A stretch of DNA of 64,000 nt from Fragum whitleyi (lineage: Eukaryota; Mollusca; Bivalvia; Cardiida; Cardiidae). The notes under the pieces are model-generated. The model ran no database searches. It was not told the DNA's origin and worked only from the letters and a program-made list of their open reading frames with translations. Location of the stretch: positions 53,424,017 through 53,488,016 of the forward strand of contig OX411543.1 in the NCBI GenBank assembly GCA_948146395.1, read 5' to 3'. The position numbers were made by a program, and so were the translations under genes. Numbering within the stretch: position 1 is the stretch's first letter; each line of letters begins with the position of its first letter. Shown here piece after piece: positions 1-64,000 of the stretch.

Positions 1-299
1 GAAAATTGCTTGTAACAACAATTTCCTCTTTATCCACTGTACAAATAAAATATTTTAGCATGTGTGTGACATTTCAAACAATTTGAAATATTCAGAAGAG
101 GCAGACACCGAGAAGCATAGACAGCCACAAACTGTTAATATAAAGTTACCTGATGGTCTACAGATACTTGGAGACCTTTTCTATTTACTAAGGGCATAGC
201 AAAGGCTCTGGTCAGACTGTGTGGATGCACAGGCTGGTCAGAGTCTTTGCTTTGTGCATATTTAAAACTGTTGGAAACCTCAGGTACAGGTTCAATAAT

Positions 300-570
300 A
301 ACAAAAACACCACCTTAGATGCCTATTGCTTGGCTGTTGGCTATTAGGTGATGAATTTGTCCAAAAGGTATCTAGAATTACAAGCATTCCCTTCAATAGT
401 ATATAGTTTGCTCTTTTGATAACGAAACCTACGCCAAGTTTTAAATGAATGCCTAAAGTAATACCAGCTATATCACACAATTTCATTATTTAAGCATGAC
501 TCAAATGATCTCAATGTCACCTTTGCTTTATCAATAATTGGATTTTCAACAAAAACAGCCCAGCTGAGAG
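300..570 (+). mobile_element. Diverged relic of the ACAAGAGCACCGCC element family
   Basis: The stretch shares the order of blocks seen in the better copies at 11731, 18359 and 21757: a TTGGCTGTT-like start, a 'tagtttgctcttttgata' block, a 'ccaagttt..aatgaatgcct' block, 'agatatcacacaa'-like sequence and an 'aaaacagcc.agctga' end. The terminal hairpins are decayed, so this is an old copy and the borders are approximate. Confidence 0.4.
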
Positions 571-967
571 CAGGAAAGGGATAGAATAAGTTGTAAGCAA
601 CACAAGTGGACCATAGTCCTTGATATGTGAGGCTTCATCAAGATTGACCTACCTTTTTAGGACATTGGACAATCACAAAAGCTTAAACTTCCTGAGCACA
701 AAGCCATGATTCTTCAAATTCAAATAAGCTTAAAGTTAAGCAAAGAAATTTGGACTCTCAATATTGGTAGTGTTTTAATAACTTTATTGTTAGAACTGAT
801 TACCGTACAAAAATGGCTCTGTGTTAAATGGTTGAAACTACCTATATATTTATAGGTTTGTCCTAGACTATCAACATGATCAACTCAAAAGTTTAATTAT
901 CTTTTCATAAAACTTAGCGAAACATGTTTGTAACTCAGATTTAGATCCATGAAAACTTTCTTATTAC
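566..967. other. Unassigned sequence beside the focadhesin-like exon
   Basis: AT-rich sequence without an exon, repeat family or structure that I recognise. If the exon at 968-1072 is real, this is intron 3' of it on the minus strand. Confidence 0.3.
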
Positions 968-1072
968 CTTGTGAGTTGCCAATTTGGGGATAGCTTCCAT
1001 AATAGCTAGCTTCAAACTTGGACAAGACTTGTTATTAAGGCTGTAGAGAAACACTGGAAGGAAAAGCATAGC
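968..1072 (-). CDS. Internal exon of a focadhesin (FOCAD)-like gene
   Basis: On the minus strand a polypyrimidine tract and TTTTGCAG precede a 105 bp block that ends ACAAG|GTAATAAG. One frame is fully open, phase 0 to phase 0, giving 35 residues: AMLFLPVFLYSLNNKS, then CPSLKLAIMEAIPKLATHK. From memory, human focadhesin has a matching HEAT-repeat helix pair with the pattern (L/I)PV...LG......(L/I)..LPKL..HK. Focadhesin is a large helical-repeat protein linked to focal adhesions and SKI-complex stability. No other focadhesin exon could be confirmed, so the gene probably continues outside the window or over large introns. The assignment rests on one exon and could be another HEAT-repeat protein. 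Confidence 0.55.
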
Positions 1073-1218
1073 CTGCAAAAGAAACATATGTTGTAAAGTA
1101 ACATGCAACCATGCACCCCCGAAACCGTTGTTTTACATGGGTTACATAGTTAAATACATATTTTTAATCCAATCACAGTAATTTTGTGCAGCCTGATAAT
1201 TAATCACCAAAGGAACAT

Positions 1219-2000
1219 TCCAGTGAAATTTGGTTGATATCTTTCAGTTAGATTTGGAGAAAATGATTTTCAAAAGTTTCCACCATATAACATATATAAC
1301 ATATATAACATAGAGAGAAATGACCTCCAGCCATAACAGACATATATTTTTTATCTGATCAAAATAATATTTGATAAAATGATAAAGGGATACTCAAATA
1401 TTTTTCAATTGAAATTTGGTTGATATCCATCGGTTAGATTCTAAGAAAAAATGTCCACTATGTAACATAAAGAGAAATGACCTCTGCCCATAAAAGACAT
1501 ATTTTTCATCTGATCACAATACTTTTTTATAGACTGAAAAAGGGTCGCTCAAACATCATTCCAGTGAAATTTGGTTGATATCCATCAGTTACATTCTGAG
1601 AAAACAATTTTCAAAGTTTCCACAATATAACAAATAGAGAAATTACCTCTGCCCATTAAAGTCATATTTTTCATCTAATCACAATAATTTTCTATAGACT
1701 GAAAAAGGGTCGCTCAAACATCATTCCAGTGAAATTTGGTTGATATCAATCGGTTAGACTCTGAGAAAATAATTTTCAAAGTTTCCACAATATAACAAAT
1801 AGAGAAATTACCTCTGCCCATTAAAGTCATATTTTTCATCTCATCACAATAATTTTCTATAGACTGATAAAGTGTCGCTCAAAATTATTCCAGTGAAATT
1901 TGGTTGATATCAATCGGTTAGATTCTGAGAAAACCATTCTCAAACATTCAACTATATAACATATAGAGAAATGTCTGCCCATAAAATACATATTTTTCAC
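1219..2000. repeat. Tandem ~160 bp core repeats (about five copies)
   Basis: The block 'gtgaaatttggttgatatc' recurs near 1223, 1409, 1562, 1726 and 1890, each followed by 'ttctgagaaaa', 'tttccac.atataac', 'agagaaatgacct' and 'catatttttcat'. It is the same core found inside the bordered elements at 3735-4767 and 9235-10206, but here no 5' or 3' terminal hairpin is visible, so this is a truncated element. Confidence 0.8.
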
Positions 2001-2029
2001 AATATTTTTTACTCAATATAATGTGATTG

Positions 2030-2302
2030 AGTAATGATTTCGGAAATGCATTGTTTGATACCTTTCTGGTTTAAAAATGAAATTCAGGTGGTAGGAACTA
2101 AGATCAGACTGCACATATGTGCAGGCTGATCTTGGTCTATAGCTTCTGCCAAAGCCGGAATATTCCGGGCTCAGCATGACAAGGGTCAAACTTATCTGAT
2201 TTAAACAAGATAAGACTACCAATACATACGTATACAGACTGATCTTTGTCTATATCTCCTGCCAAAAATATTGTAGGTTCAGCATGAAAAGAGTTAACAA
2301 AT
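2030..2302. mobile_element. Fragments of the CACATATGTG MITE family
   Basis: The segment contains the internal palindrome TGCACATATGTGCA, 'ctgatcttggtctatag' and the terminal 'cagcatgacaagggt' shared with the intact copies at 3047-3290 and 29219-29455. The other end is missing. A second fragment ('ctgatctttgtctatat...ttcagcatgaaaagagttaa') follows at 2237-2302. Confidence 0.6.
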
Positions 2303-3046
2303 TATTTTTAAATTCAATTTCTAGCTTTACAACAACCATTCTACATGAATCTACAATAATTATGATTATATTGAAAAGTGTAAATGGGCATAGTAATTAT
2401 TATTCATACCACTGTAACAATTTAAAGTTTAAAGGTTGTGGACCTGTAATAGTTCCACAACATTTTGGAAATCATAATCTTTCACGATGTAAACCGAGGT
2501 TTCCTAATGAAATCATAAGGAACCCTTGGTTAACACTGTTTATGTTCAGAACTTCTGATATGTTATGGAACTATTACAGGTCCACTTCCTTAAAGTTTGT
2601 ACTGTCCTGAATTAAACTTCTGTTTCAATTTTGGATACATTACAAGCAGTCAGAATCCAGTTTCTTCCACATAAAGTAGTAAATGTGATAAGTGTTGGCT
2701 AAAGTCAGATTGTGGGTCATGCTGGCTGATCTTTGTCAAAACTGATTATCAAAACTTTGTGTACAGCAAGAATTTATTGAGAACAAATGGTTTTGAACAA
2801 GATGGTATAGGATTTCAGTTTAAAAAAAGACCCAACCTGCCACACCAAATTTAGGAGGTTAATACAAAATTAATGAACCAATTATGAGAAGGATCCTCCA
2901 TTATAAGTGTGTCTGAAATAAGCCCAGTGGTTACTGTAAGATGATTTTTTGAAGAACTATTGACAACATCTTGCAGATGATGACCAACACATGAACAAAA
3001 GGTGATCACACACTGTGCTGAGATGAGCTTAACAATAATATTACAG
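2303..3046. other. Unassigned interval
   Basis: No gene or bordered repeat is evident. The 108-residue open frame at 2284-2610 is AT-driven, has no recognisable domain and no splice support. Confidence 0.3.
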
Positions 3047-3290
3047 TTAACTCTTGTCATGCTGAACCCAGAATATTCCTGCTTTGACAGGAGGCATAGA
3101 CAAAGATCAGCCTGCACATATGTGCAGTCTGATCTTAATTTATACCACCTGAAGTTCATTTTTAAACAAGAAAGGTGTGAAACAATGCATTTTTGAAATC
3201 AATACTCACATTTGGTAACTTCCAGTGCTTTTAGCACTTTGATTTAACATTTATTTTGCAAAGATTTTTATTCAGCATGACAAGGGTTAA
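3047..3290. mobile_element. TTAA-bordered MITE, CACATATGTG family
   Basis: The element runs from TTAACTCTTGTCATGCTGAA to TTCAGCATGACAAGGGTTAA. These ends are ~20 bp inverted repeats beginning at a TTAA, and a TGCACATATGTGCA palindrome lies inside. No coding capacity. The TTAA borders resemble piggyBac-type target choice, but that is inference. Confidence 0.75.
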
Positions 3291-3544
3291 TAAAAGCATC
3301 ATTATAGTGTTATAAGGGAAATATTAAATCCCTGTCAGATTTCCATGGAAACAAAAAGATTTTGCAAGTGAATTCTACTCATAAAATATTGTTTGCAGAT
3401 TAAGTAGACATATTATCACAATTTATGACAAGTTGATTGCACCAGAAATCACCGTTTTGTCAAAGTGCATTAACCAAATACTCAAAAACTCTTACAACCA
3501 GACTCTGAGTTTGTCTTTATTTGAGAGATTCAGCATGTTACCTT

Positions 3545-4980
3545 AACCAACACCAAATTTTTCAGTCAAACTTGGTCAAGCACCAACGTTTATTAAGCTA
3601 CCATTTCTATTAAGCGACCATTTCAGAAATCCCCTTCTTGAAATCAAATATCTTATTAAGGGACCAATTTTATTAAACAAAGGTTTTAATGTGTCCCTAC
3701 TTTAAATCAAAATCTACTAATATATTGTCAATTAACTAGAAAGCCATGAATGGCTTGAGTCGCTCCACAGGCATGAAATTATCGAAAAAGCAATTCTAAG
3801 GTTTGACTAGATTTTAAGATATTTTGGGTTCTACAGATGTTGAGATGATTTTCAAAGTTTCCACTATATAACATATAGAGAAAAAATGACCTCTGCCCAA
3901 AAAAGACCTATTTTTCATCCAATGACATTACTTTTTCGCTGAATGATATAGGTTCACTTAAGGATCATTCAAGTAAAATTTGGTTGAAATCCATCAATTA
4001 CATTCTGAGAAAATGATTTTTAAAGTTTCCACCATATATCATATAGAGAAAAGACCTCCGCCCATAAAATACATATTTTTCATCCAATCACAATAATTTT
4101 TGGTAGACTGATGAAGAGTCACTCAAGGATCATTACAGTGAAATTTGGTTGATATCCATCGATAACATTCTGAGAAAATGATTTTCAAAGTTTCCACTAT
4201 ATAAAATATAGAGAAATGACCTCCGCCCATAAAATGTATATTTTTCATCCAACCACAATAATTTTTGGCTGCATGATAAAGGTTCACTCAAGGATCATTA
4301 CAGCGAAATTTGGTTGCATTCCATCAATGACATCTTGAGAAAATGTTTTTCAAAGTTTCCACTATATAACATATAGAGAAATGACCTCCGCCCATAAAAT
4401 GCATATTTTTCATGCAATCACAATAATTTTTGGTAGACTGATAATGGGTCACCCAAGGACCATTCATGTAAAATCAGATTGGTATCCATCAATAAGAATC
4501 TGAGAAAACTCACTTTTTACTATATTTGGAAATTAGCCATGCCTATTAAATCCATGTTTATCATTGGATCAAAATTTCTTGAACAACTTTGAAAGAGGGT
4601 CACCCAAGGATCATTCCTGTGAAGTTTGGTTGAATTTCATCCAGTAGTTTCTGAGGAGAAGATTTTTAAAGAAAAAGTTTACGACCAGATGCATGGACGG
4701 ACGGTCAGATGCACGATGGACACAACCCCATGACAATAGCCCCAGTGGCTTTCAGCCAGTGGAGCTAATCATATACTGATAAAACTCATTACAATCGTCT
4801 CAATGAGACAATTCTTTTGTGTTTTAACAATACAGGATTGACGAAAAATTTCACAAACATACATTATCAATCAAAATAATGTTACTTATTTGTAAACAAA
4901 CCATGTACTAAGCCATCATTCTCTGTAACGACCATTGTTGGTGGTCCCTAATGAGTGCTTTATATGTTTTACAGTAGTTT
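3545..4980. mobile_element. Possible Tigger/mariner-like MITE split by a nested element
   Basis: At 3575-3730 phrases such as 'ttattaagctaccatttc' and 'ttaagcgaccatttcag' resemble the ends of Tc/mariner (Tigger-like) elements. A complementary 'gtaacgaccattgttggtgg' phrase occurs near 4926. The core-repeat element at 3735-4767 lies between the two, which would make it a later insertion. Borders and family are uncertain. Confidence 0.35.
3735..4767 (+). mobile_element. Composite core-repeat element, CCAGTGGAGCTAA family
   Basis: The 5' end has ACTAGAAAGCCATGAATGGC, which folds into AAGCCAT/ATGGCTT, followed by GTCGCTCCACAGG. Six degenerate ~160 bp core repeats follow, then a GGACGG..CACGATGGAC-like stretch and a 3' hairpin around 'CAGTGGCTTTCAGCCAGTGG' ending in AGCTAA. 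There is no ORF. It has the same plan as the other bordered elements in the window. Confidence 0.75.
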
Positions 4981-5237
4981 GTTCTTTATTCTTTACAAGT
5001 TATAGACAAAAGCATGAAAAATTTTAGTCTCTCAAATCCCATACCAGCTACGATTCTATGGCCAATGTTATTGCTTGTCTTGCAAAACCCTCAATGCTTT
5101 TGCTTTGGCTTGCAAAATCATATTAATGGCTCACTGCTAAACAATTGTAACTGCCTATACATTTTGAACGCAGTTACAACTATTTGTGCTGAGCTATCAA
5201 TAACCTTAGTGGGCAAGCAAAATGTTGTATCTACATC

Positions 5238-5464
5238 TTAACCCTTTGCTTTTTAATCCCTGCTTTTTACGTGTCTGTGAATTTATGATTGAGAAAACAT
5301 TGTGAAAAAAGAAGAAATTGCTTCTGACAAGCAATTTCTTCTTTTTTCACACTATTTTCTACCCTACTGAATTGTTATTTTTCAAATTAAATCCACTTTA
5401 ATTTTCGTCTGCAAAACCTTTGAATTTGAACAGGTCCAAATTTTGTAAAACAGGAAAGGGTTAA
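5238..5464. mobile_element. TTAA-bordered MITE with perfect central hairpin
   Basis: TTAACCCTTT at the left and GGAAAGGGTTAA at the right form inverted ends. In the middle are two perfectly complementary 23 bp arms (5301-5323 and 5329-5351) separated by the 5 bp loop ctgac. The arm core GAAGAAATTGCTT recurs elsewhere in the window. Confidence 0.75.
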
Positions 5465-5549
5465 GTCAAGCTGTAGATTTGTGATTTTGTCAACACATGA
5501 TGTTTTAATTTTTTATTTTTTTACATTTGATTTTGCATGGGACTTAAGG

Positions 5550-5998
5550 CTGTTTTTAAAAATTTCTCAGTTATATTGCAGCAGCTGGAGCACCCCTTCT
5601 TTCTCATATTAGTAGTACATCTTTTCTTACCCCCCACCCCAGCTGCTATATTCTTACTTCAGTTTACAATTATCCAACCATTGATGGGAGACCAATTTTG
5701 ATTGGTTATGTACTGTAGCTGGGGATGGAACCAAAGTAAGGGAAAAATGGTAACTTATTCCTGGTGAGATCAGTTGACATTGTATCCAGTTTCTCATATA
5801 TGTAAGAATCTTATTTGAAGAATTTCAAAAGACCACCAGGCAAAAGAGAGTACCAGAATTACAATATTATATGCGCTAAGAAGTTGTGGAGGACATACGA
5901 TAGTGGATGCACGGCAGAGGAGGCTTACTGACGATAGACGACGGATATTGGACTATCACAATAGCTCGACTTGAGCACTTCATGCTCAGGTGAGCTAA
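5550..5998. mobile_element. SINE relic followed by the 3' end of a composite element
   Basis: 5571-5700 retains 'cagttatattgcagcagctggagcacc', 'agctgctat' and 'caaccattgatgggagacc', the body of the SINE seen intact at 20245 and 48282. From about 5770 the sequence becomes the 3' part of a GAGCTAAA-type element and ends with a hairpin 'gagcacttcatgctc' and AGGTGAGCTAAAA near 5998. Confidence 0.55.
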
Positions 5999-7376
5999 AA
6001 ACCATCCTTTAATATATAATTTGCCTCATGAAATGGTAACAAATTACAACCTTCTTGTGCATGTTTCAAACAAGTAGAGTTTATAAGGAGAAATGAGTTA
6101 CTTCCCTGAACATTTTTTCGGGGGAGATTGAAAGCTGCACATATGTGATTAGGTCCTGTATTAAATACTCTTGATGTGAAATTCTTTAACAGGATTTATA
6201 GTTCTTCATTGCATGATATACTTCAATTACATGAAGCAAGATTGGCCATGATGTAAAGACAATTGTTATTAGTCAGGCGGCCATATGGGAATAAGTTCGC
6301 TAGAAATCGAGTTTGTGGGCACTTTCGCGGCATGAAGGGCATCAGGGCTTAAGTTGAAGAGTTACATCTGCTCTTTCAGAATCTGCCTGTTGCCCAACTG
6401 AAAAATTATTTTTAGGGTCAATAAATGAGGTCAAAGGTCATTGGGTGTAAAAGGGTGAAAAATTCAATAATTATGGCACATAGACGATGAATGACGGGCA
6501 TTTGTAAGCTGTACGTATCAGAATCAAATTGAAATGCCTTTAAGCTATAGAACTATTGTTTTCTCAACATCATACACAGTTTTCTTGATATATTCGTCCA
6601 CCTGTCTGTTATTTTTATCAGTTTTTTAAGGAGCCAAATAAAGAACTGTGTTCCCTTTTCAGTTTACCTTTAAAAAATCTACTTTGTCGTAAGCTTTTCT
6701 TGTGCGATTTTTGTGATATTAATCTGTTTTTGGTGAATATAACTTTTTCACATTCAAAAGTAATATCTATAATTGCAAGCACTTATCCTCTGACTATCCG
6801 GGTAATGGTAAAATACGTTACTTTCAAAAAAAAAAAAAAAAAAAAAAAAAAAATTCAAAAAGAAAAATTTATTGTGGATAGTGATTTGTATTCTGTAATA
6901 TCATTTTTGTGTTCCTTTTATTTTGATCAAATATAACCTTGCCGCAACCAATATTATGTTCATAATTGTTACCAGTTACACGATGACTACCAGGGTAATT
7001 GTAAAATACGTTACTTTAAAATACTCAATATAGGAAATATCATTGGGCCTTTCACCTGAAAACTCTGGCAATACTCTTGATAATAACCACACTGATAAAT
7101 TAAGCAGTAGCTAAGAAAGATTTGATTAATATCGAAATGGCCGATCACAAATAAAAGATGTAACGAAATTCTGGTAAAATACGTTATATCCCAGAATATT
7201 GGTCTGTATCGCCTGTATTTTTAAGTTTTGAATTTCATTTGATTGTGCTTTTTTGTTCTGTTTTTTGTGTTTAATATCTCATAGAACTGTTGTTCCAAAA
7301 CACGACAAATCATGAAATAATATATAATACCTTTGTAATCGACAGATCTACGTTACCGCGACAAAAAAAAAAAAAA

Positions 7377-7379
<3 letters not shown>
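5999..7379. other. Unassigned interval with an A-tract
   Basis: No gene is seen. A long poly-A run lies around 6827-6852. The phrase 'gtaaaatacgtta' occurs three times (near 6810, 7001 and 7170), suggesting an undefined low-copy repeat. Confidence 0.4.
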
Positions 7380-7412
<33 letters not shown>

Positions 7413-8351
7413 TAACAGTAATTTTTTTCAAAGTTTGACCTTGACAGATGACCTTGACCTTGTCACATGACGTTGACGTTGGTACCAGCAGATGCGGATC
7501 ATTGAGATCTATCATCATGCCAAATATGAGCCTTGTATCTTGAATGGGCTTGAATATATTGGCAATGTTAAGTTTTTGGTTAACTTTTTGAGTTATTTGA
7601 CCATGACAGATGACCTTGACCTTGTCACATGACCTTGACTTTGGTACCAGCAGATGCGGATCATTGAGATCTATCATCATGCCAAATATGAGCCTTGTAT
7701 CTTGAATAGGCTTGAAGAAATTGGCAATGTTAAGTTTTTTGGTTAACTTTTTGAGTTATTTGACCTTGACAGATGACCTTGACCTTGTCTAATGAGCTTG
7801 ACTTTGGTACCAGCAGATGCGGATCATAGAGATCTATCATCATACCAAATATGAGCCTTGTATCTTGAAAAGGCTTGAAGATATTGGCAATATTAAGTTT
7901 TTTGGTTAACTTTTTGAGTTATTTGACCTTGACAGATGACCTTGACCTTGACACATGACCTTGACTTTGGTACCAGCAGATGCGGATCATTGAGATCTAT
8001 CATCATGCCAAATATGAGCCTTGTATCTTGAATAGGCTTGAAGAAATTGGCAATGTTAAGTTTTTTGGTTAACTTTTTGAGTTATTTGACCTTGACAGAT
8101 GACCTTGACCTTGTCACATGACCTTGACTTTGGTACCAGCAGATGCAGATCATTGAGATCTATCATCATGCCAAATATGAGCCTTGTATCTTGAATAGGC
8201 TTGAAGATATTGGCAATGTTAAGTTTTTTGGTTAACTTTTGCAGACAGACAGACAGACAGACGGACGGACGGACGGACAGACAGAAGGACAGACGGACAG
8301 ACGGACAACGGTAAAACAATATGCCCCCGATCTTTCGATACGGGGGCATAA
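7380..8351 (+). mobile_element. Pearl/Helentron-like element: core repeats plus GACA/GACG microsatellite
   Basis: It starts ACAAGATGTGTTTGTGAAAC with a TGTGTTT/AAACACA hairpin and ATGCCCCCG. Five ~160 bp core repeats follow, each with 'tgaccttgaccttg', 'ggtaccagcagatgcggatc' and 'atgagccttgtatcttgaa'. Next is a (GACA/GACG)n microsatellite at about 8244-8307. It ends with a strong hairpin, GCCCCCGATC-TTTC-GATACGGGGGC, then ATAAAA. The outer ATGCCCCCG/CGGGGGCAT is a 9 bp inverted repeat. Core tandem repeats followed by a microsatellite match published descriptions of bivalve Pearl elements; the family label is inference. There is no Rep/Helicase ORF, so it is non-autonomous. Confidence 0.75.
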
Positions 8352-9234
8352 AAAAACGTAACGAATATAATTATCTATGTAACAACATTTGATCCAACCA
8401 TTTTGTAAAATCGATTTAAATCTTTCTTCTATATTTACAATCTATTGTGCTATTGCTAATTGAGTGGGAATGAATTTCTAAAAGGATAGAAGAGTAAAAA
8501 TGCATCTTATGTTACAAATTTAATCTATACTACTATATGAATGCAACCTACATGTATTGCTTGTTTCGTGTAAATGAAATTGATAAATGTAGACGAGAAC
8601 AATTAAAAATTATGTCAATGCGTATCATTGAAAACTGCCAAAATTTGCATTTAGAAAATTATCACTGGTGATAAATCGATCACTTTCTGCCGAAAGAATA
8701 TATCTAACGGCGAAAGCTTGGTAGCAAAATACAATGATCCTATAAAGAATAACGATATTTGAATTCCGCATTAAACAAAAACATGGTCTTTATGGGTATT
8801 TACTCGGGTATATTCGTATGTCCCTTTCAAAAAGCCTAGATTAACCACATAGAGCAACAGCCGATCAATGATTTAGAAAAACGTATGTTGGTTAACGGCT
8901 GAACCAACAGCCGTCGTGGAAAGACAATGCCCCGAATTTGGTTCTTTTCGACGAATATAGCAACGTAAAAAATCATTAAAGACCCTGATACAAGAGGGTT
9001 TTTCTTTCAATCAAGTCCAATTGCGTTTCTGACGTGGTATAAATATGATCGACACACTAGCACGATCGTAGCACTGTGCGTTATTAGTGTAACTATACAG
9101 ACCTAAGATTGCGGTAAAAATACATTTAAGGTTATAGTTCCGTTCTTTTCCGGACTTCTGTCAAGAAGCCGTTCGTCGTAATCACATCTAGCTTTTCATA
9201 TACTTGAAAAAGTTAGATGCGGTGGGGTTTATGA
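8352..9234. other. Unassigned interval
   Basis: About 880 bp without an exon, repeat or structure that I recognise. CpG is somewhat more frequent from about 8650 to 9190 than in the flanks, which could reflect a regulatory region, but no motif decides it. Confidence 0.3.
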
Positions 9235-10206
9235 ACTAGAAAGCCATGAATGGCTTGTGTCGCTCCACAGGCTTGAATTTCTTGTAGTAGCAAATCTAAT
9301 TTTGACTAGATTTTTAGATATTTTGGGTTATACTGATGTTTAAATGATTTTCAAAGTTTTCACTATTATAAAATATAGAGAAATGACCTCCGTCCATAAA
9401 ATACATATTTTTCATCCGATCACAATAATTGTTGGTAGACTGATAAAGGGTCACCCAAGGATCATTCATGTTAAATTTGGTTGATATCTATCAGTTAGAT
9501 TCAGAGAAAATAATTTTCAAAGTTTCCACTATATAACATATAGAGAAATGACCTCTGTCCATAAAATACATATTTTTCATCCAATCACAATAATTGATGG
9601 TAGACTGTTAAAGGGTCACCCAAGGATCATTCATATAAAATTTGGTTGATATCTATCGGTTAGATTCTGAGAAAATGATTATCAAAGTTTCCACTATATA
9701 ACATATAGAGAAATGACCTCCGCCAATAAAATACATATTTTTCATCCGATCACAATAATTGTAGGTAGACTGATAAAGGGTCACCCATGGATCATTCATG
9801 TAAAATTTGGTTGATATCTATCAATTAGATTCTGAGAAAATGGTTATCAAAGTTTCCACTATATAACATATAGTGAAATGACCTCCGCCCATAAAATACA
9901 TATTTTTCATCCGATCATAATAATTTTTTGTAGACTGATAAAGGGTCACCCAAGCATCATTCATGTAAAATTTAATTGGTATCCATCAATTAGAACCTGA
10001 GAAAAGTCACTTTTTACCATATTTGGAAATTGGCCACGCCCATAAAATCCATGTTTTTCATTGGATCGAATTTCTTGAACAACTTTGAAAGAGGGTCACC
10101 CAAGGATCATTCCTGTGAAGTTTGGTTGAAATCCATCCAGTAGTTTCTGAGGAGAAGATTTTTAAAGAAAAAGTTTACGACCTGACGCACGGACGCACGG
10201 ACACAC
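9235..10206 (+). mobile_element. Composite core-repeat element, CCAGTGGAGCTAA family, 3' truncated
   Basis: The 5' hairpin AAGCCAT/ATGGCTT and GTCGCTCCACAGG are intact and five ~160 bp cores follow. The element stops after 'gacgcacggacgcacggaca' without the terminal hairpin found at 4767, so the 3' end is lost. Confidence 0.75.
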
Positions 10207-11061
10207 CAACATTTATATGTTTGTGAGCTTTTAAGTTTAAGTGGTTATTTTGTTTAAATTAAAGAGCTTATCAAAAGTGCACCAACATTTGGGTGTTGTG
10301 AGCTCAAGGTATTAGGAGCTCTTAGTCCATATTAATGAGGTTTTATAATCATAAATGGCAAAATATACAGAATTGAACAACTTCACTTTAGATAACTGCT
10401 TTAGATGTCATAAAGGAAACACTAGAATCAAGCAGAAAAGGCAGAATGCAAAATGTACACTGCAAGGGGTTAAAAAAGGCTTTGAGTAGGATTCTGCGTG
10501 CTCTTTTTCTCTACCGACTGAGCCATCGAGGCAGACAGGTCAATCAAGCTACTTACAGCTATTTATTCGGAGGCCTTATAGGGTGATTTCAATGCAATTC
10601 CAATGTGCATGGGCCAATATGATCTACTTCCTGTATAAACCAACCAGCAAGAATATATAAAATTGTACTTTTGCTCCGATTATGAAAACAAGAGTTTTTC
10701 ACATGTTAGCCAGTGAAATGCATTCAATTATTTTATCCAACTGGAAGTAAAACTTTATTTCACTTTTATGAAAAATACTCTTTCTTATTATATGACTGAG
10801 GAGTGCATATTTAATTAGCAAAATATCAATGACCGGAATCACCAAATAGCTAGCACCTACATCATTTGACCTTACCAAAACAACCTAAACCGTTCCAAAA
10901 CCTTTTGGCAGTTTCTGACATAACGACAGCACTGTTACTTTAAACGTTGGCAAAATGATGTCATGATGTAAATAACCTACGGTATTGAAAATGCAGTTGC
11001 TGATAAAGATACTTACAAATGAAAAGACTTTTAAAAAGATTTGCTCAATTTATGTGCTTAC
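10207..11061. other. Mostly unassigned; tRNA-like SINE relic
   Basis: At 10508-10545 'ctctaccgactgagccatcg' is the reverse complement of a tRNA D-arm/A-box, so a minus-strand SINE relic is likely there. The rest shows nothing recognisable. Confidence 0.35.
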
Positions 11062-11230
11062 ATTTAAGGTATCCGAAAATTTCGCTGGGTGGAAATTCCG
11101 TGGGTTCCCAATCACAGGCTTTATTACATGAGTAGCCATAAGTTATAAGAAACTTTGCTTGAAGTAGATCTCTATATTTCACTCTAGCCTCACTGGCATT
11201 TTGCCAAACTTTGTTTAGAAAACAGAGCAT
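11062..11230 (-). CDS. Candidate exon of unknown gene
   Basis: A 61-residue open frame includes WQNASEARVKYRDLLQAKF, then a stretch ending EFPPSEIFGYLKC. A donor-like AAAT|GTAAGC lies at 11062 and a weak acceptor (AACAAAG) at 11208, which would give 147 bp in phase 1-1. The composition looks more protein-like than the surrounding AT-driven ORFs. It could be an upstream exon of the focadhesin-like gene, but I could not match it to that protein. Confidence 0.3.
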
Positions 11231-11730
11231 TAAAAACTTTCATAATTATTAAATAAGAGAAATGGGAATACTTAATAATATCATCAAAATTATGACAGGT
11301 TAGAATTCATGCAGATGACGAGAGCAAATGATAATGCAAAAAGACACTCTTTTGAATGCTTGTTTTTAATAATTGCAAATTAATGTAAGTACTTCATATT
11401 GCTGTTGTTATACGTTCTGCGCTGTCATGACGTCCGAAAGTGCTGAATATTAATGAACCCGGGTTCGAAAATTATTTTCAATGTCACTTGTCCTGAAGTG
11501 TCAAGCATTGATATTATAATTGCCCATTGAATAAAAATAGCAAAATAGCATCCTGTCGAACAATTCACTTGTAATTACGATAGGACAAGTTGAATTTTAG
11601 AACTCGGTGAACGTTTTTCGGATATTTTAGTTATAGCACAAAACAAATAATTGAAGTGCTAGATGTTCAGTAATTTTGCCACACACGCTTTGTTTTTTTA
11701 AGATATACAGTCCTCAGTCATAAATTATAA

Positions 11731-12014
11731 ACAAGAGCACCGCCTACGGGTGCCTACTCTCGGCTGTTAAGTGCTGGATAGTGGCCAAAAAATTTAAGTC
11801 GAAAAAGGGGCATAATTCGCACAAAATGCATCCAGAGTTACCCCCTTTGATAGTATAGGTTGCTCTTTTGATAGTGAACATGTGTGCCAAGTTTCAAGTG
11901 AATGCCTTCAATACAACCAGAGATATCACAAAATGTCAAAGTTTTCGCACAGCACCGCCGACGACGCCAAGGCTATAGCAATACCTCGGGTTTTCTCCGA
12001 AAACAGCCGAGCTA
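11731..12014 (+). mobile_element. Short composite element, ACAAGAGCACCGCC family
   Basis: It starts ACAAGAGCACCGCCTACGGG with the hairpin GCACC..GGGTGC and CTCGGCTGTT. It ends 'gggttttctccgaaaacagc' and CGAGCTAAAA, where AACAGCCGAG pairs with the 5' CTCGGCTGTT. It carries one core with 'aaaaggggcataattcgcac'. No ORF. Confidence 0.75.
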
Positions 12015-12887
12015 AAAGTGTTATTTTTCGTAGGAGTAAAATATAGAATTACTTTCTATCGGATAACAGAAACAACCGAACACATTTCACTCGGCTAACG
12101 TGAAAACCTTGGTTGTTTCAGTAATCAGAGTTAAAGTAAAACTGTATTTCAATGCAACAAGAAAAATACCTTCTATTTCCTGCACCTTTTTTTTGCATAT
12201 AAAATTCCTATGCAATACATTAACTGACAGGGGCAGTTTTGCAAAGACATAATTTTTTTGCTTCTACTGCTCCTTTAAACAGCTGTGAAAATTTTTGTAA
12301 CCACAATATGATCAAATAACTGCTTTTGTAGGGCTTTTTTAGGTCATTTTTTCTCTTTAGTGCAAAACTATTGTAGGTCCTTCCTATTTCATAAGATTAA
12401 CAATAGTTTTTCATTAAAGTTATTTTGTATTTGTTCTATCTATTGCTTATGTCAATAATATGACACATTGTGTTCTGTTTCATGCAAGATATCAAAGCTC
12501 TAGGCCTGGCTTATCTCTCTATCGCAGCCGTGACCTAAATATGAAGCAGAATAGAACCAATTTTGAACAATAAAAACAAGAGATGTAATTTCAAAAACCT
12601 TTTTTATTTTCCTTTCTTAATCAAGAAAACTGAAAACTATTAAAGAAGAGAACCAAACTTCCCCAGTTGGTGAATACAATATTCGCAAAATATATATGGT
12701 ACAATTTTGTACAAAGGGTTATTTTTACTGCTGTGGATTTGATGGAAAATCATCAGATTTTGTGTTTTCCATTTACATATCTTTAGTAACTATTAAATGA
12801 GATCATTGTTATCAGATCACTTTTTACCAATAGGTTTTGAATCTGAATACCAGTAAAAAACACCCTTTCTACTGCATCTGTTTAACA
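12015..12887. other. Unassigned interval
   Basis: No gene or bordered repeat is seen in this AT-rich stretch. Confidence 0.3.
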
Positions 12888-13073
12888 TTAACCCTTATCC
12901 CATATGCTTACAGCTTGGATCCGGATGAGGGGAATAATAATTCTGGGCCTTATCCAGATCAAAGCTGTTTGACACTCAATTTTCATTTTAACCAATTCTG
13001 AGCGAAATGGAAGCACTTTGAAACTTATGCAGACAAATCAGACAACAATTAATTTTGCGGAAAAAGAGTCAAT
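12888..13073. mobile_element. TTAA-bordered MITE with GGATCCGGATGAGG palindrome
   Basis: It starts TTAACCCTTATCCCATATGC and carries 'agcttggatccggatgaggg' with a complementary 'ccttatccagatcaaagct' downstream, able to form a long hairpin. It ends near 'ggaaaaagagtcaa', a decayed copy of the inverted end. It is related to 22208, 31137 and 50459. Confidence 0.65.
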
Positions 13074-13247
13074 GTCTAGTTGAAGGATACAAATTTGTTA
13101 GAAATGGTCACTATAAATTTATTCTTCATACACTTTACTTATTAAACCCTTAAAATGAGCTAAATATGACTTACAGTGTGTTAAGAAAGTTCGAAGACAT
13201 TAAACTCTTAGTTAAAAAATCTTGCATTGGTTCCCTGTTCCTCCCAG

Positions 13248-13293
13248 TTTGGAAGGAGCTGGAAACCACTTCAAGCTTTTATGAGACTATGAG
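13248..13293 (+). CDS. Candidate 46 bp plus-strand micro-exon
   Basis: A strong acceptor (TTCCCTGTTCCTCCCAG) and a strong donor (ATGAG|GTAAGTAT) flank 46 bp. One frame is open (phase 1 in, phase 2 out) and reads WKELETTSSFYETM. Nothing upstream or downstream could be joined to it, so it may be a chance pairing of splice sites or an isolated exon of an unseen gene. Confidence 0.25.
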
Positions 13294-13369
13294 GTAAGTA
13301 TTTATGGGAGCATTACATTTATATTAATTAATCTAACACTCATGCTGTTAGGATGTATGAGGTATATAA

Positions 13370-13670
13370 ACAAGAGGCTGTGGTGGGCCTAAATCGCTCA
13401 CCTGACACTGGCTGACTGCAGCAAATTTAGAAAAGAATGGCCAAAATTTTGGCTTCATTAATAGAACTATCTCTTCAATTACTAAAAAACTATGCATAAA
13501 TCCATACAAGCAGGTTTAATAAAGTATTAACCAAAACTGTGGCCTGAAATGCATCAAGAAGGATTTTCTAGGATTTGAAATAGTGACATAGTTTTTTACC
13601 CGACCACACCCATATTCATACAGGATAGTTTTTCAGTCTAGTAAAATATCAAGATATATTTCACTCGGCT
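13370..13670 (+). mobile_element. 5' part of a GCTCACCTG-type composite element
   Basis: It starts ACAAGAGGCTGTGGTGGGCC, then AAATCGCTCACCTGACACTG, the standard head of the family completed at 18808. Only about one and a half cores follow and no CAGGTGAGCTAA end is found. Confidence 0.5.
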
Positions 13671-14862
13671 TATGAAGACAACCCGTATTTCACAAGGCAC
13701 CAGCCAAGATGGGTTGTCTCGGTAACGAGTGAAAATATAACCAGGGGTTGTACCGAGGCCAAATTCTCAATCCAGAAAAAAAGCCGGGGGCCTTGGGGCA
13801 GCCGTGTCAAGGGGCAGCACTCCTGTGGGGGAAATTGGGGCAACGTCTTCAAGCTTTTTCAGACCCTCTGAAATGCATTTTCCTGACTTAAAATTCTTTA
13901 TTTTCTCTTATTGTTTGCTTCATTTATCCTGTAGCTAGAGACTTGTTTTGACACAAAAGATGCACTCGACCCCCCAAACCTCTCCCCTATTTCTACTTAC
14001 AAAAAAATGTGTATTTCTAATACATGTATATGAATAGTTTTCGATTAAAAAAGTTAACAGTGTCATAATCAATCAATCTACAGTCATGATGATCAATTTA
14101 CTTTTGGTAACTTAAATATCTTCAGAGACGATTAAAAGCAAAGATGCAAAAAATTATTAAAGAATATCCCTAAACATGTTTGTCTATTCTAGCGAAAGTT
14201 TGTCCTGGAGACACCGAGTTTGTAACAGAATGACCATAGTCGGAGCTTACAAATACACTTTGCCCCACTCACTCAATACTTTTCATGTAACATTAAGATG
14301 GTTATACTGTAGCAAAATACTTGTCTTACCTTTTCAATCTCAATTTTTCATAACCAATATGAATCTTCATGCTTAAGTTCATTTATATTAACAAAACCAA
14401 AAAGTTTCCATTTTGTTTGGGCAAAGAATTGCCCAGCTTGTTGATATCTAAAGATCTGAACATGAAAGTGGGAAAGTCCATCCCCAAACTATAAAATAAA
14501 TCTCATTAGAAAAGTTATTTATTGCGTCTTTAGTAATAACATTTTCATAAACAGAAAATATATCTAATTTGCTGTTATTTCACATCCGATTCTAAACATT
14601 TCTAAAGCATCATTTCTAAAGATCAATCTAGACTCTGCCAGCTATGGTGAACAAAAAAGCAAGGTTAGACAACACTTTCTAACTAGAGTGATTAAGATAG
14701 GATTCAATCACAATAGCAAGGAAACTCACGTAGAAATGTAGATCTATCTAATATCGAGCATTTAAATAATTATTTTCTTGATGAAATTCTGAAGCATCAC
14801 TTTGCAGTTAACCAGTCACCGAGTAAATCACAATTCTTAACTTTTTCTGCAGTTCTAATTTA
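13671..14862. other. Unassigned interval
   Basis: No supported gene. A minus-strand donor-like AAAAG|GTAAGA at 14325-14334 with a short open frame before it was seen, but no convincing acceptor goes with it. Confidence 0.3.
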
Positions 14863-15004
14863 CTAATGTGGTTCATTATTCCAAGATCTGAACAGAACAG
14901 TCCATCTCTCAGACACACAGGAAATAACAACACTAATAAGAATCAAAACCATCAAAATTAAACACAAAAATTGTTGTTAACATCTGATACACATGTGTAT
15001 CCAT
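14863..15004 (-). pseudogene. Frameshifted paralogue of the 47-residue membrane microprotein
   Basis: It is homologous to 28842-28985 over nearly the whole reading frame. The start region MDTHVYQMLTT is kept, then a 2-nt deletion in the run ACAATTTTTGTG (ACAATTTTTCTGTG in the other copy) shifts the frame. The downstream frame still encodes LILMVLILISVVISCVSERW and a tail ending SWNNEPH before TAG. Differences between the copies are mainly third-position synonymous changes. Homology stops close to the ends of the reading frame. This is most simply a recently broken gene copy. Confidence 0.55.
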
Positions 15005-16235
15005 TGTCTCTTCCAATATGGTGGACTTGAGTACCAGCACTTGATCATGACAAATTGGAATCTTTCCTCTGCAAATAACAGCCTAATTCAAGACGAGATA
15101 CATCACCAATCACATGTTACACATCACCAAACAAATGTTCACTAAGTGCAAAAAGAAATGCATAAATTTGATATGGATTTGTTAAATGATAGTTTTATTT
15201 GAATTTGATGTCCTTGAAAGTGTACATGAGGTGGGGAAAAAAATTCTTATTAATCATCAACTATCACATCTCAATCTGTATAATCTCGTCCTTGAGCATG
15301 AGTTTTTTGTTGAATCTTAAACCTGTTTTGACATACAAACCAGACAGACACAATATAGTACACACAAATGGCTTGTTATCATTCAACAACTCGACAAAAC
15401 ATCTGAAACCAAGCCATTTAATTACTGGAAGACGACAGGCGTAGCTTAATCATTTGTGTGACCACTATTCTTGATCTAGAGAACTGAAATGAGGATTTGG
15501 CACTAGTTCAGACTTATTTAACCAAACAGCTCTAGTGTGACATCAAAGAGACAATGTGTCAATATCAAGGTTACACCCCCTTGGCAACAGGTCCATCCAG
15601 CCTCAAACACATTCATCTGAATATGACTTACACAAGGATTTCAAAAAGTATAAGTCTACCCTATAGGTGAAGAAGCTGCATGTGTCATAAATTTTAAGTT
15701 TAAAGGCAATTTGAGTGTTCCCATTTGATTTCAGTGTGCCTTTGTTTTTGCACTGAGCCTATAAGTCAAATCATAGTTTTAGCAACACCACCTATGTTTA
15801 AGTCATACCCAAGCTGTGAACAATTGGCAAACATCATTGAGAATTCAGCAGAAGTTCCATGCTTATATATTTACAGAGTTAATAGTGTATGATACAGTTT
15901 CAAATTGGTGCATAATGCAAAAATCCTTGCATAATGCAAAGTCAGAGTACAAAAAAAACCCAATTATGTTCTGACCATATTGGAATATGTCTAAAACATC
16001 AAACTCCTGATCATGACAGAATGCCATTGCTTGGCTCACTTCAAAGTCATGAAAGAAAAAAATAAAAGCAACAGGAAAGTCAACAGCAGCCATACCCACC
16101 TTAGTTTCTGTTTGTACCAAACTGAAAAACGGAATTAAAACTTTAACTTTAAAATTTTCCAACATACAAATGTGGCCAAAAATCAGATAAGGACAATATT
16201 GCTTACAGAGGAAATAGAGCAAAAAATCAAAATGT
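15005..16235. other. Unassigned interval
   Basis: A 119-residue minus-strand open frame (15863-16222) is hydrophobic and Phe-rich with no recognised domain or splice context. Nothing else stands out. Confidence 0.3.
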
Positions 16236-16850
16236 GCTTTTGAAACACTATGCTCCCCCCCTTGTGGTCTTTTGATCCATAATATTTGGAAAAATCATTT
16301 CAATAATGACCTTTGACCTTAAAGGTGACATTGACTAAAAATTTAAAACAAGAGTGCTGCACACGAATGCCAAACGCTCATCTGATTTTCCATCACTAAT
16401 GGCATATAGTTAATCATTGAGCTTCATATCTGTGAGCTCCAATTCCAACAGATGTCATTTTAATTAAAAGACCAAAGTGTGAAAAGGGGCATAAATCATA
16501 CAAAATGCAATCTACACACAAATGATCAAGTATACATTGTCTACTTATGATGATAAATATCTGCTGACAGTTTCATGACCATACCTTAATTGGGTTTATG
16601 AAATATGGCAACCTAAACCAAAAAGGGGCATAAATCTGTCAAACTCCATCCAAGTGTAACCACACTTCGTATAAACTGTCCACATGTACTGCATTTTACA
16701 TTTACACAAAATAGCAACCATTTATGAGAACCTTCATTAAAACCATTAGTAACGTCAAGTGGTGCTCTCTACAATTTCACCTATTTATGAGAATGAGCAA
16801 CATCAACAAAATATCCGTGTGGTGCTTTCTTCCAGTAAATACACAATGGC
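16236..16850 (+). mobile_element. Relics of two composite elements
   Basis: 16236-16345 keeps the 'gaaacac.atgc.ccccc' head and 'gacctttgaccttaaaggtg' of the Pearl-like family. At 16348 a new head, ACAAGAGTGCTGCACACGAA, begins an element with 'aaaaggggcataaatc' cores (twice). No terminal hairpin was found, so the 3' border is open. Confidence 0.4.
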
Positions 16851-17585
16851 AATCATAAGAGCAAACAATATCAGCACAAAGAATCCTATGGTCACTTGGT
16901 GTGTTGTACAATTAAACAATATGGCACCCATTTAGAAGATAATCAAAAGGTTGAGTAAGGTCATGTGGTGTTTTCTCAAACACCCAATGTTCCTTCAATA
17001 ATTCTTTCCACACTATGCAACAAAGTCCTTTTTTGGTACTTCTTGATTCAATCAAATTTCAAAATTTGCAGTCTTGGTATAAATCAATGTACACAAAATG
17101 ATTTTATAAATGCCTTGATTTTTAATCCCACTTATCCTCCTGAGTGATTTTTTCAAGGCATACACTTGTGGAAAGTTCTAACCGATTACTTTTGAAATGC
17201 TTCACAAATTCTATTTTGGCATCATATTGCTTTCATAGTATTATTATTGTATCAGCTAGATGTCTGGCTTGCTAAGCAAAAAGGTTTAACCTAAATGATC
17301 TTCTTTAATAAGAGTTACTTTCCCTTTTCATAGTTTTGCAGAAAAGTACAAAATGTTCCGTCTGACTTGCAATATCAAATTAATTATCATTATAGCATGA
17401 TAAAAACTTCATCGAAAAAAAACTTTTTGTTTTCCTGCTAAGTAATGCAGATTCTCTACACAAGCCTTTAAAGGTATAAAACCTTCAAATTATCTCCATT
17501 TTAATTAATTTAAAATGCAACACCATTTTTGGCAAAGGCCGAATACGTTTTGATTTGCTCCTTTGCTTAAAATAATGTATTCTGT
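16851..17585. other. Unassigned interval
   Basis: No gene or recognisable repeat. Confidence 0.25.
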
Positions 17586-17820
17586 TTAAATTCTTAAGAA
17601 AAAAACTAGCCCCGCACACGGAGGCCAAGGCTCGGCTGCTGAGATTTTAAGTCTACAAAGGGAGAATATTTTGTCAAAAAGCATGACAGAGTTATGTCCC
17701 TTGGTCAGGATGTGGCCCTTGTCATGGTGAACAAGTATATGGAGTTTCTTTGAGGTATCTGTAAGAACAAAGAAGTTATGGCCAAGGTTAAAGTTTTTCA
17801 AGTTCATACTGACAGGGTGA
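17586..17820 (+). repeat. Fragment of the 'gttatgtcccttggtcagg' core family
   Basis: It shares 'cacacggaggcc..ggctc.gctgctgat', 'gttatgtcccttggtc', 'gcccttgtcatggtgaac' and 'aagaacaaagaagttatggcc' with 30205-30680, where the unit is tandemly repeated. Confidence 0.6.
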
Positions 17821-18358
17821 GCTATTAATGCACTGTAAAAAGAATGTAAAAAGATTTGAACCTCGGAATTATTTATGTTTTTATATATTCTCAGTAAGGT
17901 AGCTGATTGGTTAGAACTTTCCGTCAGTGTATAGGGTATTACATGAATTATTTTACCTTCAACTTTATGATCAATTTTGAAATTACTAACTATTGTTATT
18001 GTCTTATTTACTAATATCCTGGTTATAAAGTGTCCACAAAATTTTGGAATACACCTTAAACACTATGTACAGACATGTGCCATAAATTAACATACATATG
18101 TAATTTTTCAGTAAAAATGTTTCTACTTTACACAGGTAATTGAAAGTTATTTCTGTTTAAGATCTACTGTATCCATTTTTTCACTATTACCCCTACCATT
18201 TTTTGACGAAATGAAAGATTTCAAAATGTAAAAATGGCAACAACACCTGAAGATATGCCCATCTTCGAAAAAAAGGTCAATATTTAGAAGCAATTAATCT
18301 AAACGAAATACCCATGACACAATTTATTCATATTCTACATGCAAAGTTCAAAAATGAA
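17821..18358. other. Unassigned interval
   Basis: No gene or recognisable repeat. Confidence 0.25.
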
Positions 18359-18654
18359 ACAATAGCACCGCCTGCTGGTGCCTACCCTCGGCTGTTAGAT
18401 GCTGGATAGTCGACAAAAAATCTAAGTCGAAAAGGGGCATAATTTGCACAAAATGCATCCAGAGCAATCCCCCTTGGTAGTATAGGTTGCTCTTTTGATA
18501 GTGAACATATGTGCCAAGTTTCAAGTGAATGCCTTCAATAGAACCAGAGATATCACAAAATGTCAAAGTTTTCGCATGACGACGACACCGCTGCCGACAA
18601 CGCCAAGGCTATTGCAATACCTTGGGTTTTCTCCGAAAACAGCAGAGCTAAAAA
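18359..18654 (+). mobile_element. Short composite element, ACAAGAGCACCGCC family
   Basis: The head is slightly decayed (ACAATAGCACCGCCTGCTGG, TGCCTACCCTCGGCTGTT). The body matches 11731-12014, and the end 'gggttttctccgaaaacagc' runs on to AGAGCTAAAA. Confidence 0.75.
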
Positions 18655-18807
18655 TGGTCACTTATCCAAGATCCTTGGGACAATTTGGCTGAATATGTAA
18701 CTCAGGCGAGAATTCATGCTTCTAAATATCCTCAGTGAATTTGGTGTTGATGGGATAAAAATTGTTCAAGTAAGATCACAGACAAGAATATTTAGTTCCA
18801 AAACAGA

Positions 18808-19985
18808 ACAAGAGGACCAAGATGGTCCTAGATCGCTCACCTGTGTCTCTTTGACCCCTGGGACATCACATTGATTAAAAATGGCAGATGTCAAAAAGGA
18901 GATAATTTCTACATAAGATCAAAACCATGGAATGTTTTCAGCCGAGATCAAGACAGATATGCCTTTTCGCTCTTTGATTCTATGTACAACAGGATGCACC
19001 TGGGTGGAGCCCAAATGTGACCTGAGGGTCTTGATATGAACAAACTTGGAAAAGTCCCATTAGTTGATGCTACAAACTAAATATGAAAGCTGTCTGTCTT
19101 CTTGTTTCAGAGAAGATTTTTGAAGGTTTTCCTATTTTCACCCATCATGCTCAGATTACCTAAAAGGGATGCCAAATATGACCCAAGGGGTTTTGATATG
19201 AACAAACTTGGTAGAGGCCCACAAGTTGATACTACATACCAAATTTGAAAGCAGTCTGCCGTCTGGTTTCGGAAAAGAAGATTTTTTCTCTTTGATTCTA
19301 TGTAAAAAGGGTTGCGCCCAGGTGGAGCCCTAACATTATCCAAGGGTCTTGATATGAGCGAACTTAGTACAGGTCCAGTAGATGATGCTACATTCGAATA
19401 TGAAACCTGTCTGCCATCTGGTTTCAGAGAAGAAGATTTTCATTTTTTTATCCTTCCTGCTCAGATGAGCTAAAGGCCAAATATGACCCCAGGATTTTAA
19501 TTTGAACAAACTTGGTAGTGGCCCACAAGTTGATACTACATACCAAATTTGAAAGCAGTTTGCCATCTGGTTTCAGAGAAGCAGATTTTTTAAGAATTAC
19601 GCTCATTGATTCTATGTAAAAAGGGTTGCACCTAGGTGGAGCCCAATTATGACCCCAGGGTCTTGATATGAACTTACTTGGTAGAGGTCCATTAGATGAT
19701 GCTACATACCAAATATGAAAGGTGTCCCCCTAATGGTTTCAGAGAAGAAGATTTTTGAAGATTTTTATATTTCACCCTTTTTGTTAAGGGTAGAGGGAAA
19801 GTTAAGGGTGGATTTCATCTATTTGTACAACTTTGGTAGAGCTTGACTCAAGGAACATCCCTGCCAAATTTCATCAAGATTGGCCCATTTAAGGAGAAGA
19901 TGTTTAAAGAAATTGTGGACACCGGACAATGGACATTGTATGATCACAACAGCTCACCTTGAGCACTTCATGCTCAGGTGAGCTA
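18808..19985 (+). mobile_element. Complete composite element, GCTCACCTG...CAGGTGAGCTA family
   Basis: The head ACAAGAGGACCAAGATGGTC forms the hairpin GGACCA..TGGTCC and is followed by GATCGCTCACCTG. About five ~190 bp cores follow ('gtcttgatatgaacaaactt', 'gatgctacataccaaat', 'tggtttcagagaagaagatt'). The end is 'gctcaccttgagcacttcat' + GCTCAGGTGAGCTA, a strong terminal hairpin. It abuts the next element's ACAAGAG head with no spacer. Confidence 0.8.
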
Positions 19986-21609
19986 ACAAGAGCTGTCGGA
20001 GGATAGCGAAGCTCGACTATTCTGGATGATGGATAGTAACAGTAATCAATGTCAACATTGGAAGAAATTTCACTAAATGAAAATCAGAATAAATAAACTG
20101 TGTGTAGAGGCTTATATGATGGCCACAGACACATTTGCAAAATTTCCAAGAAAATAGCTTTAGTAGAAACAGAAAATAGATATACATTAGTTGCACATAA
20201 AACTTTAACCAAGATTTCTAAGTCTGAAAAGGGAAAAAATTCAATTGATTGATTGATTGAATGGAGTTTAACGCCGCTTTCAACATTATTTCAGTTATAT
20301 CGCGGCGGCTGGAGCACCTAACAATGGATTCCTGGTATTTCTGTCACCAGTACAACCATCACATTCTTTCCTAGCCTCCAGCTGCTATCACACATAGGTC
20401 TACGATTATCAACCCATTGGTGAGAGACAAATAGTCGGAAAGAAAGAGTGCCGCCGTCGGGGATCGAACCCGGGACCTCTAGATTGACAGTCCGACGCGC
20501 TACAAACTGCGCTATGACGGCGGCTAGGAAAAAATTCAAACAAATTTATTATCACTCTTAGGAACTGATGTCTTAAGACTGATAGTAAGGTCAAAGAAGC
20601 ATGTGTATCCTTTCAGAGCAAGAGCTGTAGTAGAAACAGAGTTATAAGAGATATTCAACATTTGCACGTAAAACTTTAACAAGTCCAAAAAGGGTTAAAA
20701 TTCCATCAAATAAATTATTTCAGTAATGAATCTTTGTCTAAAGGCTGTTATTATTGTCACAGAAGCATATGCAAACTTGCAGAGCAGTAGCTACAGTAGA
20801 AACAGAGATATAACAGATAGTCAACATTGGCACGTAAAACTTTAACCAAGATTTCTAAGACCAAAAAGCGGTTTAATTCCATCATATTTATTATTTCAGT
20901 AATGAATCTTTGTCTAGAGGCTGGTAATATTGTCACAGAAGCATGTGCAAACTTGCAGAGCAGTAGCTACAGTAGAAACAGAGATATAACAAATAGTCAA
21001 CATTTGCACGTAAAACTTTAACCAAGATTTCTAATTCTGAAAAGGGGTAAAATTGCAAAAAAATAATTATTTCAGCAATGAATCTTTGTCAAGAGGCTAG
21101 TAATATTGTCACAGAAGCATGAGCAAACTTTCAGAGCAGTAGCTACAGTAGAAACAGAGATATACCAAATAGATACTTTGCATGTAAAGCTTTAACCAAG
21201 ATATCCAAGTCAGAAAGGGTTAAAATTACATCAAATTAATTATTTCTGTAATGAATCTTTATCTTAAGGCTGGATATATTGTCACAGAAGCATGTGCAAA
21301 CTTGCAGAGCAGTAGCTACAGTAGAAACAGAGATATAACAAATAGTCAACATTTGTATGTTAAACTTTAACCAAGATTTTTAAGTCCGAAAAGGGTTAAA
21401 ATTGCATTAAATTAATTATTTCAGAAATGAATCTTTGTCTAGAGACTGATATTATTGACAAAGAAGCATGTGCAAACTTTCAGAGCAAAAGCTTTTGTAG
21501 AAACAGAGATTTGACACATTTGCACGTAAAACTTTAACCAAAGCATTACACCGATGCAGACGCCCAGGTGACTGAAATAGCCCCCCTATTCTATGAATAG
21601 TCAAGCTAA
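19986..21609 (+). mobile_element. Complete composite element, GCTCGACTATTC...GAATAGTCGAGC family, with nested SINE
   Basis: The head is ACAAGAGCTGTCGGAGGATA and GCGAAGCTCGACTATTC. About seven ~150 bp cores carry 'gaaacagagatataacaaat', 'gcacgtaaaactttaaccaa' and 'atgaatctttgtctagaggc'. The end is 'cccccctattctatgaatag' + TCAAGCTAAAA. A SINE interrupts the second core at 20245-20526. Confidence 0.8.
20232..20539 (-). mobile_element. tRNA-derived SINE with 13 bp target-site duplication
   Basis: On the minus strand the head is GCCGCCGTCATAGCGCAGTT with an A-box-like TAGCGCAGTTTGTAGCGCG and a B-box GGTTCGATCCC closed by GGCGGC. The body contains 'gtgctccagccgccgcgata' and the tail is (TCAA)n. 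Identical 13 bp copies of GGAAAAAATTCAA flank it at 20232-20244 and 20527-20539, which shows target-primed insertion into the pre-existing composite element. The head resembles an Asp-type tRNA (loop CTGTCAA), but the anticodon stem is degenerate, so it is not a functional tRNA gene. Confidence 0.9.
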
Positions 21610-21756
21610 AAATGATCACAATTTGGTGACCCTTGGGACAATTTGGCTGAATATTACACTTGGGCAAGATATTATGCTTATAAACATCCTCAGTGTATTT
21701 GGTGTTGATCGAATAAAAATTGTACAAGTTAAAGTACCTGCAAGAATGTTAAATCA

Positions 21757-22062
21757 ACAAGAGCACCGCCTGCAGGTGCCTACACTCAACTGTTACATGC
21801 TGGATAGTCAACAAAAAATCAAAGTCGAAAAAGGGGCATAATTTGCAAAAAAGCATCCAGAGTTATCCCCCTTGATAGTATAGGTTGATTCTTTAATAGT
21901 GAACAAGTATGCCAAGTTTCAAGTGAATGCCTTCAATAGAACCAGAGATATCACAAAATGTCAAAGTTTTCGCACAACGACACCGCCGACAACGCCTACA
22001 ATGACGACGACGTGAAGGCTAAAGCAATACCTCGGGTTTTCTCTGAAAACAGCCGAGTTAAA
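21757..22062 (+). mobile_element. Short composite element, ACAAGAGCACCGCC family
   Basis: The head ACAAGAGCACCGCCTGCAGG has the hairpin GCACC..GGTGC. The body is as in 11731-12014, and the end is 'gggttttctctgaaaacagc' + CGAGTTAAAA. Confidence 0.75.
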
Positions 22063-22207
22063 ATGAAAGAACGGTCATAACTCCAAGACCTTTGATACTA
22101 TTTCGCTGAATATTGAACGTGGGCAATAGTTTATGCTTATAAACAATCTCAGTAAATTACTTGTTGATCGGATAAAAATTTTTCAAGTAAGAGTACAGAC
22201 AAGAATG

Positions 22208-22418
22208 TTAACCTTTATCCTACCAATCACACTAATTGCTGATATGCCAACAGCTTGGATCCGGATGAGGCACTGAGTAACTCTGCACCTCATCTGGATC
22301 CAAGCTTTTTTATACTTAATCTACATTTTCACCAATATTTAGAAAAATCGGAGCACTTTGAAAAAGAGCAGCAAACAAAATTTTTCAGACCAAAATTAAT
22401 TTGGTGGTAAAGCGTTAA
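22208..22418. mobile_element. TTAA-bordered MITE with GGATCCGGATGAGG palindrome
   Basis: It runs from TTAACCTTTATCC to GGTAAAGCGTTAA. The inner arms AGCTTGGATCCGGATGAGG and CCTCATCTGGATCCAAGCT are nearly perfect complements around a 17 bp loop, so the DNA or an RNA from it could form a long hairpin. Confidence 0.75.
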
Positions 22419-22447
22419 ATAAGATCAAAGAAGAAACAAATTTGAAA

Positions 22448-23974
22448 ACAAGAGCTGTCGGAGGACAGCAAAGCTCCACTATTCTGAGTGCTGGATAGTA
22501 ACAGTAATCAATGTCAACATTGGAAGAAATTTCACTAAATGAATATCATAATAAATAATCTGTGTGTAAAGGCTTATATGATGGCCATAGACGCATTTGC
22601 AAAATTTCCAATAAAAAAGCTTTAGGAGAAACAGATAACAGATATACATTAGTTGCACATAAAACTTTAACCAGGATTTCTAAGTCTGAAAAGGGTAATA
22701 ATTCAATCAAATTTATTATCACTATCATGGGAATCTTTGTCTAATGATTGATAGAAAAGTCACATAAGCATGTGCAACCTTTCAGAGCAAAAGCTATAGT
22801 AGAAAAAGAGATATAACAGATAGTCAACATTTGCACGTAAAACTTTAACCAAGATTTCTAAGTCCACAAAGGCTTAAAATTCCATTAAGTTAATTATTAT
22901 AGTAATGAATCTTTGTCTAGAGGCTGGTATTATTGTCACAGAGGCATATGCAAACTTTCAGAGCAGAAGCTACAGTAGAAACAGAAATATTAGAAATAGT
23001 CAACATTTGCACATAAAACTTTAACCAAGATTTTTAAGTCCGAAAAGGGTTAAAATTCCATTTAAGTACTAATTGCAGAAATGAATCTTTGTCTAGTGGC
23101 TGTTATTTTTGTCACAGAAGCATGTGTAAAGTTTCAGATCAATAACTATAGTAGAAACAGAGATATAACAAATAGTCAACATTTGCACGTAAAACTTTAA
23201 CCAAGATTTCTAAGTCTGAAAAGGGTCAAAATTCCATCAAATAAATCATTTCAGTAATGAATCTTTGTCTAAGGGCTGGTATTATTGTCACAGAAGCATG
23301 TGCAAACTTGCAGAGCAAAAGCTACAGTAGAAACAGAGATACAAGAAATAGTCAATATTTGCACGTAAAACTTTAACCAAGATTTCAAAGTCCGAAAAGG
23401 GTTAAAATTCCATCAAATTAATTATTTCAGTAATGAATCTTTGTCTAGAGACTGATATTATTGTCACAGAAGCATGTGCAAACTGTCAGAGCAAAAGCTA
23501 CAGTAGAAACAGAGATACAAGAAATAGTCAACATTTGCATGTAAAATTTTAACCAAGATATTTAAGTCCGAAAAGGGTTAAAATTCCATCAAATTAATTA
23601 TTATAGTAATGAATCTTTGTCTAGAGACTGATATTATTGTCAAAGAAGCATGTGCAAACTTTCAGAGCAATAGCTACAGTAGAAACAGAGATATAAGAAA
23701 TAGTCAACATTTGCACGTAAAACTTTAACCAAGATTTCTAAGTCCGAAAAGGGTTAAAATTCCATCAAATTAATTATTTCAGTAATGAATCTTTGTCTAG
23801 AGACTGATATTATTGTCACAGAAGCATGTGCAAATTTTCAGAGCAATAGCTTTAGTAGAAACAGAGATTTGACACAGTTGCACGTAAAACTTTAACCACT
23901 GCATTAAGCCGACGCCGACACTGACGCCCGGGTGACTGGAATAGCCCCCCTATTCTACGAATAGTCGAGCTAAA
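22448..23974 (+). mobile_element. Complete composite element, GCTCGACTATTC...GAATAGTCGAGC family
   Basis: Second full copy of the 19986 family: head ACAAGAGCTGTCGGAGGACA, about nine ~150 bp cores, 3' end 'cccccctattctacgaatag' + TCGAGCTAAAA. It ends 55 bp beyond the stop codon of the recombinase-like gene, so it falls in that gene's probable 3' UTR or just downstream. Confidence 0.8.
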
Positions 23975-24028
23975 AATTATGTACATTAACTTATGGCACA
24001 TGTCTGTAACTTCACGTAAACCCCCTTT

Positions 24029-24273
24029 TCACATGTCCCTCTTTTTTTTGTCCACTATGTTGAACACTTTTTTTTTAATTGTCTCCCAGTGCCTTCTCCA
24101 CAAGGCACCCCCCTTGGCCCGGCTCAAAGAAATTGCTTTTAAGCATTCTCTTTGGCCGGGCCCCCTCTTTTCTGCTCTCATATCTAAGTATTCCTGAAAG
24201 TGTTCTTTTATTTCCGACATCTCCTCCGATGTCCACTTTTCTCTTGTAGTCTTTTTGCGCTTCCTCGTCATTC
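24029..24273 (-). CDS. Recombinase-like gene, terminal exon (Myb/SANT-like)
   Basis: The acceptor is TATTTTTCAG, entry phase 1, stop TGA at 24031-24029. It encodes a basic domain: TRKRKKTTREKWTSEEMSEI, RGPGQRECLKAISL, ALWRRHWETIKKKVF. The spaced tryptophans and basic residues suggest a Myb/SANT-like DNA-binding helix bundle. I recall a comparable C-terminal domain in fish and invertebrate relatives. No AATAAA is seen close downstream. Confidence 0.8.
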
Positions 24274-27200
24274 CTGAAAAATATACATGCAAACATAAAA
24301 GCAGCTAAAACAGTTTCATATCCTCTCCTTTGCCTTTACCAAATAACTAGTATTTTCTGTGGTGTTCTTTTTTATTTGGGTCCAAAAATGGTAAAAAGTT
24401 TACAAATTGTTATTTGAACAGAAGATTTTTCATCTACTATTGTACAATACTTTCGCTGGAAGTTGATAAATTTTGCTATAGCAAGTAGACAAATGAAATT
24501 TACTATTCAGCTTAATATCCTCTGAAGGATGCCTTTTTTTAAGGAGGGTATGCTTGGTGCTGCGCTTTTGGTAAGGAGAGCGCCATATTGCAGGCTCAGC
24601 ACCTCCGACTTCTTATCTCCTGGTGGGTCCTCCAATGCTGACAACCGCCGAATGGGCTGTAATGCTAACATTTAAACTCTGAGCACCAAGGAAGGAAGCC
24701 ATTACTACCGTTTTTAAAGTCTTGGTATGACCCGGCCAGGGAATTTAACCCCTACCTTCCGCACCGCATGCGAACGATCTACCACTGAGCTTTGAGACTG
24801 GTGTGAAAAGGATGCCACTGGTAAAGGAAACACCAGTAGTTTCATACAACAAGAGGCCAAAAAATGGGCTTTAATCGCTCACCTGATCTTTTACATCAGT
24901 TCACCTAGTGACCTACTTTTTGACCTGACCATCCACTCTCAAACTCGGTTGAGATATTGTCAAGATCAACATCCTGAGCAGGTTTGATAAAGATTGGGCC
25001 AAATTTTTACCAATTGACCCACTTTTTGATCCAACCAAACTCACTTTCTAAGTTGGTCGAAATATTGTCAAATATTCAAGATCAACATTCTGATCAAGTT
25101 TGATGAAGATTGGGCCATTTGGCCCCTTGAGTGGTAACAAAGTTTTTCTAAGCTTTGTCCTTGTGACCCATTTTTGACACAACCCCACCCACTTTCAAAC
25201 TTGTTTAATGTATTGTCAAGATCAATATCCTGAGCAAAGTTTGATGAAGATTGGGCCCAAATTGTGGCCCTTACTTAGAGTGGTAACAAGGTTTTCCTTA
25301 GATTTGACCAAGTGACCAACTTTGTGACTTGACCCCACACATTCTCCCACTCAGTTAAGATATCGTCAAGATCAATATCCTGTGCAAGTTTGATGAAGAT
25401 TGTCCCAAAGTCTGGCCCCTAGAGTGGAAATAAGGTTTATCTAATAGTTGTCTAGCGACTTACTTTTTGACCCTACCCCATGAACCCCATCCACTCTCGA
25501 ACTCGTTCGAGTTATTGTCTTTATTCTAACGAAAGCTTTTGTTAAAGATAGTCAGTCAGACATGCAGCTTTCACTCTTCTCATGAAATAGTGTTGAATTC
25601 AATCCCAGCAAACAAAAGTGGATTTACCTTCTTTGCTCATCTCTTCTGGAACTTGGTCACACCCAACACCTGTGTCAACTCCACTTCCTACTTCACCTCC
25701 ACTTCCTACTTCACCTCCACTTCCTACTTCACCTCCACTTCCTTCACCTTCATCATCCAGGTCTGCAGACAAAATAAGCTCATTTAAATAGGGTGCAAAT
25801 AACAGGGATCATTTTAGCAGAGCAAATTTATGAGAGAATTATTCCATTTGTCATTTTTTATGAGAGATTTTGAATTTAATGAGAGATTGGTAAATTGGCC
25901 TTTTTTTTTTACAATTTCCAGTGTGAAATTAGAATAATTAGTGCATGTCTCTCAGCACAAATTTGGGGACATTTTCTAGGCTAAAAGGTTTCTGTAAGTG
26001 CTTAAATGGGGTCATATTCTTAAAGTGCTCCCAAGGCTTATAACAATAAAGTCCAACTTTATCATTGTGAGTGCAACACACTTTTAAACAGGTGTCAGTT
26101 GGTGTTAGGGGTAGTTGGCCAGGGCTGTTTCTTGCTCTGAATCACTCAAATTTGAGGTCAGATATGTCACTTATCATGTTTATCAATAGGAGAAAGTTAG
26201 CCTGTTTCAGTGGATTGCATCAAAGTTTATTATTTCTTGGGATTATATTCAGGAGAAACGGGTTAACTTTTCATGGGCATCTTACCCACACAAAAACCAG
26301 GTTTGAAAGATACTGACTACATAAGAAGCAATTCAAATTGGCGGCTGTGTGTATCAGAATTTCGCAAAATGTGGACTGGTTCATAATAATAAACCTTGGG
26401 CCAAAGCATGCGGCTCTATATACACAAACATGTTCCCTGTTTTCCATTCTTTTTTCCCAAAAATTTGTTTGCGAGATTTCTGTATCATTTGAGAGTTTTT
26501 CATGCTTTATAAGGCATTTTTATGCATGAATCTTGCAGTTTCGCAGCCCAAAATGATTCCATACGAGAGGTTGTCCAGCAAACACAGCATACACAAAGTA
26601 AAATTCCTACTTATGCCAAGAAATTGACAGAAGATGGTTCAAATTTTGGATGAACAAATAACATGAGCCCCAATAGCACTGGATTGCCGATGTTAAACTG
26701 CTAAGTCCTAGGACGTGGCCATTTTTGGCCAGGTTAATGTTTGGCCCTTAGTGGTGTTAAAAAACACATTGGACGCCATACTCAACTAAAATCGCCAAAG
26801 AAATAGGATAGTTTCTGCTCCAGCACCGCTTTTTTAAAGTTGGTGTATGAACAGGGACTCCATATTTCTTTGACAAGTAGTCCACATATATTATAGTTTC
26901 TAATCTCTAACCATTTTGATGTTTCTTGTTGCTAGAACCACAAAGGCCTTAAAGAAAGTGTTTGTTTTCTGTAACATGGGTTGCTAGGTCTGAAAGTTTG
27001 TTTTTTAATTTATTTTTTTTTCTGCTCATGCTCAAAATCTTTTCCTGGAAAAACCTTTCTGGAGTTAAATATGCATAGTTGTGTTTATTTGTGCTTATTT
27101 GTGTTTTTGGAAATCATTAAATTTTCAATTTTGAATACATGTTAGACATTTTTAGATATTTTTGTATTTTGGGCTTCTCAAATGCCAATGAAATAATTGA

Positions 27201-30200
27201 GTTGGTGGTCACACCATAGGGTCAGTTGGATTACAGGAAACAACACTTTTTTTTTAGGCCAAACTACTTTTCCTTTGAAAGTAGTATCATGAGACACCTA
27301 GAAACTTAGTGCAAAATCTACCATCTCTACCCATGGGGGGCCTCCCTGGTGTCGTGGTAGCGAGCAGCACTCATAATCCATAGGCCTCCCTCCCCGTGGG
27401 TTCGAATACCGGTCTGACCAAGTTATTTCTTCATGAGGGAATGTCTCCGGGCTGACTAAGGGAAGAACAATGGTTCTACTCAGGTACTTGATTGATAAGT
27501 AACGGAATATCGGGTATCTGAGGTCTTCCTCAATCTGTTACTAGCTGGACATCGCAAATTAACTGAAATACTGTCACATTAAGCCCAATATCAATCTCTA
27601 CCCATGAGGAAAACATACCTTCAAATGTGATGTCGCCTAGCTCCACCCCAGCGTATCTAGACACAACATTCTTTTCTTGCATCAGCATCAATTTAGCAAT
27701 ATCAAGTCTTTCAATTATACCTGATGTGGCCCTGTAGTGAGCCAAGTGAACTTTTTCTGTATGACCCATGTGTTTCAAAAGCCACTTCAACTCATGGTCT
27801 TTAAGTCCCATCACCTTAAATTATATAAAAGTAAAGAGAATGTACAGAAGTTGTTTTACTTAGTCAAAATCATAAGGACTAACCTTTGAACTTGATCATG
27901 ATATCATCAATATTAACATTCTGAGAAAGTTTGAGGTTGATGGGGCCAAAAATATGGCCTCTCAAGTGTAAACAAGAATTTTTCAAGATATGACCTATTG
28001 ACCTTCTTTTTGATCCGACCCCACCTACTTTCAAACTCTAAAAAGTCATCAATATTACCATTCTGAGCAAGTTTGAGGTTTGATTAGGCCAAAAAGGTGG
28101 CCTGTAGAGCGTGAACAAGACCAAGATATGACCTATTGACCTACTTTTTGATCATTTCGATGAAATAAATAGCAAAATCAAGAAAAATAAATTGGCTTAA
28201 TACATTTTGACACAACCAGGTTTTGAACTTGTGATCTCAAGTTTACAGTCAACTATAAGAACCACTACGCTAATACAGCTGTATGAAATTCTGCTTTAGA
28301 TAAAGATGATTACTGACAGGGTTATTTAGAGTTGAATTTGCCATTCTCTGATGTAACATGATGAATGAACCTCTACATTATCATGTGTTAAACCTTAAGA
28401 GCTAGTGTCCATGTTTGAGTGCTTGTACTGAAAATGTAATTAATGCAGGGTAAGAAAGACATTGAACTTTGCACAAAAAAAGTGAATGTTGCATGTCCAA
28501 GAATAATGCCTGCCATCTTAATATGAAAAATAACTAGTACCTGCAGACCCCACTACTGTAAATCAGTATTCCAAGAACCTCTACATTATCATGTGTTTAA
28601 CCTTAAGAGCTAGTGTCCATGTTTGAGTGCTTGTACTGAAATTTGCAATCAATGCAGGGTAAGAAAGACATTGAAGGATTAAATTGAACTTGACATTTTC
28701 CAACTCCAATAATGCAGCTAAAGCAGATTAATGTGCATGTTGAATCCTAAAACTTTGCACAAAAAAAGTGAATGCTGCATGTCCAAGAATCATGCCTGCC
28801 ATCTTAATATAAAAAATAATAACTAGTACCTGCAGACTCCACTACTGTAAATCATTATTCCAAGATCTGAAAAGGATTGTCCATCTCTCAGACACACAGG
28901 AAATTACGACAAGAATAAGAATCAAAACCATCAAAATTAAACACAGAAAAATTGTTGTTAGCATCTGATACACATGTGTATCCATTGTCTCTTCCAATAT
29001 GGTGGACTTGTTATGAGAATGGAATTATGGGTAACCAATTATTTAATATTAAGGGCTAATGTCCATGTTTGAGTGCTTGTGATGAAAATGCAATGCATGG
29101 TATTGTCCAACTTAATCTAGTTTAGTTTAAACCCCAATTTCAATCATAGCTTTATTATAATCCTGAAAATATGGCCTAAACTTGAGCCTTTGATCACAAC
29201 TGTTGGTACATATGGCACTTAACCCTTATCATGCTGAATAAATTTTGGCTTAAAATTGTCATAAAAATCAAACGGCAAAAAGCACTGAAAGTAACAAAAA
29301 GTAGGTCAATTTTCATTTTCTATTGACATCTCTGGTTTGAAAGTGAGAAACAGGTGGTGTAGACTAACATCACACTGCACATATGTGCAGTCTGATGTTT
29401 GTCTATAGCTCCTACCAATGCAGGAATTTTCCGGGTTCAGAATGACAAGGGTTAATACAAACAAGAGGGCCATTGGCCCTATAAGGTGAGCAGCATTGTT
29501 TAAAAAAGATGTCAAAACACTAAAACTCTTAATTTTATATCAATGAATGGCTTAACTAAATTAAAAGAAGTGGAAGAAATTAAGAAAGCAAACATTCTGA
29601 TAAAGTTTCAAGACACAAAAATGTGGCCTCTACGGTGCACACAAGATGTTGACAGATGACTGACGACACACGACGGACAACAGACACAGCGTGATCACAA
29701 AAGCTCACAATGAGCACTTCGTGCTCAGGCGAGCTAAAAAGACCTCCAATTTCTGTTTTAACAACTGTTTGTTTACATACTGCTTTCAAGAAAAGTATAA
29801 TATTCTCAGTTTCTAATACAACTATCCTATTTGCCAGATCATTAAATAATTTCTGGTAAAATGATCTTCAAGAAGCAAAAATTGCAATGGAAGAGAGAAA
29901 ATGGTAGTCCCGTTTTGATTGAGATTGTTCATTGACAGTAGTGAATAATGCTACACTGCCATCGCCCCCTAACGTACATAAACAGCTTAGTCCCAGGGTG
30001 CGCTTGCTAAATTGTATCCCTGTTATACTCACCTGGGAAATAGTGGCTGTGTGTTTTCTAAGGTTTGTAGCAAGAATTCTCTCTGGGAATCGCAGATTTG
30101 ATTCATACTTCATAACATCTAGGGCTGTCCCTGCTCTTACAGGCTCATTCCCTGAAACAGATTTGATTTGCTGATGTATATAATTCATGTTAAAATATAC

Positions 30201-33200
30201 ATAGTCCTGTAGGTAAAAAATAGCCCCCCACACGGAGGCCGGCGCTCAGCTGCTGATATTCTTAGTCTATAAAAAGAGATTATGTTGTCAATGTTATGTC
30301 CCTTAGTCGGGATGTAGCCCTTGTCATGGTGAACTAGTATGCGAACTTTCATTGAGGTAGCTGCAAGAACAAAGAAGTTATGGCCAAGATCCGTAAAGGG
30401 GCATAATTTCGCCATAAAGCATGAGAGTTATGTCCCTTGGTCATTAAGTAGCCCTTATCATGGTGAATAATTATGTGAAGTTTCATTGAGGAAGCTATAA
30501 GAACAAAGAAGTTATGGCCAAGGTTAAAGTTTTTCAAAGTCTGTAAAGGGACATAATTTTGTCAAAAAGCATGGTAGAAGTATGTCCCTTAAACAGGATG
30601 TGGCCCTTGTTATGGTCAACAAGTATGTGAAGTTCATTGAGGTAGCTGCAAGAAAAAAGAAGTAAAGGCCAAACTTTTTTGCTCACACTGCTGAACCCAG
30701 AAGTTATTCTTCTATTGACTTTGCTGCAAATAGTGTAGACCCACTTCAGAGGGCTTTTTTAGGAGGCCTCTGATCCGGATCTGCACTTTTTGCAATGTTT
30801 TGACTATTGATTTTTATTTAACCCAAAATTGAATTTGAAAAGTAAGTCATGTTTGGAACTGGATGGGCTTAGTTGCGAAAATGTTTGACCAAAATTACTT
30901 AAAAAGACCATTAAAATTACCTACAATGATTACTTCATGGTGAGAGTTAACTTGCTTAGCCCTGGAGCAGGGCTAATTTTAGCCCTGTGATCATCCTTAG
31001 AACCATTAGGGGATGATTCTAAAGATATCTTTCCAAAGGGTCATGTAATTTCATAGAATAATAAAGTTATCCTTTCAACAAACCATTAGGTGATTTATCA
31101 TGCAAGATATCCCTTGATCTAATGGTTTAACCCTTATCCTGCCAATCACGACAAATATATGATATTCAAACAGCTTGGATCTAGATGAGGCGCCAAGTAA
31201 CTCAGCACCTCATCCAGGTCTAAGCTGTTTGACACTCAATCGACATTTTCAGCAATTTTTATCAAAATCAGAGCACTTTGACAAGCAGTGGCAGACAAAT
31301 ATTTCAGACAAAAAATAATTTTGCGGGAAAAGAGTTAGTAAACATAAACTGCCAAGACACCATTATCCTGAATATTTTTCTGTCTTTAACTCTTTCAAGG
31401 GAAAAGATACAGCCCCTTGGATCTCAGCTAGCTTTGACAGTTATCTACCTAGAGGCCATTGAAACATTAGGTCATGGCTTATTACCTGTACTTGCAAAAA
31501 CATATTGATTGTCCTTTTTCACCCCAACTGCCTCTCTCACATCTGGGTCAACTAAGTACGCCAAAGGCTTCCGGACTTCCTCTGGGAGCAGGAGTGGGAT
31601 TTTGTTGTTGGACTGCAAATACATAAGAAATGAGCAAAAATGAAAATTTATTCACCCTCATGCATACATATTGCTAAAAAAGAGACAAGGCTGGCAGATG
31701 AAAAATCCATCCACAAATCATTTGGCATAACCACCCCTTTAGTATGAAAATTTAAATTTTAACAGAGTTTACTTTTCAGTGATTTTTTCATGCTTCACTG
31801 AAACATTCAGACCCTTGCTTGATATTTTTATTTTAAAAACTTTGAGGGTTGGAATAGAAATTTAGTTTGATGTACACTCTTTATCCTTTGAAAGTGGGGA
31901 TAGGAGACAAGTGTGAGGTTGGGCACACTCAAACCAGTTGAAACCCCCAGTGGTCAATTTTACCACTGGCCATGCCAAGGTGGTGCTCCTATCCTCCTCT
32001 TTGCCTTTATGTAGTCCTTGTATACTTTTACAACCTTTGTAGGAGCGTTGATGGATGGTTGAGTATATGATTGTGATCTTTTTTTGCTTTGGTGCTAGTT
32101 TGTTCTTTGTGTTGCTTGTCAAAAAATGTGTTCATGGACAGATTTTACAAGATCAAAAGTAGGTCAAAAGTCAAGGTCAAAGTCATGAAAAGTGGACTAC
32201 CCAATTAGACTTCTGTCAAAATATGAATTCAATCCATTGAGGCATAGTTGAGCAATTTTCTCCCTTCTATTGCAAATTTTGCTTTTAGAATATCATTTAA
32301 TCAAAATTTACTTATAATCACTGCAGAAGGTGGAGGCTGTAAAAAGTTGTCCAATACTAAGCCCTTAGTGCAGTTATACTTACTGTCTGGTCTTTTCGGG
32401 ATCAGTTATTGGTGGAATACCGCTTATGTATGCTAGGGGGTGTTGACAGTGTAGCATTATCCATTACTGTCAAGAACAATCTCAATCAAACCGATACATC
32501 CATTTTCTTTATTATATTGCAATGTTTGTTTCGGTGAGATCTCTTCACAATAATTTGATATATAGAGACATTTAACCAAACCACCTCTGGTCAGACAAAC
32601 CACCCACGCCCGCCTGGACATTGCCTTTTTAATGGACAATTTTTTTTATTGAAAAATCTGTCCAAAAAGTAAGTTAGAAAAAAGTTAAATTGACAATGGG
32701 CAATTTGCAATGTCATGCAAATTTTACCACCACCAGGCAATTTCAATCCTAACAAGAGTTGTCCGCGGACAACGTAGCTCGCCCAAACTGCTGCTTGTCA
32801 CAAACAGCGTTTGACCAAAGACAGAAGTTCAAAGTGGTTGTTTTCTAGGTTAATGTCCATGATCTAATATATATCTGTTTGAGAAATAAAGAAATATAAA
32901 AATCTTATTTGTATTAATTGCATATATAAGGTTAGGGTAAAGTGAAAGCCTACAAGCAGATGCGGTTACCAAAGGAATTTCTTTGTATAAACATGAAGTT
33001 TTTCTTTAAAGTTTTACCAAGTCCACAAAAGGTCAAGATCAAGGTCAAATTGGGAAGGGCCTTGGTCTCTGGTGAAAGCCTATCACCTAGTGAGTATGTG
33101 TATGAAGTAATAATGTCCCTGAGTAAAGCATTTAGAAAATATAAGCAAGGTTAAAGTTTTTGGTTAAAGTTTTACTAAGTCCATAAAAGGTCAAGGTCAA

Positions 33201-36200
33201 GGTCGAATTGTCAAGGCCCTTGGTTTCTGGTGAAAGCCTATCATCTGGTGACAATGTATATGAAGTAATGATGTCCCTAGGTTAAAGCATTCAGAAAATA
33301 TAAGCAAGGTTAAAGTTTTAAGTAAAAGAATTTCGGTTAAAGTATTTCTAAGGCCATTAAAGGTCAAGGTCAAATTATCAAGGACCTTGGTCTCTCCCAA
33401 AAGCCTATCAACTAAAGAGTATGTATATGAAGTAATGATGTCCCTAGGTTAGAGCATTAAAAAATATTAGCAAGTTTTTGGTTAAAGTTTTCAGTTAAAG
33501 TTTTTCTAAGTCCACAAATGGTAAAGGTCAAGGTCAAATTGTGAAGGACCTTGGTCTCGGGTGAAAGCCTATCACTTGGTGAGTATATATATGAAGTAAT
33601 GATGTCCCTAGGTTAGAGCATTAAGAAAATATATGCCAGGTTAAAGTTTTTGGTTAAAGTTTTTTGGTTAAAGTTTTTCTAAGTCCACAAAGGGTCAAGG
33701 TCAAGGTCAAATTGTCAAGGACCTTTGTCTCTGATGAAAGCCTATCACCTAATGAGTGTGCATATGAAGTAATGATGTCTCTAGTTTAAAGCTTTCAGAA
33801 AATATAAGCAAGGTTAAAGTTTTTTTGGTTAAAGTTTTTGGTTAAAGTTTTTTTTTGAAAGGGTCAAGGTCACAGTCTAAAGGTCATTTTGACATGGATG
33901 TTGGTCTCAAATGAAAGCCTATGCCCTAATTAGTGTTTCTGTAAAAAATAAAGCCTCTACGATAAATATTGATAGAAATAAAAAACTTTAACCTAATGCG
34001 GACGCCGACACCGACGCCGACACACGAGGGTATGACAATAGCTCTTCCGAGACTTTCGTCCCGGGCGAGCTAAAAATTATCTTAGATAAACAGACAGCAT
34101 GAAATAAAGTTTTACTTACTTTGCCTCTCATTTCCACCAGCTCTTGAGAATGTAGGAGGTTCTTCTCAAGTTTCGTCAACTCCTGACGCAAGCTAAGGTC
34201 AGTCTCATTGACACTTGTTGACCTCTTCTTGTATGTTGGAATACTGAAAGGCAAAGTATAATAACTACAGTCTGGCACACAAAGCTCGACTATTAATATT
34301 CTATACTGTATACGCTATATTGTTCGCTGGCTAAAAAATTTGCAGATTCTTCATTTCATACATTTTACTAACATAAGTGTTCGTGAAATCATCCTCAAGA
34401 AAAAAATTATTATTGTAAGAATCACTTAATTTTTGTGTATTGATCATTTCTTCTTAATCATGTCGATTGACAAGTTCAATCACTTAGTGAAATTAAGTGC
34501 AAACAGGCGATGTGTTACAGTCAAACACAAAGCCAATATCAAGTTTGATGTTATGTTTGTCACAGCTTAACAGTTCGGTGTGAAAACAACAATATAAACT
34601 TTTCCTCGTAGTATGATTTTTAATTCAGACAAGAGGACCATGATGGTCCTTAATCACTCACCTTCGAATAGTTTACTCCTCATTTAGCATATTGATATGA
34701 AAATGATGATCATGAAGATTAAGCAATAATTGTGGCTTCTAGAGCATAAAAAAGAAAATTATCGTTCAGGCCCCTTTTCCCCATATTGCATGGATCCTGC
34801 CCATTCTAGATAGGCTTCATTCTTGTGATCTTACAGTCATTCTGACCAAGTTTCATGGAAATAGGGTCATAATTGTGGCCCCTTGAGTGTAAACAAGAAA
34901 ATTGTCTTTTAGGCCCCTTTTCCAAATGATATGGCATGGATCCTTCCCAATTTTAATAGGGTTCATCCTTGTGACCTGACAAACATTCTGACTAAGTTTA
35001 ATGAAGATTGGGCCATAATTGTGGCCTCTAGAGCGTGAACAAGAAAATCATCATTAAGGCCCCTTTTCCCATGATATCACATTGATCCTTCCCAATTTCA
35101 ATAGGCTTCATCCTTGTGACCTGACAAACATTCTGACTAAGTTTAATGAAGATTGGGCCATAAATGTGGCCTTTAGAGTGTAAACACTTAAATTGTTGAC
35201 GTCCGACGATGCACGACACACGGCGGACATTCAATGATCACAAAATCTCACCTTGAGCACCATGTGCTCAGGTGAGCTAAAAATCAAGCATAAATAGATC
35301 CATATAACCATAGCTTGTCTTTCTCTCAATGAAATTTAGAGGAATTGCTCTTAATTATTTGCAAATAATCCTATTTTCATGATGTCTGCATTTTTTAAAT
35401 TTCTTCAATGCATCTGAATATGGTTTTAATTAGTTAATTAGCCAGATTTTTGTGGAGTCAAATGTAAGTAAAAGGTCACAGGGTTTTTTTCTTTCCCTAT
35501 ATCAGGGTGTGATTGTGTAATTGTGCTGAGAGCAGGGGCCACTGACAATAATACAAAGTGAAGGAGGTCAGAAATCGGGCCAAGTATCAAAAGATGCAGC
35601 ACCAAAAAGTTAGGGCTCATTCTAGGATGACACATGTTGCAGCCTTTCGGTTCATCTGAGACTAAAAATTGCAGCCATAGTTTAAGAAACAGGGACCATT
35701 TAGCATTAATATGCGCATTTTGTTCAATTTTAAATGGGCCATTTGTCTACAAGTTAATAATTTTTTGTAGCCATTTTGAAAAATTTGAAGCTAATGGCGC
35801 ATCCGAGAATGGAACCTGAAAAGTCTAAACCATTTTCCTCGAAGAACGTAGAAACTTATGATGACAAAGGCTAAATATCTTTACTCAAACTATGCTGGAC
35901 CTGGCTACAGTAGACATTTGCAAGTAGAACCCCAATCAGAGGGCTCCTGGTGAAACCCTTTGATCAGGGTCAGCATTGTTTGCCATGGAGGGAGGAATTA
36001 CAAATATTTATAGGGAGAAAACTCATTTACCTTTATTCATAACAGTAAGGGTTAAAGAAATTTAAAAATCCCATTTCTTACTCTAATGCCTCCAGCTCCC
36101 CAGGCCGTCGCCGATTGTAGAGAAGGAGCCTTGCTTCTGTGGTAAGAACCACTTGCCTGTAAGATATGATGGTCTTTTCAAGTTTCAGAGTCTTCAGCTT

Positions 36201-37615
36201 GCCAATTAGGTACTGTGCTAACATGGCAATGTCCTCAGGGTGGGGTAGTTCATTTGCTTTGTTGAATTGCCTTTCTTGAAGCAGTAATGTTGCTTGTTTT
36301 TTCACTTTCAATGTCCATTCATTTTTCAACAGTTCCTCGAACATCTTACTTTCTTTGATTTCTACTTCGTTTCTGCTTTTCACCGCATACGCAATTTTTG
36401 CTGCCAACATTTTCTCCATGTCTTGACCAATTTTAATGGCCACACTTGGATGTTTAAGTTCATTTTCATTTGTTTTCTCACATGCCAAAAGTGCACATTT
36501 TACAAATATGTCAAAGTTCTCTACAATTAAGCATTCAGACATGCTTACTTCTTCCTTTTGAATCTCCTCCCTCACTAAAATCAAAAGGCGTGCAGCCAAG
36601 CGCATTCTAAAGCTTGCATAGTTCTTTCTTTTCAATTTATTTGAGTAAGTGCTTAAAAAGTAAGCCTCTCCCAAAGCACATATTAAAGTGTCCTCGACAG
36701 CCGTCAGTGCAATGTTGTCTTTCTGCATGGACTTGATAACTTCCTTCAGTTCATTGGAAGCATTTCCTTTAATCACGCCCTTGAACACCATGTTCTGGAG
36801 AACAGCTGTCGACAAAGATGTTGTTGATCTTCCTGGGCAGACTGGCGTATGTTTGTTATAATTGTCTTTCAGCACCATCCATTCCGCACATTCTGGGCAG
36901 GAACCATACTTTCTAGAGTCAAAAACTCCTTTCCTTCTCCTGGCCAGTATAAGTTCCCCTTCTTTGCGGCTGCATACTTTCATATTATGTCTATTGTCCC
37001 CTTTATTTCGCAGAAGATTTTGCTTTTTCTTCACCTCTCTGAGCATTTCTTTTTTCGATTCATTATCCAAAAGTTCTGCCCTGCGTTTCATTGTTGTAAT
37101 TTCCTTAACGCTATGTTCTCTTGCATGTTTGTTTTTTAAGTGTGTCTGTATATTTGTGAATAATTCTTCACAAAACAAACAACAATGTACAGTATCATAT
37201 GATCTGTTGTGCTTTGATTTTTCATTATCTTTCTTGTACTTTCTTGTATATATCTTAGAATATCTTACACAACTGTCTATTTCTCCTCTCATTTTGGTAG
37301 TTGGTTTTCTTGATGAAGGTTTTTTTTTCCACCTATCTTCTGTTTCCCTTTTTGTTTGTGAAGCAGCTGTACTTGATCTACTATTTACTAACCCTTGTCT
37401 ATCTCCATCAAAATTCTTTGAGGCTGTAATTTCACCATCTCTATCTTCCTCATCTGACAAATTGTATGAAGATCCAGGCCCAGTATCCATATCTTCCCCA
37501 TCATCACTGGAACTGGACTCACACTCTTTTTCAAACTCATAATCTGGATCTCTGACACTGTCATCACATTCATCCACATCCATCTCTGAATCTGATGTCA
37601 TCTGGAAATGGAGAT
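24029..37615 (-). CDS. Zinc-finger / tyrosine-recombinase-like / SANT-like protein, 7-exon gene
   Basis: Exons (high to low): 37615-36082, 34243-34120, 31612-31486, 30151-30033, 27814-27619, 25762-25628, 24273-24029. All junctions are AG/GT with matching phases. From the ATG at 37601 they encode 821 residues. In order: acidic N-terminus (1-60), C2H2-like motif (C141, C144, H154, H159), C2HC-like motif (C235, C238, H251, C255), helical region, then a tyrosine-recombinase-like domain with RRRPGE (R497-R499), VEMRGK (543-548), TNLRKH (R622), KHMGH (H648) and HYR (Y657). A (GSGGEV)3 linker (~703-720) and a basic WTSEEM...LWRRHW SANT-like end follow. The order fits phage-integrase-type recombinases and a zinc-finger/recombinase/SANT family that I recall from fish and marine invertebrates. 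The usual HxxR histidine is replaced (T619). A host gene derived from a mobile recombinase is the favoured reading; activity is not shown. Confidence 0.8.
24530..24810 (-). mobile_element. tRNA-derived SINE in the last intron
   Basis: On the minus strand 'agctcagtggtagatcgttc' resembles an A-box and 'ggggttaaattccc' a B-box. A conserved body with 'ctcagagtttaaatgttagc' follows. It differs from the (TCAA)n-tailed SINE. No clear target duplication was found. Confidence 0.55.
24849..25530 (+). mobile_element. 5' part of a GCTCACCTG-type composite element
   Basis: The head is ACAAGAGGCCAAAAAATGGG, then TTAATCGCTCACCTG. About five ~140 bp cores follow ('gtcaagatcaatatcctgag', 'agtttgatgaagattgggcc', 'ccactctcaaactcg'). 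It stops about 100 bp before the linker exon without a terminal hairpin. Confidence 0.6.
25628..25762 (-). CDS. Recombinase-like gene, Gly/Ser/Glu repeat linker exon
   Basis: 135 bp, phase 1-1, acceptor TTTTGTCTGCAG, donor GAAG|GTAAAT. It encodes an acidic linker with an 18 bp minisatellite translating to three GSGGEV units, followed by DTGVGCDQVPEEMSKEG. The exon can be skipped without a frame change. The repeat number is likely to vary between alleles. Confidence 0.8.
25763..27334. other. Intron sequence without recognised features
   Basis: This is intron between two recombinase-like exons. No bordered element was recognised. 26680-26770 has a 'ggccatttttggcc' hairpin; 26990-27210 is weakly similar to 45240-45460. 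Confidence 0.35.
27335..27545 (+). mobile_element. tRNA-derived SINE, plus strand
   Basis: 'ctggtgtcgtggtagcgagc' resembles an A-box and 'gtgggttcgaataccgg' a B-box at ~30 bp spacing. The body continues with 'ggaatgtctccgggctgact' and 'cggaatatcgggtatctgag'. It sits about 75 bp downstream (minus sense) of the GH...Y exon. Confidence 0.6.
27619..27814 (-). CDS. Recombinase-like gene, exon with GH...Y active site
   Basis: 196 bp, phase 0 in and phase 1 out, donor GAAG|GTATGT, acceptor TATATAATTTAAG. It encodes VMGLKDHELKWLLKHMGH, then TEKVHLAHYRATSG. The H of MGH and the Y of HYR are the right distance apart for the third histidine and the nucleophile tyrosine of tyrosine recombinases. This is the strongest sign that the domain is not wholly decayed. 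Confidence 0.85.
27890..28260. repeat. Core-repeat fragment and tRNA-like relic
   Basis: 27890-28160 has two or three degenerate cores ('cattctgagcaagtttgagg', 'tgacctattgacc') of the 24849 family. 28195-28265 contains 'gaacttgtgatctcaagttt' and 'accactacgctaatacagct', which read on the minus strand like a decayed tRNA head. Confidence 0.4.
28369..28860. repeat. Local tandem duplication
   Basis: 'gaacctctacattatcatgtg', 'gctagtgtccatgtttgagt', 'gggtaagaaagacattgaa' and 'ctagtacctgcagac' occur in the same order at 28369-28575 and 28576-28860, the first copy lacking about 80-100 bp. A further 'taatgtccatgtttgagtgc' is at 29049. The duplication touches the 3' end of the microprotein reading frame. 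Confidence 0.75.
28842..28985 (-). CDS. Candidate 47-residue single-span membrane microprotein
   Basis: The reading frame runs from ATG at 28985 to TAG at 28842, with a good start context (ACAATGG). The protein begins MDTHVYQM, has one hydrophobic span at about residues 9-30 (LTTIFLCLILMVLILILVVI), then SCVSERWTILFRSW and NNDLQ. Arginines after the span predict a cytosolic C-terminus. A paralogue at 14863-15004 shares the frame; between the copies I count about five synonymous third- or first-position changes and two conservative replacements, as expected under protein-level selection. It lies in the intron of the recombinase-like gene, same strand. It could also be an exon of a larger gene. 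I recognise no family. Confidence 0.5.
   Translation of the reverse strand: MDTHVYQMLTTIFLCLILMVLILILVVISCVSERWTILFRSWNNDLQ
29219..29455. mobile_element. TTAA-bordered MITE, CACATATGTG family
   Basis: It runs from TTAACCCTTATCATGCTGAA to TTCAGAATGACAAGGGTTAA, ~20 bp inverted ends, with the inner TGCACATATGTGCA palindrome. It is in opposite orientation to the copy at 3047-3290. Confidence 0.8.
29461..29736 (+). mobile_element. Short complete composite element, CAGGTGAGCTAA family
   Basis: The head ACAAGAGGGCCATTGGCCCT contains the hairpin GGGCCA/TGGCCC and is followed by AGGTGAGCAG. One short core and a 'gacgacacacgacggacaac' stretch follow, then 'gctcacaatgagcacttcgt' + GCTCAGGCGAGCTAAAA. 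It abuts the preceding MITE. Confidence 0.75.
30033..30151 (-). CDS. Recombinase-like gene, exon with catalytic Arg II (TNLRKH)
   Basis: 119 bp between AAATCTGTTTCAG and CAG|GTGAGT, phase 1 in and phase 0 out. It encodes NEPVRAGTALDVM... and ends ATNLRKHTATISQ. LRKH aligns with the HxLR motif of tyrosine recombinases; the usual histidine position is Thr, so one active-site residue may be missing or supplied by the H of RKH. Confidence 0.85.
30205..30680 (+). repeat. Three tandem ~125 bp 'gttatgtccctt' cores
   Basis: The unit 'gttatgtcccttggtca', 'gcccttgtcatggtgaac', 'ttcattgaggtagctgcaag', 'aacaaagaagttatggcc', 'gtaaaggggcataatttc' repeats about three times. It begins just 5' (minus sense) of the TNLRKH exon. 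Relative: 17586-17820. Confidence 0.7.
31137..31338. mobile_element. TTAA-bordered MITE with GGATCTAGATGAGG palindrome
   Basis: It starts TTAACCCTTATCCTGCCAAT. Inner arms 'cagcttggatctagatgagg' and 'cctcatccaggtctaagctg' are complementary. It ends GCGGGAAAAGAGTTAG. Confidence 0.7.
31486..31612 (-). CDS. Recombinase-like gene, exon with IPLLLPEEV
   Basis: 127 bp between TATTTGCAG and ACAG|GTAATA, phase 0 in and phase 1 out. It encodes SNNKIPLLLPEEVRKPLAYL, then VDPDVREAVG and a YVFAST strand, in keeping with the segment between catalytic Arg I and Arg II. Confidence 0.85.
31830..32135. repeat. Undefined dispersed repeat, copy 1
   Basis: It shares with 46620-46885 the ordered blocks 'gtggggata.gaga.aagtgt', 'gtgctcc.atcctcc', 'ctttgcctttatgtag' and 'tacaacctttgtaggag', and ends 'gctaggttgttctttgtgt'. 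It has no termini that I recognise and no ORF conserved between the copies. Confidence 0.55.
32136..32751. other. Intron sequence without recognised features
   Basis: No exon, bordered repeat or strong structure. Confidence 0.3.
32752..34074 (+). mobile_element. Complete composite element, GCTCGCCC...GGGCGAGCTA family
   Basis: The head ACAAGAGTTGTCCGCGGACA contains the perfect palindrome GTTGTCCGCGGACAAC, then GTAGCTCGCCC. About seven ~150 bp cores follow ('ggtcaaggtcaaattg', 'tggtgaaagcctatcac', 'gaagtaatgatgtccctag'). A 'gacgccgacaccgacgccga' stretch and 'gactttcgtcccgggcgagc' + TAAAA form the end. It ends 45 bp from a recombinase exon donor. Confidence 0.8.
34120..34243 (-). CDS. Recombinase-like gene, exon with VEMRGK motif
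   Basis: 124 bp between TTTGCCTTTCAG and AAA|GTAAGT, phase 2 in and phase 0 out. It encodes IPTYKKRSTSVNETDLSLRQ and a helix ending LVEMRGK. The K/R of RGK lies where the beta-hairpin lysine of tyrosine recombinases is expected. A composite element starts only 45 bp into the following intron. Confidence 0.85.
34629..35280 (+). mobile_element. Complete composite element, CTCACCT...CAGGTGAGCTAA family
   Basis: The head ACAAGAGGACCATGATGGTC forms the hairpin AGGACCA/TGGTCCT. Three or four ~125 bp cores carry 'aggccccttttcc' and 'gtttaatgaagattgggcca'. The end is 'tctcaccttgagcaccatgt' + GCTCAGGTGAGCTAA. It lies in the intron after the large recombinase exon. Confidence 0.8.
35281..36081. other. 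Intron sequence without recognised features
   Basis: No supported exon or repeat. Plus-strand 'tttctttccctatatcag' at ~35489 looks like an acceptor but leads to no open frame with a donor. Confidence 0.3.
36082..37615 (-). CDS. Recombinase-like gene, large exon (acidic N-terminus, zinc fingers, catalytic Arg I)
   Basis: The acceptor is TTGTGTTTTTCAG at 37616, entry phase 1, and the donor TTAGA|GTAAGAA leaves phase 2. If translation starts inside this exon, the ATG at 37601 (MTSDSEMDVDECDD) is the likely start. If upstream exons are coding, the frame enters as D-LHFQ-MTSDSE. The RRRPGEL motif near the 3' end fits the first catalytic arginine of tyrosine recombinases. The preceding helices (EWTLKV..QATLLLQERQFNKANELP) would be the core-binding domain. 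Confidence 0.85.
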
Positions 37616-37619
37616 CTGA

Positions 37620-38152
37620 AAAACACAAGAACATCTTCTGAATTGTTTGGACAACATACCCCAAGGATGCCTCTTATAAAGTTTCGTTTAAATCTGACTG
37701 GTAGTTTTGGAGATGTTCTCTAAAGAAACATAATCAATCCATTTGAGTGCTAAGTGCCAAAAATCAGAAAAATGTGCATGGCACCCTTGTTTTTTTACTC
37801 TATCAAGCCAATTTTTCATTACTTGCAGAAGAACACCTAATGATTATTTTCTGCAAATAAAATTGAAATCCAACAAATGGTTTCGGAGTTATGGGCATCT
37901 TTCATATTTTGAAGTTGAAAAAAAGAAGAGTTTTTCTCTGTTACCATAGTAACCAAACTTAGGGTCCAATCAAAATTCCGTTCTGTATTGTTTGTTTACC
38001 CTCCTCCAAAGATGCTGTATGAAAAATTTCACAAGATTCTGCCTGGTAATTTAGGATGAGGTGATGTTTGAAATAATTGTTGACACACGACAGACTACGG
38101 ACAAAGCACAGTCACAAAAGCTCACCTGGGCACTATAAGCCAGGTGAGCTAA
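37620..38152 (+). mobile_element. 3' part of a CAGGTGAGCTAA-type element
   Basis: The last portion has 'gttgacacacgacagactac', 'gtcacaaaagctcacctggg' and 'cactataagccaggtgagct', which form the terminal hairpin ending at about 38152. The 5' head is missing. Confidence 0.55.
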
Positions 38153-38283
38153 GAATTGAAAGCCATAATTTTTTCTTAATTTGACCTCTATGCTCTACAT
38201 GGTCCACTCATGATCTGAAGAGATGGTGTAAGTATAAAGGCAATAGCTCAAGGGTTTTTTTTTTAAAAGGGCTACCTAATCAA

Positions 38284-39186
38284 ACAAGAGGCCCAAGAGG
38301 GCCTGTATTGCTCCACTGGCTTTAACATCTCCAGATTTGCCAAAGGAAATATTCAAGATTTTTAAGGACTTTGAATTGAAAATAAGCACTGCCCTGCCAC
38401 ACCCATATTTGGAGGTCAATCGGTATTTCGTGAACAATATAGGTAGATGGTCAACAAAGGACTGTTCATGCCAAGTTTCATTGAAATCAGTCTTATGGTT
38501 TGAGAGGTGAACATTTTCAGATTTCAAAGTGAAAATAAGCGCCCCCCCCCCCCCCCCCCCCCTGCCATGTGGGGTCGGTCAAAATTTCTTGAACGACAAT
38601 GGAAAAGGGTCAGACAAGGAACATTCATGCCAAGTTTTATTGACATCAGCCTTATGGTTTGAGAGGAGAAGATTTTCAAAGATTTTAACATGAAAATACC
38701 CCCGCTCCCCCGCCCATATTTGGGGGTCAATCAAAATTTATTGAACAACTTAAGAAGAGGGTCACACAAGGAATAAGCATGCCAAGTTTTGTTGAAATCT
38801 GTTGACTAGTTTAGGAGGAGAATATTTTTAAAGATTTAAAAGTGAAAACAAGCCCCCACTGCCATACCCATATTTTGGGGTTGATCTTAATTTCTTTAAC
38901 AACAACTTTAAAGGGTCACCCAAGGAACATTCATGCCAAGTTTTGTTGAAATCAGCCTTATGGTTTGGAAGGAGAAGATTTAAAAAAAAAAAAAAGTTAA
39001 AATATGCCACGCCCTGCAACGCCCATATTTGGGGGTCAATCAAAATTTATTGAACAACTTAAGAATAGGGTCAAACAAGGAACAATTATTCCAAGTTTCA
39101 TCAAAATCCACCCATTAGTTTAGAAGGAGAAGATGTTTAAATAAAGTTTACGCACACATGATGGACACCTCACCAGTGGAGCTAAA
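38284..39186 (+). mobile_element. Complete composite element, GCTCCACTGG...CCAGTGGAGCTAA family, with poly-C
   Basis: The head ACAAGAGGCCCAAGAGGGCC has the hairpin AGGCCC/GGGCCT, then GTATTGCTCCACTGG. Five ~160 bp cores ('catgccaagttttgttgaaa', 'ggtttgagaggagaagat', 'cccatatttggggg') follow. The end is 'ggacacctcaccagtggagc' + TAAAA. A ~20 bp poly-C run at ~38542-38562 interrupts a core. Confidence 0.8.
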
Positions 39187-39545
39187 AACCTTCACCAAGA
39201 GGACGCCCACTTTGGTGATGACAATAGCTCATCAATTTTTTTTTCAAAAATCAGATGAACTAAAAATCTTTCCCCTGGCTTTTCGTTTGTACTGTGGTAT
39301 GTGCTTCCTATGAATACTTTACATCCCCACTTTTTATATTAACGTGTACCTTCTTTCTTTTCTGTCCATTCTTTGCAAAAGTTAGACCCTGTGATCCTTG
39401 AATGATTACTAAAGACATTTATCTGTTGCACATTTACCACATATTATTAACAATGCACAAAAGAATAGTTAACAACTTTTAAAGTAGAATCAGGGGTATG
39501 ATACAACTCTAACAAACCTACACTAAAATAGATATGCATCTGCAA
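39187..39545. other. Unassigned interval between element and exon array
   Basis: Nothing recognised. If the array is spliced to the recombinase exon at 37615, this is intron. Confidence 0.3.
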
Positions 39546-39667
39546 AATCAGACTCTCATAGATATTCAGCATCTGTCCAGCATAATGGGCTATTTAATAA
39601 ACCCACAAGGATGGACAATGCAAAGCCCTTTAAGATGGACATGATTCTTGTTAAACAGACAGTATAC

Positions 39668-42600
39668 CTGTAACACTTGGAGCTTGTACAGACGTGAAGA
39701 GCTGATTGTCAGACTGGATTGGATCCTTCCTAATGTTGTCAATGGTATGTGTCTCGTCTGGGACAGACTTGTTATCCTCAGTGATACTGTCAATGGTATG
39801 TGTCTCGTCTGGGACAGGCGTGTAGATGCCAAGATCTGCAAGAGAAATGAAGAGTTTCCATCATTCACAGGTAATTGAGCCATTTTGCTCACTCACCAAG
39901 CAATGTAGACCAAGACATTGTTTGCAAAGCCCTTAGAAAAGCCAGCTTTAAGATATTTGTATGAAATTAATTGAAACAATCAGGCTTACTGAGAACACTT
40001 TTGGTGTCAGCAGATCAATGTAAAATTGGCTACCCTTAAGATTCCCAAATTCAGACTCTCATAGATATTCAACATCTGTCCAGCATAATGGGCTATTTAA
40101 TAAACCCACAAGGATCATGGATGGACAATGCAAAGCCCTTTAAGATGGACACGATTCTTGTTAAACAGACAGTATACCTGTAACACTTGGAGCTTGTACA
40201 GACGTGAAGAGCTGATTGTCAGACTGGATCGGATCCTTCCTAATGTTGTCAATGGTATGTGTCTCGTCTGGGACAGACTTGTTATCCTCAGTGATACTGT
40301 CAATGGTATGTGTCTCGTCTGGGACAGGCGTGTAGATGCCAAGATCTGCAAGAGAAATGAAGAGTTTCCAACATTCACAGGTAATTGAGCCATTTTGCTC
40401 ACTCACCAAGCAATGTAGACCAAGACATTGTTTGCAAAGCCCTTAGAAAAGCCAGCTTTAAGATATTTGTATGAAATTAATTGAAACAATAAGGCTTACT
40501 GAGAACACTTTTGGTGTCAGCAGATCAATGTAAAGTTGGCTACCCTTAAGATTCCCAAATTCAGACTCTCATAGATATTCAACATCTGTCCAGCATAATG
40601 GGCTATTTAATAAACCCACAAGGATGGACAATGCAAAGCCCTTTAAGATGGACATGATTCTTGTTAAACAGACAGTATACCTGTAACACTTGGAGCTTGT
40701 ACAGACGTGAAGAGCTGATTGTCAGACTGGATCGGATCCTTCCTAATGTTGTCAATGGTATGTGTCTCGTCTGGGACAGACTTGTTATCCTCAGTGATAC
40801 TGTCAATGGTATGTGTCTCGTCTGGGACAGGCGTGTAGATGCCAAGATCTGCAAGAGAAATGAAGAGTTTCCATCATTCACAGGTAATTGAGCCATTTTG
40901 CTCACTCACCAAGCAATGTAGACCAAGACATTGTTTGCAAAGCCCTTAGAAAAGCCAGCTTTAAGATATTTGTATGAAATTAATTGAAACAATCAGGCTT
41001 ACTGAGAACACTTTGGGTGTCAGCAGATCAATGTAAAGTTGGCTACCCTTAAGATTCCCAAATTCAGACTCTCATAGATATTCAACATCTGTCCAGCATA
41101 ATGGGCTATTTAATAAACCCACAAGGATGGACAATGCAAAGCCCTTTAAGATGGACATGATTCTTGTTAAACAGACAGTATACCTGTAACACTTGGAGCT
41201 TGTACAGACGTGAAGAGCTGATTGTCAGACTGGATCGGATCCTTCCTAATGTTGTCAATGGTATGTGTCTCATCTGGGACAGACTTGTTATCCTCAGTGA
41301 TACTGTCAATGGTATGTGTCTCGTCTGGGACAGGCGTGTAGATGCCAAGATCTGCAAGAGAAATGAAGAGTTTCCAACATTCACAGGTAATTGAGCCATT
41401 TTGCTCACTCACCAAGCAATGTAGACCAAGACATTGTTTGCAAAGCCCTTAGAAAAGCCAGCTTTAAGATATTTGTATGAAATTTATTGAAACAATCAGG
41501 CTTACTGAGAACACTTTGGGTGTCAGCAGATCAATGTAAAGTTGGCTACCCTTAAGATTCCCAAATTCAGACTCTCATAGATATTCAACATCTGTCCAGC
41601 ATAATGGGCTATTTAATAAACCCACAAGGATGGACAATGCAAAGCCCTTTAAGATGGACATGATTCTTGTTAAACAGACAGTATACCTGTAACACTTGGA
41701 GCTTGTACAGACGTGAAGAGCTGATTGTCAGACTGGATCGGATCCTTCCTAATGTTGTCAATGGTATGTGTCTCGTCTGGGACAGACTTGTTATCCTCAG
41801 TGATACTGTCAATGGTATGTGTCTCGTCTGGGACAGGCGTGTAGATGCCAAGATCTGCAAGAGAAATGAAGAGTTTCCAACATTCACAGGTAATTGAGCC
41901 ATTTTGCTCACTCACCAAGCAATGTAGACCAAGACATTGTTTGCAAAGCCCTTAGAAAAGCCAGCTTTAAGATATTTGTATGAAATTAATTGAAACAATC
42001 AGGCTTACTGAGAACACTTTGGGTGTCAGCAGATCAATGTAAAGTTGGCTACCCTTAAGATTCCCAAATTCAGACTCTCATAGATATTCAACATCTGTCC
42101 AGCATAATGGGCTATTTAATAAACCCACAAGGATGGACAATGCAAAGCCCTTTAAGATGGACATGATTCTTGTTAAACAGACAGTATACCTGTAACACTT
42201 GGAGCTTGTACAGACGTGAAGAGCTGATTGTCAGACTGGATCGGATCCTTCCTAATGTTGTCAATGGTATGTGTCTCGTCTGGGACAGACTTGTTATCCT
42301 CAGTGATACTGTCAATGGTATGTGTCTCGTCTGGGACAGGCGTGTAGATGCCAAGATCTGCAAGAGAAATGAAGAGTTTCCATCATTCACAGGTAATTGA
42401 GCCATTTTGCTCACTCACCAAGCAATGTAGACCAAGACATTGTTTGCAAAGCCCTTAGAAAAGCCAGCTTTAAGATATTTGTATGAAATTAATTGAAACA
42501 ATCAGGCTTACTGAGAACACTTTTGGTGTCAGCAGATCAATGTAAAGTTGGCTACCCTTAAGATTCCCAAAGTCAGACTCTCATAGATATTCAACATCTG

Positions 42601-44368
42601 TCCAGCATAATGGGCTATTTAATAAACCCACAAGGATGAACAATGCAAAGCCCTTTAAGATGGACATGATTCTTGTTAAACAGACAGTATACCTGTAACA
42701 CTTGGAGCTTGTACAGACGTGAAGAGCTGATTGTCAGACTGGATCGGATCCTTCCTAATGTTGTCAATGGTATGTGTCTCGTCTGGGACAGACTTGTTAT
42801 CCTCAGTGATACTGTCAATGGTATGTGTCTCGTCTGGGACAGGCGTGTAGATGCCAAGATCTGCAAGAGAAATGAAGAGTTTCCAACATTCACAGGTAAT
42901 TGAGCCATTTTGCTCACTCACAAAGCAATGTAGACCAAGACATTGTTTGCAAAGCCCTTAGAAAAGCCAGCTTTAAGATATTTGTATGAAATTAATTGAA
43001 ACAATCAGGCTTACTGAGAACACTTTGGGTGTCAGCAGATCAATGTAAAGTTGGCTACCCTTAAGATTCCCAAATTCAGACTCTCATAGATATTCAACAT
43101 CTGTCCAGCATAATGGGCTATTTAATAAACCCACAAGGATGGACAATGCAAAGCCCTTTAAGATGGACATGATTCTTGTTAAACAGACAGTATACCTGTA
43201 ACACTTGGAGCTTGTACAGACGTGAAGAGCTGATTGTCAGACTGGATCGGATCCTTCCTAATGTTGTCAATGGTATGTGTCTCGTCTGGGACAGACTTGT
43301 TATCCTCAGTGATACTGTCAATGGTATGTGTCTCGTCTGGGACAGGCGTGTAGATGCCAAGATCTGCAAGAGAAATGAAGAGTTTCCATCATTCACAGGT
43401 AATTGAGCCATTTTGCTCACTCACCAAGCAATGTAGACCAAGACATTGTTTGCAAAGCCCTTAGAAAAGCCAGCTTTAAGATATTTGTATGAAATTAATT
43501 GAAACAATCAGGCTTACTGAGAACACTTTTGGTGTCAGCAGATCAATGTAAAGTTGGCTACCCTTAAGATTCCCAAAGTCAGACTCTCATAGATATTCAA
43601 CATCTGTCCAGCATAATGGGCTATTTAATAAACCCACAAGGATGGACAATGCAAAGCCCTTTAAGATGGACACGATTCTTGTTAAACAGACAGTATACCT
43701 GTAACACTTGGAGCTTGTACAGACGTGAAGAGCTGATTGTCAGACTGGATCGGATCCTTCCTAATGTTGTCAATGGTATGTGTCTCGTCTGGGACAGACT
43801 TGTTATCCTCAGAAATACTGTCAATGGTATGTGTCTCGTCTGGGACAGGCGTGTAGATGCCAAGATCTGCAAGAGAAATGAAGAGTTTCCAACATTCACA
43901 GGTAATTGAGCCATTTTGCTCACTCACCAAGCAATGTAGACCAAGACATTGTTTGCAAAGCCCTTAGAAAAGCCAGCTTTAAGATATTTGTATGAAATTA
44001 ATTGAAACAATCAGGCTTACTGAGAACACTTTTGGTGTCAGCAGATCAATGTAAAATTGGCTACCCTTAAGATTCCCAAATTCAGACTCTCATAGATATT
44101 CAACATCTGTCCAGCATAATGGGCTATTTAATAACCCACAAGGATGGACAATGCAAAGCCCTTTAAGATGGACACGATTCTTGTTAAACAGACAGTATAC
44201 CTGTAACACTTGCAGCTTGTACAGCCGTGAAGAGCTGATTGTCAGACTGGATCGGATCCTTGGTAATGTTGTCAATGGTATGTGTCTCGTCTGGGACAGA
44301 CTTGTTATCCTCAGTGATACTGTCAATGGTATGTGTCTCGTCTGGGACAGGCGTGTAGATGCCAAGAT
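39668..44368 (-). CDS. Ten tandem symmetric exons encoding 56-residue PDETHTID repeats
   Basis: Exon-like blocks of 168 bp lie at 39668-39835, 40178-40345, 40681-40848, 41184-41351, 41687-41854, 42190-42357, 42693-42860, 43196-43363, 43699-43866 and 44201-44368. Each has a polypyrimidine tract with CTCTTGCAG before it and ACAG|GTATAC after it, and each is phase 1 in and out. The translation starts DLGIYTPVPDETHTIDSITE, repeats VPDETHTIDNI once more inside, and ends SVQAPSVTG. No copy has a stop in this frame. The frame continues into the exon at 37615 and back into 44785-44859; the other frame open within the block (phase 0) meets stops on both sides. The product would be ~560 acidic, Thr-rich, probably disordered residues. 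Transcription is not shown; the blocks could also be 5' UTR exons. Confidence 0.6.
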
Positions 44369-44423
44369 CTGCAAGAGAAATGAAGTTTCCAACATTCACA
44401 GGTAATTGAGCCATATTGCTCAC
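44201..44423 (-). CDS. 5'-most array unit: alternative in-frame start
   Basis: In the outermost unit a 2 bp deletion joins the exon frame to upstream sequence that is open from an ATG at 44423 (MSNMAQLPVNVGNFISLADL, then GIYTPVP). An alternative first exon could start here. Other units have ATGs upstream of the acceptor in the same frame (MVSEQNG...), so this may be coincidence. Confidence 0.3.
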
Positions 44424-44520
44424 TCACCAAGCAATATAGACCAAGGTGTTGTTGGCAAAGTCCTTAGAAAAAAGCCAGCTTCAGGACATTTGTATGAAAT
44501 TGACTGAAACAATCAGGTTT

Positions 44521-45560
44521 TTTTAAGTCTAAGTGTGAAACATCATTGTTGGTACGCATGAATATGTTCTTTGACAGAAATTAATTACAAAACACTGTCA
44601 TTTGCATTAGCAGGACTAATATTGTCTTTCCTCTGTTTTCTTCAACTTGTATATAAATTATGATAAGTGTTTCCTGTTTCTTGCCAAATAAGACAAACAT
44701 GTCATTCAACTTAACCAATGAAGATATTTACAGGTATGCCAAGACATGCAGTCTTTTTATTTTTTTCGAACTTTCATAACTTACCTCCTGTCACCGCATA
44801 TCCCAGGTCTGTTTTGAAGCATTCCAAAGTCTTTAACAGATTTTTTTTCTCCAAAATCCCTGTAAAAAATTGAAAGGTGTTTGTGACCCAATGCCAACAT
44901 GAATTTGGTGCGATTATATAATTTTTTGCATCATATTATCCACAGTATAAGTTTGCTTAAAATTTGACTAAGCTCTTTATAACATGTAGAATTCTACATT
45001 TGGTGCATTAAAGATTATGCAACACAATCCAAGACTTAGTGAAGAATTGTTAAAAGTGATTGTGTAGGTTCAATATTTGAAAAGCATGCATTAAACTCAA
45101 TTTTTTTTATTATGGCTCAAGAAAAAGACAGGGGTAATTTTTTTTTGAAAAATCTTGGTTGTCCTGCAATATGTAGAAAGAAGGTAGCCAATAAAATTCT
45201 TGCCCTGCAATATAGACAAAGAAGGCCAAAACACATGCAGGAGTATAGGACAACCACATTTTTTAACCTCTGAAAGATTTTTACTGGCAAACCTTTTATA
45301 GAGTTATATCTGCAAAGATGTTCTTCAATTTTCAAACAGAAGCTATTTTGAGAGATAAAATCAACAATTATTTTCATTTTAATTAAATCTAGACATTTTC
45401 TGACATGTTTAGTATTCCTCGGCTTCTTAAATGCCAATACAAAAATTGGGTTGGGGCGTAAAAAAGTAGGGTGGGTCAGGTAACAGAAAACTAACTCTTT
45501 TTTTTGTCTAACAGGTTGGAATAGGATCAGTTTTATCTACACTTTCCTTTAACATGTTCA
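44521..45560. other. Unassigned interval around the 44785 exon
   Basis: Apart from the candidate exon, nothing is recognised. 45118-45437 holds a 106-residue minus-strand open frame without domain or splice support. Confidence 0.3.
44785..44859 (-). CDS. Candidate exon upstream of the array
   Basis: 75 bp between CAATTTTTTACAG and GGAG|GTAAGT, phase 1 in and out. It translates to GILEKKNLLKTLECFKTDLG, then YAVTG. The amphipathic leucine spacing is helix-like and loosely recalls a death-fold helix pair, but that is weak. It joins in frame to the array exons. The phase-2 frame is also open here but runs into a stop within the first array exon. Confidence 0.5.
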
Positions 45561-46602
45561 CTGTCTTGGTGGCCCGTCAGATATGATTTTAGCTTTTTCA
45601 TTGATGACTCTGAGCTAATCATCTAAGCCAATATTCAAGTTTGTAGGGCTCCTGGTTCAGAAGAAGAAGGTTAAAGATTACAAATTTATACCAAAGTACT
45701 ACCCCCTACCCCCTGGTGCTCCACACCTGGTTACTCTACAGTCATGATTTTTGCTGTTTTTATTCATGTCCATATGCTTATCATCCATGCCAATATTCAA
45801 GTCTGTCCAGCTTCTGGTTCATCAGAAGAAGAAGGTTAAAGATTACAAAATTTTCACCAAAGTACTACCCTCTCCCCCCTGGTACTCTGCACCTGGTGGC
45901 CCTACAGATATGATTTTAGCTAATTTTATTAAGGTCCATATGCTGATCATCCATGCAAATTTTTAAGTCTGTCAGGATCCTGGTTCATCAGAAGAAGAAT
46001 GTTAAAGATTACAAAATTTTCACGAAAGTACCACCCTCTCCCCCCTGGTGCTCCGCACCTGGTTGCCCTACAGATATGATTTTAACTACTTTTATTACGC
46101 TCCATATGCTGATCATCAATGCCAAATTTTAAGGCTGTAGGGCAACTTGTTCAGAAGAAGAAGAAGGTTAAAGATTACAAAATTTTACCTCAGTACTACC
46201 CCCTCCCCCCTGGTGCTCCGCACCTGGTGGCCCGACAGATATGATTTTAGCTATTTTTATTAAGGTCTATGAGCTGATCATCCATGCAAAATTTCAAGGC
46301 TTTAGGCCTGCTAGTTTAGAAGAAGAAGAAGAATTTTAAATATTTTCTCAAATTTTCAACTTTGGTTGCCATAGCAACCAGAGTTTTTCACCGATTTCAA
46401 TTCTTTTAGCTATTTTGAAAGGGGACCACCTAAGGAACATTTCTGTAAAATTTGGAGTAAATTGGCCCAGTAGTTTAGGAGGAGATGTCGTTTAAAGAAA
46501 AAGTTGACGGACGCGGGACGACGACCGACGATTGACTGACGGACGCCGGACAAAAGGTGATCACAATAGCTCACATGAGCACTTTGTGCTCAGGTGAGCT
46601 AA
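45561..46602 (+). mobile_element. Composite element with five ~170 bp cores, 5' head missing
   Basis: The cores carry 'cagatatgattttagctatt', 'gctgatcatccatgc', 'cagaagaagaagg', 'ttaaagattacaaaat' and 'ctcccccctggtgctccgca'. The 3' end has 'gacgaccgacgattgactga', 'aatagctcacatgagcactt' and GTGCTCAGGTGAGCTAAAA, the usual terminal hairpin. No ACAAGAG head was found. Confidence 0.65.
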
Positions 46603-46619
46603 AAATGTTGGCCTGTACG

Positions 46620-46885
46620 CAAATCTAGCCTGGCAGTGAATGGAATAAAGGTGGGGATATGAGATAAGTGTGGGGTTGGACACCATCAAACTGGTTTAAA
46701 CTCCCTGTACATTTAATTTAATACTGAATATGCATAGGCAGTGCTCCCATCCTCCCCTTTGCCTTTGCTATCTTTCATGTATTTTATTTACAACCTTTGT
46801 ATGAATGTTGACGAAAAAATGAGTGTTATTTATAAACTTATGTATTTGCTTTTGCTTTAGAGCTAGGTTGTTCTTTGTGTAGCAT
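46620..46885. repeat. Undefined dispersed repeat, copy 2
   Basis: Ordered similarity to 31830-32135 (see there). A C-rich run 'ccccaccccaccccacccc' follows at ~46932. Confidence 0.55.
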
Positions 46886-47238
46886 TTTCTGACCTAGATT
46901 TAATTCTCTATTTCTTTGAGATTAAACCCCCATCCCCACCCCACCCCACCCCCTGGTGTATTTGCCAGTGACAGTTCTTTGTAAGATATGGTATTTCATA
47001 TAGTCCATAATCAGAAAAAAAGAAATAAACTTGTACGAAAATTAACAGAACAAAAATATAACCCTGCAAAACATGCAAAGTAACTGAACAAAACATTCAA
47101 ATAAATGAAACAACACATTCTCAAACTCAAATTAACTCAATTAAGGATCAAAATACATGGTTCTTTCAAGGATTGTCACAAAATATAAGTTTATTATAAC
47201 AGCTTTAGCTCATGAACAAATTCATTGACACAATTTAA
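46886..47238. other. Unassigned interval
   Basis: No gene or recognisable repeat apart from the short C-rich run. Confidence 0.25.
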
Positions 47239-48060
47239 ACAAGAGTCCAAGGGCTCTACCACGCTCAACTGAGGTATATTGTCACCCTTTTAGCTAAAAT
47301 GTCATATAAACAATCTTTGTACGGGACCGTATGATGATACAACGTGCAGGAAATCAATGCTCTATGCCCTGTTCTTTCAGGGAAATATTTTAAGATTTTT
47401 TTCTTATACAGGGCCTGTGTAAAACTGCTTAGCCCTGGGTTGTGACCATTTATTGCCAGTGGGTCATGATTTGAACAATCTTGGTAGAGAACCATAAGAT
47501 GTTCCATCATGCAAAATACCAATGCTCTGTGCCCTGTGGTTTCAGAGATGATTTTTAAAGTTTTTTCTTGTACAGGCCTATGTAAAACTGCTTAGGCCTA
47601 GGGTGTGACCATTTATGGCCCAGGAGTCGTGATTTGAATGATTTGAATAATCTTGGTACAGGACCATAAGATGATGCTTCAGGCAAAATATCAATGTGCT
47701 AGGCCCTGTGGCTTTAGAAGAAGATTTAAAAAAAGATTTTTTCTCACAAAACCCTTTGTAAAACTGCTTAGCCCCAGGGGTTGACCATTTATGGCCTAGG
47801 GGTCAAGATTTGAACAATCTTAGTACAGGACCATTAGATGATGCTCCATGCAAAATATCAATGCTCATGGCCCTGTGGACAGTGGTTTCATAGAAGAAAT
47901 TTGTTTTAAGATTTTACCTACACAAGCCTATGTAAAACTGCTAAGCATTTCTGGCCTCGGGGTCATGATCCGAACAATCTTGGTAGTAGACCATAAGATG
48001 TTGCTTCATGCAAAATATCAATGCTGCAGGCTTTGTGGTTTCAGATAAGATTTTTTTAAA
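47239..48060 (+). mobile_element. Composite element with ~160 bp cores, 3' truncated
   Basis: The head ACAAGAGTCCAAGGGCTCTA folds as AGAGTCC/GGGCTCT and is followed by 'ccacgctcaactgagg'. About five cores ('tatgtaaaactgcttagccc', 'accataagatgatgc', 'gccctgtggtttcagag') follow. No terminal hairpin is seen. Confidence 0.65.
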
Positions 48061-48268
48061 AGATTTGCCTGTTTTTGGTCAATATTTAGCTTTTGTGACC
48101 TAGATATGCAGTTGAATGGACCACTGGGCCATCCCTGAAAGAACCATGAGTTATGACAAATGGTACCTTACTTTTTGCAGTTTGAGCTATTTCTTGATAT
48201 CCTTGGCAGAAAGGAGTCACTTTTCTAACCCTTAAAATGATCCATAAACCATGTAAACACAGTTGCTA

Positions 48269-48583
48269 TCAAACAAAGAGATTGATTGATTGATTGAATG
48301 GGGTTTTACGCCGCTTTCAACATTATTTCAGTTATATCGCGGCGGCTGGAGCACCTAACAATGGATTCCTGGTTTTTCTCCAACCAGTACTACCATTACA
48401 TCCTTTCCTAGCCTCCAGCTGCTATCTCACATAGGTCTACGATTATCGACCCATTGGTGAGAGACAAATAGTCGGAAAGAACGAGTGCCGCGGCCGGGGA
48501 TCGAACCCGTGCGAATTTAGACCCCTGGATTAGAAGTCCGGCGCGCTACTAACTGCGCTAATGCCGCGGCTCAAACAAAGAGA
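48269..48583 (-). mobile_element. tRNA-derived SINE with 13 bp target-site duplication
   Basis: Same family as 20245-20526. The minus-strand head contains 'gcgcagttagtagcgcgccg' and the B-box GGTTCGATCCC; the tail is (TCAA)n. TCAAACAAAGAGA flanks it at 48269-48281 and 48571-48583. It is internally very similar to the other intact copy, suggesting recent activity. Confidence 0.9.
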
Positions 48584-48680
48584 CTAAAAACGGGTCTTAA
48601 TTTCTCAACATAGAATCATTCCTACCTTTCAAAATTTAAGGTGAAATATTCAAAATGGTTCAGAAAATATAGGTTTCCTT

Positions 48681-48882
48681 TTAACCCTTTCCCTCTTTTA
48701 TCAAAATTTGCAGCAGATGACTTAAATGAAATTGGACGGAAAATGTGTCAAGTTTACAAAAAATGAAGTTCTCCCATGAATTTTATTGAAAACATTTTGG
48801 AAAAGATGAAATTGCTCATGCGTTTTCAAAAGTTGTCTGCTGCAGGGACGGTAAAGGTCTTTTAAAACAGGGAAAGGGCAAT
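48681..48882. mobile_element. TTAA-bordered MITE
   Basis: TTAACCCTTTCCCT at the left is matched by ACAGGGAAAGGGCAA at the right. The centre carries 'gaaaagatgaaattgctcat', related to the hairpin core of the MITE at 5238-5464. Confidence 0.65.
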
Positions 48883-48968
48883 ATAAGAATGGAGTCAAAA
48901 CCGGCATCAAAATAGTTAATGCATACACACTTGTTTACAATTACTTTGAATTAGATGTAAACAGGGTT

Positions 48969-49142
48969 GGGGTAATCGTAATCAGTAATCGTAATCGATT
49001 GTAATCAATTACAGTTTGTCAAGTAATCGCCTGTAATCAGTCATCGAAGACATTTTCGATTACATGTAATTGTAATTTAATCGATTACAGGTCTAAGATT
49101 TTGTGTAATCATTGATCACATTTTCGATTACTTTCGATTACT
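48969..49142. repeat. Dense TAATC/GATTA cluster
   Basis: At least fourteen GTAATC or GATTAC words in both orientations lie within ~175 bp ('gtaatcgtaatcagtaatcg', 'cgattacatgtaattgtaat', 'cgattactttcgattactt'). It is self-complementary overall. TAATC is also a paired/bicoid-class homeodomain core. Confidence 0.7.
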
Positions 49143-49272
49143 TTTGAAAAAATAATATCAATATAAAAAACAATAATACCCAGGGTTTTCCGCAGAATAA
49201 TTTGAAGCTGTAGTGGCAAATATTGTATAAGTATCGGTAAACCGTGTTTGTAAAAATAATCGTGAATAAAAT

Positions 49273-49329
49273 CATTATGGGAAATGAAGAAATTGCTCAT
49301 TTTGAGCACTTTCTTCTTTTCCCATAATG
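49273..49329. repeat. Long near-perfect inverted repeat (hairpin)
   Basis: Arms 49273-49298 and 49304-49329 pair at 24 of 26 positions around the loop atttt. The stem contains the recurring GAAGAAA.TGCTC core and CATTATGGGAAA ends. No border was identified. Confidence 0.8.
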
Positions 49330-49589
49330 TTTATATATACACTTATCACATGTACAATTATAGAAATGCTTTATTTGTAAGTTTTTGACACAAAATTCCT
49401 AAAATTCCAGTATTTTGTTACCATTTTGAAGAAATTAGACTGTGGGGTACTTTTGAAGGTGTAGTGGCATTGTACTGATTTACATGAAGGCGTAGTGGGG
49501 CCCCTACGGCTTATTGGGTTGGGGAAAACACTGATACCTCAAGAGGTTCCATAGAAAAGGGCTACCTAAACAAAAACATTAGCCAATTT

Positions 49590-49898
49590 TTTTTTAATTT
49601 TCTAAGTCTACAAAGGGGCATAAATCTGTCAAATTCAAATCCAGTTACCAAATTTAGCCAATAGTGTACATAATTCAATTTTTAATATGCTGAAATTTTC
49701 GTGGCCATACCTCAAGGTGTTCCTGAAAATGGCAACCCAAACAAATACTTTCTCTTCAGGACACAAGCCCAGAAATATTAGTGTCTAACCCTGCTATGAG
49801 ACAGCTATTTTGGTCAAAAACAGGACTAACAAGGTCGAGTTAAAATTTGTTTGGGTAACCTGACAAGATTTTCTTGTGGAACAGTAATAATAAAGCAC

Positions 49899-49929
<31 letters not shown>

Positions 49930-49935
49930 ACTTTA
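49590..49935. repeat. Core-repeat fragment and (C)n(CA)n tract
   Basis: 49600-49760 has 'ctacaaaggggcataaatct' and 'gtggccatacctcaaggtgt', relics of a composite-element core. 49897-49931 is a poly-C run followed by (CA)n. Confidence 0.5.
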
Positions 49936-50080
49936 ACCCAAAAAATCAGTTTCATAAAGGCTGAAAGAAATCTGAGATGGGGGCATTTTCATGGGTCAGT
50001 TGACAATAGATAATCCAAACAAAAATTTCTCAAGTCAGCCTGAGGTGAAAGAACAGCCTTTAACCATATATCAAACTCAC

Positions 50081-50200
50081 CAGTAGTAGGTCTGATCACT
50101 TTTGGAAAACACCTTCCATCTTCCTTCACACACTTCTTTAACCTCAACAGGCCAAAGCAGGCCTCGTGGGAGGCCTGCTATCTTGGTCCAACCAAACTTC
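50081..50200 (-). CDS. Candidate exon, frame unresolved
   Basis: A 120 bp block lies between AAATTTCAG and CTG|GTGAGT. The frame open throughout (phase 2 in and out) reads KFGWTKIAGLPRGLLWPVEV, then KEVCEGRWKVFSKSDQTYYW. The phase-1 exit that would match the exon at 44859 reads SHEACFGLLRLKKCVKEDGR, then CFPKVIRPTTG, but has a TAG 24 bp after the acceptor. It may be a 5' UTR exon, part of another transcript, or use a second acceptor (GATAGCAG) just past that stop. Confidence 0.4.
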
Positions 50201-50458
50201 CTGAAATTTTAAATAAATATATATAGTTATAATTGATATGAAAGTCAAAATTCAGAAGGTATGACTGAGGCTGTGCCATTTCAACATGATAAAACTAATT
50301 CTCCAGAAAAATGGCTTTCAGCCTCAGGGTTCCGGCTGGCTATTGCTTGTGTTATTACTGGTGATGAATTAAAATTTTGGCACAAGGTATTTTCATTTTG
50401 CAAAAAGTGATATGCGTTTGTAAAACAAGGGTATTTGGTCCTATCATGCTGGAAGTTT

Positions 50459-50594
50459 TTAACCCTTAACAGTTATTAGCCCGCCAATCTCAACCTCATT
50501 CAGATCCATGCTTTTTGACACTCAGTCTACAATGTTACCAAATTTTGAGCAAAATTGATGAAATTATTATACAATTTTGCGGGAAAAGGGTGAA
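50459..50594. mobile_element. Decayed TTAA-bordered MITE
   Basis: TTAACCCTTAAC at the left, 'ttttgacactcagtctacaa' inside and 'ttttgcgggaaaagggtgaa' at the right match the 31137 family, but the palindrome is partly lost. Confidence 0.55.
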
Positions 50595-51125
50595 TAATTC
50601 ATACATCATTATTGACATTATTATGATTAATCTGATATGTAATGTGCCTACTGTGATGTCACTGCCTGACACAAACCTGATTCTATGTGGCAATGGATAT
50701 TGCTAGAGGTGTCATTGATAGAAATGATATCGATAGATCATCAATTCCCATTGCTCGATACGATATTGATTCCAATTCTAAAAATCGATAATTCAGGAGG
50801 GGTCTCTCAGGCCTCGGAAATATGTGCGAAGAAAGCGAAAATTTCGCTCAAATCCCCAAAATGTCGCTTCACTTGCCTAGCAAAGCGAAGTCTAATTCAC
50901 CTACAAAAATTGGGAAGTCGCCTGAGGCTGGAGGCAGCCTGAAGATTTACCTATTGTCTTCTTGAAGCCAAAAATCGATAATGTGTATTTGCCGACTGCT
51001 AGTGCTTGAACAGTACCCGATCAATAAAGGTAAACAATTGGGAACTGTCAGCGATTCCACAGAATTGAACTCGGGATTTAATAGAGGCAGCTATGAAAGC
51101 GTTTCTTTTTGGGCGTGGGTTAACA

Positions 51126-51133
51126 TGACGTCA
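51126..51133. promoter_or_regulatory. CRE palindrome TGACGTCA
   Basis: A full cAMP-response-element consensus lies about 540 bp upstream of the plus-strand ATG at 51671. Motif only; occupancy unknown. Confidence 0.35.
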
Positions 51134-51670
51134 TCATCCAAATAACATTGAGAGGCTGTACATAATAAACAAGTGTTTTCGAAACTTGCTAATCATGATT
51201 TGTCTTGCTGTGTCTTACAACATACGTTATATATGCCCCAGTATTCTTCATAGACCTTCGAAAAAAATAAAGAAAGATATTCATTTAAGCATGCTGAACA
51301 AATATTAGCAAATTAGCAAAGACTTCAAAATATTTTATATGAACGTCCGACGTAGCCTACAATTCGGATAACGGAAAAGTCCGAGCGTTGTTCTGATGTC
51401 AAACAATATGTATTGTTTTCAAGTTGACAAATATGCACAAGCTGACAGGTGTTTGCATGATTAGTTACAACCCTCTCTTTAATTCACTAATTAGAGCCAG
51501 GTATAGTATAATCATGACCTACAATTTTCACACCTAAACTCATTAAGTCGCCATTTTTCTGTGAAATTTAACAGCTTTAAATCTGTTATTTTTTGCGATT
51601 TGTGTCCGAAATAATGATCTTCTTGATTTACCATTCACTCGCTATCAATCTTCAAGTAAAGTTTGGATCA

Positions 51671-51754
51671 ATGTCTCTCACAGATTGGTTGACGGGCCGC
51701 TCGCCCAAGCCTAATAGTAAAAGGAAAAATAACTGTAGTGAAAGTGACTCTAGA
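51671..51754 (+). CDS. Candidate first coding exon of a plus-strand gene
   Basis: The ATG at 51671 opens 28 codons (MSLTDWLTGRSPKPNSKRKN, then NCSESDSR) to a consensus donor AGA|GTAAGT at 51755, phase 0. The short start with a W/L pair followed by a basic, Ser-rich segment resembles N-termini of hAT/ZNF862-type derived proteins. A matching downstream fragment lies 5 kb away on the same strand (56706-57389). The exons between were not found. Confidence 0.4.
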
Positions 51755-53986
51755 GTAAGTGCAAATCCTGTGAAATCGCGCAAGTTCATTAAGAAATTAA
51801 ATTAAAGGCTTTTGACTGGTAGGTTCAGATTCACAGTCGCCACGCTGCTAGTAAGTGCCTCACCATTTTTAATAACCCATTACTTGCTGATACAAAATTC
51901 AACTTCAAATGAGTAGATTGATAGATATCATAAGAGGTCACATTGAGGACATATGCAGGTTGATTTTGTGCAGTGAGCCGTAAAATCTTGATTCCATTTT
52001 ATTTTAAAATTTCCGAGCTCCGGTTTGAAAATACACCTATACATTTCGTTCTAAGCAGGATAGTATTAAAACAGTATAGAAGGGGCAAAAACTTGAGATA
52101 AGCAATTTCTCTCTTATATGCAATAATTCAATTCTAGTTGTGTTCAGCAAAATTTGGGCAATCAGATTGGCTGTTCAAAAATGATTTCATTATTCAATGA
52201 AAACAGTTTTGACTACACACCTTTCTTGTAAGCTTCCACTGAAAGTGGTCCCTTAAACAAGCCATGTAATTGAGGATAAATATAATGAAATTATATATAA
52301 AATATTTAGAAGCTTTTCTGTTAGTTTTATGGAGTTATGAAACTAAAAACCACATCACACTCATGTATGAAACAAAAGAAAAGTTGAATAGGTTTTATAT
52401 CAGGATCTCTTTTTAACATTGTCATAGGTTTAATGCATTTGTCATTGCCTGCACTCTATCAAACAGTTGTAACCACAGCATTGCTAAACATTGCTAAAAT
52501 CTGTAGCACAGCCATGAGAGAGACATTTTTGAACCTGATTCATTTCCCACATTTAATGATGTAAGCATGAAAATGGTAAAAGAAATCCAACAAAAATTAT
52601 TCTTGAGTTGTGCTCAAAGATTTGACACTAAGTAAAACCTACAAAATGAACTGTTTTAGACTAGTTAAATCTAAAGATTTAAAAATGTAAACAACCATGT
52701 GCTTGACATTTCCAACCATTTCAGATGTACAGGAGGCAAAGACTCTGAACAGTCGCTGCATCTGCACAGTCTGACCAGTCTTCACTTGACACTTTGTCAA
52801 GGTTATTGTTGGCCCATCACACAAATGTCAAATTATTGAAATTGGCAAGCACAGGCTCAAATTCAATCAGGGTTGGAATTGAAAAGAATCTGCAAAATTT
52901 GAAGAAAATGATGGAGAAAAAAAAGAAATATGGTACAAAACAAACTATTTCTTTTTCCTCAATGTTTCTTCACTTAATGTTTATTCTGTAAATGGAAAAA
53001 TGGTACAAAGTCTTCTATAATTTTAGCATAAACCCTATGTATTTGGTACTGTTTGGAATCTTCTAGTTGAAACCATTCCAATGAGTACCAACAACATATG
53101 GTTTCATGGAGGAAATAACGGTTTCATACTGACTTTTTCCTTTTTATTTTTACCTGCATTAGGAATAAAATAATACACAAATAACATTTAGTATTCAAGT
53201 AATATGCAGAATTGCCTGCAGCATATTGGATAATTTTGTTATCATTAAAGCAGGTTTTCTTGGAAATCTTTTTTGTTTGTCCCCTAAAAAAGGTGAACTC
53301 GGTCAATGAAATTATAGTGAGAAAATGAAAGAAATTGTTATTACTATTTAAATTTGCAATTTAGTTTAAAAAGATGATCACCATTTCTACTTTTCTAACA
53401 TTCAAACTGTAAGATAGCATTTATTTGGAAATCTAGAAAATGCTGCAAGTTCTATCATTTTGGACTTGGTAAAGGTAAAGTTTACATGTTATAAGAGGTG
53501 TATGAGAAATTTATGTTTACTCCTCACCAAAATGATTTACTCATATAGAAAAGTGTTTTTGTGTCAATAATATCACTGTTTAAAGTCACTTGACCTTTAC
53601 GATTGATCAAGAAAGGTCTGTGTGTAGAGTAACTATATCAAATTGTATTACAGAGGGCTACCATGCACTTTCTATCCAAGTTTTTGAACTGTATGTTGTG
53701 GGTACTCATTTGAATAATCTCACTGAGATGATTCAAATGAGTACGCACAACATAGACTTTTGGTGAGATAAAACTATTTTGGACTCAATTTACCCAATCT
53801 GTACCTCTGTATGAAAAAAGATACACAGTAAAGGGTTATAAGGAAGCAAACAGATTCAAAAGTGATAAGGGTCAAAGAGTGTGTACAGCTTTATTTTGAT
53901 GGTACTTTAATAGAGCTGTTCCAAACCCTTTACTGTTTATTGAATCTAAATGGATCATCATAAATCATGAAGGATAAGAATTAATT
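51755..53986. other. Mostly unassigned
   Basis: 52690-52790 is a dispersed repeat with 'aaagactctgaacagtc' and 'gcacagtctgaccagtcttc' (a relative is at 170-265 on the opposite strand). 53690-53760 contains the inverted pair 'tgtgggtactcatttgaa' / 'ttcaaatgagtacgcacaac', a small hairpin. No exon found. Confidence 0.4.
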
Positions 53987-54904
53987 TATAGTCCGTTTGA
54001 CTTCTATATGGACCAACCTTTTCATCAATTACATAAAATTGCGTTTGAATGAAGGATATGTATGTAGTAAAATCTTAATTTCAGCTTTATACCATTCCAA
54101 AAAATATTTTTTGAAAATAAAATGATTTCAAAATAATTATTTTGTCTATCTAGTTTATGTTCATATTTTCGCATTTTCCGCTCTTAAACACGAGGGGTGA
54201 TGGAGGCTGTTTAAAAGTATGAAATTGTCAACATATATAGTAAAAACACGTGGTTTTATACTAAACATTTGGCAGATGAAATGTCCATTATTCCTTATTT
54301 GGACATGCTAATTAGCATATCGACGGTAATGTCATCTTAAACTTAAATAGCACGTGATTTTTACTGTTATTACTCGCCTTCTCATCAAGTTTTCCTCGTG
54401 AAATTCCCAACTATTTCGTTTAATACTCCTTTTTGATTGGTCTTGTCATGTAAATAAAGGGTTCATTTCAGAATAAATAAAAACAATAATCAATTATCTG
54501 GTCAAACAGTTTCTGAAGAAAGAGAGAATATACTCAGATTTGATATCCAACGGTAGCAAAAAATCTTCGACAAACTTTATTATATTGAAAAACTCGATTT
54601 TATACTAAAACAATTCACTTGAAATCTTACACTTTTGACTCGGCCCCTATGCAAATCAGTACTATCTTTGGTAATACAATTCGCTGTTCCGTTTAATACA
54701 GTCACGAGTAGGTATGAAAGGCTGGAAGTTAACATGTAGACGGACGGACAAAATCATTATTTTACATTCAAAAATTCTGAAAAACAAAATCCGTCATGGT
54801 ATTAGCTGGAAAATATGATATGTCAAGAAAAATATGCGTTTCATCAATTAATTTCTGAGATTTTCGGCGAAATGTTGGTCCATATCGAAGTCAAACGGAC
54901 TATA
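53987..54904. mobile_element. 918 bp TIR element, copy 1
   Basis: It begins TATAGTCCGTTTGACTTCTA and TATGGACCAAC, and ends with the inverse (GTTGGTCCATATCGAAGTCA, AACGGACTATA). The interior is AT-rich without an ORF. Subterminal copies are related ('aaaataaaatgatttcaaa' vs 'tcattattttacattcaaaa'). Confidence 0.8.
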
Positions 54905-55133
54905 ATCAACATAAACCCTAGTTAAATAATTACTTTTTCGGAAATAACATAGATATCCACCAGAAATGATTTATTTGTAACTCTTATGATTTATTGTGTA
55001 ACTCTTAGGTCAGAAGATGACAAATAATTTTTGGAGAATCTTAATGAAGAGAACTTACTATTTGTTGAATTGAATTGACCATCATAAATCTATAAGGCTG
55101 TCAAGAAGAGAGGAAGAAATTTTAAGTAAAAGT

Positions 55134-56055
55134 TATAGTCTGTTTGACTTCTATATGGACCAACGTTTCGGCAAAATTCTCTAAATCTTATTGACAAACC
55201 GTACCCTTTTCTTGTCATATCCAATTTTCTATTTAATACCATTAAGAATTTTTATTTTCAGAATTTTTGAATGTGAAATTATGATTTTGTCTGTCCATCT
55301 ACATGTTAACTCTCAGCCTATCGAACCGTCTTATATCTGTGATAAATAGAATAGCAAATTGTCCCTCCAAAAATAGTTCTAATTTGCATAGGGGTTGAGC
55401 CAAAAGTTTAAGTGACTCGTTTATATATCAAATCAAGATTTTTTATGAAATAGACTTTGTGGGAGTACTATATTTCTCATGGATATAAGAACTGCGTGTA
55501 TTTTGTCCTTGTCATCTCATAAGGATAATTCTTTCAATCTTTTCTGAGATGAACCCCACATTCCCGTTTTCGAACCAATCAAATTGCATTATATTGAGCG
55601 AAGTCGTTGCAATTGTCATGAGGAATACCCAGTAGGCAATTGATCAATAATGGTACAAATCACATGATATTAAAGTTTAGAATGACATCGCTGTCGGTAT
55701 GCTAATTATCATGTCCAAATAAGGAATAATCATGTCCAAATAAGGAATATTGGTCATTTCATCTGTCAAAAGTTTAGTATAAAGCCACAAGTTTTTACTA
55801 CATGTTTACATGTTCTTACTACTAATCAGCCATCACCACCCCTCCTGTCTTAAGAGCGAAAAATGCAAAAATATCATCATTAACAAGATAGACAAAATCA
55901 TTATTTTGAAATTAATTTATTGTCAAAAAAATCATTTTTGGAATGGTATTAATCTAAAATTAAGATTTTACCAAACACAAACCATTTACCCAAATATATT
56001 TTTATGTAATGCATTGATTGAAACCTTGGTCCATATAGAAGTCAAATGGACTATA
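55134..56055. mobile_element. 922 bp TIR element, copy 2 (inverted)
   Basis: It begins TATAGTCTGTTTGACTTCTA and ends CTTGGTCCATATAGAAGTCA, AATGGACTATA. The interior blocks (e.g. 'ctcttaaacacgaggggtga' in copy 1, its complement near 55840 here) run in the opposite direction to copy 1, 230 bp away. Left flanks of both copies share 'atcataaat', so the target region may itself be repeated. Confidence 0.8.
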
Positions 56056-56199
56056 TATTATTCTTGATCAAACTTTATGTTATGGATATAGAGTTGAATT
56101 GTCTGCCTTAAGAGATTTCCAATTAGTCCAAAAAAGAGAGGGTAAATAACTTAATTAAAAGCTATTTGGTGTCATAACCAAGTTGGTAGCTGTGTCAGA

Positions 56200-56400
56200 C
56201 TGTTGAACTAAAAGCCATGTGTTTAATCCATGATGGTAGCACTCATCCTATCCAACTATTTGTCTCTCACCAATGGGTTGATAATGGAAAACCTATTTGG
56301 TATAGCACCTGGAAGATGGGAAACATACCAGGAATCCATTGAGAGGTGCTAAACCTGGACAATATGGCTGAAATATTATCAAAAACAGCTTAAACCCATT
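56200..56400 (+). mobile_element. Old plus-strand SINE relic
   Basis: 'caagttggtagctgtgtcag' is a decayed A-box and 'gtttaatccatgatgg' a B-box. 'ttgtctctcaccaatgggtt', 'accaggaatccattg' and 'ggtgct' match the SINE body in reverse orientation to 20245 and 48282. Confidence 0.5.
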
Positions 56401-56705
56401 CAAACCAACAAATTTATACTATTAGACCAGCACTGAATTCAGGATAAAAAACAGAGCAAACTCCTATCCAAATAAATCCTGCTTTGGTGAGCATTTATGT
56501 GATAAGCAGATTAAAATTGGCAAACACTTTATACCTTTTGTGATCATGAACACTGGGCAGATCTAAGTAAAAATTAGTGTAATAATAATGGTTTGTTTAG
56601 TTCTGAATATTAATTGATAGCTTTTCACTTTTTTTTGAGAAAATAGTACCAAGCTTCATCTGGAATGGTCTTCAATCTTTGAGTCCCCCCAACTTTTAGA
56701 CCATG

Positions 56706-57389
56706 TAAAGTGACAAGGACTTAACAAGGATGACAAATTTTATTGCCTTTGTCCACATGCTGATGGACATCCTACCATTTCTGACCATGCTTGGTAAGAA
56801 ATTCCAGACAGAGTCTCTTGACTTTTCTACAGATGAGCCAATGGTGACCAGCACATGTGAAAGTCTGAGTGATTTGTGTGAGGTTGATGGTATATTTACT
56901 GGGGGTACGAACAAAAGCCCACTAGGTCAAAAGCCCACTGGGACAATAGCCCAGCGAACATAAGCCCATCTTTTTACTGATAAATTAAACCAGTATGTGG
57001 TACCTGATAGTGGTAAAGTTGTTTACAGGAGACCATTGTCGGAGTCCAACTGTGACAATGTAAAAAAGGAGATTCGAGCCAATATAGAAATTGAAGGATT
57101 TAATAGTGACGATCGATGTGATATCGAAGAAATTGTTGGCTATGAAGCAGAACTTAAATATTATGACCAGCAACAACACATCATAAAGTCTGTCATGCCA
57201 GAGTATGTAAAGAAACTGACCCAGAATCTGAAAGACAGGTTTAGGAATTCAGCGATTCTGAACCATACAAGTGTACTTATTCCTAAGAATATCTGTAGTG
57301 CCGAAACATTGGCAAAGTTTTGGTTGTATGAGAGCTGTAAAAGTACTGCTTTTACTAACTATCAAATAATCCAACTACCCACAACGTAA
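56706..57389 (+). pseudogene. hAT/ZNF862-like transposase-derived fragment
   Basis: The first open stretch reads MTNFIAFVHMLMDILPFLTM, then LGKKFQTESLDFSTDEPM and CESLSDLCEV. After an intruding repeat (56907-56965) a second stretch (56997-57389) begins VPDSGKVVYRRPLSESNCDN and includes HIIKSVMPEYVKKLTQNLKD and AETLAKFWLYE. The hydrophobic ...ILP.L..L...FQ...LD.S pattern and the later 'VKKLTQNLKDRF' pattern are what I recall from KIAA1586/ZNF862-type proteins, which derive from hAT transposases. An in-frame TAA lies just before the first part, an apparent frameshift precedes it, and the end lacks the hAT C-terminus. It could be a decayed copy or two exons of a host gene started at 51671. Confidence 0.45.
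56907..56965. repeat. AAAAGCCCACT minisatellite inside the hAT-like fragment
   Basis: Units 'acaaaagcccactaggtc', 'aaaagcccactgggacaa', 'tagcccagcgaacataagcc' repeat every ~18 bp and separate the two homologous parts. Confidence 0.6.
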
Positions 57390-58362
57390 AAATGGCTATT
57401 TTTATGAAAGGAAAAGTGTATATAAACTCAACAAAGCATAAATGTGTCTTAAATCGCCCTTTTTAAGAAATATTAAAAATTACAGTGAGAAAAGGAATAA
57501 TTGATTTGATAAACATTTTTTCCTTTTCTCCCATCATAATTTGAATGTTCCTTTTCTCCCATCATAATTTGAATGTTTCTTTGTGTTTTTTTTTTTCAAC
57601 CTTTTAAGTCAAATTTAAATAGCATTTCAAAATAAATGCATTGAATGCAAGAAAGAAAATTAAAATTATATTATTGAAACTCTGCTTGTAGGCCTTACTG
57701 GTGCGAGATACATTGTACCTTGAAAGCCATGCTAAAGAGCATTATGCTGTTGTGAACTCATGTAAATAATCTTGATAATGATGATAAAGATCAATAAATG
57801 TGTTATTCAAAAAGATTAATGAATATCACTTTTTCACAAAATTCATCTAAGATGTCCATTTCCATATGGTAATTTTTAACATTATCACATGCACCCTCAA
57901 AACATTTTTATGCATTTCTGTCCCATCCCATGTATAGTTAGTTTGTATTATTTCGTTATTCAAGAGAAAAATATTAGCCTAATAATCAAAACCGTGTATT
58001 TGCCATATTTCAAGTTGAAATAACAAAAAAGAAGTAGTTGGGTTGACTTTTAATGGATTCTGCAGTGCTCTCAATAAGCGGACGTCGACGTAATATACGT
58101 CCAGAAATTCTGAAAAACGTCCGGAAAATCAAACCCGGACGTGAAAAAAAAACGTCCGAGATTGAGAAAAATTCAGAAAAAACGGCCTGTTTTTTTATCG
58201 GTGATGTTTTACGAATCTACCAAACAAAGGGTTTTATTGACTTACTTGCGTTCACGCATGCAAAAAATCGATATTTTCACACTCATACATGTATATCGGG
58301 CCAACAGAAGTCGCGTGTAACGTCGTACTTCAATGTCGCTATGACAACTATTACTTGACATG
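57390..58362. other. Unassigned, with a short duplicated word
   Basis: 'ccttttctcccatcataatt' is repeated in tandem at ~57522-57565. From 58060 CpG density rises ('cggacgtcgacgtaatatac'). The 101-residue frame at 58053 has no recognised domain. Confidence 0.35.
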
Positions 58363-58683
58363 ATTACGTAATCTTGACGGGGTACCGGCATTAATTACGA
58401 AAGAGGCAACAGACGGGTTAAAGTCTTTCATACGAGCATGCGCGTCACGTCTGCTTTCTAATTCCTTTGTTGTCGAACGCAGATTGTGAGAATATTTTAA
58501 TATTAGTAAATAATCGAACGTTATTCTAGCGACGCTGAATTTCCAACCATCACAATCTAGAAATTTAAGGTTTGTAGGAAAAAGAAACGCTACCGAGAAA
58601 GACCGACAACCATTCCGAAATGTCAATTGACCACTCTCGTAATCGTTATCTTCGGAGAAAATGGGGAAATCCCAATGACGTCA
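58363..58683. promoter_or_regulatory. CpG-richer stretch with bZIP-type palindromes
   Basis: ATTACGTAAT (58363-58372) contains the PAR-bZIP/CEBP-like TTACGTAA, 'gcatgcgcg' near 58437 resembles an NRF1 half-site, and TGACGTCA lies at 58676-58683. Together with the raised CpG this suggests a regulatory or promoter region, but no start site or linked exon was identified. Confidence 0.3.
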
Positions 58684-59186
58684 TTTACATTGTCTGCATA
58701 AAGATGTCCGACTGGAGTTGCATAAAACGGCAGTTTATTTCTGCATATGATTTGATGAATTTATTTACGAGTACCAGTACATATTCTTACTACCTTATTT
58801 TTATCAAAAGACAAAATAAAGCTGCATTTAATAATTCAATTGATATCGCCGAATACAAAAACGTCGTAACTGCAATTTGAAAAGGCCGTATTAATTTGTC
58901 TTTGTATATATTTCTTAGGTCCGAGTACATGTAATAATTCCTCTACTAAAGTCTATCTTTTTTTTAATAGATCACATCCTTCATTAGATTTCATGTTTTA
59001 GTTTAAAAAAGCAATCGAAATTTTGGGACAAAAACTCGAACCTACAGGAGTTTCGCCACCTAGCAGCTTTTAATTGCTTTCAAGAAATGCCTTCCATAAT
59101 GGACTTTTGGGATGCAAAAACAAAACTCATTTTGTATGAGAAAACAACAACAAAACGACAACAAACATGTAGAGTAAAATAAAGCC

Positions 59187-59216
59187 CGGGGGTGGGGGGG
59201 GGGTGGGGGGGGGGTG
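59187..59216 (+). other. G-rich run with G-quadruplex potential
   Basis: Four or more G-runs of at least four bases separated by single T bases follow one another ('cgggggtggggggggggtgg' and onward). Confidence 0.6.
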
Positions 59217-60061
59217 TTAAATTCCTTGCTCTTTAAAAAAAAATCATGAAATTCCATTCTGGTATTACAAAAATTCCTTAGTTTGGTCGTTATTGAGAGC
59301 CCTGGATCATTCCGCGATTACGGATATGGCTTGGTCTAAAAATATATATTTCTAAAATGTTTTTTATTCGAAGGCTGAACAAATTATTAAAAAAATAAAG
59401 ACATTGTTATTAAATAAAATTATCATATTTATTCAGAAGGCAAAGATCGTTTTCATTTGACGACTGGAAGGAAATCTCGTAGCATTGCTATCTTATGTAA
59501 AACCAATGTAATCGATTCATCGGTTGTTTTCGAAAAAATAGAAAAACCCAAATATTATAAATATGCCAAATGCCCGGATGTCGTGGTTTCGCTAAAATCG
59601 GAAGGCCTTTCGAGCAACTCGGAAGACTTCGGGTCTTGTCAAAAATTCAAATTAACAAGTTTTGTCTTTTATTTCACAGGTAATTCCAAGATTCGTATTC
59701 GGGTCAATTAAATGTTGGAAAATCTTTACAATTTTCTTTAAATCTCCCAGTGTTTCAAGCACAGGCAATTGTTTCAACATCGAATTTTCGTCGTATAGCT
59801 AATTATATAGGACTTATATAGTACCATATATGACGAACTCAGAGAATGAAACAATTACCTGTGGTTTCAAGGACCTATTTGATACCGCACGGATTTATCG
59901 TTAAAATGCGGCAACGCTTCCACATAAGTTTGTAAGTTTAAATAAAGAAAAAAAAACTCGCACGAAACGAACGCACACCACTGAAATTGAAATGGAATTT
60001 TCTGTAAAATACGCGTTGGAACAAACGTATCTAAATTCATTTGAAAACGAAAATAACTTAC
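59217..60061. other. Unassigned interval
   Basis: CpG remains above the window average. The 84-residue frame at 59457-59711 shows no recognised domain; a plus-strand 'ttttatttcacag' acceptor-like site near 59680 leads to no gene. Confidence 0.3.
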
Positions 60062-60254
60062 TTCAAATTTAAAATTATTATCCTCATCAAAATATCCGAG
60101 CAGTAAAGACGCAAGTAAATCGCAAGATTTCTTTCCGAACCTAGCTTTGATATGACGTCACGCTGTAAATTTCCCAGAGACAGACCCGACTTCAAAAGGA
60201 CCGCCGAACACCTGGCCTGGCCGAGGTCGTCTGTGTTTTCACAGTGGCACATTT
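60062..60254 (-). CDS. Candidate first exon of a minus-strand gene
   Basis: A consensus donor TTGAA|GTAAGT at 60062 follows a CpG-rich block. The ATG-initiated frame (MCHCENTDDLGQARCSAVLL...) runs through to the donor in phase 2, which would match the phase-2 frame of the 50081-50200 exon. Another frame (CDLLASLLLGYFDEDNNFKF, phase 0) looks more protein-like but has a TGA upstream and no ATG. The TGACGTCA at 60153-60160 lies within the block. It may be a non-coding or alternative first exon of the array/recombinase gene. Confidence 0.35.
60153..60160. promoter_or_regulatory. CRE palindrome TGACGTCA
   Basis: Full consensus in a CpG-rich setting next to the possible first exon. Motif only. Confidence 0.35.
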
Positions 60255-61702
60255 TTCTCTGGTGTGTAATCGTCAGTCTGATTACATCACATAGATAGAG
60301 GATCTTAAAAATCTAATGGATAGTCGTAAAAAGGGAAACTGAATTTAATTCGGCTAATCCTCAGCGGCCGAACGTTTAATTTGTACCAATCGGCGACTTA
60401 AGATGATGTTGTCAGTCGAGAAAATAAACTAAAATGACTTTTTGAATTTTAAATTTAGCTCTGGGACTCGTCAAACCTACATGTACATGTGTATTAACTC
60501 ATGTTCAATTGGCCATAAAAACTTTGTAACTATGCTTGAAAAAGGCTATAAGCTTTTGCGAGCCTGTCAATTATATAGGTGTATTAACTATTTTCAAACT
60601 GAGCTCGGAAATGTATTTATCTATATATAAATCACGGTTCACCGCACAAAATTTACCTATATCTTTCTCTATTTGATTTTCAAAACCATGACATCTTTTT
60701 AGACCTGTAAAATAATCTTTCTCACCAGGCATAGTATTTATATTATTTCATGGCAAGCTGAAAAGAGTTTTAGAAATTACTGAAGGCCTAAAATAGGAGG
60801 CCGAAGAGCTTGAAGGGGTCCACTTCCCCATCTTACGCCACGAGACTGTAACATTTTGGACCACTGCTCTTTTGACCATTAACTTGATTTACTAGAAAAT
60901 GATAGGTGATTAAACGGAGGTAGTCCGTTACCCAAGCCATTATGACTCTTGGCATCTGTTTACTCTGCTGGAACAATGCAAAATCACAGACCAGTTCTCA
61001 GAAAAGTTTACATCTTAAATCAACCGTCTAGCAAAAAGGAATAAATATTGATACTTAGTAGAAGGAATGCAAGATATATTTTGTTTTCTTATCATCTTAA
61101 TGAGACTAATTAATTTATTAATTTATTTCAACAATTTCAGTGTTCCCACTGGTTTTTCAATATGGGGGTAAAAATGGGCATTTTATAGTAAGCTTGTACC
61201 CCCTCTATATGAAACAAAGAAGGCTGCTGGCTAAATTTGGGGGTACAAGTTTCAATTTGGGGGTAAATCACCCCATTTGGGGGTTTTTGGGAACCCTGAA
61301 TTTGTTAAACATAAAAAAATAAATTTATTAACTTGCCCAATTACTAGATGACATATACTTAGATTGGACAAAATTGGAGGAAAAATTAGCCACCAGTTAA
61401 AAATTCAATCTATGTTTGGACCAAAAAATGTACAAGATATGAAGGACGATTTTGTTGGCTTATCACAATCAATTTTCAGTGAGCAAGCAAAATATTGTAA
61501 AAAATATTTTAAGCAAAGACACAGTTACGATATTTGTGTCGCCCACTGACCACTCGATGTTGAAATAGATAAAAGTGTTCAAAAATCAGATACCTGCTTG
61601 CCTGGTCCAACTGTGCTGCGCACAGTTTACTTCCAGCATTACTCAACTGTAACAGGCTGCATGAAATCGCGTACTTTTAATGGTCCCGTGACAGTAATTA
61701 TC
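60255..61702. other. Unassigned interval
   Basis: No supported gene. 61140-61300 has repeated 'gggggta' words around 'tcaatttgggggtaaatcac'; the frame there is an AT-rich repeat, not a recognisable protein. Confidence 0.3.
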
Positions 61703-61790
61703 GTTTGATTGATTGATTGAATGGGGTTTAACGGCGCTTTCAACATTATTGCAGTAATATCGCTTATAAGATAATCATGGAGCAATAAAA
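61703..61790 (-). mobile_element. 5'-truncated SINE
   Basis: The (TCAA)n tail and first part of the body ('gaatggggtttaacggcgct', 'ttcaacattattgcagtaat') match the family at 20245 and 48282, but the tRNA head is missing, as expected of incomplete reverse transcription. Confidence 0.75.
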
Positions 61791-62654
61791 CTGTCCAATG
61801 AATGCAGAGAAATTTTGGCCAAACTGGCATCAGATTGTGGACTGGGTCATCAATTCCTGTGACGACAACTTAGATGAGCAGTCTTGCTATTATCACACTA
61901 AGGACATTTTGAAGCTACAAAAAAGAGCTAAAAACTGTTGCTCTCTATGATTGATTAATATAACTGTAAAGTGTCCATTAATTGTTTTAAAACCTGAATA
62001 GATAAAATATTGAAGATAATTATAGCTTTCGACTTGGCTTATTTTGGGACCTGTAATTAAATGGGGGACCTATTTATTTTCCTAGCTACTGGTCCTATGG
62101 ACCTGTAGGATTTTTGGGTAAGTGAATCATGAATATCAAACAGACACTCCATCATGACAAAACACCTCTTCAGATGCGCGTCCATTATGATTAAAATTTT
62201 AATAATCCTACGTTTTTTAATTGGGATATACCACCCCGCATCATAGAATTTCAACCCAACACCTTAGAATTTCAACAAAGTTGTGCGAGATATCCCAATT
62301 AGAAATCTTAAGATTCTTAAAAGCTTTTATCATAACATCTTGTTACAGTCTGAGCTAAACAGAATTTGATTTGTAGATCTTTTGGCTAGATTATATCAAT
62401 ATTGGCAAAATAAAAGTAAATAAAAATAGGTAGATAATATGCAATTATTTTGTTTTCTTTTGTAATGAAACTTTATCACAACGTAAAATGACTCTGTCTT
62501 AGATATATTTCCATAGCTTGGTAATTGTTTTATAACTCAATGAAAACAAAAGGAATATTCTCTTCATTTTTTATATCAACCAATCAAAAGCTAGCAAGCT
62601 AAGTTTTGAAAAAAAATGCCTCTCCAATGATATTTCTCATCCCTCTTTGTAAAA
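61791..62654. other. Unassigned interval
   Basis: No gene or bordered repeat seen. Confidence 0.25.
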
Positions 62655-62706
62655 CATTTGGAAAAAGAAGAAATTTCTATTCACAAGCAATTTCTTCTTT
62701 TTTCGC
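62655..62706. repeat. GAAGAAATT hairpin
   Basis: Arms GAAAAAGAAGAAATT (62661-62675) and AATTTCTTCTTTTTTC (62689-62704) pair with one bulge around a 13 bp loop. It has the same stem core as the MITE hairpin at 5301-5351. Confidence 0.65.
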
Positions 62707-63675
62707 ACTTTTTTCTCAAGACCAACTTTTTAAATTACTTGATTACACGCAAAGTTTTCATGGAAGATCAGTTGTAATCATGAAGCACCTGTAATAATAA
62801 GGGCAAAATGTAAAAAAAAAGTAGTAAGTGTCCAACCTTGGATTTAAATTAGTCTATAAGCCAGGTTGATAATTAATAGAGAGATAATACCGGTACATAT
62901 AGTTTTCACTGTTAAAAACTGATTTCTTTAATATGTATAAAAAATTAAAGTGTTTACAGCAACTGTTTTATGATTCTTCTCCTGATCCTGTCCGCTAAAG
63001 AATTTTGCAGTCCACAAATTCAGCATTCCTTTAAAATGAATTTCAAAAATTCAATTGAGAAATTGATGCAATTATATATTAGAGGAAACAGTGATCAAAG
63101 TTAAAATTGCTTGATACTTGATAGAGTATGACACCTGGTAATTCATAATATAATATGTGATATAAAGAATTGATGGAAAGGGAGAAATTGCTGATCAGTA
63201 TATTGCCTTTGCTCAAGCCAATATTCATTACCTGTAAATAAGGACTGTATAATGCGAGGAAAAAATCAAAGAACTCGAACCCTCATTATGAAAGAAGAAA
63301 TTGCTTATGATATATCAAAATGCCTAATAATTCAAATAAATGATTTTTGAAAGAAAACACTACAAAAAAGGACAATATGCTAGTTAAAGGCAAATTATTC
63401 TTTTTTTAATGTGTTGCCTTTACCTCTATTTTATGGTTATAAAAAAGAAAGAAATGGATACAAAAATCATTGCTTGTTTTTGCTTTATAAGCTTGCAAAA
63501 CTTATCCCAATTTTTTATCACTTCTCCCCCATTTTGGAAAACTTCATTGTCAGCCTGATGAGAAGTGACTTCTCTCCATTTTCAGAGAGTCGGCAGAGCC
63601 CTGGTCTCTCTAACACACAAATTCTGTATCCAGTCCACCATTTTAGAAGCTTAGACCCATAAAATACAACCTTAT
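62707..63675. other. Unassigned interval
   Basis: Contains further single 'gaagaaattgct'-type words (63182, 63293). No gene recognised. Confidence 0.3.
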
Positions 63676-63930
63676 GTACAGCAGTCTCCGGTTATAAGAA
63701 ACCTGGATATAAGAAACTATCTGTTACAGCAAACAAATTTTCAGGTCCCAATTTCCTCCTTTTTTCTATTTTAATAAATACGGTTATCGAAAACTCTGGT
63801 TACAGAAAACAATTAGATATTACAGATATTACATTTTTCCGTCCCGACTAGCCAATTTCCTTGGTATTCTGGTCGCTTATAGCAAACTGCTAATTCAAGT
63901 GCATTGAAAGTTGCATTGCCACAAGTAAGT
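63676..63930. mobile_element. Possible Tc/mariner (Tigger-like) terminal region
   Basis: 'cagcagtctccggttataag', 'aaacctggatataagaaact' and 'caggtcccaatttcctcc' match the style of Tigger-like inverted ends (CAGT...CGGTTATAAGAA...), preceded by a TA. A partly complementary 'ggtattctggtcgcttatag' follows. The other end may lie beyond the window. Confidence 0.45.
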
Positions 63931-64000
63931 TGTTGCTTCAAAGTCATCATAGGTATGTTTAACAGGTAGGTTTTAGTAGTCCTAATTACAATGTTATAAT

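Follow-up and report, generated by a model that had tools for sequence, protein, structure and literature searches.

Within a 64-kb stretch of Fragum whitleyi DNA (64,000 nucleotides, here called the window), a block resembling an exon recurs ten times in tandem. Are these blocks coding exons of a host gene, whose number could change without harm to the reading frame, or do they belong to a repeat that happens to lie in an intron? The blocks run along the minus strand from 44368-44201 to 39835-39668, each exactly 168 bp long, with a start-to-start spacing along the array of 502, 503 (seven times) and 510 bp; the final unit is partial (441 bp). All ten have TTTCTCTTGCAG directly before them and GTATACTGT directly after, sharing the acceptor TTTCTCTTGCAG and the donor CAG|GTATAC, and all ten are open in the phase-1 frame (the first codon is split after one base). 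The first-pass annotation had described ten symmetric exon-like blocks of 168 bp (phase 1-1) in 503-bp units. This description is confirmed: the blocks have canonical splice sites and lie on the minus strand, in units of 502-510 bp. As modelled from the sequence, each unit holds a complete exon and intron sequence. The features, each repeat exon being defined by a 168-bp block, splice sites and an open frame, are:

39544..44517, minus strand: whole array of 503-bp units (ten, the last partial), from unit comparison
44201..44368, minus strand: repeat exon R1
43699..43866, minus strand: repeat exon R2
43196..43363, minus strand: repeat exon R3
42693..42860, minus strand: repeat exon R4
42190..42357, minus strand: repeat exon R5
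41687..41854, minus strand: repeat exon R6
41184..41351, minus strand: repeat exon R7
40681..40848, minus strand: repeat exon R8
40178..40345, minus strand: repeat exon R9
39668..39835, minus strand: repeat exon R10

The block translates into 56 residues, DLGIYTPVPDETHTIDSITEDNKSVPDETHTIDNIRKDPIQSDNQLFTSVQAPSVT, with an inner partial duplication of period 17 residues; R3-R10 have identical protein, R2 differs by one residue and R1 by three. There are several reasons not to read too much into the blocks on their own. First, near-identical copies amount to one observation, not ten. Second, an open frame by itself says little, since the block can be read without a stop in two of its three minus-strand frames. 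Third, the window is full of tandem arrays. Each of these favors the reading that the 503-bp units form nothing more than an ordinary intronic tandem repeat, lying between exons U and B (listed below), with the block as a cryptic or rarely used exon. What argues against an intronic satellite is the combination of symmetric length, phase-1 frame, both splice sites and a phase match with U and B. We also screened both strands of the whole window for exon-like blocks (100-260 bp, a length divisible by three, an open phase-1 frame, and splice sites no weaker than those of the unit). With thresholds derived from the array unit, which the other modelled exons would fail on their weaker acceptors, the matches were exactly the ten array blocks: there were none on the array's plus strand and none elsewhere on either strand, and thus no equal candidate in the rest of the 64 kb. 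An exact 29-base unit pattern occurred 0 times in viral contigs and 0 times in genome contigs, neither of which is expected to hold bivalves.

The array sits inside an intact-looking multi-exon gene on the minus strand (50.2 to 24.0 kb), in which exons U, R1-R10 and B-H chain in phase to a stop codon at about 24.03 kb. Upstream exon U and downstream exon B join the array blocks in phase, and the 168-bp exon, being symmetric (phase 1-1) and in phase with both neighbors, keeps the frame at any copy number. The other modelled exons, with the basis for each in brackets, are:

50081..50200, minus strand: exon P, PWWP-like N-terminal piece, phase 2 to 2 (homology, splice sites, phase)
48172..48230, minus strand: exon Q, tentative, 59 bp, phase 2 to 1 (loose screen, resemblance)
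44785..44859, minus strand: exon U, 75 bp, phase 1 to 1, helix LEKKNLLKTLECFKTDLGYA (phase with the array)
36082..37615, minus strand: exon B, acidic, zinc-finger-like motifs, N-terminal half of a recombinase-like core, running up to NRRRPGELEAL, phase 1 to 2 (phase, homology)
34120..34243, minus strand: exon C (phase chain, homology)
31486..31612, minus strand: exon D (phase chain, homology)
30033..30151, minus strand: exon E, ending at TNLRKHTATISQ (phase chain, homology)
27619..27814, minus strand: exon F, HMGHTEKVHLAHYR with the candidate catalytic tyrosine (phase chain, homology, residue columns)
25628..25762, minus strand: exon G, acidic, phase 1 to 1 (phase chain)
24030..24273, minus strand: exon H, stop codon and a basic end that looks Myb/SANT-like by eye (phase chain, homology)

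Support differs along this chain. Exon P was found with the N-terminus of homologue P0027 searched against the whole window (tblastn E 1.6e-5, phmmer 7e-6; next-best matches E 3.0 and 4.1, respectively); the first exon or exons, with the start codon, were not found upstream of it in the window. The gene model is weakest at exons Q and U. Exon Q, which has an AAG acceptor, is one of six candidates fitting both phases in a loose screen and was selected for its resemblance by eye to the sequence leading from the PWWP-like piece to the helix in P0007 and P0027; a stricter exon screen did not list it. The helix of exon U, of a kind seen in many homologues, resembles KKNTLECFLEDLKWA (P0002) and KKETLKCFLSDLEWA (P0007) but is not significant alone: a profile built from 13 hand-picked homologue segments placed exon U fifth of the 12 fragments listed (E 3.1). 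Further downstream, the core aligns with ten homologues across the junctions B/C, C/D, D/E and E/F, and the junctions F/G and G/H lie in a variable, gapped stretch of the alignment, parts of the core alignment being absent from P0008, P0013 and P0016. Exon G carries a second coding repeat (18 bp), and the corresponding stretch is variable in relatives.

The C-terminal part of the gene aligns with uncharacterized, mostly bivalve proteins, and these relatives bear on whether the array is coding. Two protein searches, which scored the 7995-7997 candidates with the most shared words within a length range, returned at least 41 distinct homologues (17, then 34, of which 24 were new). A species is named for 31 of them: 27 are from bivalves (oysters, scallops, mussel, Ruditapes, Mercenaria, Dreissena and Pinctada) and four from sea urchin, fish, beetle and ant. 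They include Crassostrea gigas LOC117690845, C. virginica LOC111129143, a Mytilus trossulus “centromere protein F-like” protein and a Pecten maximus “titin homolog”. In the tree the window protein groups with P0037 (Mercenaria) with weak support, and with P0037 and P0010-P0012 together with good support. A protein search whose query combined exon U with six units and the beginning of exon B gave no match at E ≤1 among 7995 scored candidates.

It is the position of the repeats that is shared. We called a protein repetitive if at least 60 residues lay in tandem repeats by a lag-identity measure, used in place of self-BLAST, which returned no repeats in the homologues. With periods up to 150 residues, tandem repeats precede the core in 30 of 39 homologues and follow the core start in 2 of 39 (shuffled controls, five per protein and for this period limit only: 0/195). 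Because this limit passed over P0029, as well as a repeat in the core of P0022, it was widened to 260, giving 31/39 before the core and 3/39 after its start; before the core, P0022 is marginal (63 residues at 0.60). The 39 do not include P0016, which lacks an N-region, or P0038, whose core start was not located and which visibly carries repeats. The eight homologues without repeats before the core are P0001, P0012, P0014, P0015, P0037, P0039, P0040 and P0041; they include the fish and insect proteins, three in all, and several entries are short or partial. An intronic satellite would fit with P0037, P0012 and P0014, relatives with no detected repeats at the linker, but it leaves the repeats at the same protein position in 31 of 39 homologues unaccounted for. 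It also sits poorly with the charge of the encoded repeat. Net charge is negative in 28 of the 28 N-regions with at least 100 repeated residues (median -0.131 per residue), and the window unit has -0.143 per residue in the phase-1 frame and +0.143 in the other open frame; by sequence, then, it fits the family in the phase-1 frame only. Taken with the splice sites and phases, this makes an intronic satellite unlikely. The earlier reading of the blocks as exons is well supported by the phase with U and B and by repeats at the same position in most homologues, and its splicing part stands as a model. We consider it likely that the tandem repeat codes for protein, exon by exon, within a bivalve-type host gene, and that the repeats serve as an acidic spacer.

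The units themselves vary a great deal across the family. At a 60% identity criterion there are 23 kinds of unit in 30 homologues (12 join into 5 groups), a count that weaker links such as P0013-P0020 (36%) would lower if they are real kinship. Only links above 60% identity were counted because an all-against-all BLAST of the N-regions at 1e-10 lumps 28 of the 30, probably through their acidic composition. Main periods in relatives range from about 11 to 106 residues, with 163 in P0029. Of the proteins placed closest to the window protein in the tree, P0037 and P0012 show no N-terminal repeats and P0010 and P0011 carry other units. Close cores can also come with different units in sister clades (P0018 versus P0004/P0005/P0006/P0021), and hence repeats at this linker seem to have been born, homogenized and replaced over and over.

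A predicted model of one homologue has a tyrosine-recombinase fold, and by that model the core of the array gene is a member of the same fold. The window protein keeps all five candidate catalytic residues (Arg I, Lys, Arg II, His III and Tyr), in alignment columns assigned to catalytic residues by motif. Across the 42 aligned rows, Arg I (the third of RRR) is present in 39; counting only rows with a residue in the column, Tyr is kept in 29/30, His III in 29/31, Arg II in 31/31 and Lys in 32/35. The histidine of HxxR (tetrad R-H-R-Y) is replaced, by threonine in the window protein and by T (17), N (7), S (4) or V (3) across the 31 rows with a residue there, and for this reason the protein is not classed as an active recombinase. 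In 15 homologues, neither an integrase nor a DUF3504 profile of Pfam matched at E 0.1, a result compatible with kinship to DUF3504. At the other end, the Pfam PWWP profile did not pass its cut-off: no family was assigned to the window piece or the P0007 piece, and the P0005 and P0002 pieces scored E 0.55 and E 6, far below the cut-off, with Agenet slightly better for both. The N-terminal piece is thus only PWWP-like in sequence and not PWWP by Pfam; by eye, a PWWP-like start is present in LOC117690845 and LOC111129143.

Could the gene be a recently dead or mobile copy, with an array that has no function? A core of this type would suit such a copy, as would the presence of several family members per genome: Magallana or Crassostrea gigas has four repeat groups (P0002/P0025, P0005/P0006/P0021/P0038, P0008/P0009 and P0027/P0028). 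Yet no stop interrupts any exon of the model, which spans about 26 kb and has large introns, and mobile recombinase elements are as a rule much smaller. The R, K, R, H and Y residues are also retained. We regard a dead or mobile copy as very unlikely.

If the array belongs to a host gene, how old is it? Units 2-10 have 0-7 pairwise differences (gaps excluded), and unit 1 differs from the others at 17-21 sites. Units 3 and 5 are identical, with 5 differences between either and the intervening unit 4, and variants alternate along the array (column 126, for example, reads T T A T A T T A T A). This is the trace expected, in sequence terms, from block duplication by unequal exchange or from conversion between units. 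That the most diverged unit is at the edge is what we would expect if exchange homogenizes the middle. The few differences and the identity of the non-neighboring units 3 and 5 support the recent expansion or gene conversion proposed at first pass. A 62-bp stretch is present in nine units; it is absent after the last unit and, by eye, before the first. Near-identical units, two of them fully so, could also mean that the assembly has the wrong number of them, with one or a few expanded or collapsed. However, private substitutions or indels mark units 1, 2, 4, 7, 9 and 10 as separate copies, and the existence of the repeat would stand regardless; we judge an assembly artefact very unlikely. Mean pairwise difference within the array is 0.0095 for exon and 0.0175 for intron; with 8/168 and 21/344 substitution-variable columns, respectively, the contrast that purifying selection on the array exons would produce is not significant (Fisher p 0.68, a test without power).

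Most likely, then, the product of the array is an acidic linker made of ten repeats of 56 residues each, placed between the PWWP-like N-terminus and the recombinase-like core. With all ten exons spliced into the mRNA, the predicted order is PWWP-like N-terminus, helix, ten acidic repeats, zinc-finger-like motifs, recombinase-fold core and basic C-terminus, which would make a nuclear-looking protein. Each exon is phase 1-1 and comes with introns of its own; for that reason, unequal crossing-over, or conversion of one unit by another, would add or remove 56 residues without breaking the frame, and skipping of one unit in splicing would remove 56 in the same way. The most likely role of the repeats is that of a spacer, long, changeable and of negative charge, separating an end that would contact chromatin from a core that would bind DNA. 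Such a flexible spacer, growing or shrinking by 56 residues at a time, is our best-supported working model, and the length of the protein may change quickly. We entertain a broader picture only tentatively and think it rather doubtful: a possibly DNA-cutting, recombinase-like bivalve family whose linker gives birth to unrelated repeats, here by exon multiplication, with exon number differing between individuals, fast change and perhaps conflict with mobile DNA.

Exon-level coding repeats are already known from human LPA. There, the kringle IV type 2 coding VNTR sets protein length by unit number, and its unit of about 5550 bp has two exons (160 and 182 bp) coding a kringle, with exons 98-100% identical and about 40 alleles (PMC7613587; PMC11462820). 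The F. whitleyi array is similar in being a tandem unit of whole exon and intron with near-identical exons. It differs in having one 168-bp exon per 503 bp and an acidic, unfolded-looking repeat, and in being known from one sequence. Intra-exon coding VNTRs such as those of mucins (PMC13345508) vary in repeat number within a coding gene; mucin-type repeats lie in one large exon, whereas here each unit is modelled as its own exon. Comparable for the core are DUF3504 genes from domesticated Crypton recombinases, such as ZMYM2 and QRICH1, which are reported to have lost the catalytic tyrosine and second arginine (PMC3212892). Those too are animal genes with a tyrosine-recombinase-derived domain fused to other domains, but the family of the array gene keeps the tyrosine and the second arginine. 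The uncharacterized bivalve proteins have the same core and tandem repeats in the same place, with units that differ from those of the window. An oyster recombinase element of DIRS type has been described (PMC3537659). In our search of open-licence papers, no title or abstract opening described the gene family, and both the family and the turnover of different units at one site appear undescribed within that search. What would be new is the family, the turnover at a single site and the mostly retained recombinase residues in a predicted spliced gene. If the ten exons are spliced, the locus would offer a compact example from nature of a protein that changes its length in steps of whole symmetric exons beside a conserved core. 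The family view, with its many unit kinds at one linker, is the stronger point: it makes recurrent repeat growth a question open to comparison across bivalve genomes, and it draws attention to a family of animal genes that combine a tyrosine-recombinase fold with most of the catalytic residues, which domesticated Crypton genes are reported to have lost.

The relatives suggest that repeats at this linker come in more than one form. P0027 and P0028 are isoforms X9 and X10 of C. gigas LOC117690845 (database models of equal length) and differ solely by unit order, ABABBABABA versus ABABABBABA. These orders are the result expected from skipping a different A exon, and whole units of this gene therefore look like cassette exons. 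P0011, P0029 and P0032 have repeats and core in one listed protein whose end coincides with the exon B boundary; P0010 and P0036 extend slightly beyond that point. In these five the repeats probably lie inside one exon, with no exon array. The exon array is thus probably one of at least two forms in the family. In the closely similar oyster entries P0005, P0021, P0038 and P0006, an anchor of another type of unit occurs 5, 7, 5 and 1 times, respectively, which suggests turnover of unit number in a relative, with allelic, paralogous, isoform and model differences (P0038 and P0006 look partial) not separable in these counts. As a separate observation, P0005, P0021 and P0038 carry the precomputed Pfam label PF27049.

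The ten-exon array is not the only coding tandem repeat of the gene that bears it. A second lies in the acidic exon G, where an 18-bp unit encodes GSGGEV:

25675-25743, 18-bp tandem repeat in exon G, 3.8 copies, 98% matches

Within the array itself, nine units share a 62-bp stretch (columns 451-512 of the unit alignment) that the last unit lacks and that, by eye, does not precede the first unit either.

Repeats recur in many of the homologues. In the sea urchin protein P0017 a SET domain (Pfam E 8e-16) takes the place occupied by the PWWP-like piece of some bivalve members; behind it come 20-residue repeats peculiar to this protein and then the core common to the family. It is another case of a chromatin-type N-terminus joined to repeats. 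The sequence clusters of three homologues have 99 members for the oyster protein P0025, 25 for P0007 and 21 for P0004, some of them named isoforms; numerous alleles or splice variants would fit this.

The window is also rich in tandem arrays whose repeat unit measures about 145-176 bp; they are given here with its other features:

1298-1999, 3845-4508, 9342-10005, 20571-21510, 22653-23868, tandem arrays
33006-33852, 34712-35186, 38394-39098, 45567-46331, 47309-47946, tandem arrays
56964-57389, plus strand, open frame of 141 aa
20449-20521, minus strand, tRNA-like copy
48489-48567, minus strand, tRNA-like copy

Several of these arrays lie near the motif TTTTAGCTC (by eye), and they are perhaps parts of mobile element families that may resemble bivalve elements with central repeats. 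The open frame had no Pfam match above cut-off. Both tRNA-like copies match Rfam, ARAGORN reporting only that at 20449-20521; behind each comes a tail, alike in the two and containing AATCAATCAATCAA, and together with their tails they look like a tRNA-derived SINE.
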